A stretch of DNA of 64,000 nt from Biscogniauxia marginata (lineage: Eukaryota > Ascomycota > Sordariomycetes > Xylariales > Xylariaceae): NCBI GenBank assembly GCA_022695795.1, contig MU404060.1, positions 113,008-177,007 on the forward strand, written 5' to 3'. Below the pieces are notes generated by a model. It had not been told where the DNA came from, did no database searches, and saw only the letters and a list, made by a program, of their open reading frames with translations. The translations under genes were made by a program, and so were the position numbers. Below are positions 1-64,000 of this stretch, piece after piece. The stretch's first letter is position 1; the number at the start of each line of letters is the position of its first letter.

Positions 1-232
1 TAACACTCTACATCTTCTCTCCACTGATTGAGATACACCCACAACCTCAAGAAACCCGAGTCTCTTTCTCACTCTCCTCTATTCGCTCTCCGATATTCAT
101 CGCTGTTGCGAACACACAACACAGCCAACCTGCACTCATTACTCAGTGAGTTGTTGAATCTATCATAGTATAATTTGCTGTTCTGACATCAAATCTTTAG
201 ATCCCCGAGTTAATTAACACTCAGCCACAAAT

Positions 233-865
233 ATGCCTTCCTACAACTTCTCTCGCGCCTCGCACGCCAAGAAGGATAGCCGCGAGGCACGCTATCCCCG
301 AACTACTCGTCTCAACCCTGCATATAGACCCAGAATCGAAGATCACCTCTTCGCGAAGGTCACCGATGCAAACGACTACTCAGACGAGCCTTCGGGGCAT
401 AAGTATGCTCCTATCAAGCAAAAAGAGGGAAGCCGTCGTAACCCAATCGTCATTGATGAGCATGACGATGACACGGCGGTATCGCAATCACGTGCTCCTC
501 GGAGATCTCCCAGCCCGGATCACATCCCTTCGTACGCCAGAGGGTGGCTCAATGTCGGTAAAAAGAATTCCTCGAAGGAGGATTCTGAGAACCTAACCGG
601 CGGGGGATCTGTACGCACTAGTCAAGGAAACACGCCGGAGCCTTCTCGATCCATGGCGAAACAGCGCGGGACTGTGCGAGGAGACTCGGAGCCACAGAGT
701 CTTAGAAAGGGACAGGCAAAACGTCCTGCGTCTGCCGAATACTTCGACTATGACCCCAACGACCGGGCTCAAGTTCGAAGCATGAATGCCATGAAAGAAT
801 TCGAGGAGCGGATTCAGCAGCGAGCGCGTGCCAATCGGGGACCTTCCAAAGATACGGGTTACTGA
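233..865 (+). CDS. Hypothetical disordered basic protein with a SUMO-interaction-like motif
   Basis: Uninterrupted 210-codon reading frame starting at an ATG after a pyrimidine-rich, fungal-looking leader and ending in TGA. The protein is rich in Ser, Arg, Pro, Asp and Gln with almost no hydrophobic stretch, so it is predicted to be intrinsically disordered and soluble. Residues 71-80 read PIVIDEHDDD: a short hydrophobic core followed by acids, which is the classic layout of a SUMO-interacting motif. Several RRSPSP/TPEPS-like sites suit proline-directed kinases. The C-terminal third (about residues 165-205) has charged, possibly helical sequence. I do not recognise a family. Function is unknown; a nuclear or scaffold role is only inference from the motif and the basic composition. 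Confidence 0.6.
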   Translation: MPSYNFSRASHAKKDSREARYPRTTRLNPAYRPRIEDHLFAKVTDANDYSDEPSGHKYAPIKQKEGSRRNPIVIDEHDDDTAVSQSRAPRRSPSPDHIPSYARGWLNVGKKNSSKEDSENLTGGGSVRTSQGNTPEPSRSMAKQRGTVRGDSEPQSLRKGQAKRPASAEYFDYDPNDRAQVRSMNAMKEFEERIQQRARANRGPSKDTGY

Positions 866-3159
866 GGTAGATTTCTGCAGTGCAGAATACTCCAACCCTT
901 TGTATGGCCTCATAACTACGTCAAGTCTTTTACTCGACACTGACCATGATACTTAGGCTATAAGGAAACAGTCTATTTTCGCGTGCATGGGATGGCTATG
1001 GAATTTTCTGTCTTCAATTTCGTCCAGGACACCGCTGAAGTATTCTATGAGCGGGATGGTGTGTGCTGGGGCGAGCATCATGGAGTGGATGAATGTCGGT
1101 GGGACATGTACCTAGTGTCGCCCTCATTTCCAGTGTTCCGATATTCACCAAATATTAAGCCCCCCCATTAGGGTACAACTACATCTAGTCATATGATGTG
1201 ATACGCTGCTTCGTCCTAATCAATCATCAATTCCCTATCTACTGGCATAGCGTCCGTAGCATTATTTCCATTGGTGTGATGAACTAACTGGTTGATTGGC
1301 TGATCGAACAATGTAAACTCGGGTTAAGACTGAAGATTCGTAGGGATCATGTGCCTCCTACTGTGTGTATACTTAAAGACGCCTCTAAATTTCCTTTTGT
1401 CTCATCCGCCCAGAATTCTGGTCCTAAGAGGAGAAATCTATTGTGCCCCGGAATGACGATATTCTGTTCCATATAAGTATGTATACTATGTGTCTAAGGC
1501 TACCTTCATGTGGAGTTATCCGTATTCTCTCTCCGGTCTCCCCCTTTCCAGGAACAACTGAGTTGTTGTCCATATGTCTACTGAATACATCGTGATAGTA
1601 TACATATAACATACAATACACCCAGGGAAACTCGCGATTCTTAGCTAAAACAGGGTCTATTCCATGGCAGAATACTTGCAAATATAAATTAATATACATG
1701 TCACGGCCATAGTCCGTGATGGGTCAATTGGACCCGCTTATCTGATGATGAACTCAAGATCTATAATGACAGAAAACCCCCGACTGTTTTCATAGTTGCG
1801 CGAGGAAACTTTCTTTCCTTACGCAACTCTTTCACAATCATAAGATAGAGAGATTACTTGGACCCTTGAGTCTTCGAGTCTACTTATTACGGTATCGTGC
1901 CAATAAGTGCCTAGGTATAGCCGTTATAATATTTATGTAAATAATCGTTATAACTACTAATATATAAGTATATACCCCTGCCAATCCTGGATTTGTCCTG
2001 ATATATCGCTGAATCGAAAATATCGCTATGACTCGTGAAAATCAAGGCGTACCGCAAAGTATTTCCTTTTGGCTCGGTATCGTTATGGCGTGTAATCGCT
2101 ATACAGCACCTACTGCAAGCAGGGGATCACGTGCAACCCGACAGTGCACCCTTGCTAACGCACTGACAAATTACTAGGGGATATTACCTCGTACTGTTAC
2201 AACCCCTTTTCCAGTTTTGCCTCTTTCTCTACCATTACGAATACCACTGCCTGGCTATCGGAATTGCATCTTGTCTTGTACCTGGTCCACTTGTTGGTCC
2301 TTGAGCTGTTGGTCCGTGATAACTGGTAACAGGACTGCGTATGTATACCTAGATGAAGTTACAGCACTCCTGGGTAATAATTGTGACTTTTCTACAGGGG
2401 GTTTAAGGTAACTCTCGTGACTATCTGACCATAGTCATACCATTTAGGTTAGTACTTGTGCTCTATAGAGTTTTCTCAAAACTCACTTCTATAAGAACTC
2501 CTTTAAGTTATTACAATGTACCTACCTTGACAATTTACACCACGATCAAGGGATTTTACTAACGATCTATCAATCTGGCCAATCGGCCTTGAGAAAGCAG
2601 TGCAAAAATTTTCATATAGAAAGGGCCCATCAAAACGACAATTGGTACCCCTGCCGGATGCAAAAATTGACCCATATCTAGGTTTTAAAGGGATACTCCG
2701 ATGTAGGATACAAGCTTGGCTGTTACTCATATGACAGCAGGGCTCAATCCATGATCTTAATATCCCGAAGCAGCCGTTTTGGTATTGAATTTTGATTGTC
2801 TCTAGGATCCGTCTAGGGAATCGTAGAAATATTGAAAGAGGCACGTGCTGGTACGTTCCATGTTATACAATTGAACTTGGCTATATCCTTACCGCGTATC
2901 CCTACACTTAGCATATTAGGATCGCTCGGACACAACCTACATCACCATCGTTTTTTCAATTCTCGATCTATGCCAACTTCACCCAACGTAATATTAACTC
3001 TACCGTGGAATTTAAGTAAAAAGATTTCGAGACACCAGGCGATATAAAGGTTTTGATGATTCTTCGATTTTTCTGGCCTCCGAATCAGACAGCACGACCA
3101 AGGCATCGGCTAATTCATTTCTCGCCATCGGATTGATTTTCCTCGAACGGACTGTAAAT
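866..3159. other. Intergenic, no supported gene
   Basis: Only short frames without family motifs are present. The sequence is moderately AT-rich. I see no tRNA, repeat array or conserved motif that I can support. Confidence 0.5.
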
Positions 3160-4620
3160 ATGGCTGATGTTCCGTTCCAGCCGAAGGGCCTCGCCGCAGC
3201 GACCTTCGGTATTACTCTCACCCTCTGTGTCGTATCTACGATCACGGTTGGACTTCGGGTTATGGTAAGATTGGGAAATAAGGCGCTTGGTGTGGATGAC
3301 TACCTGATGATTACCGGTTTGGTGAGTTTATAGCCGAGAAATTTGGGATTATAGGTAGACGTGTTTGTTGGCTGACGCTGGTCTAGGCTTTCTTCGAGGC
3401 TTGCGCTACCTTCGCGATGATGGATACGTTCTCCGGGCTGGGAACGAAAGACGTGGATATCCTGGCGGTCAGCCCCGACGGCAAGATGATGATGTATGGA
3501 TACAAATGTATGCACATTGCGGAACATCAATATCCAACGTTGCAGCTAACATTTCGAAAGGGTTTTTTTTCTTCCAAGTTACCTACGTTTGGACCCTGCC
3601 ATTCATCAAAGCCAGTATCTGCGTCGCCCTTCTAAGGATTACCGATGCTAAGCACTATGTCTATCCTCTGTGGGGTATTATTATCATAAGTGTTGGAACA
3701 GCTTTCGCGGGTTTCGTCGGCGCCTTGCTCAACTGTCGTCCCATCGCTGCGGGTTGGGACGCTAGCCTCGGATCGTGTGATTCAAGTGGAAGAATTCAGA
3801 CACTTAGTGAAGTCATCTCCGCGGCAGCCATTGTGACGGACTGGGCTTGCGCCATCGTTCCTGCATTCCTGTAAGATTTCCAAAGTCAAATCCCCCCTCT
3901 GCCTCTGTGAGATTCAGTCACCATTCCAGTATTCGAGACCAACCAGGTCGACGATGTTTGGGCATTGCCGCTTGGTTGAGAACGCGTTGGCCATTAAATC
4001 CTATAACATGTTCATAGGTTGCCTGCTAACAGTGTCGTCCGATGACAGTATTTATGGTCTCAACATGAAGCGGAAGCAAAAGTTGACGCTCTGTGGAATT
4101 CTGGCTTTGGGTGTGGTGTAAGCATTCGCCCTATACTATTTGCTGCGATTTGAGGCACTGTGTTTCTAACATCACACTAGGGCGAGCATTTCCACCATTG
4201 TGCGCTTCCCATGGCTACAGGCTTATGGCGATCCTGTCAACCAATTGTGTAAGTCATTACGCACGAACGGGGCCCAACCAAATTCACTAATATGTTTACG
4301 TAGACAACTTCGGTCAGATCGTCCTCTGGACCCAGGTAGAGTGTGGGCTTGGCATTATAGCTGGCTCTCTCCCTTCCTTGCGTCCCCTATTAAGGAGAAT
4401 CGGATTCACTTCAACCAAGTCCTACTCACATCAAGGAGCCGACTCATCGCAACCAGGCGGCCGATCAATTCATCTCAACCAAATACGAGGACAATCCACA
4501 GCAACGTGCCAAGGCGGGGGTGACGAAGCATGGGAACGGCTTGATGACAGTTCGAGCCAGAAGTTCATCATTATGAAAAATACTCAAGTGGATGTCAAGT
4601 GGAGCGAGCAGTCGAATTAG
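3160..4620 (+). CDS. Fungal rhodopsin-domain (SAT4-type) integral membrane protein
   Basis: Six exons: 3160-3321, 3387-3507, 3561-3870, 4049-4117, 4181-4248, 4304-4620; 1047 nt, 348 residues. Donors are GTGAGT, GTATGC, GTAAGA, GTAAGC and GTAAGT; CTAAC-like branch points precede most acceptors. It belongs to the fungal seven-helix rhodopsin-fold family (Pfam Rhodopsin domain, fungal). Visible marks are the GVDDYL motif after helix 1, the YVWTLPFIKASICVALLRI helix, the CRPIAAGWD loop, the GLNMKRKQKLTLCGILALG helix start and the VRFPWLQAYGD segment. The last about 85 residues form a polar cytoplasmic tail. Starts at ATG 3160, where the family's N-terminus fits; an in-frame ATG at 3133 is also open. 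Intron 3 is unusually long (178 nt) and contains a second possible acceptor near 3929. Ligand and role are unknown; the family is plasma-membrane located and often expanded in plant-associated fungi. Confidence 0.85.
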
Positions 4621-5727
4621 CGAATAAACCAGAACCATCTGAGTTGGTAAAAGGTTTTGCCCTTGCGGGGGGCAGTTCCGTTGACAATTTGACGGGATCA
4701 GAGTGTAAAGCTAGGGTGATCCAGCTTATGCAGATGCTGCTGCTCTGTATTAGACGATCTTTCATGCGGACTGTCTTCAAGAAGTGTATATTTGGTCGGT
4801 CACCGACAGCATTGAGATTCAATATTTGAATGTGTAGCATAGCGATTATAGGTGTAATATTGAACTTTACGTATACTTTACAGAAACCGAACCTAGCTAT
4901 AGTACCTCTAGTAAATGAAGATCCGGGGGTGCTTGGTTCAATTAATGCAACACTAAAATTATCCAAACCGTTACATACCTAATGTCCAGTGTAAAGGGGC
5001 GGCCCGGACCACTAGGGTAGAGCGAAGAACGATAAGCATGGGCAGCCCCTTGTTCAGGCCCCATGCTGGGACAAGCCCTGGGCAAAACCAGAACAAAACC
5101 ACCTGTCGGGTGGAAAGTGGAACTCGCCAAATATTACATCAGGTGGTTTTCAGGGTTTCACCGCCAACAATTTCCAATACAGCATAGCACGTATTGCGTA
5201 CATACCTACAGTTACCCCTACCAAAGGAACCATACTTACATATATACCCCTATTTTCTATATCTGCTACTGTACGTCGTACAGAACCCCGGTGCGCTGCC
5301 TCGGGATTGACAAGGATCCTATGGGACAGACTTTCGGTACACTGGGGTCCTCTACGACGTGGATATAGAACCGACTTTTGGTAGGCTTAACTGTGCCTTA
5401 TCTTGTTAACGAGACCTCCACTACCCACCCTAAACTGCTGACCATCTGTTGGTACATACTACACTAGGATGATGGGCAGACTCTTTGGTGGAGGAAAACC
5501 CGTTGGAGTCTGTGAACTACCCATATTGGACCCCTATTGCCAATTGAATCAAAGGGGCTACCACAACTGTTCTCCAGACTTACACCGCCAAAAGTTCTTT
5601 ATGTATTTGGCATCATTCCAAGAAATTTCTTGTGACTTGCCTCCCTCAGTCACTATACTATCTCAGAATCCAGTCCATCTCTCGTTTCCTCGTCTCCTAA
5701 TCGCCAAGAACATTATACTACACAAAT
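4621..5727. other. Intergenic, no supported gene
   Basis: Short overlapping frames on both strands, none with recognisable sequence. The last 100 bases before 5728 are pyrimidine-rich and fit a leader of the kinase gene. Confidence 0.5.
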
Positions 5728-6853
5728 ATGGCTCCCGAAACCGAGACGTCTGCTGAAAAGCTCCCGACGATCCCTGAGGAAGTGACAGCTCAGTGGCTGG
5801 AGTCTAAGCTGGGACACAAGATAAAGTCGATCGCGTTGACACGATCGATTTTCGGCACGGCCAGCAAACTGTTCTATTCCATCGAGTATGCCGACGAGGT
5901 GGCTGACCCGGACTCACGGCCGACTCACATCTGTGTGAAGGGTATGTTCGACCCGGAGATGGTGGCCTCTCAGCCATGGACTGTAAGTCTAGCACAGCGC
6001 GAGGCCGACTTCTTCGGCAAGATTGCCCCCCTCATCAAGAACATGGGCTACCCCAAGGGCTGGTGGAGCGGCACGAGCAAGGACCAGGGCATTGCGATCA
6101 TGTCGGATCTGACCCACGAAGGGTGTACCTTTGCGCCTGAGGTGGCCTCATACCCTGTTGAGAAGGTGTTGGACGGTGCCGCCCAGATAGCCGGTCTACA
6201 CGCCCAGTTCTGGGGTAAGAGCGAAGCGGATTACCCTTGTAAGTTTGCGCCTGACTTGTCTTATGTGAGAGATTACATGACTGACGAATACCATAGGGAT
6301 CTGGAACAACTACGACCCAGCCATGACATTCATGGTCGGGCAGTGGGATACCGTCACGCGGGAGACTGGGCGAATCAGGTTACCCGAATACCTGATGGAT
6401 GGCCCACGCATTATCAAGGCGCAGGAGAAGTACTATGCGAAGCGTAACCCCAAATTTCGCACTTTGCTGCACGGCGACACGCACATTGGCAACATCTACT
6501 TCACCGCCGATGGCCACACGCGCTTCTTGGACTGGTCAGCCTTCCACTTCGCATCGTGCTTCCACGACCTTGTCTACTTCATGACCGCCTTGTTGACGAT
6601 CGAGGACCGCCGCAAACACGAAATGGAAATACTCGACCACTATCTGAAGACCCTGCACGCCCTGGGCGGACCAAAATTCGACCGCAACGACGAGGAGGTC
6701 ATGACCGAGTACAAGCGCTCATTCTTGACGAACATCATCTGGCCTATCTGCCCGAAGGGCCTGCAATCCGAGGAGCGCGTCGCTGTCCTGTGCGCGCGCA
6801 CTATCGCTACTTGGGAGGACCACAAGGTTATTGAAGTTATCGAGGCCCAGTAG
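5728..6853 (+). CDS. Ecdysteroid-kinase-like / APH-fold small-molecule phosphotransferase
   Basis: Two exons, 5728-6238 and 6297-6853, give 355 residues; the 58-nt intron (GTAAGT...CATAG) splits a Trp codon and restores YPWIWNNYDPA. The C-terminal lobe has the Brenner-type catalytic motif HGDTHIGN (His229, Asp231, Asn236) and the metal-binding LDW motif (Asp249) followed by FHDLVYF, the pattern of the EcKL/CHK-kinase-like (DUF1679) branch of the protein-kinase-like fold. The N-terminal lobe contains SIFGTASKLFYSIEY and THICVKGMF, where the Lys is the likely ATP-contacting residue. Full family length, no break. Expected activity is ATP-dependent phosphorylation of a hydroxyl group on a small molecule such as a sterol, choline-like compound or xenobiotic; the substrate cannot be read from sequence. 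Cytosolic: no signal peptide or membrane helix. Confidence 0.85.
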
Positions 6854-9800
6854 AGCCCTTTATGGTTACCTCAAGAGATGGAGTGCCTTCTATAACCTGT
6901 AGCCTAGTCATTACATAAGCGTCTCTGGATATTTTCTAGTCCATTCCCGTGTGGTATTCTTGCTGGTCTATTTCCCGAACTTCCCAACAGTGTCTCCTTC
7001 GGTCCGACACTAAGTTCATCCGCTCGACAGGAACTATGGAGTTGGTTGATTCCCCTCCAATTTCTTTTCCCCTCTCCCCCACGGGAGTAGCAGCCCTTGA
7101 GTTACGAGCTACGAGCTCTTATAAGTAGTTACTCCGATCTATAGCGTCTAAGTATATAAATATACTTTGATTTTATTACACCTCTGAGGCCTTCCATTGT
7201 CATAGTGCTCACACCACCAGTTTCAATTTTAGACTTGTCATATTGTTCTTTGTGACAATCCACACAGTATTACGAATTCTCGTAAGTGGCATCATAGTTG
7301 CATAAGGTCAATAAAGTTAGGGTGATTTGACATGCACGTAAATGATCGCATCGCTGATCGAAAGGATATTGAAATAAACCGAAGCTGATTTCAAACGCGG
7401 TGATCTAATGTGTTGTCGAGCTATGCAATGCTGGCTTGCGATAACCACCGCCGAATTAAAGGCTGATCACTAATGTTCCGTGCGCCGCTGTAGTAGCAGA
7501 TACTGTCGGGATCACATGTCAAATACTAAAGAACCTACTTGCTGGGGTATAAATTCCAGCTCCAGCTCTGAACACGGGATCTTCACCTTTGTGTTTTAAG
7601 AAGGGTACAAAAGGGGTTGGACGTCAAGGTACAAAACAAAATTATCAGGTTTGGGGCGATATTGGCATCTAGATTTGGTAACCTTGTCGTCTATGGGTAG
7701 AAGGAATCCCACCGATGAACCGGAGCCGATAAACGGGGGACTGTACACTATTCCGAGGCAGCATGAAGCCGACCCGATGTATGGCGGGATGCGGAAGCTA
7801 GGGTACATTTGATGTGATACAATCTCCCTGTGCCGCACTTTTGCATCTATCTTGTCCTTTATCAATTTCCCTAACCCCTTATAGGTATCCTTTGTTTCAT
7901 GAGTCCCTTTTTGTATAATCTCCCATATCATTAAGAAGAGATTGACTAGACAATATGCTATGCGCGAGTTCTTCCAAGGTGGACGACTAGATTAGCATAT
8001 CTCGATACCGGATTCATCTATTCATCTCGATGCCTTCACTGCCAAGGCCGCCGGGACTCGGCTCCATGTGAGGTGAGTCGGCGATCTTCAGGTAGCGACA
8101 TCCGGGGAAGAGGGTTTGGAACCTGGAAGCGGTCAAGAATGGTTGGCTACCGATGCGCGTGCTTTCAATGAGGGAATGCCTCAATCTCATTCAAATTTCT
8201 TCTAATCGTAAGATCCATGTTTCCGCACGCGCGGCCACGGAATATTCCAGACTCCAGCAGCAAATTAAAAGTGAAGACTAAAAATTTCTCGCTGGGAATA
8301 TCAAATATCTATAGGGGCCAGAAACTGGAAAGATTGTAGATAACTCCCTGTACCATCCCAATCTCGACATCGTCATCATACCAGCAAACAGTGAACTGAG
8401 AATGAAAGTACGAGATACAAAGAAGGATTTCCTAGGAAGTTGCCTACTATGTAGTCCTCTGCCAGCCTTCCCCCAGAGCTAGAACGAGAATTGAGAGGCT
8501 GCCCCGGTTCCCTTTATTTAGTGTAGAATCTATGTTGCATCCCGGAATAAGAGTTATCCCGTTCTACAGGGGTACCTGGTATAGAGATACAGGAGGTAGC
8601 CCACCTCCAGCCAAGAGCCAGTTGTAGCCTCCATCATTTATACATGATACGTTTTAAAGATATGTACTGTAAAGCATCAAGCCAAAGAGGATAATAATTA
8701 ATGCCAAAAAGGATAGCACCAGTGCAAATTTCGGCTCGTTCCCTATGTATATCACCTCACTTTCTCAGATCACCTCTGAGACTAGGAACTCCGTCAATAG
8801 AATTATCGACTCCCCTCTACTGCTTGTATGACACAATCTCGTATCAAGGAGTTGACTCCAGGTCACGTCCACTTATACTGGGACGTGTTAGGCTCTTAGC
8901 CCACTGTCCGTCTGTAGAACTTGACAGCGGACTATGTGATTGCCTGGAACGCTTAGAGCTGGCGTCTGTGCTGTAGCTTGACGTCCTGAAAGACTTTATC
9001 CCGTTTGTGATGTCTCACTCCCTGTGCGCCGCAGCAAGTATACTATATCGGCAAGCTTCGCCTGTGAGGAGCAGGAATAGGGCGTTGCATAATCTATAAA
9101 GAGGTGCGGAACGACAAGTGACAACATATTTTAGATATAAGGATACAACCACGGTTAACTGTGTATAATGAAAGAATCACATCACGGGATGAATTTCTTA
9201 GAGACACCCGAAGGTTCATCAATAGACAAGTTGAGTCAACACTCTAGTTCGGTTTTCTAGTGCGCATGTTGATACTATCTGGTACCAGTTCTCCCGTGGC
9301 AGCTGCCGTAGGGCAGGAGTTTGGCCATCGAGACATCCCATTCATAGCACACGCCATCGCTGCTGATATACTGTCTGGTCGTCCGGGGACGAGATATGAC
9401 TTTTCTCTAGCAGAAGCTACCCCATATAGCATGGTACGGAATTCGAGTTGCTCGCGTCCGTGTTGGGGATACGGTTCACTTCGCTGTCGCTCGACGGAGG
9501 CTATCATCGAACGAGTGGCAGTGGAGTGGGAGCTGGGACTGACCAAGCTGAGTCTGCGATCGCAAATATGAGTTTTGTGAGACGACGTAGAAATTGTCGC
9601 GTGTTTCATGTCTTCTAGACCCATGGAAGTTGAAATTGCAAAGCATGGACTTCAGGCTGCTATCGTCACGGCCGATTGAAGCCGATAGTTGCAGGGCAGC
9701 AACTTCTTGAGACAGGTGAAAATGCTATGCCAGGTAGAATAGGTGCGGTATATCATGAGGTATATGGGGTATTAAGGTACACAGAGCATCTCCTGGAGCC

Positions 9801-12800
9801 TCAGTGATGATGGCGTTTCGTACTCAGATATATCTGTCGACCGGTCATAAATAATTTTGTGGAAGTTCGTATTCACAGAATCATATAGCCCACATGGACC
9901 AATATCCAAGGAGGCCCTAGCATTACCTGAAGCACTAAATCTAGGAATGGAGCCAGAGCTCCGTTCCTAGTGCATCTGATGTACAAGTACCAATGGACGA
10001 AGGATTCTCGATGTTTTACCAGTAACAGGCCACGTAGGTTGGGCCATGCCACTCGATATGTCACCTACAATGCAGCTTACGTTAAATGATCAACGGGCTT
10101 AAGGGTCATATAATACCCCAGGAATGGTGTTTTAAACATACAGTATGAGACAATTAGCTAGACAGAACGTCATCGTCACATGGAACATGATGATAAACAA
10201 GGAACAGTTAAGGTCTTCTATCCAGTTGGGGTTATCCGGGCTCGACGGGCTTCACGAAAGTGCGTTTCGGGGCCCATCCAGGTTGCCATATAAGTGGTTT
10301 CTAGGTAGTTTGACGTTTTTTTCCGTCGCTTCAGGTAAATAGAGAGAGGCGAGACCGGGGACCTTGGATATGCTAACATGTGATGAGCGTCTCCAACAAC
10401 TGGATGGTCTAGATGAACATAGAACTCGACAGTCTTGGGAACCGTCGGTTGCCGCGCTCCTGAGTTGCTGCTGCAAATTGATGTAGCTCCTTTGTAGCCT
10501 GTGCATTTCGAAAATTCGCTCATGCTACACGCATCACGCTAAGTTAGTCGATGGACTCTGTGAGCTGTGTTGGGCCAAAAGTTCATGACATCTGCAAATC
10601 GCGTGGAGATGTTTGTTTGCGGTGTTGCGAGCGCCGACAATGTTGTTCAGCAATAACAGACAGTGGAAAATCGCTCATAACCTAGATGGGAGAGGAGGAT
10701 ACGTTTTTGATATCAACGACAAGTGTATACATTCGCAACTCCACCTTTTCCGGAAAGTCTTGTACACAGCCTCAACCCCAAATTTCTCCAACTAGCTCGC
10801 TCACTTGAAAGCATCGTCACTAACTTAGTATATACCACCCTGCTTAACTAGAAACTGTTAGTTTGATGTCTCGGGACATTTTTAAGGTCATGTTGTCTGT
10901 ATCTCACAGATGTATGTCGTGCAAACTCCACTTATTCAGGACCCTCGTCCTCCACGGCTTGCCCAATTCGGCTGGAGTTCGAAATGGTCGCATTCTGACT
11001 GGCCAGCGACCCCTCGCTGATTTACAACTCTGCCATGCATAATCCTAGTACTCCCACGACAGATATCGCCAATGTGATGGTGACTACAACACCTGAGATC
11101 TACATGATAGAATGTAATCTCACTAATCTACCTATCCTTTTCTCTTATGCTGGCGGCTTCCGAGTGCGACTAGCTCGTACAAAACCTGCTTAAGCTTTTC
11201 TCCAAAGATAGTGCTAGCATTGTTAGATGCAGTCTTATCTTGAAGACAGGTAACTATGGGCAAGCAAGATAAACAGTATCCATATCAAGTTGCATTAAAG
11301 CGTCAAGACTAAATTATGAGGAAAACTTGATTATCATATGTAGTTCTTTATCCTCATGTATTAGGAGGATAATTTGAGTCATCTTAGTCTCTATAATTCG
11401 ATCCTTCTCTGACGCAGGCCTTCACAAAAACATTAGAAACTTGGAGTTGGGAAGTAGGTAGTAGTAATTTGTAGATAGAGTCATTGTGATAACAGATATA
11501 ATATAGCCGAAACTTATAGACTGCCTACTAAGATAAGGCTTAGTGTCATGATCTCTTTGTACATACTTTTAACCACTTCTTTGGGATGAACACCTAGCGT
11601 AAACCAAGTATTGATTACCATGTTGTGCGAGGTGGAAATTCATTCATATCAAATTAATCTAGGAAGATCTATAACGATGCTGCTCCAATTTGGCTTTACC
11701 AAGCATCTCCTGCCAATACCTACCTAGTACTCGGCCATCGAGCTTCAATACCCTTTGTCCTGCATGGCTAATAGAGTCCTACCTTAGTCCTATAGTCCCT
11801 ACTCGGCAATACAGTGAGCCTGCAACACTCCGGTCCGGATCCCGAGCTCGAGAAAAAAGATCACTGCCATGTGCCTATTCGACGCTCCTTGAGCTTAGAT
11901 ATCCATCAGTGGCACTCCCACTAGCGCTATCGTCCCTCGAGGTGAGACTTTCCCGACCTTCTGTCAGCCGGGACGTCTACATAATTAAGGGTAAGGCGAA
12001 ATCGCGCCATCATCTATGGACTATCGGGGATAAATTGGCGGAGATAATGGTTCCGAAAGATCTTGGCCAGTGACGACGGCAGAATCAGAATTATTAGAGT
12101 CGTGACTACTAAATAAAGTTTAAAACCCCGAATTTTATCAGGTAAGCCTAGTAAATAGTTATTCTATTCGTATTAGCAAGTCGGTGGTTAAGGTAGGACT
12201 GTTAGATTAGAGCCGGAGATATATGCCTATATGACTAGGTAAGTAGCTTACTACTGGCCACAGGCCGTGAATATCCTTACGACACATACTCTTCCGCTTC
12301 ATTCTCATCGTCTATTTTCCCTTAATTTTAATAAGAAAAAACCTCTTCTTTGTTGTTAAACTACCATTTAAGCGCCGGGGTTCCGGGACCGAGGTTCTAG
12401 CCTCTAACTATATTGCATTTATATATGAACTTAAGAGTTCTTTATATATAGCGCTACCATCCTACTTATTACATGAAAATTATAAACGGGATTAAATCAC
12501 AGTCTAGTAAAACATGCCCCTAAAATGGTTATGCGAGATAGATGCTTAGTGCACAACGTCATCTCTGTGTAATCGAATGTGTAAAATTTCCATTGACCCT
12601 ATCTTTCACTTATCTTCTTGAGCCTTCGATCTCTTATACACATGGATTCTAACTTAAAGGATACCCAGGAATCATATAGACTACAAAGGAAAATCCGTAC
12701 TAGAGAGAGACAGGCCGGTTATCAATCCTCTGTCTTCGAAGTCCCTCGCCAACATATTCACAAGGTCCGGCAATATGTCAGAAGGGGGTAGTTTTGTTGG

Positions 12801-13448
12801 AATATTCTCATATTACGGGAGTTACGTGTCACTTTTGAGTGACCCCTAGTATTCTTCTTACTCTAATAGATACGTATGAAATGAGGCATTATTACTAATC
12901 CTGCCCCAAAAAGTCTGCTTGGGCTTGAAAATAGGGGCTAGCGCCTTGATTCGCGCTATACTAAACCAATATGCACCTAGTCATTTTTCTACTTGTGCGA
13001 GTCATTGATGAACTGCGGCGAATTGGATTTTAATCATCTCGCATCATGATAGCAGAGGCATTGATGTTAGCGACTATGTGTTCACAAATATCATAATATA
13101 TCTATTTCCATTTGATCTTTCTATTCCCGCGCCCTTTGAAAGCATGGATTACAATGTAATATGAAGAACACTACAAGAATACCGTATCAAGAGTAAGTAA
13201 TTTTGAACAAGGTGAAATATGTGCGGTACATATTCCAGGATGTCATCCATTTCATACTAAAATTTGCAAGGAATCTATTTTGGGGGGGGGGGGGGCTGAG
13301 AAATAACGCGAACTGGTAGGTAGACGCTAGGTAACTATCTATCTGTGATATTTGTTCGACTGTACCACAATCGAACAAAGATCGGATACAACCTACTCAG
13401 TTGAGATCCTCTACGGAAACGAGATATATGAGTGGGAATGGCGGTATT
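6854..13448. other. Gene desert of 6.6 kb
   Basis: No frame here shows a family motif or consistent splice structure. The longest frames (around 7596-7931 -, 8701-8976 +, 9244-9624 on both strands, 10218-10523 -, 11690-12073 +) have low-information translations. Stretches 12.1-12.5 kb are more AT-rich. A 16-base poly-G run lies at about 13281. The region may hold decayed transposon or gene remnants, but I cannot identify any. Confidence 0.45.
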
Positions 13449-14441
13449 TCAGGAGAGGGCGGTCCTCCATCCCTTGATAGCATCGATCTCCTCGTCAGTC
13501 AACCGGATATCGAAATACTTCTCGAGGGCCTGGACGCGCTCTTTCTCAGTGCTGCACTCCATAATGACGCGGGTTTTGGAACCTAAGTTTTCCTTGAACA
13601 CGCCGTTGACGAGCATGCGCTTGCCGTAGATGATCTCCCCTTGTCCGTCCTCGCGCGGGCGACGCAGGAACTTGATCGCGAGCATGGTGTAGGTTTGCCA
13701 GCTCTTGGGGTGGTGGCCCGTGTACCAGTTGATGACCTCCCAGTCGGCGGGCATGAACTCAAGCTCGGCGAAGGCGTAGAACGCGTTCCAGTCGGCGTCC
13801 GCACGGTTACGGTACTGGTAGATCCACAGCTTGCTCTCCTCCGTGCGCTTTGTCTGCGTCGGGATCCAGTCCCGCACCAAGCGGATCTGCTGGGTGCCGA
13901 TATTCCGGTGCACCAGGCCATCGACGAGCGGCATGGGCATGGTAGCGCCGTCGCCGCCGAAGCCGACATCGACGTGATACCTGTCCCCGCCGATGGTGAC
14001 GATGCTTATGATGTGGATCCAACCTGGAAATTCGCCCTGTGGGACACCCTCCAGTCGGGGTCTGGTTCTCACACCAACCGTGTACGAATCAAAGCCTAGA
14101 CCGCAGAGGATGTGGTTGTACAGCAGGGCAACCTCCATGCAGTAGCCGCCTCGGCCGCGTCTGTCAACTACGATCTTTTTGAATAGGTGTTGCGGGTCCA
14201 ACACAATGGCATGAGAAGGGTTGTAGTGCAGTGAAAGATTTTCATATGGCACTCTACTCAGCATATAGACATGCAGCGCTCTGAGGAGGGAAAGGGAGGG
14301 GGGCGCATAGTGAAACTCTTTGGGTAGCTCGATGTACTCTAGGAACTGATCGATTTGATCGCGGGTGTATGCCGAAGCCGTGTTCATGGCCATAGAATGA
14401 AAAGTTATTAACTCCGTTGCCAATTTACTAGCATAGCACAA
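13449..14441 (-). CDS. Arylamine N-acetyltransferase
   Basis: Single-exon frame of 330 codons. The NAT catalytic triad is visible: Cys101 in RGRGGYCMEVA, His143 in GWIHI and Asp158 in YHVDVGFGG. The N-terminus (YTRDQIDQFLEYIELP) and the VPYENLSLHY segment are typical of the family. Fungal NATs usually begin close to the YTRDQ segment, so Met17 or Met19 (14393 or 14387) is a more likely start than Met1; the catalytic Cys would then be about residue 85 or 83, close to the usual position. The enzyme transfers an acyl group from acyl-CoA to arylamines, arylhydrazines or anthranilate-type compounds by a ping-pong mechanism through the Cys; fungal members detoxify aromatic amines including benzoxazolinone breakdown products. 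Cytosolic. Neighbouring genes are unrelated, so no pathway context. Confidence 0.93.
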   Translation of the reverse strand: MCYASKLATELITFHSMAMNTASAYTRDQIDQFLEYIELPKEFHYAPPSLSLLRALHVYMLSRVPYENLSLHYNPSHAIVLDPQHLFKKIVVDRRGRGGYCMEVALLYNHILCGLGFDSYTVGVRTRPRLEGVPQGEFPGWIHIISIVTIGGDRYHVDVGFGGDGATMPMPLVDGLVHRNIGTQQIRLVRDWIPTQTKRTEESKLWIYQYRNRADADWNAFYAFAELEFMPADWEVINWYTGHHPKSWQTYTMLAIKFLRRPREDGQGEIIYGKRMLVNGVFKENLGSKTRVIMECSTEKERVQALEKYFDIRLTDEEIDAIKGWRTALS

Positions 14442-15119
14442 TGAAGAATTGGATGTTTGAAGGGAGAGGAAAAACTTGTGATACTTCTTCCTAAGGATGT
14501 GCTACTTACGACTGACTCATTGCGTATTTAAGATCGTGAGTCAAATTGGAATACCTAAGATGCGATCTCGGCCCATTAGATATCAGGTGTGGTAATGTAA
14601 ACTGACCCCGAGAAGGAATCTAGCAAGAAAGGATGCAATTCTCCAATATGAGTACTAAGTAGGTAGGTAGGTATGTACAAAGCTGTACAGAGCCGGCTGT
14701 GCTTCGGCATGATAAACAACTCCTATCGGAGAAAGATAACAGTTTATTTATTTGCCCCGCCTAAATCCGCCTAAATACATATACTGCCTTCTTTCAATAC
14801 CTACCTCTTATAGGCATAAGAATTGCTTTTCTGAAGGGTCCCCCGCGTTTCACATATCAACCATCAGGCCGAAATTTCGAGAACGGCAAAAGCATCCCCT
14901 CGTGATTCTAGACCCCTCCGTCACCTTCTTCCTACCCACCTAAACGCCTCTCCCTGCCAACCTTACTACCTGTCTATCTTCTTGCCTACCGCTCTCCCTC
15001 TCTATTATCACATCCCAATTTCCGACTACTCGATCTTCATTAGTTGACCTACTACTTCTTAGTTACCTACGGATAATCCAGCTGAGAATAATCTCAGCAA
15101 ACCCCAGCAGTCAGTGACC
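14442..15119. other. Intergenic, divergent promoter region of NAT and SGT2
   Basis: Separates two divergently transcribed genes. The right half (14.94-15.06 kb) is strongly pyrimidine-rich (CT runs), as is common in leaders of well-expressed fungal genes. Short GTAGGTAGGTAGGTA repeat near 14659. No gene. Confidence 0.5.
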
Positions 15120-16322
15120 ATGGTGAGTTTTCGATTTCGATTTCGATGCATCCCGCGCATATTCTCTACCCTGCTCTGCTCTGCTCAATGACACTGACGT
15201 GGCCGGACCTCCCAGGCGGCGACCTCAAAGCAGCGCCTAGCGCTCGCTATTTGCGATTTCCTGTCCACATCCCTGACCGACGGCACCCTGTCGTCCGAGG
15301 AAAAAGACAGCATCGATGTGGCCATAAACTGTATCAGTGAGTCCTTCAAGGTCGACCCGACGGACAAGGAGGCCGTCACTGCCGCCATCGGCTCGCAGAA
15401 CCTGCTGCAGATCTATGCCGTCTACGAGAAGCTAAAGTCGAACTCGAAGCCGTCCGCCTCGCCCAAGGTCCCTACCCCGGCTGGCGGGAGCAGTAACCGG
15501 ACAGGGGGAGAGAGCACGGAGCCCACCGCAGAGGAGAAGACGCGCGCCGAGGAGCTCAAGGCACGAGGCAACAAGGCAATGGCGGCCAAGTCCTACGCCG
15601 AAGCCATCGACCTGTACTCGCAGGCCTTGGCCCTGTACCCAGGCAATGCTATCTTCCTGTCGAACCGTGCCGCCGCGTACAGCGCTGCACGGGACCACGA
15701 GAGCGCGCGCGCTGACGCCGAGGCCGCTGTCGCCATCGAACCCTCCTACACGAAGGCTTGGTCGCGCCTGGGCCTTGCCCGCTTCGCCCTCGGTGATGCC
15801 CGCGGCAGCATGGAGGCTTACCGCCAAGGTATCGAACACGAAGGTAGTGGCGGCAGCGAGGCCATGCGAAAGGGGTTCGAGACGGCACGGAGGAGAGTCG
15901 AGGAGCTTGAGGCCGCAGGCGTCGACGAGGTGGGCAACCCTCCTATTCCCGGAACCCGCGGTGGTCCAGGTGGAGTTCCCGACTTAAGCAGCCTGGCGAG
16001 TATGTTTGGTGGCGGCGGCGGTGGTGGCGCAGGGGGCCAGGGTGGAATGCCTGATCTGAGCTCCATCATGAGCAATCCCATGTTTGCAAGCATGGCCCAG
16101 AGCCTCATGTCGAACCCCGATATGATGCAAAATTTGATGAGCAACCCGCGCCTGCGCGAGATGGCCGACCGTTTCAGCGGTGGCGGCGGCATGCCTGACC
16201 TTAGCAGCCTCATGAGCGACCCCAACATCGCTGACATGGCCCGGAATATGATGGGTGGTGGCGCGGGCGGCGGAGGCAGCGGCCCTGGAAGTCCTGGCGC
16301 AGGACGGGGATCCGGTCAATGA
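15120..16322 (+). CDS. SGT2: Sgt2-like TPR co-chaperone of tail-anchored protein targeting
   Basis: Exon 1 is just the ATG (15120-15122); the intron 15123-15215 (GTGAGT...CCCAG) joins it in frame to GCGGCGACC, giving 369 residues. The N-terminal about 70 residues (QRLALAICDFL, AINCISESFKVD) are the SGTA/Sgt2 homodimerisation domain, which binds the ubiquitin-like domain of Get5. Three TPR units span about residues 110-230, and their basic clamp residues for Hsp70/Hsp90 EEVD tails are present (Asn120, Asn151, Lys181, Arg185 in KARGNK, SNRAAAY, KAWSRLG). The C-terminus is Gly/Met-rich with repeated MSNP units and a helical MFASMAQSLM block, the substrate-binding part. Known role: receives newly made tail-anchored proteins and hands them via Get4/5 to Get3 in the cytosol. 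Length is close to the yeast protein's. Confidence 0.92.
15123..15215 (+). other. Intron directly after the start codon of SGT2
   Basis: GTGAGT follows the ATG immediately and the acceptor CTCCCAG precedes GCGGCGACCTC. Without it the frame from the ATG does not reach the conserved dimerisation domain; with it the domain starts at residue 2. Contains CACTGAC as a possible branch point. Confidence 0.8.
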
Positions 16323-17692
16323 TCTGCCTACGAACCGTGAATTCCCAGAACCAAATTTTTCTCCCCACATGAAATCAAACCGCCTCTCCGATTTGGTAGT
16401 TCCTACACCACTGAGTTATAGACTAGCTACTTTCATGACAGACATGACAAAGGGAAGGGAAAGGGAGTGGGGAAAATGGAAGGGGACGATCGCGTCTTGT
16501 GTCGGCGAATATAATTGGACGGGCGTATGGGCATCACAGGCATGCCCGCCTATTCGGGCTTGGAAAGGAATAACGGTATGGGGTAGGGTCACGCCGCACG
16601 AATGGACATGAGACCTGTGTCTCCTTTTATCTCTTTCCCTTCACGCGGGCCATTTATTTCTCCTTTCCCCCCTTGCCCTTTCTTATGATGCGTGGTTGAC
16701 TGAATATTGGTTGATGAATGATGGCCCCTATCCAGTGCTAGATACGGGTAGCGACAACGAGAGATGAAAAAAAAGCCGTTATATATAATTCATTAGATAT
16801 ATTGCAGAGAAATTTCTACGAAATTACCGGATGCGCCCGCGGCGTAATAAAAAATCCCATTCATTGAGGGAAATGTAATATGCGATCGATTCCTTTCCTA
16901 TTGACTTGGGTGATTACGGATAAATGGATTTGAAAAAGAAAACCATTTATCTCTCGCTACCTCCTACTCACTAGCAAGCTATAAATTCCGGAAGGCAGGT
17001 TACGTGTATTTGAAGTCTGGAGGAGTCATAGAAGATGGGTAAAGAATCAATACTCAGGGCCTTCCTAACCATTGCCTTCCCCTATTGATATGACGTATAA
17101 GGCCGGTCCAAAGTACAGACAACCAAATCTAAATAATCTATTTTCTCGGGGCCTGATCAATCCTCAAACCCCCCAAAACATGGACACTTCTATCCTCTTT
17201 TTGTCTCTTTAGCACCTTTCCCTCGTGACTATCATGTCGTGCTAATAAAGCCTTCCTCTCGGTAGTTCTTCAACCTAGTTTATCGTACAGTTTTTTCTAG
17301 TTTCATTTTTCTTCCATCCTTCTAATATGTCATCCCCCCCGCTGATAGCTCTGCAGCGGTAATTCGTAATAATATGCCGTGAGAAGAGAATACGCCATCT
17401 GTATCTGTAAGATGTAACGGCAAAACCTCCATACCTTCTATTCTTGTGCCACATCCCTTCTCTTATTATGATGGCCATCGCACCCCGCCAAAAGGAAAAG
17501 GTATAAAGTTTGGAAGAGTTTCTCTGATAACATGGACAGTGGCGAAAAGTTGTTAATAAAGAGGAGACAGACTGCGAGCCGCGTAGGATTTCTTTCCCAT
17601 ACGCTATACCCGGAGCAAATACGAGAATGTAAATAAAAAGATATAGTAAATACCAACCATTTTGCCCCTGAGCTGGGCTGCGTAGCGGATGA
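16323..17692. other. Intergenic between convergent genes
   Basis: Region between the 3' ends of SGT2 (+) and the ABC transporter (-). AT-rich parts near 16.77-16.86 kb fit 3' UTR and polyadenylation sequence. A frame at 17275-17826 (-) overlaps the transporter tail in another frame and shows no family sequence. Confidence 0.5.
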
Positions 17693-20600
17693 TCATGATG
17701 CGCTCGAAGTATTTGTGCCCTGATTTTGGTTCCGGTTGGGGTTAGAAAGACTGTGGCGTCCTCTCCCCCTACGATGCCGACCTCTCCCACGTCTGCCACG
17801 AAAAGCGCCTCTCCCGCGTGAAGCACCCCGAGGCGGTGGTTGTATCTCAGCCGTGGTTGGCTCTGGTTTGTTTTCGCTCGGCTTTGAAGAGGATTCTAGC
17901 TCTGGATTTGGCTGAGACTCCGTTTCGGGTTGAGGCTCCGGTTCAGGTTGACGATCATTTAAGGGTATAAAGGGCTTGACAGGAGTCGGGGTTTTTTCAG
18001 GGGAAGTGGGTCGTGGGGGTTGGCTCACGGAACGGACTGGACTGTTATGAAATGAATGGGGTTCGGGACAAGAGACCGACTGCATGGTGTTTCGTCGAGG
18101 TCGAGGCCCTGATGCCATGATAGTTGACTCGAAGCTTTTTTCACGAGCTTTCGTTGGTACAGGGCTACTCTCTGGCTTGCACTGGCTGCCTTCACACGCC
18201 TTCAATGCCGTAGTAAGGGAAGCAGACTCTATGTCCACTACAGGCGTCGCCTGAGGAGAATCAGCCCCTGCAACATACCCATCCCCAGTATTCCGTATCG
18301 GTGATGCAGGCATCGACTCTAACACGGCCATGGAACGAGGCGTAAACTCTGGAGCGCTAGGATTCAACTTTGAACACTACCAGTCTGACGTTAGTAATAG
18401 TAAAAAGAAATAAGGTCTTTCGACAGATCTACCTCTTTCTTATGCCTATCGGGAGTCTTGGCAACCTGTTCATTAACTGTCTGGTTCTCTTCGGATTTAT
18501 TCTTATCTGGAGTAGTTTGCGAGTGAGTGGCAGTCGAAGTGCTGGCTTCGCTTATAGGTTCATCTGCTGGGCCGTCTCCTTGTGTGTTCTGTGTTAGGAG
18601 AGGCTGTGCCAGCTCATCGTCTTCGGTGTCCTTTTTAGAACTATTAGGCTCCACGAAGAAATTTGAATCCCATAGCTCAGCATATCTGCCCCCTTTGCTG
18701 ATCAAATCTTCATGCTTGCCCTGCTCAAAGATCTCACCGTCCGACATGACGAAAATAATGTCGGCATTCATTATTGTAGAAAGACGATGTCTAGGTATTA
18801 GTTAGCCTCACAGGACAATGAGAAAGTAGGATTTATTTATGACTTGCGCGACAGCGATGGTTGTTTTGCCCTTTGTCAGAGTATCTAGGCCGGCTTGGAT
18901 TTTCCTTTCCGTTATCGTGTCAACTGCACTAGTTGCTTCATCTAGGAGTACGATATTCGGCTGCTTGAGGATGGAACGGGCGATGGCAATGCGCTGTAAT
19001 TCGCCTCCCGATATTTTACTGTCGGTGTTAGCAAACTTGCCAATGGATCAAGGACAGCCCTTACTTACACCCCACGTTCTCCAACACGGGTTTCATATTT
19101 GTCGGTGAAACTCATGATTTTGTCATGAATGGCGGCTTTCTCACATGCGTCTTTTATCTCATCCATCGAGGCACCAAGTCGTCCGTACTCAACATTCTTG
19201 GCTATAGTGTCATCGAAAACAAATGGATTCTGTGGGACAATGCCGGTGCAGTTTCGCAGACTACGAGATAAAAATATTAGCAAAATATAAACCCGTGGTC
19301 CTTGTTGTAGAATCAGTTTGCAGAATAAAGTTCTTGGGTATTTCATACCTAGACTGGGTAACATCCCGAATATCCTGACCATCGATCAGGATAGAGCCGC
19401 TAGTAACATCGTATTGTCGATTGAGGAGCCTCAAAACAGTTGACTTCCCAACACCAGTTTCACCTACAAAAGCGACAGTACATCCAGCCGGAATGATCAA
19501 GTTCAAGCCCTTCAAGATTTCCTTGTTCTTGTCATAACTGAATCTGACATTCCGAAACTCCACAGTGCCACCACCTGCCTTGATCTCCAACGGTCTGGCA
19601 TTCTCTTTGTCGACTACCGTCGGTTTTGTCAACATGAGGTCGATGAGTCGTTCGACAGCTATAAAGCTACCAGTAATACCCGATCCCATCATAAACAAGG
19701 AATAAAATGGTGCTGTAAGTTGGTGCCAATATGTCAAAAGCATGACGAAGTCGCCCGAAGTCGCATGGCCATGTCTGATTTGGTACACTGCCAAAAATAT
19801 GCCAGCAAGAAGGCCGGCCAGAACCACCAGGTCCTGGAAAATGTTCCCCCAAAAGTTTTTTGATTGGCTCTCCTTACGCACTTCAGTTCGCACCCTGAGC
19901 GCGGTACGGTATCGGTTGTCCTCGTACTGCTGCCGGCTGTAGGCAAAGACGGTGTACCAGCCTTGAACTCCTGCTTGGCGGGAGCGATTCACATCGTACG
20001 TCCTAGTCCACAAAATATTTAGCGGATGCAATGTTTTGGGATCGAGTAGATGCGGAACAGGTGTAGCGTGTCATGCTCCAAATATTACAGGTGAGATACT
20101 GAAAAATTGTTGGCTGGGTTAATACTTACATTTGAATGGCCTTTTTGCTTCTTTCCCCCATCTTTGAAAGTGCAATTGCGGAGATTTGGACATATGCCAA
20201 GCCAGTAGTTATAGTGATGAAGCCCTCGTAAGGGCCGAATATGGCTGACAAATACGTGAATGCCACGACCATGTCAATCATTGTTGGAACTGTACCGAGG
20301 AAAATACTCTTGATCAGGTTCAAGGGGCTAGTTGTTTGCTCTATGGTCGTTAGCAGATCCGATGAACTCTGTGAATCATGAAATTCCGAAGAAAGATTTA
20401 TAACATGGGTGAATGTTGCAGCAGTGATTGCATCATCAGAAGCGAACTCCACGCGAGACCATAGAAGTTGTTGTAGCAGTGGAATGCCAACTGGAGAGTC
20501 GAGCAGCTGGAGGACCGAATAGATTATCACCTGCACCCATATGTTCCAATCCGAGGCTCCTGTTAGAGAGTCTACCATGGTGCCGTATTGTCGGGGTATT

Positions 20601-21547
20601 AAGAAGTTGAGACCGTTCCCAGAGAGCACACAAAGACCAACCAGGGCTACACGGAGCTGTAACCAGCGGTCATCGGAAGGCCAAACATAGGGAAGTAGAA
20701 TCATGTATCTCGAGACCTGATGAGCTAGGGTACCCTCTGAGTTCCACCGCTTCTTCGTCTTCTTGAGGGCGTTGCCATGTTCGTGGTCACACGACGATTC
20801 AGGGCCGGTCGAAGAATTTGCCGTTTGCGTATTAGTAGTTTCGGTGTGTGTAGTATCTGAATTAGTTCCATAGCCACTATCCGCCGAGTCCGTCGGCCGT
20901 CGGTCGGGCTTTGGGATCAGTGGTGCACATTCTTCATCAGTACCTTCTCGTGCATCACCGTGGCGCCCAATGAAATAGACTAGGATGACGCTCAGAATAA
21001 CGACAAAGCGAAGCAGAGTAACAGAAGCGTCTAGCCGAAGGAAGAATGGCGATTCGTCGTACAGCTCATGAGGAGTAGCCCTAGTCATGGCGCGGGCACG
21101 AAGGAGCAAAATTGCTGCATTGGCTGGCTCTAAGAGAAGTGACAGGAGCCATGACCCATAGAACGGGGGCCAAACGATCTCAGACACAGTAGACAGGCTA
21201 TTCTGTTCGACCCCAAAGATTAATATGCAAGAAAGAAGGCCAACAATAGTGTCCTGCGATGGCCATCGTCGTGTTGAGATAACCTCGACCGCCTTGAGGA
21301 TAAGCTGGATCCCGAATGAGGCGACAACTAGGAGTAGGAGCCACCAGATAGTCTTCTTCCGAACGTGGGTAGCCTTGGTCGTGTAGCAGAACACGTCGGG
21401 TAGACAAGATGCGACGCCAGAGCTAATGGCGAAGTAGAGGAAGACGACGAGGGGGTATGCGTAATGCAAGATGGTTTGCATCCTATCAAGACTCTCGTTC
21501 GTGAGCTTGGGCTGGAGTTGAGAGAGTGGATCCATCGTAGAACTCAA
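17693..21547 (-). CDS. HMT1-type half ABC transporter with PAM2 motif and RG-rich tail
   Basis: Six exons on the minus strand: 21547-20130, 20002-19349, 19260-19069, 19018-18848, 18790-18433, 18376-17693; 3477 nt, 1158 residues. The N-terminal about 210 residues carry several hydrophobic helices (TMD0) as in heavy-metal-tolerance (HMT1/ABCB6) transporters, then a polar linker, then a six-helix ABC membrane domain (about 290-590). The nucleotide-binding domain has Walker [10 protein letters not shown] (653-661), signature ISGGE (757-761), Walker B VLLDE (778-782) and H-loop His813. HMT1-type proteins load thiol-metal or glutathione conjugates into the vacuole. After the ABC core comes a low-complexity acidic region, a PAM2-type peptide [12 protein letters not shown] (933-944) and an Arg/Gly-rich segment (about 1114-1139). 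The fourth intron needs a GC-AG splice site. The large first intron (127 nt) could hide a mini-exon; otherwise the frame is closed and consistent. Confidence 0.88.
18341..18376 (-). other. PAM2-type PABP-binding motif in the transporter tail
   Basis: First codons of exon 6 read [13 protein letters not shown]. The spacing L-N-x-x-A-x-x-F-x-P is the canonical PAM2 pattern recognised by the MLLE domain of poly(A)-binding protein. It begins right at an exon border, after a 56-nt intron. Confidence 0.75.
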
Positions 21548-22810
21548 GATCAGCGGATTCGCATGCAGCCTAGGAGGAGAACGAGCAACGACCCAGAATA
21601 CCCTGGTAGAACAGCGAACGGGACTTAGATACTTTTGGACGAGCCCAGGGAGCCAAATACGTGGTATAAGTTGTCCAGGGCGGCAGTGCCAGCATCGAAG
21701 GGAATGGATGTTTTAGGACGACGAGGCCACTGGGGCCGAAGGTGTTGAATGCCGGAGGCAAAGAAGAAAAAGGACAGCTGCGAGTACCCAAGGTGGAAAT
21801 GACTACACGGCCTAACTTTAAACAGAACAGGAAGGAGAGTGGCAGATTCATACAAGTGATGATTAATCAGTCGTAACTTAGGAAGGGGCCTTTTGAGCAG
21901 TACACATGACGTTCATGGGACGATTTAGAAACAGCTAACACGCTTGAGTTGTTGTATGTAACACTGCGGCGAGAAGAGGTCAAGTGACAATACCTACGTA
22001 GCCAAGTTCGGATTCCTCCCTGAACCAAACCAACCCCAAGCGCTCTTTCACGGCTCGTTCTCTCATCGACCTCGCTCTGCCTTGGTTAGCTTTAACATCA
22101 TGGTTATTACAACATGCACGCAACCAGACCACGGAGGAAAATAAAATGCACAAATCTAGAAACATGTACTTACTTAACGAGCTTAAATTTACTGTGCTAA
22201 TGACTAGAAGGTTTAAACATCGAGTCTCTATTTCTTCCATCCCTCGCCTCCATTCATGGATGGGAGACGACGCGGCTCAATAGGTGCATGAACCATACAT
22301 GCGGCTCTGTCGATGGCGTACGTATACTTCTCTTAGGTACCTAGGTAGGTGGATCTGAGGTCAGCAACCTAGACATGGAATCAAATGTATTAGATACCTA
22401 GGTATTGTAATAGCTATTGCGTTGATCTTAGAACCGGACTGAGACGGATAAACGGGAACTAACAGGTGTCTCATCACATCATGCCAGGGGATAAGTGAGG
22501 CTCTGCAGTTAATATAAGAATGCTTGGCTATTCGACTCAACACCTAGGGATGTACTAAACCCTGAAGTTATATAAGCCAAAAGAACACTTTTACCGAATC
22601 GGCAATGGTTAGCTCCGTCGCAGCTTGTGATACCAGGCAAGCAAAACTCGGACGCCCAAGCATAGGCCGACATACAGCCAGTGCTCCCATAAAATATCCT
22701 CCAGGAAGAGGACTTGCGAAGAGGAAGGAAACCTGGTTTTCTAGTTGGTGCAGTATTCGATATCCGACAGATATAAATCCTATCCTCTTTTCTAGGTGGT
22801 AAATAGAAAG

Positions 22811-22866
22811 ATTTTTTTTTTTAAAAAAAAAAGAAAGAAAGAAAGAAAGCAAAAAAAAAGGAAAGA
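22811..22866. repeat. Poly-T/A and GAAA microsatellite
   Basis: A T run is followed by an A run and then several AAAG units and another A run; simple slippage-prone sequence. Confidence 0.9.
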
Positions 22867-23688
22867 AAATACCCCCCACACTGTCGGGATTTATTTCATG
22901 TATGCTGCCAAACGGCTACTGCTACAATGATGACCCGAGTAAAAGCGAACTCTAATACGGAAGCATTGCTGATTATTCGGGATGGTGTCAGTCGTTTATC
23001 GTTCGAGATACCACTTGGTTAACCCGATGTCAGCGACCGACCGCAAGTCTGCGTTTGTCTTAGGACATTCTATCCAACTTGCTGCATCTAGGCTTGGTTA
23101 TTGAAAATTGTTATGAATGCACAGGAGTGATTGCTGACCGATATCTGCCGTGGAACATACCTATCTATGTAAGGTGTGACCAAAAAGGCCGAAGCTTGCA
23201 AGTTTGTGGCATCCATTGATCTGTCAGGGGTTGTGGGAAGGATGCGATGTTTAGGATTTACTGGCTAGTCCGACTCAGGGTGGCTTTCAATACGATCGTC
23301 GGGGGGAGGGGGGGTTATATACGACTTGGATCGTCATTGGAGCCGCAAAGAGCATAGGTTCAGTTGAATATAGCCACAAGAAGTTCATTTCAGCTCCAGC
23401 CCAGAGGGAGGGATGTGGACTGAGTTCTATTTTGTCCTATTGGCCATCAAAAGTAGGTGTATAGTTAACGTTCAATGATGACAAAAATGTTCCAGTCCTG
23501 TCATATTTTCTCCTATTAGCTGTTGTACATCGTCAGGAATGTCAGCATTCGGAACAGTTCTTGCTCTGTAACCAGCTGTTGGTCGAATTTGGTTTGTCGA
23601 CATGGCCCCTGGAATGTGATTATCGTTGGGGGCTCTGGGTAGGTACATCAGGTTTCGCAGCACATGCCCGTAGAAAATTGTAGTGCCC

Positions 23689-23698
23689 NNNNNNNNNN
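23689..23698. other. Assembly gap (10 N)
   Basis: Ten undetermined bases, about 100 bases from a poly-C run of roughly 19. The frame crossing it on the minus strand (23816-23472) cannot be judged. The round length suggests a placeholder, so the true distance is unknown. Confidence 0.98.
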
Positions 23699-25216
23699 CT
23701 TTTTGTCTATTTGCACTAGGATTTTGATTTTGGTTTTGGGCTTTGTTATTCCGTTTCTTTTTAGTACGGTAATGCCCTTTTAATTTTTCCCCCCCCCCCC
23801 CCCCCCCCCGCGCCATGGTATAGGAACCGCAAGATTGAGTTTACACGTGTAGGTCCCAGGGAATTTAGATGTATGAATACGACCGATAGAATCATATATA
23901 TTAAAGGTCGCAAAGGTCATTCGCGTAAGGAATGTAAGAAATGAAAGGAATTCGTATATCAGTATGTGGCTAACATGTATATAAGCCAGTCTTTTTAAAT
24001 CCCATTAATCTCACATTCCAATGATTGGTCAAGATCGCTTTTAATAGGTCGGCATCGCAGGTATCTAATGCATTATGCCAACTTAAATGGGCGGATGAGT
24101 GTCTGTATTGAAGGTGATAGACGTCTGTATGCGACTACTGGACGAGATGGCCGATATATAGATATTAAGGAGCAAGATAACCCTATTCTGGGCTGCAACA
24201 TGAATGGGTAGGTTTATAACTACCTATCGTTGTATGTAGAGTAAACAGGTGATGGGTACTTATGTAGTTAGCTATGTAGTTCAGCTCTTCCCATTAGTTT
24301 CATATTAACCGCATCATCTATGCACGTCATGGTTTGAGCCTCATATTAAGTACATACAGGATGATGACCACTAGGTACCGTAGCAAAGGCGTGCATGTGG
24401 GGCTGGTTGGTGGCCACTAAATACCTAAAATAGGGCATCGCAAAGCCCGGGCACCTAGACCCTAATCCTCCATCATTAATACATACTCCATCTCGACCAC
24501 TTGCCACACCGCACACAACGTGCATGGGCAGGTGGCTATTGTAAAAGCCGCAATCTGCGCTTATTAAACATTTGTGCAAGCAATACGTATCGCTGACATA
24601 AGAATGGTAAGGGGAATAAATTAAATTAAATCAAAAAGAAGCGTTATATAGTGCATAGCATTTAATGCTAAATGGGTGGTGGCACGGCCATAGGTAGAGA
24701 GTTACTTGAAGAACACCTTACTAAGAATGCCCGATATTCAACACAAAAATATATTATTAATAATGTATCATGAAGTTAGAAATTGGACCAGGTAACGGTT
24801 CCTCGGCCGCACTATCTGCAGCCATGTCTCAACGCCAGGGAGGATCTGAGGCCTTTAAGCCACATAAATTTTGACTGCCTTGCTTACACGTCTACAATGT
24901 TATGAAACCTAAACATTACGGGAAAATGCTTTTCAGACTCCGTCCTAAAGATGAGATGGGCAACTTCAGCTCGCACAATTGAGATGACTCATATTCTCTG
25001 AGCCATGAGTTTCTACTTCCGTGTCGTTCAATGTAAGACAGTACAACTAAAGTGTTAAATACAGAATGGCCTGGCTCACCCTGTCCATCGTAAAGTAGGT
25101 ACCCACAAAACGAGGCTATGTCAGCGGGAAGTCATGAAGGCTGATGACGGATCTCGTAACCTATAAATGTTAATTATGCCCTCGTAAATCCACCAATCTC
25201 GTTCTGTACATTACCA

Positions 25217-25735
25217 TCAGACACGTAGAGTCTTAAGAACAGCAACAGTCACGGCTATCCAGGCACCCAGATCTACCGTCAGCGACCTAATTGCGTTGAC
25301 CGAGAGCCACTCGTCTAGAGATTTATTGGCGTCGCCATCCGCATCCGCCTCCAAAGTAGCCTGGATGCTGGGCGCAATAAAAGGAGCAAATGCCAAGTGA
25401 GACACTGCTATGCTTGCCCCGGCCGCGTACCACCAGAACGACCCTCGAGCTTGTAATGCTGCACGCTGAGTATAAAGGTTGGCAACAGCTGTCGATGTCG
25501 TGGTCGTCACGAAGCCCAAGACCATAGGGAGCCCGGTGTAGAAGAATTTCTTGAAGTATGCAGGAAGCATTGGCTTGCTGTGCGTCCGGGTTTCGGGCCG
25601 GTTCAAAATGCCGAGGAAGAGATGCTGGTCCCACGCAAACAGCAGCGTACAAGTCGAAGAGACTAGTGGTGCGGCGCGTAATGCGACTAACGGGTCGAAG
25701 AAAAGTCCAGATGCCATGTTGTATCGTAATTCCAC
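25217..25735 (-). CDS. DUF1772-like small integral membrane protein
   Basis: Single exon, 172 codons from 25735 or, more likely, 166 codons from the ATG at 25717, which has a better Kozak context (ACAACATGG). About four hydrophobic helices are visible: near the N-terminus (PLVSSTCTLLFAW), a FFYTGLPMVLGFVTTTTSTAVANLY helix, SFWWYAAGASIAVSHLAFAPF, and a C-terminal RSLTVDLGAWIAVTVAVLKTL. The WWYAAG...HLAFAPFIAPSI and N-x-I-R-x-L-T-V-D-L-x-A-W patterns resemble the DUF1772/anthrone-oxygenase-like fungal membrane family. Family members near polyketide clusters oxidise anthrones, but no polyketide synthase is present here, so a substrate cannot be named. I am fairly sure it is a real gene, less sure of the family. 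Confidence 0.6.
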   Translation of the reverse strand: MELRYNMASGLFFDPLVALRAAPLVSSTCTLLFAWDQHLFLGILNRPETRTHSKPMLPAYFKKFFYTGLPMVLGFVTTTTSTAVANLYTQRAALQARGSFWWYAAGASIAVSHLAFAPFIAPSIQATLEADADGDANKSLDEWLSVNAIRSLTVDLGAWIAVTVAVLKTLRV

Positions 25736-27015
25736 CGCCGAGGATGTCGAATATCAAGGTGGCTTTAGTTGTGAGGACTCGTATGGGAGAGGGAGGAAAG
25801 GAAGGGATGAAGCCGTTCAGCGGTGGATGGACGCCTGCATCCTTCTTATAAATAGATACCCGCGACTAAGCAACAACCCTGCTAACAAGTCACTCTAATG
25901 CAGATAGATGATCGCACCACTCAATATCATCTGATGTCTTGCATCCTTCTTCCTTCAAAATTGGAGATCGGAACGTTGAACTGAGACTGTGAGAAAGAAG
26001 AGATATATATGTCTAACCAGCAGGGCCAATAAGTGTTTAACGCGTCAATCATCACAGCTCTCGCATATAGAGCAGTCGTGTTAACCATTTTCTTCCTTTT
26101 TTTCTACATAGGCCAGTCCCATGTAACTGTAATTATTCTTTGCATTCCTGTAGTGTCAAAGTCGTGACAGGGGTGTTTTAATTGTAATTTTCACGACCAT
26201 CTATGTTAGATTTAATGAAGTCCCGGGATTTTTAACCCCACAGTTTGGTAATATTAATAGCTGGCTCGTAGCCTTCTTTGCACGATCTACCTACTAGCCT
26301 TTTTATTTGGGGTTGCATACCATCTTATAACTGCATAATGAAGCTAAGAATACAAATCATGCATGCAAAAACCAGGGGTTTTTATGTTTGGTGTACCTAA
26401 TTCTTGAAGACTGAAATATCATAATTGCCGTCGTGATTATCAGCATTCATTATCAGATAAACTAGGTACCTGCCTACTATACCTTAATAATTATGTTCTG
26501 TTGTGAGAAATATTGGTTAAATACACGTAATAGGATCTATTTAAATTTCTTAGTTGCGACTACGTATCTATTGCAAGTTGCATTCGCATGATACCTCGTT
26601 GGAAGTGTTTTGAAATCGTTCACGCCAAGTATGAAAGTTCATCTGAGGTGTACTCCTATTTGGATTAGGGAAAGCTTCAAATGAAGTTCAAGAACGAAAC
26701 TAGAGACGTGTACGTTAAGTTGAGGTAGATGCTTTTTTTCTAATGCCTCATATTTGCCTGCTGGCTTTACTTTATCCCTGCTCGTAGACGAACATGTAAC
26801 GTTGTGCTAAGCTCTATTAAACTGACATCAGTCCCAGCCATGACAGACAGGTTATACCGGCTCCGGGCATACAGACTTCCCCATGGTATTAGCCCCACTG
26901 GCAGGCTCTCTCTCTTGTGCCGCTGAGACTACTATTTAGTATCACCGTGTATACATGGGCGCATTGCCATTTGTGGATCGTAACCTACTCTACGTGAAGG
27001 CAGTTATTTTATTGA
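25736..27015. other. Intergenic, AT-rich in the middle
   Basis: No gene seen. 26.1-26.6 kb is AT-rich with several TACCTA/TAGGTA words but no repeat structure I can define. Confidence 0.5.
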
Positions 27016-28554
27016 CTAAGAATCACTTCGCCTCCTTCCCAATAGAGCACTCTCCTCGTCAATGGCCGGGCTATCTTTCTGTGCAACAGGCTTGCTTCTT
27101 TGAAGGCTCAACCAAATAGCCGCCCCAATGATCAAGGCGCTTCCTACGAAGCTCATAATCGGAGGTGTTGTCCCCCAAATCACGCGTTCGATAATGAGTA
27201 CAAAAACCATTTGTATGTACTAAAGAAGTCAGTGAAGATAACGAGGTAGAACAAACTTTACGTACAGTCATGTTCGTCGCTCTTCCGGCCTTTTCTCTTT
27301 GTAGCCCCTCTGTCAAGAGGAACTGTAGCAAGAAACCCGCGATACCAATGACAGTCAACAGTGTCCTATACTTCGTCAGTTATTAAATAATTTCTGTCGT
27401 ATTGCCCCGTAATACGTACCATTGCATAGCACCCTTGGGCAGCACAAAATGGAGTTCTGGATGAACCAGAATGATTACGCTTGAGCCGATCGTCGCTAAG
27501 ATAGCGAAGTAGTTGACACTAATTAGAGAATGCGCACCCTTCCCTATCATACGTATAGTACCGTACGCAACAGCTGCGCCAAATGTCCCAATGATTGCAA
27601 ACATAATAGCAATTGCTCGTTGAGCTGGTGGGACAGAATCCGCTAGTACCAACTCATTATAATGATCTACGATGAGCATGGTCAAGGTCTTGTTTTTGTG
27701 GATTGGATCATTAAATAAAGGGTTTGCAGCCTCGTGTCCAAAGAGGAAAGCTGGTCGAGCAATTAATATTACCCCGATGAAGGCAATCAGTCCAGCCATG
27801 GCTTCTTGCACCCCGTACGGCTCCTAGAAAGAGGTTAAGTCTCTATATCAATCGGGTACCGAGAGTGCGTAGCTACCTTCAGCCAAATAAAACAGACAAT
27901 GGCAGTCCAAGTAGGTACTAAAAACGTTATAGCAGTTGCATCAGATATTTCCAGATACGAGAGCGAATCTGAGAGCTATTAGTTTACAACACTTTTGATC
28001 AACCTTCCACATAGTAAACATAATATGCTTACAGTATAGACCAAAAAGTCCAACGAAACCCGCGGTACCCCGCAATAGCAGAAGTCGTCTAACACGTCGT
28101 TGACCCAGGGGGAAATCAGGAACTTTCTTATACCACATGTACAGAGATCCAAGTACCGCTGTCGTCAGCATGCGGACAAATATGATCTGTAAGGCATGGA
28201 ACCTGTTGGGTGAATCGGGAGACGTTAGCAGTTTTGCTGCCGTGTTCATCTGATACTGTTAGTTTCCCAGACATAGGCGACACGACGGAGGGATGGGCTT
28301 CGCACAATAGATCCGAAACTCTGAGCTGCAAAGACGAGCACCAAGCCAATATTCCTCTGGTAAAAGTGTCTCAGGCCTTGCCAAACGTTGAGCTGTTGTT
28401 GTTCAGCCTCGTCTCCGCTGCAAGGGCCAGATGCCTGCTCGGCACGATCCGTGGTCGCGGCACCATCATCGCCTTCAGTTGTCAAGGTTGAGACTGAAAC
28501 TTCATGCTCAACGGTCGGAGTGTCCTTAGAGCCATCTGTAGCTCCGTAACCCAT
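27016..28554 (-). CDS. EamA/DMT-superfamily (SLC35G-like) membrane transporter
   Basis: Six minus-strand exons: 28554-28306, 28249-28033, 27968-27877, 27823-27420, 27365-27266, 27219-27016; 1266 nt, 421 residues. All joins restore family sequence, for example GLYYSLSYLEISDATAI and MNTAAKLL...ALQIIFVRM. Two EamA repeats of about five helices each are visible: the first includes VRMLTTAVLGSLYMWYKK and LVPTWTAIVCFIWLKEPYG, the second FAIIGTFGAAVAYGTIRMIG, SLISVNYFAILATIGSSVI and MVFVLIIERVIWGTTP. Helix ends carry the short basic loops usual in the family. The N-terminal about 75 residues are polar and cytosolic. DMT proteins move metabolites such as nucleotide-sugars, amino acids or purines; the substrate here is unknown. 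The C-terminus ends in a polar tail with SALLGRRRS, a dileucine-like sorting signal. Start chosen at MGYGATDG because the upstream in-frame ATG adds only 17 atypical residues. Confidence 0.88.
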
Positions 28555-28605
28555 GTTAAAATAATAATGCAACTTCTTCACGTGGGAAACGATTGAACTG
28601 TGCAT

Positions 28606-29631
28606 ACCGCTGCAGAATTTATCCTACGTAGGTATTTAGTGTAGTGCCCCTTAGCGTCTGAGAGCGTGTCCCGAGCCGAAGCCGAAAGCCGAGAACTGCC
28701 AGGCCGATTGAAGCCGTGGGTGGACTCGAAAGCGGCTAAGTTCAATATTGCCATTTTCAGTTAGTTGGTGAATCTGACAGGGGCTGTTGCGTGCGGGTCA
28801 GGACTTCGATGCTTCGATCCAGGAACAAAGGTACCTAGCAATGGTCTCAATTCAGCGCCTTTTCTTTTTTTTTTCTCTTTTTTTTTTTTTCATACTAAGG
28901 TTATAGTAACCCATTATTAATAACGTAATACAGAGAAGAAGAAGGGGAAGAAAGAGGGCAAACAGTAAAATCAACGTGGTTGTGTCTCGCGAAGAATCTA
29001 CATATTATCTACTCAACCTTAACACTAGACCCAAATTTTAAGCTTAACCAGTCTCCTCAAATAACAGGTAATATATTAATCTGCAACTGCATATCGATGG
29101 AGTTACCAACTTGCTAACCCTATACCCAAGTTGCTTTAGACCCACGCAGGGATTTTGCAACTCACCTCTCATAGTAGACAGGACCAAGGCTGCTTAGATA
29201 TCGTGGGCTTTCGCCAAGTAATTTTTTGCCAGGCAGCACATGCTTTATCATCTCTCTTATGTTGTTACGATAGGTTAATATGGGAAGTTGTCGACCAGGA
29301 TAGCATGTAGTAATTATAGCTCAGCTATCCTTCATTGATATCTAGCTTCTTGCCTAGCTCATGCATGGCCATCTAGGCACTTTCATAATCAGAGAGCCTG
29401 GGTTTCATGTGCATGAGCTGAAATACTATCTTCTAGCCGGCGAATATACAAAATTGCGTTGGTCAATCCGGACGGCCCCCAACCGCTGCCAAGTAAGGAC
29501 GGAGCACAGGCTAACCGAACTTCCAGATGCTTTTCCTCCTGTCTAGGTACCCTTCTGTGAATCTTCATTATGTGTCGTCTTCTCATTTACCCCCCAATCC
29601 ATTATACCGGGTGCATCCAGACGATAGCACG
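28606..29631. other. Intergenic, poly-T tract
   Basis: Contains a T-rich tract (about 28861-28890). No gene seen; the in-frame extension 29527-29631 upstream of the next gene is unlikely to be coding. Confidence 0.5.
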
Positions 29632-30436
29632 ATGAGTTATGTTTTTGCTTCTCCAGCATCAGATAAGGAGCCGACGTCAACACCAGGGCCTTACCCTGCG
29701 GGCTTGGAGTTGGCTGAACATCAACCACCACCACCTAACTGGGCAGGTAATGCAGCAGACTCGACACCGCTAGACGAGAAGCGTAGAGTATGCGGATTAC
29801 GCAGAACAACATTTATCCTCGTCATAGCACTCATTATTGTTATCATCGCCGCTGCCGTAGGCGGCGGAGTCGGAGGGTCGCTCGCAGTACAGAATGCAAA
29901 AAAGTCAGATAAGATCTTTTAACATGATGGCATGATCTTAAGTAGGGAAGTAGAACTAACGGGATCACTGTCATAGTAATGCCGCAAGCTGTCTATCAGA
30001 TGATGCTGCCGCCAGCGTCTCGACCGTCACCTTGATAGCGACCGCCACAGCCACCAGGACCGGTACTTCGACGGCTTCAGGTCTTACCGTACCGACTGGA
30101 GTCCTTGCGCTGGACTGCCCGGGCTTAGACAACCGAGACCAGGTCATCACATTGGGCGACAACTCGTGGACCTTTACACCGTCCTGTGGCACCGACTACT
30201 GGGGCTCAGACTTCGGCGCCGTAATCGTATACTCGTTCCATGATTGCCTGCAGGCGTGTGCGGCCCATAATCACTTCAGTGGAGAGGACCAGTGCATGGC
30301 GGTTACGTTCAGTGCTAACCAGACGGCCAAAATCCCCACGAATTATGGTAACTGCTGGCTGAAATCGGACAGCGGGGAGGAAAACGACGGGACGGACAAC
30401 ACCGTGGCTGGTGCCGTATTGAGGACTTCGAGATGA
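29632..30436 (+). CDS. Type II membrane protein with small cysteine-containing extracellular domain
   Basis: Exons 29632-29903 and 29977-30436 give 243 residues. The intron has a weak donor (GTCAGA), a good ACTAAC branch point and a TCATAG acceptor; exon phases agree. The layout is a Pro-rich cytosolic N-terminus (about 1-58), the CGLRRTTF basic anchor, one transmembrane helix with AAAVGGGVGGSLA, a Ser/Thr-rich stalk, and a C-terminal domain with Cys residues in LDCPGL, SCGTDYWG, HDCLQACAAHN, DQCMAVTF and GNCWL. The spacing resembles PAN/apple-like modules used for carbohydrate or protein binding at fungal surfaces. This single-helix plus GGGVGG architecture is common in Sordariomycetes. Role is unknown; cell-wall sensing or adhesion is inference. 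Start 29632 chosen because the 35 codons upstream look non-coding. Confidence 0.72.
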
Positions 30437-31077
30437 TATCAGAAATCTATGATTCTTTTCCTTTCTTCCAAGTATGCGTCGTGCTCAGGGACGGATTGGC
30501 GAACGAGCTTTGAAAGGTTTCGATATATTTTGCTTTATACCTACTGATGGACCCTGTACTGTTATGGCTGGTTTGCACCTCTATGTACTCACAGAGTGAA
30601 TATTATCTAATGAAAACTACGGCAGGAGGCTCAAACTGACGTGTTTTTGCACTATTAACCCTTCCATGAATGACAATTTCATGTTCCGTACTTGAGGATC
30701 CAAAAGGATCGCAAGCGCCTGTCATGCTTACCAGGTTTCTAGGTTACATTCATTTTTCCTACCTCCTTAATTGGCCGTGAAGACGCCCCTAATGCAATGC
30801 TCGTATATACTAGTGTCCAATCTTCGCAAGGAATCATATAGGGGGGCTTATTTTCACCCAAGCTAGCCAGGTGTGGTAATACGCCGTATATAAGCACAGA
30901 TCCCACGTTTCAATCCCAACGACTGAGCCGCGCTGGGCGCGTTGAAATCTTATAACGCGATAGCCGCTATAGGCCATAAGCCACGTAGGCAGCGGCTCGG
31001 CGTAGGAATAGGTAGAAGCTAAACATCATCATTGTCACTACGCGAAGAAAAAGAAAAAGAGCCCCCAAAATAAAGAG
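30437..31077. other. Intergenic
   Basis: No gene or repeat seen. Confidence 0.5.
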
Positions 31078-31680
31078 ATGCCTGCAAGAACTCGTACTTC
31101 CGAACAAAAAATATTCACACGACCGGCGCCGTCTGCGGTCACATATGATCTCTCAATCCCCGACCAGACCACCATCAGGCTTCCCCCTGGGTCGGCGTGG
31201 ACATCGGGCCCGCATTGGCACAGCGCGCATACCGAATTCCTGCAAGTGCTATCCGGGCGCGCCGAGGTGATGCTCCACGGAACCGTGATGCCGACGGTCG
31301 GCGCTGCCGATGGTGTCATAATTGTGCCCCGCGGCACGATCCACGAGTGGCGAAGGAGCCAGGACGCGGGGCTGGACGGCGAGCTAGTCGTGCGGGAGTG
31401 GACGGACCCGAAAGACGGGGAGAAGGAGACGTTCTTCAGAAACCTCAACGGCATTATCCTCGACGCGATCAGAGAAGGCAAAGGTAGTTGGAGGATGCGC
31501 ACGCTAGACCTCGAGTTGATGAATCTTTTCTGGAGGATGGACAATTGGCCCTTGTTTTTGAGCATATACTGGCCGGGGTGGGTCCAAAGCGTCGTTACGA
31601 GGACCGTGTTGTTGAGCTCCGTAATCCTAGGTAAGATTGTGGGCTGTCACGGCTTGTATGGGGAGTATTGTACAGGGTGA
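31078..31680 (+). CDS. RmlC-type cupin domain protein
   Basis: Single exon, 200 residues. Cupin motif 1 appears as GPHWHSAHTEFLQVLSG, with metal ligands His46, His48 and Glu53; motif 2 is PRGTIHEW with the fourth ligand His89. The beta-strand pattern (SGRAEVMLHG, DGVIIVPRG) fits a single conserved beta-barrel. The C-terminal half (DLELMNLFWRMDNWPLFL and WVQSVVTRTVLLSSVILG) is helical and hydrophobic, so the protein may associate with membranes. The C-terminal GKIVGCHGLYGEY fits the family ending, so the GGTAAG at 31629 is probably not a used donor. Cupins of this type may be dioxygenases, isomerases or metal-binding storage proteins; the reaction cannot be deduced. Confidence 0.75.
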   Translation: MPARTRTSEQKIFTRPAPSAVTYDLSIPDQTTIRLPPGSAWTSGPHWHSAHTEFLQVLSGRAEVMLHGTVMPTVGAADGVIIVPRGTIHEWRRSQDAGLDGELVVREWTDPKDGEKETFFRNLNGIILDAIREGKGSWRMRTLDLELMNLFWRMDNWPLFLSIYWPGWVQSVVTRTVLLSSVILGKIVGCHGLYGEYCTG

Positions 31681-32335
31681 TGTTGCTGTTGACGTGTGAA
31701 GAATATTGCAGCTCAATCAATCCAATATCATAGATAGATCACTGGATATTAATGATATATTGCCCGCTGTGATGATCAAACTGCATGCTTGTAAATCCTG
31801 TAACTCTATTAGCATTTTATACATGCCCCTAGTAGGTAAGTTGGTGGCATATATGTACTCGATTCTAATATGTGGTTTGAGCGAGGACTTCCTGCTCTGT
31901 GATGGTCACGTATATTTCTCGTTTCTTCCCCTCCAATTGCTAGATCCCTATGCATCGCAGGGGTTGGTTTGATTTGAAGTTGATGGTACCTAATAATAAC
32001 AGTTAATCGTCCCTGGTACCGTGTATTTCGATAGCTTCATAGTATTGAGGCGCTAGGATATCAAGACATGTTACATGAATTTATTACTTTCACATCCAAC
32101 GGTACATATTCTCTTTTTCTATGTTTCCTTTTTCGTACGCTAATACGTTTTCTGTATTATAAGGCTGTTTTTAAGGCAGGCATTGTGTATTAGACTAAGG
32201 AGGAATTCTAGAGACCTTGGGAGGCCGTGGTATATGTATGTGTGTATGTGTGTGCATATAGACGATAGTTGTGAGTCGTCTACCCTCACTGTTTCAAGAG
32301 TTACTATATCCACTCATGTTATTACAAGCCAACTT
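31681..32335. other. Intergenic
   Basis: No gene. Short TATGTGTG microsatellite around 32234-32256. Confidence 0.5.
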
Positions 32336-35300
32336 CTAGTGGCTAGAATCTGCTTCCGGATACGGTAGCCTCTTCTGGCCCATCCGATCTCTGAAGAACG
32401 CTTCGGTTTCATACATCTTCGAACGCTTCATTCTCGTGGAGAGAATGTCTTCTTCCGTGTACAGGTTCTTCGATCTCTCCTTTTCTTCGATAATCTCTCC
32501 GTACATAATTTCTGCTCGCTGATAATCTGTTTCGCACTTTTGAACATCTGATGCACTTAATTTCTCTCTAGTGTATAGTCGGTGAGCTCGTTTACGATAA
32601 CTTAAAGCATGGTTCTCCTTGGCCGCAAGGAACATTGGGTGTGAGCGCCCGAGAGCCCGCGACATGATGTCAAATGCCTCTTGGTACTTAGTATCGGCGC
32701 CCTCGAAGTCCCCTTTCAAGTCACATAGTGCGGCCCCCTTCGCTATCGAGATTGCAGTGCTAGGATGTGGCCCTAGCGTTTTCCGTTTGACGCTGATAGT
32801 GAGGTTGAAAATGTCTTCAGCATTTTCGAAGGTACCCCGTAGCTGAAAGATCTGTGCGAGCTCTTCGGCAGCATCCAAAGTTACCGGGTTGTTAATACCC
32901 AGAAGTTTAACGTATGATAGGAAAACCTGACGATAAAGGGCTAGTGCATTACTCAGTTTACCGAGGCTTTTCATTGTGACAGCCATTTGGTGAACTGTGT
33001 GTATTGTGCGCGTGTCGACAGTACCAAAGTCTTCCTCTTGGTATCCCTCAAGAGAGATATAATGCGTTCTGGCCATTTCCATCTCGCCATTAGCCGCAGC
33101 ACTGTAGGCTTTCGCTAGTTCGACCCTTCGTCCTAGACGACGATCCTGACGAATAATATCATTGACTTGGAGGTCCTTCAATAGTCTGCGGCACTCAATT
33201 AGGTTATCTTGTTGCTGGTACACTGATGCCATCGATAATATCGTCTCTGTCTGTTCTACTGGCGTCATGCGGCCTGGGTTTTGTAGTGCCAGCGCGAAAC
33301 AATCGATAGCTTCTCTCCCTTCTCCCTGCCTCATAAATAGGCCGCCAAGCACGTGCCATTCTATCTCGAGTAACTTCTCAGAGTTATCTTTGAGAACATC
33401 TGACAACTCAAAACAGGCCTTGGCATGAGGCAATATCATACGCTCGGCAGTTTGAATGTCCCGGAGACCTCTTGTTGACTCCTGAAGGCGGATCAACCGA
33501 ACACAGCAGAAGCAAGCTAACCAGGCGCTATGGACTTTCGTCTGCCTACTAGTCATCCAAGTCGATCTTACCCACTCCCGAACGTTTTGATGAAGCAAGA
33601 ACTGGTCAGCTGAGCTCACGTGCTGTTCTGATGATAGCTTAGTCCCTGACTCAGACTGAGGAATTCGAAGCATGATGTTGAGTTCTTCAAATGTGGCTAG
33701 AACCGTGATCACTTTGTCTGGATGTGTTTTTTGTATATCTATGCTCCAGTCAGTAGGGCCTTACGTCCTTATAACATTTATTACTAACTTAAAATGCCGC
33801 CTCCAGTATCGCTAAAGCAAATCTCCTGTGCGACCTTGTATAGAAGCTTGAAGGGTAAAGCTTTTGGTGATAGCAATGAGCAGACCTGAAGTAATTCTGT
33901 TCCTAAAGGTGACTGTAGGCCTTGAAGCGAGGATTCAGGATTTTGCAACGCATTCAGGTATCCATACAACGTCTGCCTAGCCGTTCTCACACGAACTGCC
34001 GCACAAACTATAGCCTGGGGTAAGAAGTTGAGCTGTTTGACGATGTCTCGACACATCCTCTCTATAAGGTTTCGTGAGCAGTTACCGAGTTAATGGCGGT
34101 GATCGGACTTACCAGTTTCACCACCCGTATCAGATGGCACTGGAGTGGGATAAGCTATGCCACTCATTTCCCGAAAAAGTTCCATTGCATCCTCTTCGCA
34201 CCACGCCGGCATACGTAGCTCTTTCCCCCACGGACATGCAGCTCTGTCTTCAGATATGAAGATCATTCGGCCGTGACAAGAGAATGGGATGAAATCTAGA
34301 AGGTTGTAATTTCCTCGAACATTGTCGAAGACAAGGACCCATTTGTTGTTCTCTCGTAAAAGCCAATCCTTGGCCCCTTTGACGGCTGATTGGATATCGA
34401 CTGGTTCCAGTTGTTTCAAACAATGCTCCTTTAGCATGTCCTTGATGTCCGGAATGCCGAGATCCCTTTCCACGCGCTTCCTCGCTTCCTTAGGGTCAGA
34501 GATAGGGTCAGATAAATCCCTAGAGTAGCGCTTTTCGCCGTGATATTCGACAATAATTCTGAGAAGCTCAAGATAGCTAGCGATAATAGTCTCGCGACTC
34601 TCGGCATTTATCCAAAAACAGAAATTCATCTTGCTACCTACGTTCTCGCAGTAATCTCGTGCTAGGGTTGTTTTGCCTACGCCCGGTAAGCCGTGAATTG
34701 TGACCATATTGAAGTCATCAGTTGATATTGAGGACTGGAGCAGTCTCTCTAGTTCATCAGCAAGCCAGGTTCGGGTGACCAGTCTCGTATGGGGAACTGG
34801 ATGAGTGGGTTGAATATCAAAATCATTTTGGAGATACGAAAGTGCGTTGTCTTCTTCGTGACTAGTCAGTACAAGTCCTAACCAAACCACTTCGACTGTA
34901 AATACGACCCAGGATCTTACCGAGTAATGCATCGGTTAAGTTGTGTCGCTGCAGTTTGACTGATGCTCTTTCACTCCATTCACTGAGTAGTTTTCGAAAG
35001 ACCCTCATGAATTTCTGAAAGCAAGGGTCGTCATCACCCTGAAACTTCACTAACCCAGTATGGTTCCTCTCTAATGGAAGTCTTATTCTGTCACTCGATG
35101 TGTTCAACGTATTTGGCTCGCTGACAATCTAGTTACTACAAGTTAGATAGTAATTTGCACACAAATCGTGGGACGCTCACGAATTCCTTGTGACCACGAA
35201 AGGACGTTCTCTTCGTCTCATAGATTTCCAGGACCTTGATTTCCGACCTAATCGGCTTATAGGCTTGTAACTCATCAGTAAGCCACCTAGCGTCTTGGAT

Positions 35301-36003
35301 AGGCGATGGATCCTTTAAGGGCGTTGCCTTTGTCTCGTTATTTGGTTCAAGGAGAGATATTTTGCGGATAGTGGCTGCTAACGACTCCGGAGGGCTATCG
35401 TCATCAGGAGTTCCAAGATAGACGACTCCTCCAGTCGAGATTTCGATAGATCGAAGACCTTGATCTATCGACTCGCTCGAAAATATAAGTGCTCTCTTTA
35501 CTATCAAACCTCCGAGACTGTGTGCAATAAACACTATAGGTCTCGTCATTGTGCCTGTTTTTTGCCGGTAACGCACAAGATCATGAACTAAGTCGTGCGA
35601 GCGACTGTAGAGAACCATTCCAGCATAGGCCTCCGATCTAAAGAGATCTGGATCATACGAGTATGACATTATTCGAAGAGATTGGCCACATTTGTCCTTA
35701 GCGAGACCAGCTTCCAGCCAAGTTTGCCGTTTGCGCGTACCAGCGCTCCATGTCCACGATTTGAAGCCACGAGCCAAACCATGGACTGCGACGACGCTAC
35801 AGCAGAGAATATTAGCAAGAAACTCCCAGAGCGAGCTCAAATGAAGCATACTCTATTATTGATTCGCCGACTTCCGGATTATGAATGAGCTCAATATGAC
35901 CCAGCTCGTCTGTCGCGGGCTCATTTTCGGCACCCTTACTGCGACGCTGAAATAGCCCGCTCAAAACTCTCGCGGGTGCAAGAGTCTCCTGAATCACCAT
36001 CAC
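32336..36003 (-). CDS. NLR-type STAND receptor: alpha/beta-hydrolase - NB-ARC - TPR
   Basis: Six minus-strand exons: 36003-35852, 35796-35181, 35128-34921, 34853-34113, 34061-33789, 33738-32336; 3393 nt, 1130 residues. Residues about 40-250 form a PGAP1/DUF676-like alpha/beta hydrolase effector: IELIHNPE, VVAVHGLARG (oxyanion region) and the nucleophile elbow AHSLGG (Ser about 144). The NB-ARC/STAND NTPase follows: Walker A GLPGVGKTT (380-388) and Walker B WVLVFDNV (about 497-504). The C-terminal about 450 residues are TPR units (GREAIDCFALALQ, AEDIFNLTISVKRKTLGPHP, KYQEAFDIMSRALGRSHP). In known fungal NLRs, ligand sensing by TPR/WD/ANK repeats drives oligomerisation and switches on the N-terminal effector. 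The acceptor of exon 4 is CGAAG, 12 nt beyond a CTGAC branch point; the nearer CTAG is only two bases away and off frame. It lies directly downstream of a CHAT protease gene on the same strand. Confidence 0.88.
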
Positions 36004-36844
36004 GATTCGTCACATCGACAAGAAGCAACTCATCTGGGTAAAATTAATAGGGAGAAGAATGAGGCTTGCAAATGATGCGCATTCATTTGCGCCAACGCTC
36101 GAATAATCAATTTGTCTGCTACTAAGATGAGGGTGGTAGAACTGGAAAAACAAAGACAGATGAGCGGGGCGCAGTCATGCGTTGAAGTGTTGGTGGCCAC
36201 AATTGCCTCAGCTTACATCAACATCCAATGACCATTGAGATCATATCTATTAGAGCACTGCCACAAGACAGTGCCACCACGGTGTAAGTGCGCCATGATA
36301 CATCATCATTGGGGTCGGGAAGGCATATTAAGCCAGGCGAGTCCTTTGTCAATGCTAGCACGTGTCCAACAGGAGTTTGCTGTAAAATTCCCTGATCTAA
36401 GCCAGGGGTATGCAAGGAATCAGCTTCTTCCTATTGTTTGAAATGTAAGCCTCACCAAGCTAAGGCGCATAATACTTTTCCCCTATAATAATAAATCCAT
36501 ATCTATTTCCCAACCTCACAGGTAGCTTCCATTTCCATTGGTGGTGGCAGTTCATACGGATGCCGTTGTTTATAGAAATTTCAATAGATATAATGGCAGT
36601 ATTGCAAATGACAGAAATGTATATGAACTCTGGAGAATATGGCACAATGGCTCGTTAAACCAAGTATCCGTATTATGGAATAGAGTCCCGACCTCACCTG
36701 TTCCTACGAGCTACTATTGCTGCGCATTGATAAATACTGGTTTTATTGATCTAACCAAAATATTATTATATGTAATTCGAAAACGGTCATTCCATATTAC
36801 CAAGCCAAATTTATCCTGATTTATCAAGCAAGTGTCAACTCTGG
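36004..36844. other. Intergenic between NLR and CHAT protease genes
   Basis: Should contain the promoter of the NLR gene and the terminator of the protease gene, both on the minus strand. No further gene recognised. Confidence 0.5.
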
Positions 36845-38961
36845 CTAATACCCGTACTGATACCGATTCGAATAGTTTGACTGAGACTCGAAGGTGTTTG
36901 GCCAGTCGAGCTCGTCACTGTAGATCGAGCTTCCGTGTGACCAAAATTGTACACGTATAGGGCATTTTGGCACCCTCCACTCCCTCGGCATCCAATCATT
37001 CTCAAGTTTGAACCCTAATATAATAACATAATCTCGTTTATCAAGTTCAAGCAAGAATTTGCGGAATTTATCGATAATACTTTTCCGATCTGCGGTTCTA
37101 GACGCATTCCCATCACCATGAGGCTGTGCAATTATAGCCGTGAAAATATCATCTAGGCTGTCAAAGACATGAAGTGTGCCCCCTAAAGCTGGTGGTAACC
37201 GATGGATAAGGGCTGATCCAGGAGTGTGACGGTGCATCTCCTCGTACCACCGCGATACTACATTCTTGTCATTGGAATGACGTAGCTCCAACTTATGGAA
37301 CAAAACTTGGTCGATGAAGTTCGTTGACAGCCATACCTTGGCTAAGGACTTGATAGTTTCCCTCATATCCTCCTGGTGCTCTCGTGAGTCGCTCGCGTAG
37401 ATGACACGATATGTCTCAAGATATGTCTCTAATTCGAGAAAAAGCAGTTTAAGAGTAATGATACTACTATTCAATAACTTGGGAAGTTTGATTTGGACGT
37501 TATGACCTTGTCGTATTTGGGGTACATCACCAGCTCGTGGTCGTAAGCTCCTTTTGAGTGGAAACTTTAGCACCGACTTAATGTAGCTCTTCCAATATGA
37601 GGATTGGATAGGTGACACCCGGGGGTTATCGCGGGAGTAGTGAAGGAACAAGAAGTCGTCGCGGTACTGTCTCTCTCCAGGCCATCTGCGGTTATTAAAA
37701 CGTAACGATTGGCGTGCATCATGAGCAGCACTTTCGAAAGAAGGATGATGATTGTCGAGTAGGCTTTTGTAGAATACCTCGTTGAATGCCGAGACACTGT
37801 GCGTGCCTATCTTCCCCCAGACTGCCAGTACATTGCGGACGTTAGAACGGATGAACAGTCTCGCCATGTTGTTCGTTTCACCAGCCTCCTCGTAAGCCGA
37901 CCAGCAAGAAGTCATGACGATATTCTCTATGCGATATCGTAGTAGCGTTTTCGCCACATCTTTAACTTCTTCGCTCACGATTCCTTTGGGGTTGTCGCTT
38001 CTACCAGTTGCAAATATTAGTCTGCAAACCGCTGGTGTACTCTGAATATCACTAGTAGCTTCAGTGTTAACATTTAATGCACACCTGATACTTCACATTT
38101 AACCATTAAGCTGAAGTATAGGGGTACTTACTCGTCTCCGTGTAAGTCAAAATGGATAATGTTGAAATTGACCCCATGCTCTCTTCTCTTCTTCAAATGT
38201 TCATTGAGGTGGTTCAATGACCCAGGCCGTACAATTTCCAGCATGAACTTTGGTCGTCCATGATTAAGCCGTTCGTGGAGCTCCATTAAAGGACGTCGCG
38301 TCAAATCTGGCTCGACGTCTCGATTATTTCCCGTCTTCGTAAGGTCTCTAGCAATGACAAGCAGGATTTTGACCACGCCACTGGACGCTATCTGCATTGA
38401 AGAAAGAGTCTCAGCATGCGCAAATCGGACGCCATTTTTGTCGTCAAAGACACGGGACACAACAGCAGAATAACGAGGAGGCCAAGTGCTTCCAAATCCA
38501 ATACCCTCAAGAAGCTCCCATTTCAGGGAATGTATACTTCTTGAGTCTCGGGTGGGTGTTCCGTCTTCCTCCTCTATTATTGTGATGATGCATCCTGTTG
38601 CATCATTTATGAATGCGCCCGGTCGTGCTCGTCGAAACTCGTCAAGGCGTAGTGAATCGAGGAGCCTTTGGCCGCTTGTATTTAAGTGATCATCCCATTC
38701 GGAAAGACATCTGTGCCTATTCACAGCGATTGAACCGTCGAGGCTGTTTGCAATGGCAAGCACGTTTGCTGATTCGCGAACGTAATCGTTTAGCTCGGAC
38801 TCGTAGAATACTCGGGAGCATGGGTCGCGTAGGTAGCTGGTCCCAAAATCATGTTCATTAATTTGGATTCGAATTTCCCAATGTGGAGTGTTACAATTCT
38901 GGTGAGGTCGTCCCCGGGAAGTGCTAACAATGTAGATCTTGTCCATAATTATGGCGGGCAA
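36845..38961 (-). CDS. CHAT-domain (caspase-like) protease
   Basis: Two minus-strand exons, 38961-38132 and 38084-36845; the 47-nt intron (GTAAGT...TATCAG) splits a Glu codon; 689 residues. The CHAT domain (about 205-400) has the strand VVKILLVIARDL, then FNIIHFDLHGDE with the catalytic His (about 274), then IENIVMTSCWSAY with the catalytic Cys (about 337), then NVRNVLAVWGKI and AFNEVFYKSLL: the clan CD protease core. The N-terminal about 190 residues include RSIHSLKWELLE, common before fungal CHAT domains. The C-terminal about 280 residues match nothing I recognise; they lack a visible P-loop or clear TPR. The start could also be Met6. Known CHAT enzymes (separase relatives, bacterial Craspase, fungal gasdermin-linked CHATs) cleave one partner protein. 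The gasdermin-like gene diverging 644 bp away is the obvious candidate substrate. Confidence 0.85.
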
Positions 38962-39605
38962 CGCAACAGAATATTAATGTCAACATCTTGAGATCGAGGA
39001 ATAGTGTTTAGGAATGCAGAGTGTAGGAACGAAGGCGAGGCTGGCTATCGAGTTTTTTTATTCTACACTAGGTAACTCTTTCTCTTTTCTTATTTAATGT
39101 GTCGTATTTTCGGTGTAGGTTAGGTAGTGTAGCATTTACTCCAATAATGGGGGCGGCAAGACCCTTGTTGCAGCTGAATATCTATCGCAAGCCATTTCCC
39201 TTGGGTATTCGACTGGATGGAACAGATGAATCGATTGGAACGCCATCTTTGATACTACTCCACAATAAAGCTTGTATGCCTATTGCCATCCCGTTCCGCA
39301 CCTACATGGGGCTTGGATAGCATGACTACTCGCATATAGGGGCTGAGTCAAAAGGCAATTTTGCACTCCGAAATGCGAGCCTCGTAGGCCTCCCATCTGG
39401 AAGAGAGCTCATTGGTACACTCTCCTAGTACTGATTAATATAATACCCCTCAGCAAAATACGGGTGCCTCAATTCTGGAATAAGATGTTTTGTCCATCAA
39501 CCAGATGCACATACTTGTCCTCAAGCACCCATATGTCCTCGAGTTAGACTTGGATATTTGCCCCCAAACACTCAAAAGTAGGGAGATAACTCATTCAAAG
39601 TCCCT
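38962..39605. promoter_or_regulatory. Shared divergent promoter region of CHAT protease and gasdermin-like genes
   Basis: A 644-bp space between the start codons of two divergently transcribed genes. A short frame at 39099-39320 has no recognisable sequence. I see no defined operator; co-regulation is inferred only from the layout. Confidence 0.5.
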
Positions 39606-40487
39606 ATGAATAAGCTTTTAGTTCAGCCACGGAACCCACTGTTCCTGACATGCCCACCGATTCTCGCAAGCGAGTACCGCGACAAGCTAATGGGCGCTTG
39701 CGTCGTCAACCCTTATGATCCTATACACGCTTATTCTTCGGCTAGGGGGCAGAAACCCATCGATACTCTCCCCCAAATTGATCCTATTCCCGTTGAGATC
39801 GACAACTACTATAATATTTTGAACGCGAGCTCGAACGCGAAGGTGAAAGTGAAATTCGATCAGATTATCAGCTTGTTTTTCGAAAGGGATGGTAGTTCAA
39901 CAGAAGCACGAGAAGCGGCAAGCGCCAAATGGTGGAAGATGGAGACTCCCCATGACCACTTTCAAGATTTGATGGCCGACTCAGGATACAGGGATTCTGT
40001 CGTAGCACTTCTACGGAAGAACCCTAAAGAACCTGTATACTTCGTGACCAATATCCTAGCCTTGTCGACGCTCAAGATGGACAAAGCATTTCAACTTTCC
40101 ACAAAGTCAGGGGGTCATGCTGGAGTGCGTGATCCTAAGACCGGCATTTCGACACAGTTAGATGCTGAAGTTGGCCATTCAGCAGATCGATCAGCCGGGG
40201 GCGAGTTTCTCCATGAGATGATTGTCGGCTTGGGAGTCTACGAGATCTATCTGACAAAGCAGGAATCATGGAGGTGGCGTGCTGCACTGAAAAAGAGGAA
40301 CTCGGACCACATAATCCAGTCCGTACCAGTCCCGGAGAGAACTCTTCACGATCTCAGAATGGGTAGTTCTCTAGCGACCCCACCTGACGGCGCGCGGTTT
40401 CTAAGCAAAAGTAACCCGAACAAAGACCCCAGTACGCCAAAGAGTATGGATAGCACCCCAGCATTCGAGTTGTATTTCCCAGAGTGA
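39606..40487 (+). CDS. Gasdermin-like pore-forming cell-death protein (putative)
   Basis: Single exon, 293 residues, no signal peptide. The central part follows the fungal gasdermin (RCD-1/HET-Q1) layout: an AKWWKMETP strand with a following acidic/aromatic segment, then EPVYFVTNILAL, the counterpart of the conserved 'vYfVTgl-iA' strand, then a polar hairpin rich in Gly/Ser/Lys, and MIVGLGVYEIYL, which fits the last strand of the pore-forming domain ('dFIvGfrvrkI.Y'). The C-terminal about 60-70 residues (after roughly 230) are polar and Pro/Ser-rich, like the short autoinhibitory tail that fungal partner proteases remove. The length fits fungal family members of about 240-300 residues. Head-to-head with a CHAT protease gene, the context reported for many fungal gasdermins. 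I recognised it by pattern and neighbourhood, not by a search. The protein would permeabilise membranes and kill the cell once cleaved. Confidence 0.65.
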   Translation: MNKLLVQPRNPLFLTCPPILASEYRDKLMGACVVNPYDPIHAYSSARGQKPIDTLPQIDPIPVEIDNYYNILNASSNAKVKVKFDQIISLFFERDGSSTEAREAASAKWWKMETPHDHFQDLMADSGYRDSVVALLRKNPKEPVYFVTNILALSTLKMDKAFQLSTKSGGHAGVRDPKTGISTQLDAEVGHSADRSAGGEFLHEMIVGLGVYEIYLTKQESWRWRAALKKRNSDHIIQSVPVPERTLHDLRMGSSLATPPDGARFLSKSNPNKDPSTPKSMDSTPAFELYFPE

Positions 40488-41642
40488 GGATGAAGAAGAG
40501 TTTTCCATGATAAAAACGAATTGGATTGTTTTTTTGTCATGCATCAGAAGATATGGAGGAACCTGTGATTGTATTCTTTCAATCCAAATTTTTTGGTAGT
40601 ATAATTCGTTTAGCCAATATCTAGGAACAGTGAGGGCATACTTAGTTTAGGCGATTATCATTTTTACATCCACGAGTATCCAACTTCAATTTATTATCCT
40701 TTTTTTGTCGTGCATAGTTCGTGAGGTGCGCAGAACAAGGCGTCGACTGGTGTTGCGTAGCGAAGCTTACATCTCAACATGAAGCTACCATTACTTCACG
40801 CTCTCCGGTCATAATTTGCTCGGAACAAGACGGTACTTTGGTAGGTATTTGACAAGAAGACTTTTGAATTGAGCAAGATATTCGCAGACTAGGTTAGTGT
40901 AGTTACAAGAGCGAAGACTATGCTAGTTAAGGCGGCGATATGCGATCATAGGCATAGGTGAGTCCAGTCATCTATCAGTTAAGGTTCATTGATAATATGT
41001 TACATCAAAAAAGGGTTGCTATATTCTACACTAAACTTAAGTATATAACAGATCCTTTAACTCTCGTACGAAAAAACAACAGCCTCGACATTGGAGTCAA
41101 CGTGCATAGCTACTAGGGAGTTAGGGGAAGAGAGCCGGGGGAAACAACATCCCCCAATGAGTCACAGCAAATCCGTAAAGACAGGCTTTGCAGAGTTGTA
41201 GAGAACGATCTTAAAATTGCAAAGGTCGGGAATGTGTGGGTATACGCCGGCTGTAACGACAGTGAGGATGGAATGATATTGTTTTTCTTCGTAAATTGGG
41301 AGAATTATAACCCAACTTGGCACCCATATGATTAGCCCCTAATCAATGAAGGAGAGTCATTTGCCGGTATTTAACAACCAGGATAGGTCGGTGCATGCCA
41401 TTCTCTACCTATCTCTAGCCATTTTCACCGGGAGCATAATCTACAAATTTCTCAGAATGTTAAAAGTCTAACTTGAGCCCAACCCTTCACAGTTTATTTT
41501 TCATATTATACCCTATATATTCCTCTTAGTCCTAAATACACATCGCTTAACCCCAAACGTTTTCGAACTCCACGTCACAGTGGAATTAACACCTTGCCGG
41601 ACATTTTAATTAAGGATATTCTTATTATAACGTACCACATAA
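40488..41642. other. Intergenic, transition into AT-rich repeat DNA
   Basis: No gene seen. Base composition shifts from mixed to strongly AT-rich near 41.6 kb. Confidence 0.5.
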
Positions 41643-41790
41643 GCGAGTAGACGAAACAAGCTCGCGAACGAAATGGTTTTCTATATAAAATCGACTTTTT
41701 TGAAAATTCATAACTTTCTGTGTAAAAATCGCAAATATTTCGAAATTTTGTTTTTAGTTATATAATTATATAATATAACTTTATATCTAA
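41643..41790 (+). repeat. Half copy of the MITE-like inverted-repeat element
   Basis: Starts GCGAGTAGACGAAACAAGC and matches, in reverse complement, the right end of the element at 56997-57395, including the CTCGCGAACGAAATGG and TATATAAAATCGACTTTTT blocks. It stops exactly where an LTR starts (41791). Confidence 0.75.
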
Positions 41791-42025
41791 TGTGACGAAC
41801 CTCCCTATATGTTCTTAGTCAGTTAACCTCACAAGTAAGTACGTACTAGGTTTTCTTGTTTTAAAGGTAATAATAAATCGAGGTTAGTTTAAAAGGTTTA
41901 TAATGCTTTATTCGTTAAAGAGATTTTAAAATACTTTTATTATAGTATTAAAAAGTAATTATAATCTTAAATTAATAACTAAAAAACTAAAATAAATAAC
42001 TAAATATAAAAGAAATTTTAAGTTA
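41791..42025 (-). repeat. 3' LTR of element A (recognisable part)
   Basis: Begins TGTGACGAACCTCCC and follows the B LTR for about 230 bases (GTACGTACTAGGTTTTCTTG and onward). Beyond that it diverges from the B LTR, so its inner end is uncertain. Confidence 0.7.
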
Positions 42026-45000
42026 TTTATATAACTCTTTTTTAAGAATTAAATCTATTATTCTTCTTAATTATTTTATATAGATTTATCGTGATTTAAT
42101 CGTACTTAAATTATAATAAATCCTATTTTTAGTTAATAAAAGTAATTATTTAAAGTTACTTTGTTATTAGTTCACGAACCTCTTATTAAAAATCCCCTTT
42201 TTAGTTTTAAGTAAATCATAATATTATTTTTTTCTTTTTAAGATCTTTATTTTAAAAATAAATAAATAGGTAAACCTCGTTCTTTTGTCGCAAGGTTTAC
42301 TTTTTTTTCTTTTTTTCTTAACCTTTTTAATATATTAAAACGCATTTTTAAAACGAAACTTTTTATACGATTAAACTAACGGGCTTTTTAAAATACTTGA
42401 GCTTTATATATTTGTTAATTTAACTTTAAGGTTTTTTATTATTTAAATTATATTTACTTTAACGAGACTTCTTATTATATATTTAAAGGTTATTTTAATT
42501 ATTTGTTTTATACTTAATAATAAAAACTTTATAACGATTTCTTTATATTAATAAATACTTTAAAAAGTATAAAACAAAAAAGAAAAAAGTTAAAGTTATA
42601 ACATCAAGTTATTAAAAACCGTTTTAAACGATTACGGCTTTAAAAAAAACTTACTTAAAAAGCGTAAAAACGAACTTCTTAAAAAAGCAAAAAAAAGTAA
42701 AAATAAAATAATAGCGGCTTAGCGAGAAGCAGCGAAATACGGAAAAATCGCTATGTCGGCTTGAACTTAAACAAGGTGTACTTATTTCCGAGGTCGTCTC
42801 CTTTTTCGACTTATCTTTTTTAAGTTAAAATTTTAACTTTTAAGCCTTTTTAATCGATTTAGGTTTTAGCAATAAAAATTCGCAAATTTATTTATTAAGT
42901 TCTTTAAATAATTAAATAATTTTAAGTGTTTTTCTCGAGTAAATAACCTTCTTATTTAACAAAATATTATAATTAATTATTAATTTATTAAGGTTTTTTT
43001 AAGTTTTAATTAGTTTTTTAACGAGGCGTTTTTTAGTGCTAATTTTAGGAGTAAAACATGGAATATAAAGTATATTCTAATTTTTTTTTTAAAAAAAGTT
43101 TATAATTAATTTTCGAAACGATTTCTTTAATCTTATATAGTTTTAACTTTTTAAACTCGAGTTTTTTATTAAGTCGTTTTATTTTAATGCGTTCTTATTA
43201 ATATGTTTTATCGTTAACGAAATAAATAAATTATATCTTTTTTCTTAAAAATTAATTCTTTAATTTTTTTATTATAATATTTTATTATTTTGTTTTAAAT
43301 AAACTATAATTCTTTTTATAATCGTAATTATACTATTTAAACATTTTTAAATAATACCTTTACTTTCGAGGCTTTTATTTCGACTTTTAATATTTTCGTA
43401 AGTTCGATTAATTATTTTTAGATTTTTGTTTTTTAACTATATATTGTTTTATATAATGACATCTTTATATTCTTATTAATCGAAATATTATACACTATCT
43501 AAGCTACTAATAATAATTTTACCTAGTTATTTATTTCCTGGTTAATATAACTTCGGAAATATTATTTCATTATTTAGTTTAGTTTTTCTATTTATTCGTT
43601 TAACTAAAAATAATACATTATAAACAATTTTTATTTAACTTCTATTCGTTTCATTAAATCAATTTAAAACTTCGAAATAAATAACTTATTTTTATTTAAA
43701 ATAATGCGTTTTAATAATCCATATTTATTAATATACTTTCTTAAAAAACTAAAAACTAGCTATTTTATTATGCTTAACTTGTTAAACAATAAAAAGTAAA
43801 CATATTTCATAAGTTTATTAATAATTACTTATATACTATTATAAAGTACTTTTATAATAAGATCTTTTAACTTAGAAAGTTTTACTACGAAATCTCATAT
43901 AATTATATACCACGCTTTATTAAGTATTTAAATTAATTATAATAGTTTATATAGTTTATATTGTAATATTTTAACTTTATTATAAACGTTATAATTCTTT
44001 ATAACTCTTTTAATTATTTGTTGTATTCCTAGAAAATCAAATTCCTTTTAAAGTCGTTTTAATGTTTTAAAAATTCCTTAGTAACTATATAGAAAGTGTT
44101 TATAAAATTCCTTAACAAATTCGTCTTATACTCGTTTTAATATATAAACCTTTTCTTTATATAAAAGAAATTCGTTACTAAATCTTTATTAAAACTATAA
44201 TTATTTTTCCTTTTAATTATAACTTTCCTTAAAACGTTATTTCTAGTTTCTTATATTAATTTACATATAAATTAGCATAATTAATCCGTTATTTTATTAT
44301 TTAAACATCTAAATATCTTTTTTATTAATTTTTAATTTATAATCTCCTTTTTTATTAAAAAGATCTATTTAAATGTTTTTTTCCTTTAATATAATAAATT
44401 CTAAAATTAAAATTAAATAAAAAATTATTTAACGCTTATATTTTTAATTAAGCGTTTACGTTATTATAAACTATATAAGGTTTTTATAGTTTAAATAAAT
44501 ATTAATAGGTTTTTTAATTTCATTAAACCATAATTCTTATTCTTTTAATGCTTTAATAACTATTAATAATTCCTTATTATAAATTTAATAATTTAATTTA
44601 ATACTATGTAGTGCCTTAAATAAATACGCGACTAAGTATCATTTTCCATTATCTTTTAATTACTTTAAAACTACTTCGATAACGAAATTTAAGGCGTTTA
44701 TTTTTAATCGTTTTTTCTTGTTTTCATTTAAAAGTTTATATATAACCTTATTAATTATAACTTCTTTTAACTACTAAAAAACCTATTTAGCTTTTTAATA
44801 AAATAAAAAACTTTTTTTATTTTCATTAAAGTAATTAATTCTATTAATAACTTAATAATTCGCTCGAAATTTTAAATAAATTATTTAATATAATTAATAA
44901 AGCCAAAAAATACATATACGTTTATAACACTTTTAAGTTTTAGTTAATCTTTAATTATTACTATTTTTCCTTTTTAAATATAGATTTCTTTTAAACTTAT

Positions 45001-46256
45001 TATAAACCTTAAATAATTTAGTTTTTTAATATACTATTTATTTTTAATTAAATAAATAAGTAGGTTTACCTTTTTTAAGGCTTTTAACACTTATTTTACA
45101 TGTTTTTTATACTCCTTTTCGTTTTTTAAGTAAATAAATAAATATAAATTTATTTAAAAACTTATAAAGAATTGTTATAATTATATGTTAAAATATAGTA
45201 GGTGCGTTAATAAATCTAAATAACATAACCTTGTATTTATAATGTTTATATATTATTTAAAAGGCGGTGTATTATTTATATTTTTTAGCCATTTTAATTA
45301 TATAATAATTATTATAAAGGTTTAATGTTATAAAGATTTAAACCTTATTAATTTACTTTTTTATAAGTTTTATTAATAGTAACAAGTATTTATTCTTTTT
45401 TATTACTTTATTAAGGTGTTAATAATTAATTACTCGTCGTTATACTAAATTTCCTTTTTTATTAATACGTTACTTTTCGTTTTTATTAACCTTTAATATT
45501 ATAATTACTAGGTATCTTAACAAGAACTTTAATTCTCGAATATATCCTTTATTAAATTCCTTTTAAATTCCTTTTTATAATGCCTTTTATTTTTCTTGAT
45601 TTATAAAATATATTAAAAATAATTTTAATTACTTTCTTTTTTTAAAGTAATTTTAGTAATTTTATTAACTATATTTTAATAATTCTTTTTTTATTTTATT
45701 TTTAAATAATTTATAAAAACGGAGGTATTTACGTAATACTCTTTTCGTTAAATTTTTAAACTTAATTACTCGAATTATATAAACGATATATTTTGTTTTT
45801 ATATTCGTTTTTTTAATGTTATTTACGGTACTTATTTTATAACCCGTAATAATTAACTCCTTTTAATTTTAATCTTAATAAAGCGTATTTATCTCGAAAT
45901 TTATTTATAAATTGCTTTTTTTAAGTTAATTTATTCTTAAAATCATATCGTGATTTAATATATATATAATATTAAAAATGACTTACTTAAAATGTTTTTA
46001 AATAGTCACTAAAAAAGGAATTATTTCTCTTAACACCTTATCATTTTTATAACTAGATATATATTCTTTAAAGTTTTATAATTTATATAAACTTTATTTA
46101 TATATTTATAATATATTGTTTTTTTAAACTATTTTAATTAAAATATAGTTTTTATTTACTTTTAAATTTATAAGGGCTTTATACTCCCTTTTATTGTATT
46201 TAATTTTAGTTATAATGGTATTATTAAGTTTTAATTAAATTTCGTATAAAGACTTG

Positions 46257-46660
46257 TGTGACGAACCTCCCTGTGTGTTCCTAGTCAGCTGACTTCACAG
46301 GTGAGTACGTACCGGGTTTTCTTGGTTTAAAGGTAATAATAGGTTGAGATTGGTTTAAGTGATTTACGATGTTATGTTCGTTAAAGAGGTTTCAAGGTAC
46401 TCTCACTATAGTATTAAGGAGTGATTATAGTCTTAGATTAATAGCTAAAAAATAAATAACTAAATACATAAGAAATTCTAATTTATTTATACTCGTTCTC
46501 CCTTCATATAAAAACTTTCGAATCATTAAATCACTAATTCTTTATTTATAATTTAATAATTTATTAAATTATTAAATTATGGATTCTTAATTTATGATTC
46601 AACGATTTATTCTGGTTTACGTGACTTACACGTAACATAACACAAAAAAGGTTTATAACA
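46257..46660 (-). repeat. 3' LTR of element B
   Basis: 404 bp, TGTGACGAACC...GGTTTATAACA, same length as its partner at 53337-53740. Near-palindromic ends (TGTKACGAACC / GGTTCGTAACA). Confidence 0.88.
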
Positions 46661-46881
46661 TTATTTTTCCCTTCCGAGAATCTTTATCTCAAAGATAAAA
46701 AAGAGTGTAACTTAATTACTTTTTCTTTGGTTATTAGTGAGTTTTTTATTTCCACTTTAATATGTCTTATCGAGTCATAAAGAACTACAAAGAAATTCCT
46801 GAAATTTCTTGTCGTGCCCGGAAGTAAGTTAAAAATAAATTAGCCCTAGTAAACGTAGTTATTTTTAAAGGTCGAAAAGAA

Positions 46882-47232
46882 ATGCCTTGTTTTTACTGCG
46901 ATTGTAACGAGAAGGAATATATTGTTTTAAACGAATCCGATCGTTGTAATGAGTATATTCGGATGAATCGTACTCGATGCGACGTTTTTAGCATTTCTAG
47001 GAGTAGTGTAACCGAGATTACTAAGTAATTCCAAAAAATCGAAAACGAACTAGAAAAAGCTAAAACACGTTAAAAGGCTGCGATGGTTCACATTCGTCGC
47101 CTTCATATTTAATGTCGTTTTTAGTTTAAAAAGTTAAAAAAAATAATTATACGCGGTTTAAACTCTATTAAGGAGTTAAAGCGTATTAAGCGCGAGGAAA
47201 AAAAATAGAAACGTCTTGTTGAAAAATCGTAA
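46882..47232 (+). pseudogene. Antisense zinc-knuckle ORF inside element B, RIP-broken
   Basis: On the plus strand, opposite to pol, ATG 46882 opens a frame reading PCFYCDCNEKEYIVLNESDRC then IRMNRTRCDVF and later KKLKKIIIRG and GLNSIKELK. This is the pattern of a small fungal retroelement-associated protein with a CxxC...C...C...C cluster, a coiled-coil middle and a basic RRGL-SLDEL end. Four in-frame stops before the final TAA, three of them TAA and one TAG, fit RIP of Gln codons. It lies between the 3' LTR and the end of pol. Confidence 0.6.
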
Positions 47233-47299
47233 TGCTTAGAGGGATTATAGCGTTAATTTAAATCTTCGTAAGGTTTATTTATTTCTAAGGCTTACCTTT

Positions 47300-50200
47300 T
47301 TTCCTTTTTTAATCTTTCCTAGCAAAATTAAGATTTCGATATTTAAGCCTTCCTAGCCGGTCTAGATTTTGGCAGTGAAAATTTTTAATTTTATTTATTA
47401 GGTTCTTTAAATGCTTAAGAGGTTCCTAAGTATTTTCCTTGGGTGGGTAACCTTTTTATTTAATAAGATATTATAGTTAATTATTAATTTTTTTTGAATT
47501 TAGTATTTTTTTGACTTCGTATTTATTAAGATTTTTTTTAAATTCTAATTGGTTTTCTAGTATAACGTTATTTAATGTTGGTTTTAAAAGCGAAATATGG
47601 AATATAAGGTATATTTTAAATCTTTTTAGTAGTGTTAGTTTGTAGTTAATTTTCGAAATAACCTTCTTAATCCTATACGGTTTTAATTTCTTAAATTTAA
47701 GTTTTTCGTTAAGTCGTTTTATTTTAATTTAAGGTGTTTTTAATGTTACGCCTTGTTATTAACGAAGTAAGTAAATTATGTTTTTTCTCTTAAGAATTGG
47801 TCCTTTAATTCTTTTTTTATTATAGTACTTTATTATTCTATTTTAAATAAATTGTAATTCTTTTTGTAGTTATTATTATATTACTTAGATCTTTTTAGAT
47901 AGTACTTTTATTCTTAGGGCCTTTGTTTCGACTTTTGGTGTTTTCGTGAGTTTAATTAGTTGTTTTTGGGTTTCCGCCTTTTATTTGTATACTGCCTCGT
48001 ATAGTAATATTTTTATATTTTCGTTAATTGAAGTGTTATATGTTATTTGGGTTATTAATAATAATTTTACTTAGTTATTTATTTCTTAGTTAATATAGCT
48101 TTATAAATATTGTTTTATTATCTGGTTTAGTCTTTTTGTTTACTTGTTTATTTAGGGGTAATATGTTATAAATAACTTTTATTTGATTTTTATTTGTTTT
48201 ATTAGGTTAATTCAAAATTTCGACGTAAATAACTTGTCTTTATTTAAGATAACGCGTTTTAATAACCCATGTTTATTGATATATTTTTTTAAGAAGTTGA
48301 AAACTAACTATTTTGCTGTGCTTAATTCGTTGAATAATAAGAAGTAGGCGTATTTCGTGAGTTTATTAACAATTACCTATATGTTATTATAGGGTATTCC
48401 TATAGTAGGATCTTTTGACTCTAGAAGTTTCATTACGAAGTCTCATGCAATTATATTCTATGCTTTATCAGGTATCTGGGTTGGTTGTAGTAGTTTATAT
48501 GGTTTATGTCGTAATGCTTTAGCTTTATTATAAATGTTATAATTCTTTATAATTCTTTTAATTATTTATTATATTTCTGGAAAGTTGAATTCTTTTTAAA
48601 GTCGTTTTACCGTTTTGAAAATCCCTTAGTAGCTATATAGAGAATATTCGTGAAATTCTTTAACGAATTCGTTTTGTACTTGTTTTGGTACGTATACCTT
48701 TTCCTTATATAAAAGAAGTTCGTCGCTAGATCCTTGTTAAGATTATAATTATTTTTCTTTTTAATTATAATTTTTCTTAAAACGTTATTTTTAGTTTCCT
48801 ATATTAATTCATATGTAAGTTAATACAATTAATCCGTTATTTTGTTGTTTGAATATCTAGATATCTTTTTTATTGATTTTTAATTCATAATTTCCCTTTT
48901 TATTAAGAAGATCTATTTAAATGTTTTCTTTTCCCTTAATATGCTGGATTTTAAAATTAAATCTAAATAGGAAAATCATCTAACGCTCGTGTTTTTAGTT
49001 AAGCGTTTATATTGTTATAAATCGTGTAAGGTTTTTATGGTTTAAATAAATATTAATAGGTTTTTTAGTTTTATTAAGCTATAATTCCTATTCCTTTAGT
49101 ACTTTAATAATTATTAATAGTTCCTTATTATAAATTTGATAGTTTAGTTTAGCACTATATAGTGCTTTAAATAGGTACGCGACTGGGTACTATTTCTCAT
49201 TATCTTTTAGCTGCTTTAAGATTACTTTAATAACGAAATTTAAGGCGTTTATTCTTAGTCGTTTCTTTTTATTTTCGTTTAGAAATTTATATATAACCTC
49301 ACTAGTTACAACTTCCTTTAATTATTGAAAAGCCTATTTAGCTTCTTTAGTGAAATAAAAAGCCTTTCTTATTTTTACTAAAGTAATTAGTTTTATTAAT
49401 GGTTTAGCGATACGCCCGAAATCTTTAATGAGTTATTTAATATAATTAATAAAGCCAAGAAATGTGTGTACGTTTATGACACTCTTAGGTTCTAACCAAT
49501 CCTTAATTATTATTATTTTTCCCTTTTAAATGCGAATTTCTCCTAGATTTATTATAAACCCTAAATAGTCTAGTTTTTTAACATGCTATTTACTTTTAGT
49601 TAAATAAATAAGTAGATTTACCTTTTCCAAGGCTTTTAACACTTGTTTTACATGTTTCTTATATTCCTTTTCGTTTTCTAAGTAAATTAATATATCGTTT
49701 AAATAGATAAATATAAATTTGTTTAAAAACTTACGAAAAACTATTATAATTATATATTAAAATGTAACGAGTATGTTAATAAGTTTAAATGGCATAACCT
49801 TATACTTATAATATCTATATATCGTTTGGAAAGCTATATATTATTCGTGTTTTTTAATCATTTTAATTATATAATATTTATCGCGAAGATTTAATACTAT
49901 AAAGATTTAAGCCTTATTAATTTATTCTCTTATGAGTTTTATTAGTAATAACAAATATCCGTTTTTCTTGGTTATTTTATTAAGGTGTTAATAATTGATT
50001 ACTTATCGCTATACTAGGTTTCTTTCTTTATTAACATGTTACTTCCCGTTTTTGTCGACTTTAGGTACCATGATTACTAGGTATCTTAACGAGGATTTAA
50101 ATTCCTAAATATATCCTTTGTCGAGATCCTTTTAAATTCCCTTTTATAGTGCTCTTTATTTTTCTTGATTTATAAGATATACTAAAAATAATTTTAGTTG

Positions 50201-50820
50201 TTTTCCTTCTTTAAAGTAAATCTAGTAATCTTATTAGCTATATTTTAGTAATTCTTTTTTTGTTTTATCTTTAAATAATTTATAGAAACGGAGGTACTTA
50301 TACAGTACTCTTTTCGTTAAATCTTTAAGTTTAATTACTTGAATTATATAAGCGATATATTTCGTTTTTATATTTATTTCTCTAAAGTTATTTATGGTAT
50401 TTATCTTGTAACTCGTAGTGGTTGACTCCTCTTGTTTTTAATCCCAATAAAGCGTGTTTATCTCGAAATTTATTTGTAAATTACTTTTTTTAAGCTAATT
50501 TATTCTTAAGATTATATCGTGATTTAATATGTATATAATGTTAAAAATGACTTATTCGAGGTGTCCTTAAATAGTTACCAAGAAAGGGATTATTTTTTTT
50601 AGCACTTTATTATTCTCGTAACTAGATATGTTTCTTTTAAAGTTTTATAACTTATACGGACTTTATTTATATATTTATGGTATTTTATTTTCTTAAGCTA
50701 CCTTTATTGAGATATAGCTTTTATTTACTCCTGAATTTATTAGGGCTTTATATTTCCTTTTATTATACCTAATTTTAGTTATAATAATATTGTTAAATCC
50801 CGACTGGACTTTATATAAAG
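47300..50820 (-). pseudogene. Pol region of element B (protease, reverse transcriptase, RNase H, integrase), degenerate
   Basis: Position between gag and the 3' LTR, with the RT core at 49681-49730 (minus strand) as landmark. The parts downstream of RT would hold RNase H and integrase, but frames are too broken to mark domain borders. A parallel, more decayed copy lies at about 42850-46256. Confidence 0.7.
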
Positions 50821-53336
50821 ACTTATTATTCATGGCTTCTCGCTGCCTTATTAGCGAGAGCCTTTGCCGTTTTTTGGTTTTCTACGTTCCTTCCTTTTTG
50901 GTTTTCTTTTAGTTGTTATAACCTGGATGTCCTTTTATTCTTAGGCTTTTATAAGAGCGTATTTCCAGTAATTATTGCTTAAATAATCTCTTTAATTACT
51001 CTTTACATAGTAAGGGGTGAGAGGTTTGTTCTTTATATAGAATTTTACACATTGAAATTTCAATTTTTTTTCGAGAGCCTTTTTATAGCTTAAATCCGTT
51101 TTATTAACTCGGAATTTCTTGAAGTTTTGGATTATCCTTAAATAAAAAGAGTAATTATTAAGTTTGTTTATTAAGGGTATCTCGATATCTCCTTTTAGGT
51201 TTATATTGATTTCTAGGAGTTTCTTTCCTTTTTTGAGGTATGTTTTAGTGATTCGTTTATAACCTTATTTAGTCGTATGTGTTTTTACTTGTTATTTTAT
51301 TAAGTGTTTCCTTATAAAGCCGAATAAATTAGTGTCGTATTTAATTCGTTTTTCGAGCCATTATAGAAGATATAGTTCCTTCTATAATTCCTATAATTCT
51401 TCCTTTATCTCGTTTTCTTCGAAACCTGCTTTAAGTAAGTTATGTATGTCGCATAGTATCGAGGTGTAACACATGTAACCTTTGGCTATTGCTTCGTAGC
51501 TTTTTTCGGAGCTTGGGTGAAGATAACATGCTTTAAAGTAATGTGGCCATCGTGGGGTGTTATTATAAATACACTTATTTTCTTTCGTGTCGTTACTCTC
51601 TAGTTTTTAAGGATAGTAACTAGCTCTATTCTTAGAATTTTTACATACTTAATAAGTGTCATTAGTATAAAAGCTCTAATGTAATAATATATATTCCCTT
51701 AAGCTTTAATGGACATTACAGTTATTATCTATGCAAAGCCTCTAGTTTAGGCTATTATGCTGGTTTTTCCTTTAATAGGTTTCGCATTTGTCGTTCTTAT
51801 AGTGGCTTTAATGTAGATTACTATGGTTTAATTTAATTCTTAAGTTGTATTTTAACTTATAATTATCGCACACATATAGTAATTCGCTTTCGTTATATCT
51901 TTGTTTAGCTTGTTTTAGTGTAAAATGTCTTAAATATAAGTAGTTATTTTTTGGATAGTTTTTATAGTTAACTTAATAAGATCCACAAACTCCTTTTATA
52001 AAGGTCTTTTCGATTTTTTTTGCCTTAATGGTGTTAATAGTAAATACTTGGTTTATTTCTTCGTTGTTTTTGAATTAAACCCTTGTTTTGGCGACTCTTT
52101 TCTTAAGTTGAGGAATCCTTTTTGTTTTTAATTCTTGTTTCTTAGGACTTTAATACTCGTTTTTATAATGTTTTTTCTTTTTATAGTTAAAATATTTAAT
52201 GGTTAATTTATTTCGTTTCTTTCGTTCTTTTTGAATAACGTTAATTTTAATAGGATTTAACTTTGTTTTCGTGCTTTTTCTGGTTCTAATACCGCTTTTA
52301 TGATTTCCTCTTTTTAACTAGTCGCCATTCCTTCGTTATACCGTTTTTTTCTTTTCAAAGTACCGTTCGAAGTTTTTATTATTAATAGTAATTACTATTA
52401 TAATGTAATTATTAAACTTTTTTAGGTTCTTTTCTTTATATAGGTTTGTTTTATATAACTTATCTTTTATATGGTTTTTTAACCCTTAATAAAACAAGTA
52501 ATACAGGTTTTTAATAAGTAATTATAACTGGCTTGCGAGTTTTTTAAACTTAATAACGTAATTTAAAGTCTTTTTATTTTGTCGTAGTTTATAAAGTCGA
52601 GCTTCGGCTTATTACTTAAGGATTAAATTGCTAAATATAGATTTAAGTTGTTTTTTAAATTCTTTATAATTTTTGAAGATTTTCTTCGTGTTTTTTTAGG
52701 CGTTTAATTCGTTTTCTAGATAGTCTTTTAACACTGGTTAAAACCAGGTTAAAGCGGTTCTAGCTAAGAACTAAGATACCGTGAAAATCTTTTGTTTTTT
52801 AGTGGTAATTGTCTTATAATAGAATCGTAAGTAGGTTTTAACTTGAATTAAAAATCCTTTTAAATCGCTTAACTTATTATATCTACTAGGTGTAATTAGT
52901 TTAAAACCCTTTATGTCGGGGGTTGTTATGTTATTTTCGTCGTTTAAGTTGTTAGGGTCGCTATCGTCTAAAGGTGGTTACTTATTTTTAAGAGGTAGGG
53001 TTTATTTTGCCTATTTGTCTTTTTTTTTAGGTATTTTTTTCTCCTCCTTTTCTTCTTCTTTTGATGCTTCTTTTTACTGATCTTCCGAGATGTCCTTTTG
53101 TGACTCTTTTTTAGCTGTAATTATAATAGATTCTTGTGTTAGTTCTTTTAAACCTTTTTATTATACCGTAAAAAGATTTAAAGCTTTCGTTTAAAAGCTT
53201 GTTAATTATTGTTTTTTTACTTGTTTTTTTTCTTGTTACCCTTTAGTCTTAAGGGGTATGCTTATCTTGGGACTGTTTCGATTAAAAGTCCCTCTTTTTG
53301 AATCAATGTTAAGCATTAATTAAAGAATTATTAAAA
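50821..53336 (-). pseudogene. Gag region of element B, degenerate
   Basis: Internal sequence next to the 5' LTR. A strongly mutated relative lies at 53741-56530 (both begin with TTCTCGCTGCC/TTCTCGTTACT-type sequence close to 50837 and 53757). No intact frame. Assigned as gag by position only. Confidence 0.55.
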
Positions 53337-53740
53337 TGTAACGAACCTCTTTATGTATTTCTAGTTAGCTAACTTCATAGGTAAGTACGTACTGGGTTTT
53401 CTTGGTTTAAAAGTAATAGTGGGTTGAGATTAGTTTAAGTGATTTACGATGTTATGTTCGTTAGAGAGGTTTTAAGGTACTCTCATTATAGTATTAAGGA
53501 GTGACTATAGTTTTAGATTAATAGTTGAAGAATGAATGACTAGATATATAGGAAATTCCAATTTACTTATACTCGTTTTTTTCTCACATAAAAACTTTTG
53601 AATTATTGAATTATTGATTCTTTATTTATGATTTAATGATCTATTAAATTATTGAATTATGGATTTTTAATTTATGATTTAACGATTTATTCTGGTCTAC
53701 GTGACCCACACGTGACACAGCACAAGGAAGGTTCGTAACA
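53337..53740 (-). repeat. 5' LTR of element B
   Basis: 404 bp, TGTAACGAACC...GGTTCGTAACA. In the minus orientation this is the promoter-bearing LTR. Followed by the target duplication ACTTG. Confidence 0.88.
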
Positions 53741-55570
53741 ACTTGCTATTTATAGCTTCTCGTTACTTTATTAATAAGAGCCTTTATCGTTTTTTAGTTT
53801 TTTACGTCCCCTCTTTTTTAAGTTTCTTTGAATCGCTACGGTTTTAATGTTTTTTTATTTTTAAGCTTTTATAAAAACGTGTTTTTAGTAATCGTTATTT
53901 AAATAATATTTTTAATTATTTTTTAAGTAATAAAAAATAAAAAGTTTATTCTTTATATAAAACCTTATATATTAAAATTTTAATTCTTTTTCGAGGGCCT
54001 TTTTATAACTTAAGTTTATTTTTTTTATTAATTTAAAGCTTTTTAAAGGTCTAAATTATTTTCGAATAAAAAGCATAATTCTTAGATTTACTTATTAGGA
54101 ATAACTTGATATTTCTTTATAAGTTTATATATATTTCTAAAAACTCTCCCTTTTTTTAAAAATATATCTTAATAATTTGTTTATAACTTAATTTAATCGT
54201 ATATATTTTTACTTATTATTTTATTAAGTATTTTCCTACGAAACTAAATAAACTAATATTATATTTAACTCGTTTTTCGAGCTAATATAAAAGGTGTAAT
54301 TCTTTTTTATAATTCTTATAATTCTTTTTTAACTTCGTCTTTTTCAAAACCTACTTCGAATAAATCATATATATCGCATAGTACTAAGATATAATATATA
54401 TAACCCTTAATAATTATTTTATTACTTCTTTTAAAACTTAAATAAAAATAACATACTTTAAAATAATATAACTATCGTGAAACGTTATTATAAATACACT
54501 TATTCTCTTTTGTGTTATTACTATCTAGTTCTTAAAAATAATAATTAACTTTATCTTTAAAGTTTTTATATACTTAATAAACATTATTAATATAAAAGCT
54601 TTAATATAGCGATACATATTCCTTTTATAACTCTATTATTCCATCCTTATTAAGGTAAAATGTTTCGTTTTTTAGTTATTTTTTTTAATTTAAGTTTTTT
54701 ACTTAATAACCTATTAAACTAACTAGCATTATTTAAGTTTTAATAAATATCGTAATTATTATTTATATAAAACTTTTAATATAGGTTATTATATTTACTC
54801 CTTTTTTAATATGTTTCGTATTTGTTATTATTATAATGGCTTTAATATAATTCATTATAATCCGATTTAACTCCTAAGTCGTATTTTAACTTATAAGTAT
54901 TATATTTATATAGTAATTCATTTTCGTTATATCTTTATCTAGCTTGTTTTAACATAAAATATCCTAAATATAAATAACCATGCTTTAAACAATCCTAAAA
55001 ACTAACTTAATAACATTTATAACCTTCGTAAATTATAACGAATAAATAATAATACCTTAAATAATATTTATAAACTCTTTTTTTATAACTTTAATAAACA
55101 TTATAACTTTTTTTTATAAGAACTTCCTTGTTCTTCTTTATTTTAATAATAATAATAATAAATACTTAATTTACCTTTTTATTATTTTTAAAATAAACTC
55201 TTATTTTAAAGGTTTTTTTCTTAAGTTAAAGAATCCCTCCTGTTTTTAGTTTTTATTTCTTAAGATTTCGATACTTATTTTTATAATATCCTTTTTTCTT
55301 ATAATTAAAACACTTAATAATTGATTTATCTTGTTTTTTTTGCTTTTTTTAAATAACGTTAATTTTAATAAAGTTTAATTTAGTTTTAATGCCTTTTCTT
55401 ATTTTAGTACTACTTTTATAATTTCCTTTTTTCTGTTAATCGCCGTTTCTTCGTTATACCGTTTTTTTAAAGTACCGTTTAAAGTTTTTATTATTAATAA
55501 TAATTACTATTATAACGTAATTATTAAACTTTTTTAAGTTCCTTTCTTTATATAAGTTTATTTTATATAA

Positions 55571-55666
55571 TTCATCTTTTATATAATTCATCTTTTATAT
55601 AATTCATCTTTTATATAATTCATCTTTTATATAATTCATCTTTTATATAATTCATCTTTTATATAA
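55571..55666. repeat. 16-bp tandem repeat, six units
   Basis: Unit TTCATCTTTTATATAA repeated head to tail about six times inside the gag side of element A; the same site in element B has a single related unit. Confidence 0.85.
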
Positions 55667-56530
55667 TTCTTTAATCCTTAATAAAACAAATAATATAGGC
55701 TTTTAATAAGTAATTATAATTAACTTACGAGTTTTTTAAACTTATAACGTAATTTAAAGCCTTCTTATTTTTTTATAATTTATAAAATCGAGTTTCAGCT
55801 TATTATTTAAGAATTAAGTTATTAAATATAAACTTAAGTTATTTTTTAAACTCTTTATAATCCTTAAAACCCTTTTTTATGTCTTTTTAAGCGTTTTATT
55901 TATTATTTAAGTGATTTTTTAATACTAGTTAAAACCAGGTTAAAGCAATTCCGACGAGGAGTTAAAATACCATAAAAACTTTTTATTTCTTAATAATAAT
56001 TACTTCGTAATAAAACCGTAAATAGGTTTCGGCTTAAATTAAAAATCCCTTTAAATCACTTGACTTATTATATTTATTAAGTATAATTAATTTAAAACCT
56101 TTTATATCGAGAGTTATTATATTATTTTCGTCGTTTAAGTTATTAAGGTTATTATCGTTTAAAAGTAACTTTAATTATTTATTTTTAAGAAGTAAAAATT
56201 ATTTTACTTATTTATTTTCTTTTTTAAATGCTTTTTTTTCTCCTTTTTTTTTCTTTAAATAATTTTTCTTGTTAAGTTTTAAAAGTGTCTTTTTAAGGCT
56301 CTTTTTTAGTTATAATTATAATTAATTTTTATATTAATTCTTTTAATCCCTTTTATTATATCGTAAAAAAATTTAAACCTTTTATTTAATAACTTATTAA
56401 TTATTATTTTTTTACTTATTTCTTTTTTTATTATCTTTTAGTCTTAAAAGGCATATTTATTTTAAAACGGTTCGATTAAAAGTCTTTTTTCCTAAATTAA
56501 TATTAAGTATTAATCAAAAAATTATTAAAA

Positions 56531-56996
56531 TATAATAAACCTCTTTATATGTTCCTAGTTAATTAACTTTATAAGTAAATACATATTAAGTTTTCTTAAT
56601 TTAAAAATAATAATAAATTAAGATTAATTCAAGAAATTCACAATATCTTATTTATTAAAAAGATTTCAAGGTACTTTTATTATAATGTCAAGGAATAATT
56701 ATAATCTTAAATTAATAACTAAAAAATAAATAATTAAATACATAAAAAATCCCATCTTTTTTATATTTATTCTCCCTTTATATATTCCTTCCTTTTTTAG
56801 TATGTTAAATACCTTTAAATTACCTTATCCACAATGATTTATTTTATACTATTAAATAGATACGTTTGAATTACTTTATTTATTAAGATCTATATCACGT
56901 GATGTTGCATCCAAATCCTCCATCCTGTTAACATCCCTATGGTCCGTGTCCCAACACCCCTGTAGAAAACCCCTTTAACAGGTTAGGTTCGTAACA
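56531..56996 (-). repeat. 5' LTR of element A
   Basis: About 466 bp, starting TATAATAAACCTC (RIP form of TGTAACGAACCTC) and ending GGTTAGGTTCGTAACA. The first about 220 bases match the B LTR; the second half does not, and instead resembles the LTR at 63591 (GTATGTTAAATACCTTTA, ATATCACGTGATG). Confidence 0.8.
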
Positions 56997-57395
56997 GCGA
57001 GTAAGTCATTTAATTTCTTATATAAAATCGACTTTTTTAAAAATTCATAACTTTACACATAAAAATCGTAAAAGTCTCGGACTTTTTTTTATAGTTATAT
57101 AATTATAAGTTTTAATTAAAAGTATAATCGAAAAAATAGATTTTAAGAAACGCGAAAAGAAAACGCGTAAAAACTAAAATTAAAATAAAACGTATAAACT
57201 TTTTTACGTATTTCTTTATATATTTCATTTTTTGATTTTTTTTTTAATTTTACTTTTAGTTAAACTATATAGTTATATAACTAGAAAAAAAGGTTCGAGA
57301 TTTTTCCGACTTTTATAAGTAAAGTTATGACTTTTCGAAAAAGTCGATTTTATATAGGAAACCATTTCGTCCGCGAGCTTGTTTCATTTACTCGC
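56997..57395. mobile_element. MITE-like element with long inverted repeats
   Basis: About 399 bp. The left arm has GCGAGTAAG, TATATAAAATCGACTTTTT and ATTCATAACTTTACACATAA; the right arm shows the same blocks in reverse complement (AAAGTTATGACTTTT, AAAAAGTCGATTTTATATAGG, TACTCGC). Arms of about 90 bp surround an AT-rich middle. No coding frame. Half copies lie at 41643-41790 and 63354-63590. Confidence 0.7.
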
Positions 57396-57600
57396 TTGTG
57401 TAATACGTTAAATATAGTTTTACGCGTTTTAATAATAATAATAAGTATATTATTTATAAATTAATCGATTTAAATTACGCGCTAAAAACCGAATATTTAA
57501 TATAAAAAAGGTATTTAATTTTTAACCCCCTCATCAGTTTCCAATCCTCTACACCAGACAGTTTTTTTTACTTTGTGAACAACAACTTCAGAACCGAGAA
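57396..57600. other. Border of the AT-rich island
   Basis: GC content rises sharply around 57.53 kb, marking the end of the RIP-affected block. No gene. Confidence 0.5.
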
Positions 57601-58391
57601 CAAGCATGGCCCCAAAAAATCAGACCCATAGGCACCTCGATCATCAAGAGACACACCAATATCCCTGTCCCGATGTTGTGAAGACAGGATGTTGGTAGGT
57701 ACGTACGTAAGTAAAAGTAAAGAACTAAAAACAAGTAAAGCAATTGGTGTGAGACGAGGTGTATTCAGTTGTCTAAGGAGGTAACTATCTACCTGAGGTG
57801 ATGTGGAATGAATGGTCCCTTATATGCACATTAGGGCCGTGACCCCTGTAGACTAGTCATGCAACCATCACAGGATCAAGCCAAGACGGTTCGTACCTCA
57901 AAGTGACGGCACTTGACGGCGTTGAACTTGACGAAGTGGGTGAAAGATGCCATTTCCGGTATAAGAACGGTGATTCCCCCAAAGGCCATTGGAAGAAGAA
58001 GTGTAGCGCCTGTCAAGAGATTGCAAGGAAAGTCGCTACCTTATTCATCGAAAATGTGATAATCCCAGAACTCCGGATGTTAAGATCCAACCAGTCTGGA
58101 TTGAACGGTTATGTCATTCCACCCCCATGGGTGACCGAGTTTGATAGAAGGCCAAAGTGGGAATCGAAAACTTACGACACGTCGCAGTTGGTTTTCTGCC
58201 ACGGCGACCTTGGTCCCCAAAATATCATGATGGCCAAAGACTTGTCGCGTGTCATCGGTGTAATTGACTGGGAGAATGCCGGTTACTATGACGAAACCTT
58301 TTTGGGGTATTTTGCTGTAGATAGACAGAATTACCTTGAATTCTACAAGGACAAGCAGACACTCAAGCATCTTGTATCTATTCTTGAGTAG
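57601..58391 (+). pseudogene. Broken APH-type kinase gene
   Basis: Two parts of a fungal aminoglycoside-phosphotransferase-like (protein-kinase fold) gene are visible. Near 57631-57675 the frame reads GTSIIKRHTNIPVPML and then meets TGA; this is the N-lobe 'I.k.TnIPVP.vl' motif. From about 57852 to 58391 the C-lobe reads on with LVFCHGDLGPQNIMM (catalytic Asp and Asn) and VIGVIDWENAGYY (metal-binding Asp). The open part has no ATG near its start (GTG at 57903), and the segment between N-lobe and C-lobe is too short for the usual domain. It lies 200 bp from the RIP block, so RIP leakage or transposon damage is a likely cause. Introns could rescue part of it, but the in-frame TGA argues against. 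Confidence 0.6.
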
Positions 58392-59914
58392 GATTGATAA
58401 GCTCCGTCGGCAGGCAAAGGACCAATTTTGAGGCTAAGCGCTAGGGGTGTCGCGGCGGTGTAACGAGGGTGCTCGAGGGACAGGGAGGCCTTATAAGTGT
58501 AAATAGCCGGTCATCCATGTATCTCTAGTTTAGGTTCTCCGAGAAGCAATGACGTTATTACACGTCTCTAAAGGAGTCTTGAATCGTAACGTGAGGCTTT
58601 AATGTGCACATGTAGCATTAGTCATGTAATAGACAATGAACGCACTCTATATGATGTGTCCAAAATCTTGATAAGGTACCCAAGCCATCCCTCAACGTCC
58701 TGGTGGGTATCTAAAAGGAGACTAAGATAGGGCAGCGAAGAATGACTGATGAATAACATAATTTACATTCATCAGGCTTGGTCGGAAGCCGGTGGAAATA
58801 GTTACTAAAAGAAAAGAAACGAGAGGTACGAATTCATCGACTTGGGCCGAAGGGCAATGATGATATAACCACTGTAAGTATGGGCTAAGTTTCCTAGAAT
58901 GGAATTACATGTACTGTTGCGTCAAATATCGCACCAGATACGTACTTACTGCGGCACACTAGCTAAGGCTCTCTCCCTTATACATACACACCTTTCTAAA
59001 CAGTCTTGCTGTGAAGTACACGTATCATTCCCACCTCGGACGTGACACACTTCTTAGGAATAAATCGCATGTATCCTCATAGATCCCTGGTATGGCGCCG
59101 TATATATCGTATGTGCTCCTCTATCTATATATCACTGGGTTTATTAGAGAATATGATGATGTAGGCAACTAGGTTTTAAAGACCATGGGCAGTGATATGT
59201 CAGATTTTAAACTCAGCTAAGTGTTAGCTGAGAATATTAAGAATGAAAGTCATAACCCTAGATACAAACAGAACAAGTCGTACTATAAAATGTGAAGGAA
59301 GTGGTGATAATGCAGCAGAACTAACAGGCTTCATGCAGATATGCCTTCAAGTGACACAACCTGATGTCTCAATCCGTCTGCAGATACTAGGGGAGAAAGA
59401 GACAGAAAAGCCTTCGTGATATGTGTAAATTCTATGACCCTCTCCACATTGGGCTAAGCAGAGTCTGTTTGAACTAGACCCCAATCCCAAATCCTGATTA
59501 GTTATGATATAGGCTCTATCTATATAGTCAATATTTTCTAGCCGTCCCTATAGGGATCTTCGCTTGTCAACGGAGCGGGATGTGATATCTAGAGTACTAT
59601 TCACGGGTAGTGTAAAAGTTATACGTCGCTGGTACCATAAGGTATACAAAGCAAGAAGAAACTGTGATGATGACATCTCTATTATATAATCCCGAGGTGT
59701 ATATTTCACTCAAATTTTGCATGCAAGTATTGCACGATATTCCGGGTATAAAGGAAGCATGTCCCCCTATTAGTCATTGCTCGTCTTCCAGTATCGTTGT
59801 TCACACTTAGCACCTCTGCTACAATATATTCAAGTACTTCTCTCTCTGATCTTACACGACATCACTCAACGCCGGGTCTGACTATTACATTGCCGCAACA
59901 TCCCCAACAATAAG
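58392..59914. other. Intergenic
   Basis: No gene or repeat recognised on either strand. Confidence 0.5.
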
Positions 59915-60162
59915 CACACCATGGTAAATATTGTGTCCACTGCGAAGAACTACAGGAGAATAATCCCTGCATAAATGCAATGACTGCGGAAAGCCGTTGC
60001 ATACACTTTGTGACAACGATACAAATTGCTTATGCCTGCTGAACAAGTGCAATGTCTGCATAAAGGATATTTGCACGTGCCTGAGGTACCCTCAATGCTC
60101 CGCCAATGTCGAAAACAGGTCACAGGCCAAATGCAACGAGTGCGGCTCCAACATCCACTAGC
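59915..60162 (+). pseudogene. Cysteine-rich zinc-ribbon-like remnant with a frameshift
   Basis: One frame reads HGKYCVHCEELQENNPC (59920-59970) and the next, shifted by one base, reads HKCNDCGKPLHTLCDN then CLCLLNKCNVCIKDIC and KCNECGSNIH up to TAG at 60160. Together there are about 19 Cys, many as CxxC pairs, as in small multi-zinc proteins. No ATG heads the first frame (a TAA precedes it), so an upstream exon or a lost start is needed. The family is unknown. Either a pseudogene with a 1-nt indel, a sequencing error, or a gene with an unusual intron. Confidence 0.4.
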
Positions 60163-61396
60163 TTCACGCGATGAACTACACGGCTGAAAACTGTCTTATC
60201 GGCTCGTCTCCATTATTACTATGATGGTTGGGTACAGATTGGGCTTATTGGCCTATTGGCCTATCGTCTAGTTGTCATTGTCCAGCCGTCACACTCGGAT
60301 TTCTGTTGCGTGATCGTTGGTGGTTAGCCGCATCCACAAGATGCGTTATAAACTAGGCCTATGTAGCACTGAATTTTTTTCCCAGGCAATTATCGAGGGG
60401 ACTTGTGCAATTGATCAACAATTTATTTTTCTTGGGGATAACCTCATCCTATTGACTCTGCATTACCGGCTTGTACGTTGGATAGATGCTTCAACGTAAG
60501 TCGTTTCCTTGTTGCAGTTGGCCACTACTTTCGTTACACCATAATAGGAATTAAAGCTTAGATAAAAATTTTGTTGTTTTGAAATTTGACCTCCGTCTCT
60601 TTATTTGCAGCGCTTGAGTTCGTAGCCTCTGCTCGACATCGATATTGTCCAGCCCCATAGGCTACGCACGCCGTGTGCGATAGAATTATTTGTACTTGAT
60701 AAGTTAATGTTGAGTATAATTCGGTAGCTATTTCTTGTAGATTCACATATCCCCAGTAATGACCATCGTGAATTCAGTTTCTCCAATGCTAAAGATGTTC
60801 GATATCGGAACGCCAATGACAGAGGCATACTGATAGCAGGATTCATTCGTAGGAACAGGCCCATTAATCTCTGATTGCTAATGTATAATTAGGCAAATTT
60901 GATTTCTGCGATCTTAAGATTCTCCCAGGTATCTCTTGGTCCATATTTGGCTGCCGGGGTGCTGCAAGCCAAAGAATACAAAATTAATCGCAGCAAATAT
61001 ACTCCCGTTATCACCCGATTCCAAGAAATAAGAAATCAGGAACTAGCGACAACGGTCGATCTAAACACCCTAGTATTTGTTGTTGAAGGACAGGGATGGC
61101 TCGATATCTTATATTAGATATCCATTTTTGATATTGTAATTTGTATGCTAAATAGGTTAGGTACTGATAGCTTATATGGACTGGCTTGTCTATAATAACA
61201 TCCTAGTAATACGGGTCTCTTGAAAATACATCAGTCTAGTTTGCAGTACTATTACAGTAGCTTATGTTTACATGGAATTAGGTAGGAAAGGGAAAAACTG
61301 AGAGCTGGTCTATAGCTATCAGAACATTACTTAGCCTCAACAGATACCTTTATTTGGAGTCCTGTGACTTACACCAGAATATTCTAGAGCATCTAG
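60163..61396. other. Intergenic, short unassigned frames
   Basis: Frames at 60601-60864 (-) and 60899-61117 (+) translate to nothing recognisable. Confidence 0.45.
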
Positions 61397-61912
61397 TTAC
61401 AATGCATCGTTCATATGTAACTCCCATTCATCATAGTAATCCTCGTCTTCGGCGTAAATCTGATAACGCCCTCGTCGTCGTGGTGTCTCGTCAATGAATA
61501 TATTTTCTCTCGAGTCTAACACGCAATCTTCGTCTTCTGGTCGACTGTTCTGTTCCTCAATGTTTTCGATATTGATCTCGGTGGGTTTAACAACCTTGTC
61601 TTCCTCGACCTTTGATCTTTCGGCCCTTCTCTCTTTCTCGCGGGTTTTTATAGCTTTCCTTTGGCACTGCCTTTCGTTGCACCATCTTGCCCCCCTCTTC
61701 TTTAATTGTATCCCACAGTTCTCGCAGTCATTTACTGGGTTTTTCCTACGGTAGTCTTCGAAATATTTCGCCCGTTGGCAATCGTCCTGGGTGCAATATT
61801 GGAATTCCGGTCGGTCGTATATTGGTTTTTGACAGTGGCGACATGGCTTTGTGCCAAAAGGGTACAAGATACTAACATTGCTTTGGTTTGACGGCATCGT
61901 CGCGGCGAACAA
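61397..61912 (-). CDS. Small protein with duplicated zinc-binding motif and acidic tail
   Basis: Single exon, 171 residues (start 61912, or Met6 at 61897). Two copies of a zinc-ligand pattern: Cys24, Cys27, Cys40, Cys45 (PCRHCQKP...QYCTQDDCQRAKY) and Cys63, Cys66, Cys78, Cys83 (DCENCGIQ...RWCNERQCQRKAI), i.e. CX2C-X11/12-CX4C followed in both by QR and a basic helix. This resembles treble-clef or ribbon fingers of the CGNR/'YCs..C' kind used to bind nucleic acids. After it come a basic stretch (KTREKERRAERSK) and an acidic, Glu/Asp-rich disordered tail ending EDEDYYDEWELH. Likely a nuclear or nucleic-acid-binding protein; function unknown. It lies 4 kb from one RIP block and under 1 kb from the next. 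Confidence 0.65.
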   Translation of the reverse strand: MFAATMPSNQSNVSILYPFGTKPCRHCQKPIYDRPEFQYCTQDDCQRAKYFEDYRRKNPVNDCENCGIQLKKRGARWCNERQCQRKAIKTREKERRAERSKVEEDKVVKPTEINIENIEEQNSRPEDEDCVLDSRENIFIDETPRRRGRYQIYAEDEDYYDEWELHMNDAL

Positions 61913-62570
61913 GAAATCAGGTCCAAGTACGGCAGCTGGGACCTAGTTAGGTAGAAACTAATTTCTACTAGTCTATGAGCTACTTATATAAGATTGCCAG
62001 ACAACGACTATATCAGTAGCTATCCTTGTAGTTCGCTGAGGACTCAGGGTAGCCTATAAAATGATCAAAGCAGTTGCCCGTAGCCCGGTTGACTTGGATG
62101 GCATCCTAGCAAAGAGTTTTGATCATATTCCGCCGTGCAACCTCAGCTGCTTCCTCGAGTGATAGGCATGACTAAGTAAGCCTTATTATTCTCCCATAAG
62201 CCGGTTTCCACAAGACGCGCTTTATTTTCAATGGCTTGATTCCTCAGCCCCTTTTTAATTGGTAGGGTACTCGATCACCATGTTACAATAGGATTAGATC
62301 AGCCTTCTTGACCTTAAAAGACCGCTGATATTCTCTATAAAGCTTCCTCATATTGGAATTAGAAGAACATTGCGGTGTCATGTTTGAACTCATGCATCAA
62401 TCCGAGTTCCACCTTGATTCCTCAATACGTTTGGCTAAATTTCGATTGAATGGTTGCACCAATATAGCACTCCCGTCAAACGCGTTTACGACTCAACCAA
62501 CCATAAAAGAAGTATTAAGATCTAGGCTGTGAAATATGAAATAGTCTAGAAAACAAGGGAATAACATGGT
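61913..62570. other. Intergenic
   Basis: No gene. AT content rises sharply from about 62.6 kb. Confidence 0.5.
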
Positions 62571-63353
62571 CGATCTATACTTACATATTAGATCTAAGTA
62601 AAAGTAGTACGTTATTATTTAAAAACATATCGTCTTTTATAATGATTAAAAAATAAAAAAGCTATAATATAATAATTAAAACAAGATTTAAATTTTAAAT
62701 ATAAAATATTTACTTATTAAAAAAATTATATAATTATTATTAACGTTTTTTATAAGTAAATAAATAAAATAAACTCGTAAATAAAATGATTTTTATATAA
62801 AATCGTATTTTTAATATATATAATTTCATTAAAAATCGTAAAATATTTAAACTTTAATTAGTAATTAAATAATTAATTAAATTAATAAAGTTAAAATTTA
62901 AATTTTTAAAAACCTAAATTATATTATTAAAAAACGTAAAATATTATATATAATTTATTATAATTTTAAATATCTTTATATATTAGATCTTTTTTATATT
63001 TTCAAGTTTAAATAATGAAAAAAAGGTAAAAATTTTAATGATTTCTTATAATAAATGATGCGGGCTTATAAGGGTTTTTCGAATTTATATAAAGGCCTTA
63101 ACCTTAAATAACCTAGATATAGGAGATAAGAGTCTATATATAGAGCTTGCAAGCTTGCGGCTTGTAAGGCTTCTCCTTTCTCTTTATATAATTCTATTAT
63201 TATTTATATACACCTTATATATATTAAGGAAATTCGATTTTAAAACGTTAAAAAATTATTATATAATATATAATTTTATTTAAAATTTTATTACTTTTTA
63301 AAAGCGGGGTAATATAATATAATTAGTTAATTATTATTATAACGTGCCTTATA
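62571..63353. other. AT-rich, RIP-like DNA
   Basis: Very high A+T, few C or G outside TA-rich words. Contains the small inverted sequence CTTGCAAGCTTGCGGCTTGTAAGG near 63147 in shorter pieces. No surviving frame. Confidence 0.6.
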
Positions 63354-63590
63354 AGCGAGTTAACTATATAAACGAGTGGGCCACCCGATTTCCCATATAA
63401 AATCGACTTTTTTAAAAATTCATAATTTTGTATATAAAAATCGTAAAAGTCTTGATCCTTTTTCTTTAGTTATATAAATATATTAAGTAACTAAATAGAA
63501 AATTAAAAAATTTATAATAAGTATATAAGGAAAAAAACGCAAAAACCAAAAATTAAAATAAAACGTATAAACCTTTTTATTAGAGTGTGA
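63354..63590 (+). repeat. Partial copy of the MITE-like element
   Basis: Starts GCGAGTTAAC and shares TATAAAATCGACTTTTTTAAAAATTCATAA and the later AAAATAAAACGTATAAAC block (in short matching pieces) with 56997-57395. It ends exactly at an LTR start, as at 41790. Confidence 0.7.
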
Positions 63591-64000
63591 CGAACCTCCT
63601 TGTGTGTGTTCCTAGTTAGCTGACTTCATAAGTAAATACGTACTGGGTTTTCTTAATTTAAAGGTAATAATAAATTGAGATTAGTTCAAGAGATTTACTT
63701 TTTTTTGTTCGTTAAAGAAATTTCAAGGTATTCTTATTATAGTATTAAAAAGTAATTATAGTTTTAAATTAATAATTAAAAAACTAAAATGAATAATTAA
63801 ATATATAAGAAATATCGTTTTTTTATATTTATTTATTTTATTTTTTATTCTTTATAATTAGTATGTTAAATACCTTTAGATATATTTATTTATATATATT
63901 TATATTACGTGATAATAAGTTATTTTCTTTTTTAAGATTTATATTCGGTGTAAAAACAAGAATAATAAGAATAATACTTTTATTATTTGATTATTTACTT
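63591..64000 (-). repeat. LTR of a further copy of the same Gypsy family, running off the window
   Basis: Begins TGTGACGAACCTCCTTG and follows the LTRs at 41791, 46257, 53337 and 56531. The second half (GTATGTTAAATACCTTTAG) is the element-A type. Cut by the window end. Confidence 0.8.

What the first reader, a model, noticed from the sequence alone, without database searches (positions are those of the whole stretch)
36845..40487. CHAT protease and gasdermin-like gene pair, head to head: a putative cell-death switch
Seen: a protease gene with both CHAT residues (His in HFDLHG, Cys in MTSCWSAY), and 644 bp away, diverging, a 293-residue protein with the fungal gasdermin layout (EPVYFVTN strand, MIVGLGVYEIYL strand, short polar C-terminal tail). 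Known: fungal gasdermin-like proteins (RCD-1, HET-Q1) are executed by proteolytic removal of a short tail, and their genes often neighbour subtilisin or CHAT protease genes. Inference: this pair forms a protease-activated pore system, analogous to caspase-gasdermin pyroptosis.
Basis: partly seen in the sequence, partly recalled or inferred. Interest (0 to 1): 0.9.

Follow-up and report, generated by a model that had tools for sequence, protein, structure and literature searches.

The report
Fungal protease–gasdermin cell-death gene pair
Two neighbouring genes in a fungus look like a known kind of self-destruct switch, a caspase-like cutter beside a probable membrane-hole-punching protein; the pairing recurs in related fungi, but the hole-puncher's identity rests on weak structural evidence.

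Summary

Most likely this is a CHAT-activated fungal gasdermin pair, a kind already described. Unusual points: a divergent gasdermin branch, and a CHAT protease without TPRs but with an unidentified C-terminal domain.

The parts
38132..38946 (-). CHAT protease gene, exon 1 (ATG at 38946; residues 1-271 and two bases of the next codon; N-terminal half and the start of the active half of the CHAT fold)
   Evidence: matches P0010
38052..38131 (-). intron, 80 bp, GTAAGT...CTACTAG
   Evidence: acceptor giving exon 2 from 38051 yields 673 aa, the length and sequence of P0010
36845..38051 (-). CHAT protease gene, exon 2 (rest of the CHAT domain to about residue 415, low-confidence stretch about 414-477, conserved C-terminal domain about 478-645)
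38140..38142 (-). codon of His269 (HFDLHG), presumed catalytic
   Evidence: sequence; invariant in 17 of 17 aligned relatives
37904..37906 (-). codon of Cys321 (MTSCWSAY), presumed catalytic
   Evidence: sequence; invariant in 17 of 17 aligned relatives
38947..39605 (.). shared upstream region between the two divergent ATG codons, 659 bp
39606..40487 (+). gasdermin-like protein, 293 residues, one open frame
39639..40340 (+). stretch (residues 12-245) that aligns collinearly with RCD-1-2; well-conserved predicted strands are residues 144-156 and 199-217
40341..40484 (+). C-terminal tail, residues 246-293, 5.25 kDa: variable linker 273-283 (26% mean pairwise identity), then conserved stretch 284-293 with FxLYFP (67%)
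32336..35849 (-). neighbouring NLR-type gene in several open frames: alpha/beta-hydrolase (PGAP1/DUF676-like), NB-ARC/AAA_16, TPR. A part of the system only by proximity

Best explanation
A two-gene cell-death module of the known fungal CHAT-gasdermin kind. Shown: the CHAT protease has an intact His/Cys pair and a conserved extra C-terminal domain; the small protein is a conserved partner encoded next to it in at least two genera. Weakly shown: the small protein has a gasdermin-type pore domain (about residues 11-252) followed by a short tail. Inferred: the C-terminal domain of the protease senses an unknown trigger; the activated protease then cuts the gasdermin in or before the variable linker (between about 246 and 283), releasing the conserved FxLYFP latch; the freed domain oligomerises in the plasma membrane and kills the cell, as defence against a parasite or after fusion with a non-self strain.
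Confidence: 0.7

Rival explanations
1. The small protein is a protease-activated partner of the CHAT enzyme but not a gasdermin: a different effector, for instance another membrane-active protein, released by cleavage of its tail.
For: Conserved pairing and the linker-plus-latch tail need no gasdermin fold; the sequence searches for gasdermin that were run are empty.
Confidence: 0.18
2. The small protein is an inhibitor or adaptor of the CHAT enzyme, so the pair is a sensor with its regulator and the real substrate lies elsewhere.
For: Divergent neighbours with a shared upstream region may be co-regulated; an NLR-type gene lies 1 kb beyond.
Against: Same structural hint as above; a conserved short latch after a variable linker suits a substrate better than an inhibitor.
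Confidence: 0.07
3. Unrelated neighbours: the two genes stay adjacent only because the genomes share gene order.
For: Three of the four other pairs are in one genus, Apiospora, so they are not independent.
Against: The pair is also together in Biscogniauxia (Xylariales) although the partners are only about 42-53% identical to those of Apiospora (Amphisphaeriales). The small-protein family is rare, 9 members found in all.
Confidence: 0.05

Closest known systems
Fungal CHAT / gasdermin two-gene clusters (Q2-L proteases; a TPR-bearing CHAT protease activates its neighbour gasdermin in Podospora anserina)
   Same: CHAT gene next to a small putative gasdermin gene, conserved pairing, short C-terminal tail. 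The reviews give about 17-19% of fungal gasdermin genes as linked to CHAT or cysteine proteases (passages).
   Different: This protease has no TPR, ANK, WD40 or NB-ARC match in Pfam but an unidentified C-terminal domain. The gasdermin is too divergent for the sequence searches run here.
HET-Q1/HET-Q2 of Podospora anserina
   Same: HET-Q1 has 278 residues and loses a tail of about 40 residues (5 kDa) to a protease (passages); here 293 residues and a tail of 41-48.
   Different: HET-Q2 is a subtilisin-type S8 protease and an idiomorph at the same locus (passages); here the protease is CHAT and both genes are in one genome.
RCD-1-1/RCD-1-2 of Neurospora crassa
   Different: RCD-1 lacks the inhibitory C-terminal part and no cleavage step has been seen (PMC11760362, sections 4 and 6).
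TPR-CHAT (Csx29, Craspase), SAVED-CHAT and separase
   Same: Caspase-like fold; separase and Craspase align over residues 1-415, SAVED-CHAT over 183-415.
   Different: Different regulatory parts; sequence identity 8-15%.

Membership tests
CHAT proteases (PF12770) | Match to the CHAT profile above the curated cut-off | tested here: met
   27.2 bits against 24 for P0010; 17 of 17 aligned members match at E up to 1
CHAT proteases (PF12770) | Catalytic His (HG) and Cys (motif recalled) | tested here: met
   His269 and Cys321 invariant in 17 of 17. Six of the 23 hits were left out of the alignment. Of these, P0014 lacks this stretch in its deposited model, P0015 lacks the His part but has the Cys, P0031 has both; P0028, P0029 and P0032 were not read
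CHAT proteases (PF12770) | Caspase/separase-like fold | tested here: met
CHAT proteases (PF12770) | Proteolytic activity | not testable with these tools
   needs an enzyme assay
Fungal gasdermins | Sequence similarity to known gasdermins | tested here: inconclusive
   No match in Pfam, PADLOC or PDB sequences. No known fungal gasdermin sequence was at hand as a control, so the power of these searches is unknown
Fungal gasdermins | Gasdermin pore-domain fold | tested here: inconclusive
Fungal gasdermins | Short C-terminal tail (protease-controlled kind) | tested here: met
   41-48 residues, 4.4-5.3 kDa, beyond the aligned domain; the domain end rests on the weak structural match, and that the tail inhibits is not shown
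Fungal gasdermins | Gene next to a protease gene | tested here: met
   CHAT gene 659 bp away in the window; neighbour by locus tag (3) or contig length (1) in 4 of 8 relatives
Fungal gasdermins | Membrane pore formation and cell death | not testable with these tools
   needs experiment
NLR with protease domain | NB-ARC or NACHT fused to the protease | tested here: not met
   Pfam finds only CHAT in the 673-residue protein. The NLR-type gene at 32336-35849 is separate

The most novel reading that the evidence does not exclude
A three-gene fungal 'inflammasome' laid out as separate parts: an NLR (hydrolase-NB-ARC-TPR) next to a stand-alone caspase-like CHAT protease with a new kind of sensor domain, next to a highly divergent gasdermin. 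This is closer to the animal layout, where receptor, caspase and gasdermin are separate proteins, than the fused receptor-proteases of fungi in the passages seen.
Probability: 0.1. Interest if true: 0.75.

Novelty: new member of a known kind. Interest (0 to 1): 0.42.

Why it matters
If the small protein is a gasdermin, it marks a branch of fungal gasdermins that the sequence searches run here miss, and suggests that gasdermin counts in fungi made by sequence profile may be too low. It would also name a CHAT protease with a sensor domain of unknown type, shared at about 30% identity with Claviceps, Epichloe and Metarhizium proteins, and so give a concrete entry to the open question of what triggers fungal pyroptosis-like death.

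Tried and rejected
Second-round profile search from the 9-member alignment: the same 9 proteins, no bridge to known gasdermins (only the 7998 candidates sharing most words were scored). Paralogues in the same genome with P0001 and P0007 at E 10: only the gene itself. Pfam Gasdermin PF04598 in the same genome at E 10: none. Bridge by location: gasdermin-like frames near the three other CHAT genes (six stretches) and near Peptidase_S8 genes (25 matches at 20 places; stretches fetched around 13 of the 20). The profile of the 9 was run on the frames with no hit above chance except the gene itself. The later stretches L032-L034 were only read by eye. A motif pattern recalled from memory and run found nothing, but it does not match the gene in question either, so it says nothing. 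Viral contigs: 59 pattern matches, none a relative. Foldseek of the gasdermin candidate: 49 matches, none below E 1, many of them T-cell receptor chains, so meaningless taken alone.

The idea that the 293-residue ORF is a chance ORF was rejected (8 homologues).

Full report
Where it is. The window lies on a 782,855-base contig of a 45.3-Mb genome. The spliced CHAT protein is 99% identical over its whole length to F5X99DRAFT_368783 of Biscogniauxia marginata, listed with the same longest-contig length (P0010); the splice at 38051 reproduces it. That is the likely source (Sordariomycetes, Xylariales).

How it differs from the genome's other CHAT genes. Three others are found. All three are long TPR-CHAT proteins, and none has a frame resembling the small protein in the fetched stretches.

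The small protein. The 293-residue ORF has 8 relatives: Seiridium, Neopestalotiopsis, four Apiospora species, one JGI record and one unlabelled record. A profile search adds none. It is the only match in its genome. It has no hydrophobic stretch of transmembrane-helix strength (maximum 19-residue mean 0.90). Mean pairwise identity, counted on 8 rows with the truncated P0009 dropped, is high at residues 11-40 (77%), 67-112 (66%), 144-156 (83%) and 199-217 (68%), falls to 26% at 273-283 and returns to 67% at 284-293, where FxLYFP is kept in 8 of 8; in three of these (P0003, P0004, P0006) 8-14 further residues follow it.

Is the pair real? Consecutive locus tags occur in A. saccharicola, A. marii and A. 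phragmitis; in one JGI pair the two proteins have the same longest-contig length of 16,107 bases, so presumably one contig. That is 4 of 8 relatives of the small protein. In the other four (Seiridium, Neopestalotiopsis, A. aurea, one unlabelled) no CHAT partner appears among the 23 hits; it may be absent, of another kind, unannotated or hidden in a cluster. From the protease side, 4 of the 5 closest relatives are paired; the Apiospora sp. TS-2023a protein and the 17 distant ones show no partner here. Three of the four pairs share a genus and are not independent; the Biscogniauxia pair, in another order, is the stronger point. Orientation in the relatives is not known.

The neighbour NLR. Frames at 32336-35849 carry alpha/beta-hydrolase, NB-ARC and TPR matches, the layout of fungal NLRs with a hydrolase (SesB-like) N-terminus (passages of PMC9815663; applying the name to this gene is mine). 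Its first frame starts about 1 kb beyond the CHAT stop codon on the same strand. Whether it belongs to the system is untested.

What is known. Reviews state that about 80% of fungal gasdermin genes neighbour a protease gene, about 17-19% a CHAT or cysteine protease gene, that a TPR-bearing CHAT protease was shown to activate its neighbour gasdermin in Podospora, and that some of the proteases are NLRs (passages only of PMC12881547, PMC10197012 and PMC10989679). Of PMC11760362 I saw the abstract, outline and sections 4 and 6. The primary paper (Clave et al. 2022) was not held and is known to me only through these reviews. Searches for gasdermin with Apiospora, gasdermin with Biscogniauxia, and fungal gasdermin with Xylariales found no paper in the held library; that says nothing about papers outside it.

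Verdict. A probable new member of a known kind of system, with two unusual features: a gasdermin branch that the sequence searches run here do not detect, and an uncharacterised candidate sensor domain. Cleavage, pore formation and death remain inference.

Noticed in passing
window 42001-58000: AT-rich block (GC 0.16-0.27 in 2-kb steps) with raised TpA/ApT (1.20-1.33) and lowered (CpA+TpG)/(ApC+GpT) (0.44-0.70) in the 4-kb steps from 40001 to 56000, as expected of repeat-induced point mutation; it begins within about 1.5 kb after the gasdermin-like gene.
   Followed up: partly
window 32336-35849 (-): NLR-type gene in several frames (alpha/beta-hydrolase, NB-ARC, TPR) beside the pair.
   Followed up: partly
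L007:7265-9256 (+) and L010:6919-9030 (-): Peptidase_C14 (caspase domain) genes lie within 10 kb of two of the three other CHAT genes (TPR-CHAT) of this genome.
   Followed up: no
L011:4814-5896 (-): A 361-residue open frame without a Pfam match, upstream of a TPR-CHAT gene on the same strand; a possible partner of another kind.
   Followed up: no
CHAT protein residues 416-673 (window 36845-37621, -): C-terminal region, conserved in the distant CHAT relatives (Claviceps, Epichloe, Metarhizium), with no Pfam match and an untested fold.
   Followed up: partly
window 13449-14441 (-): Arylamine N-acetyltransferase-type gene (Acetyltransf_2).
   Followed up: no
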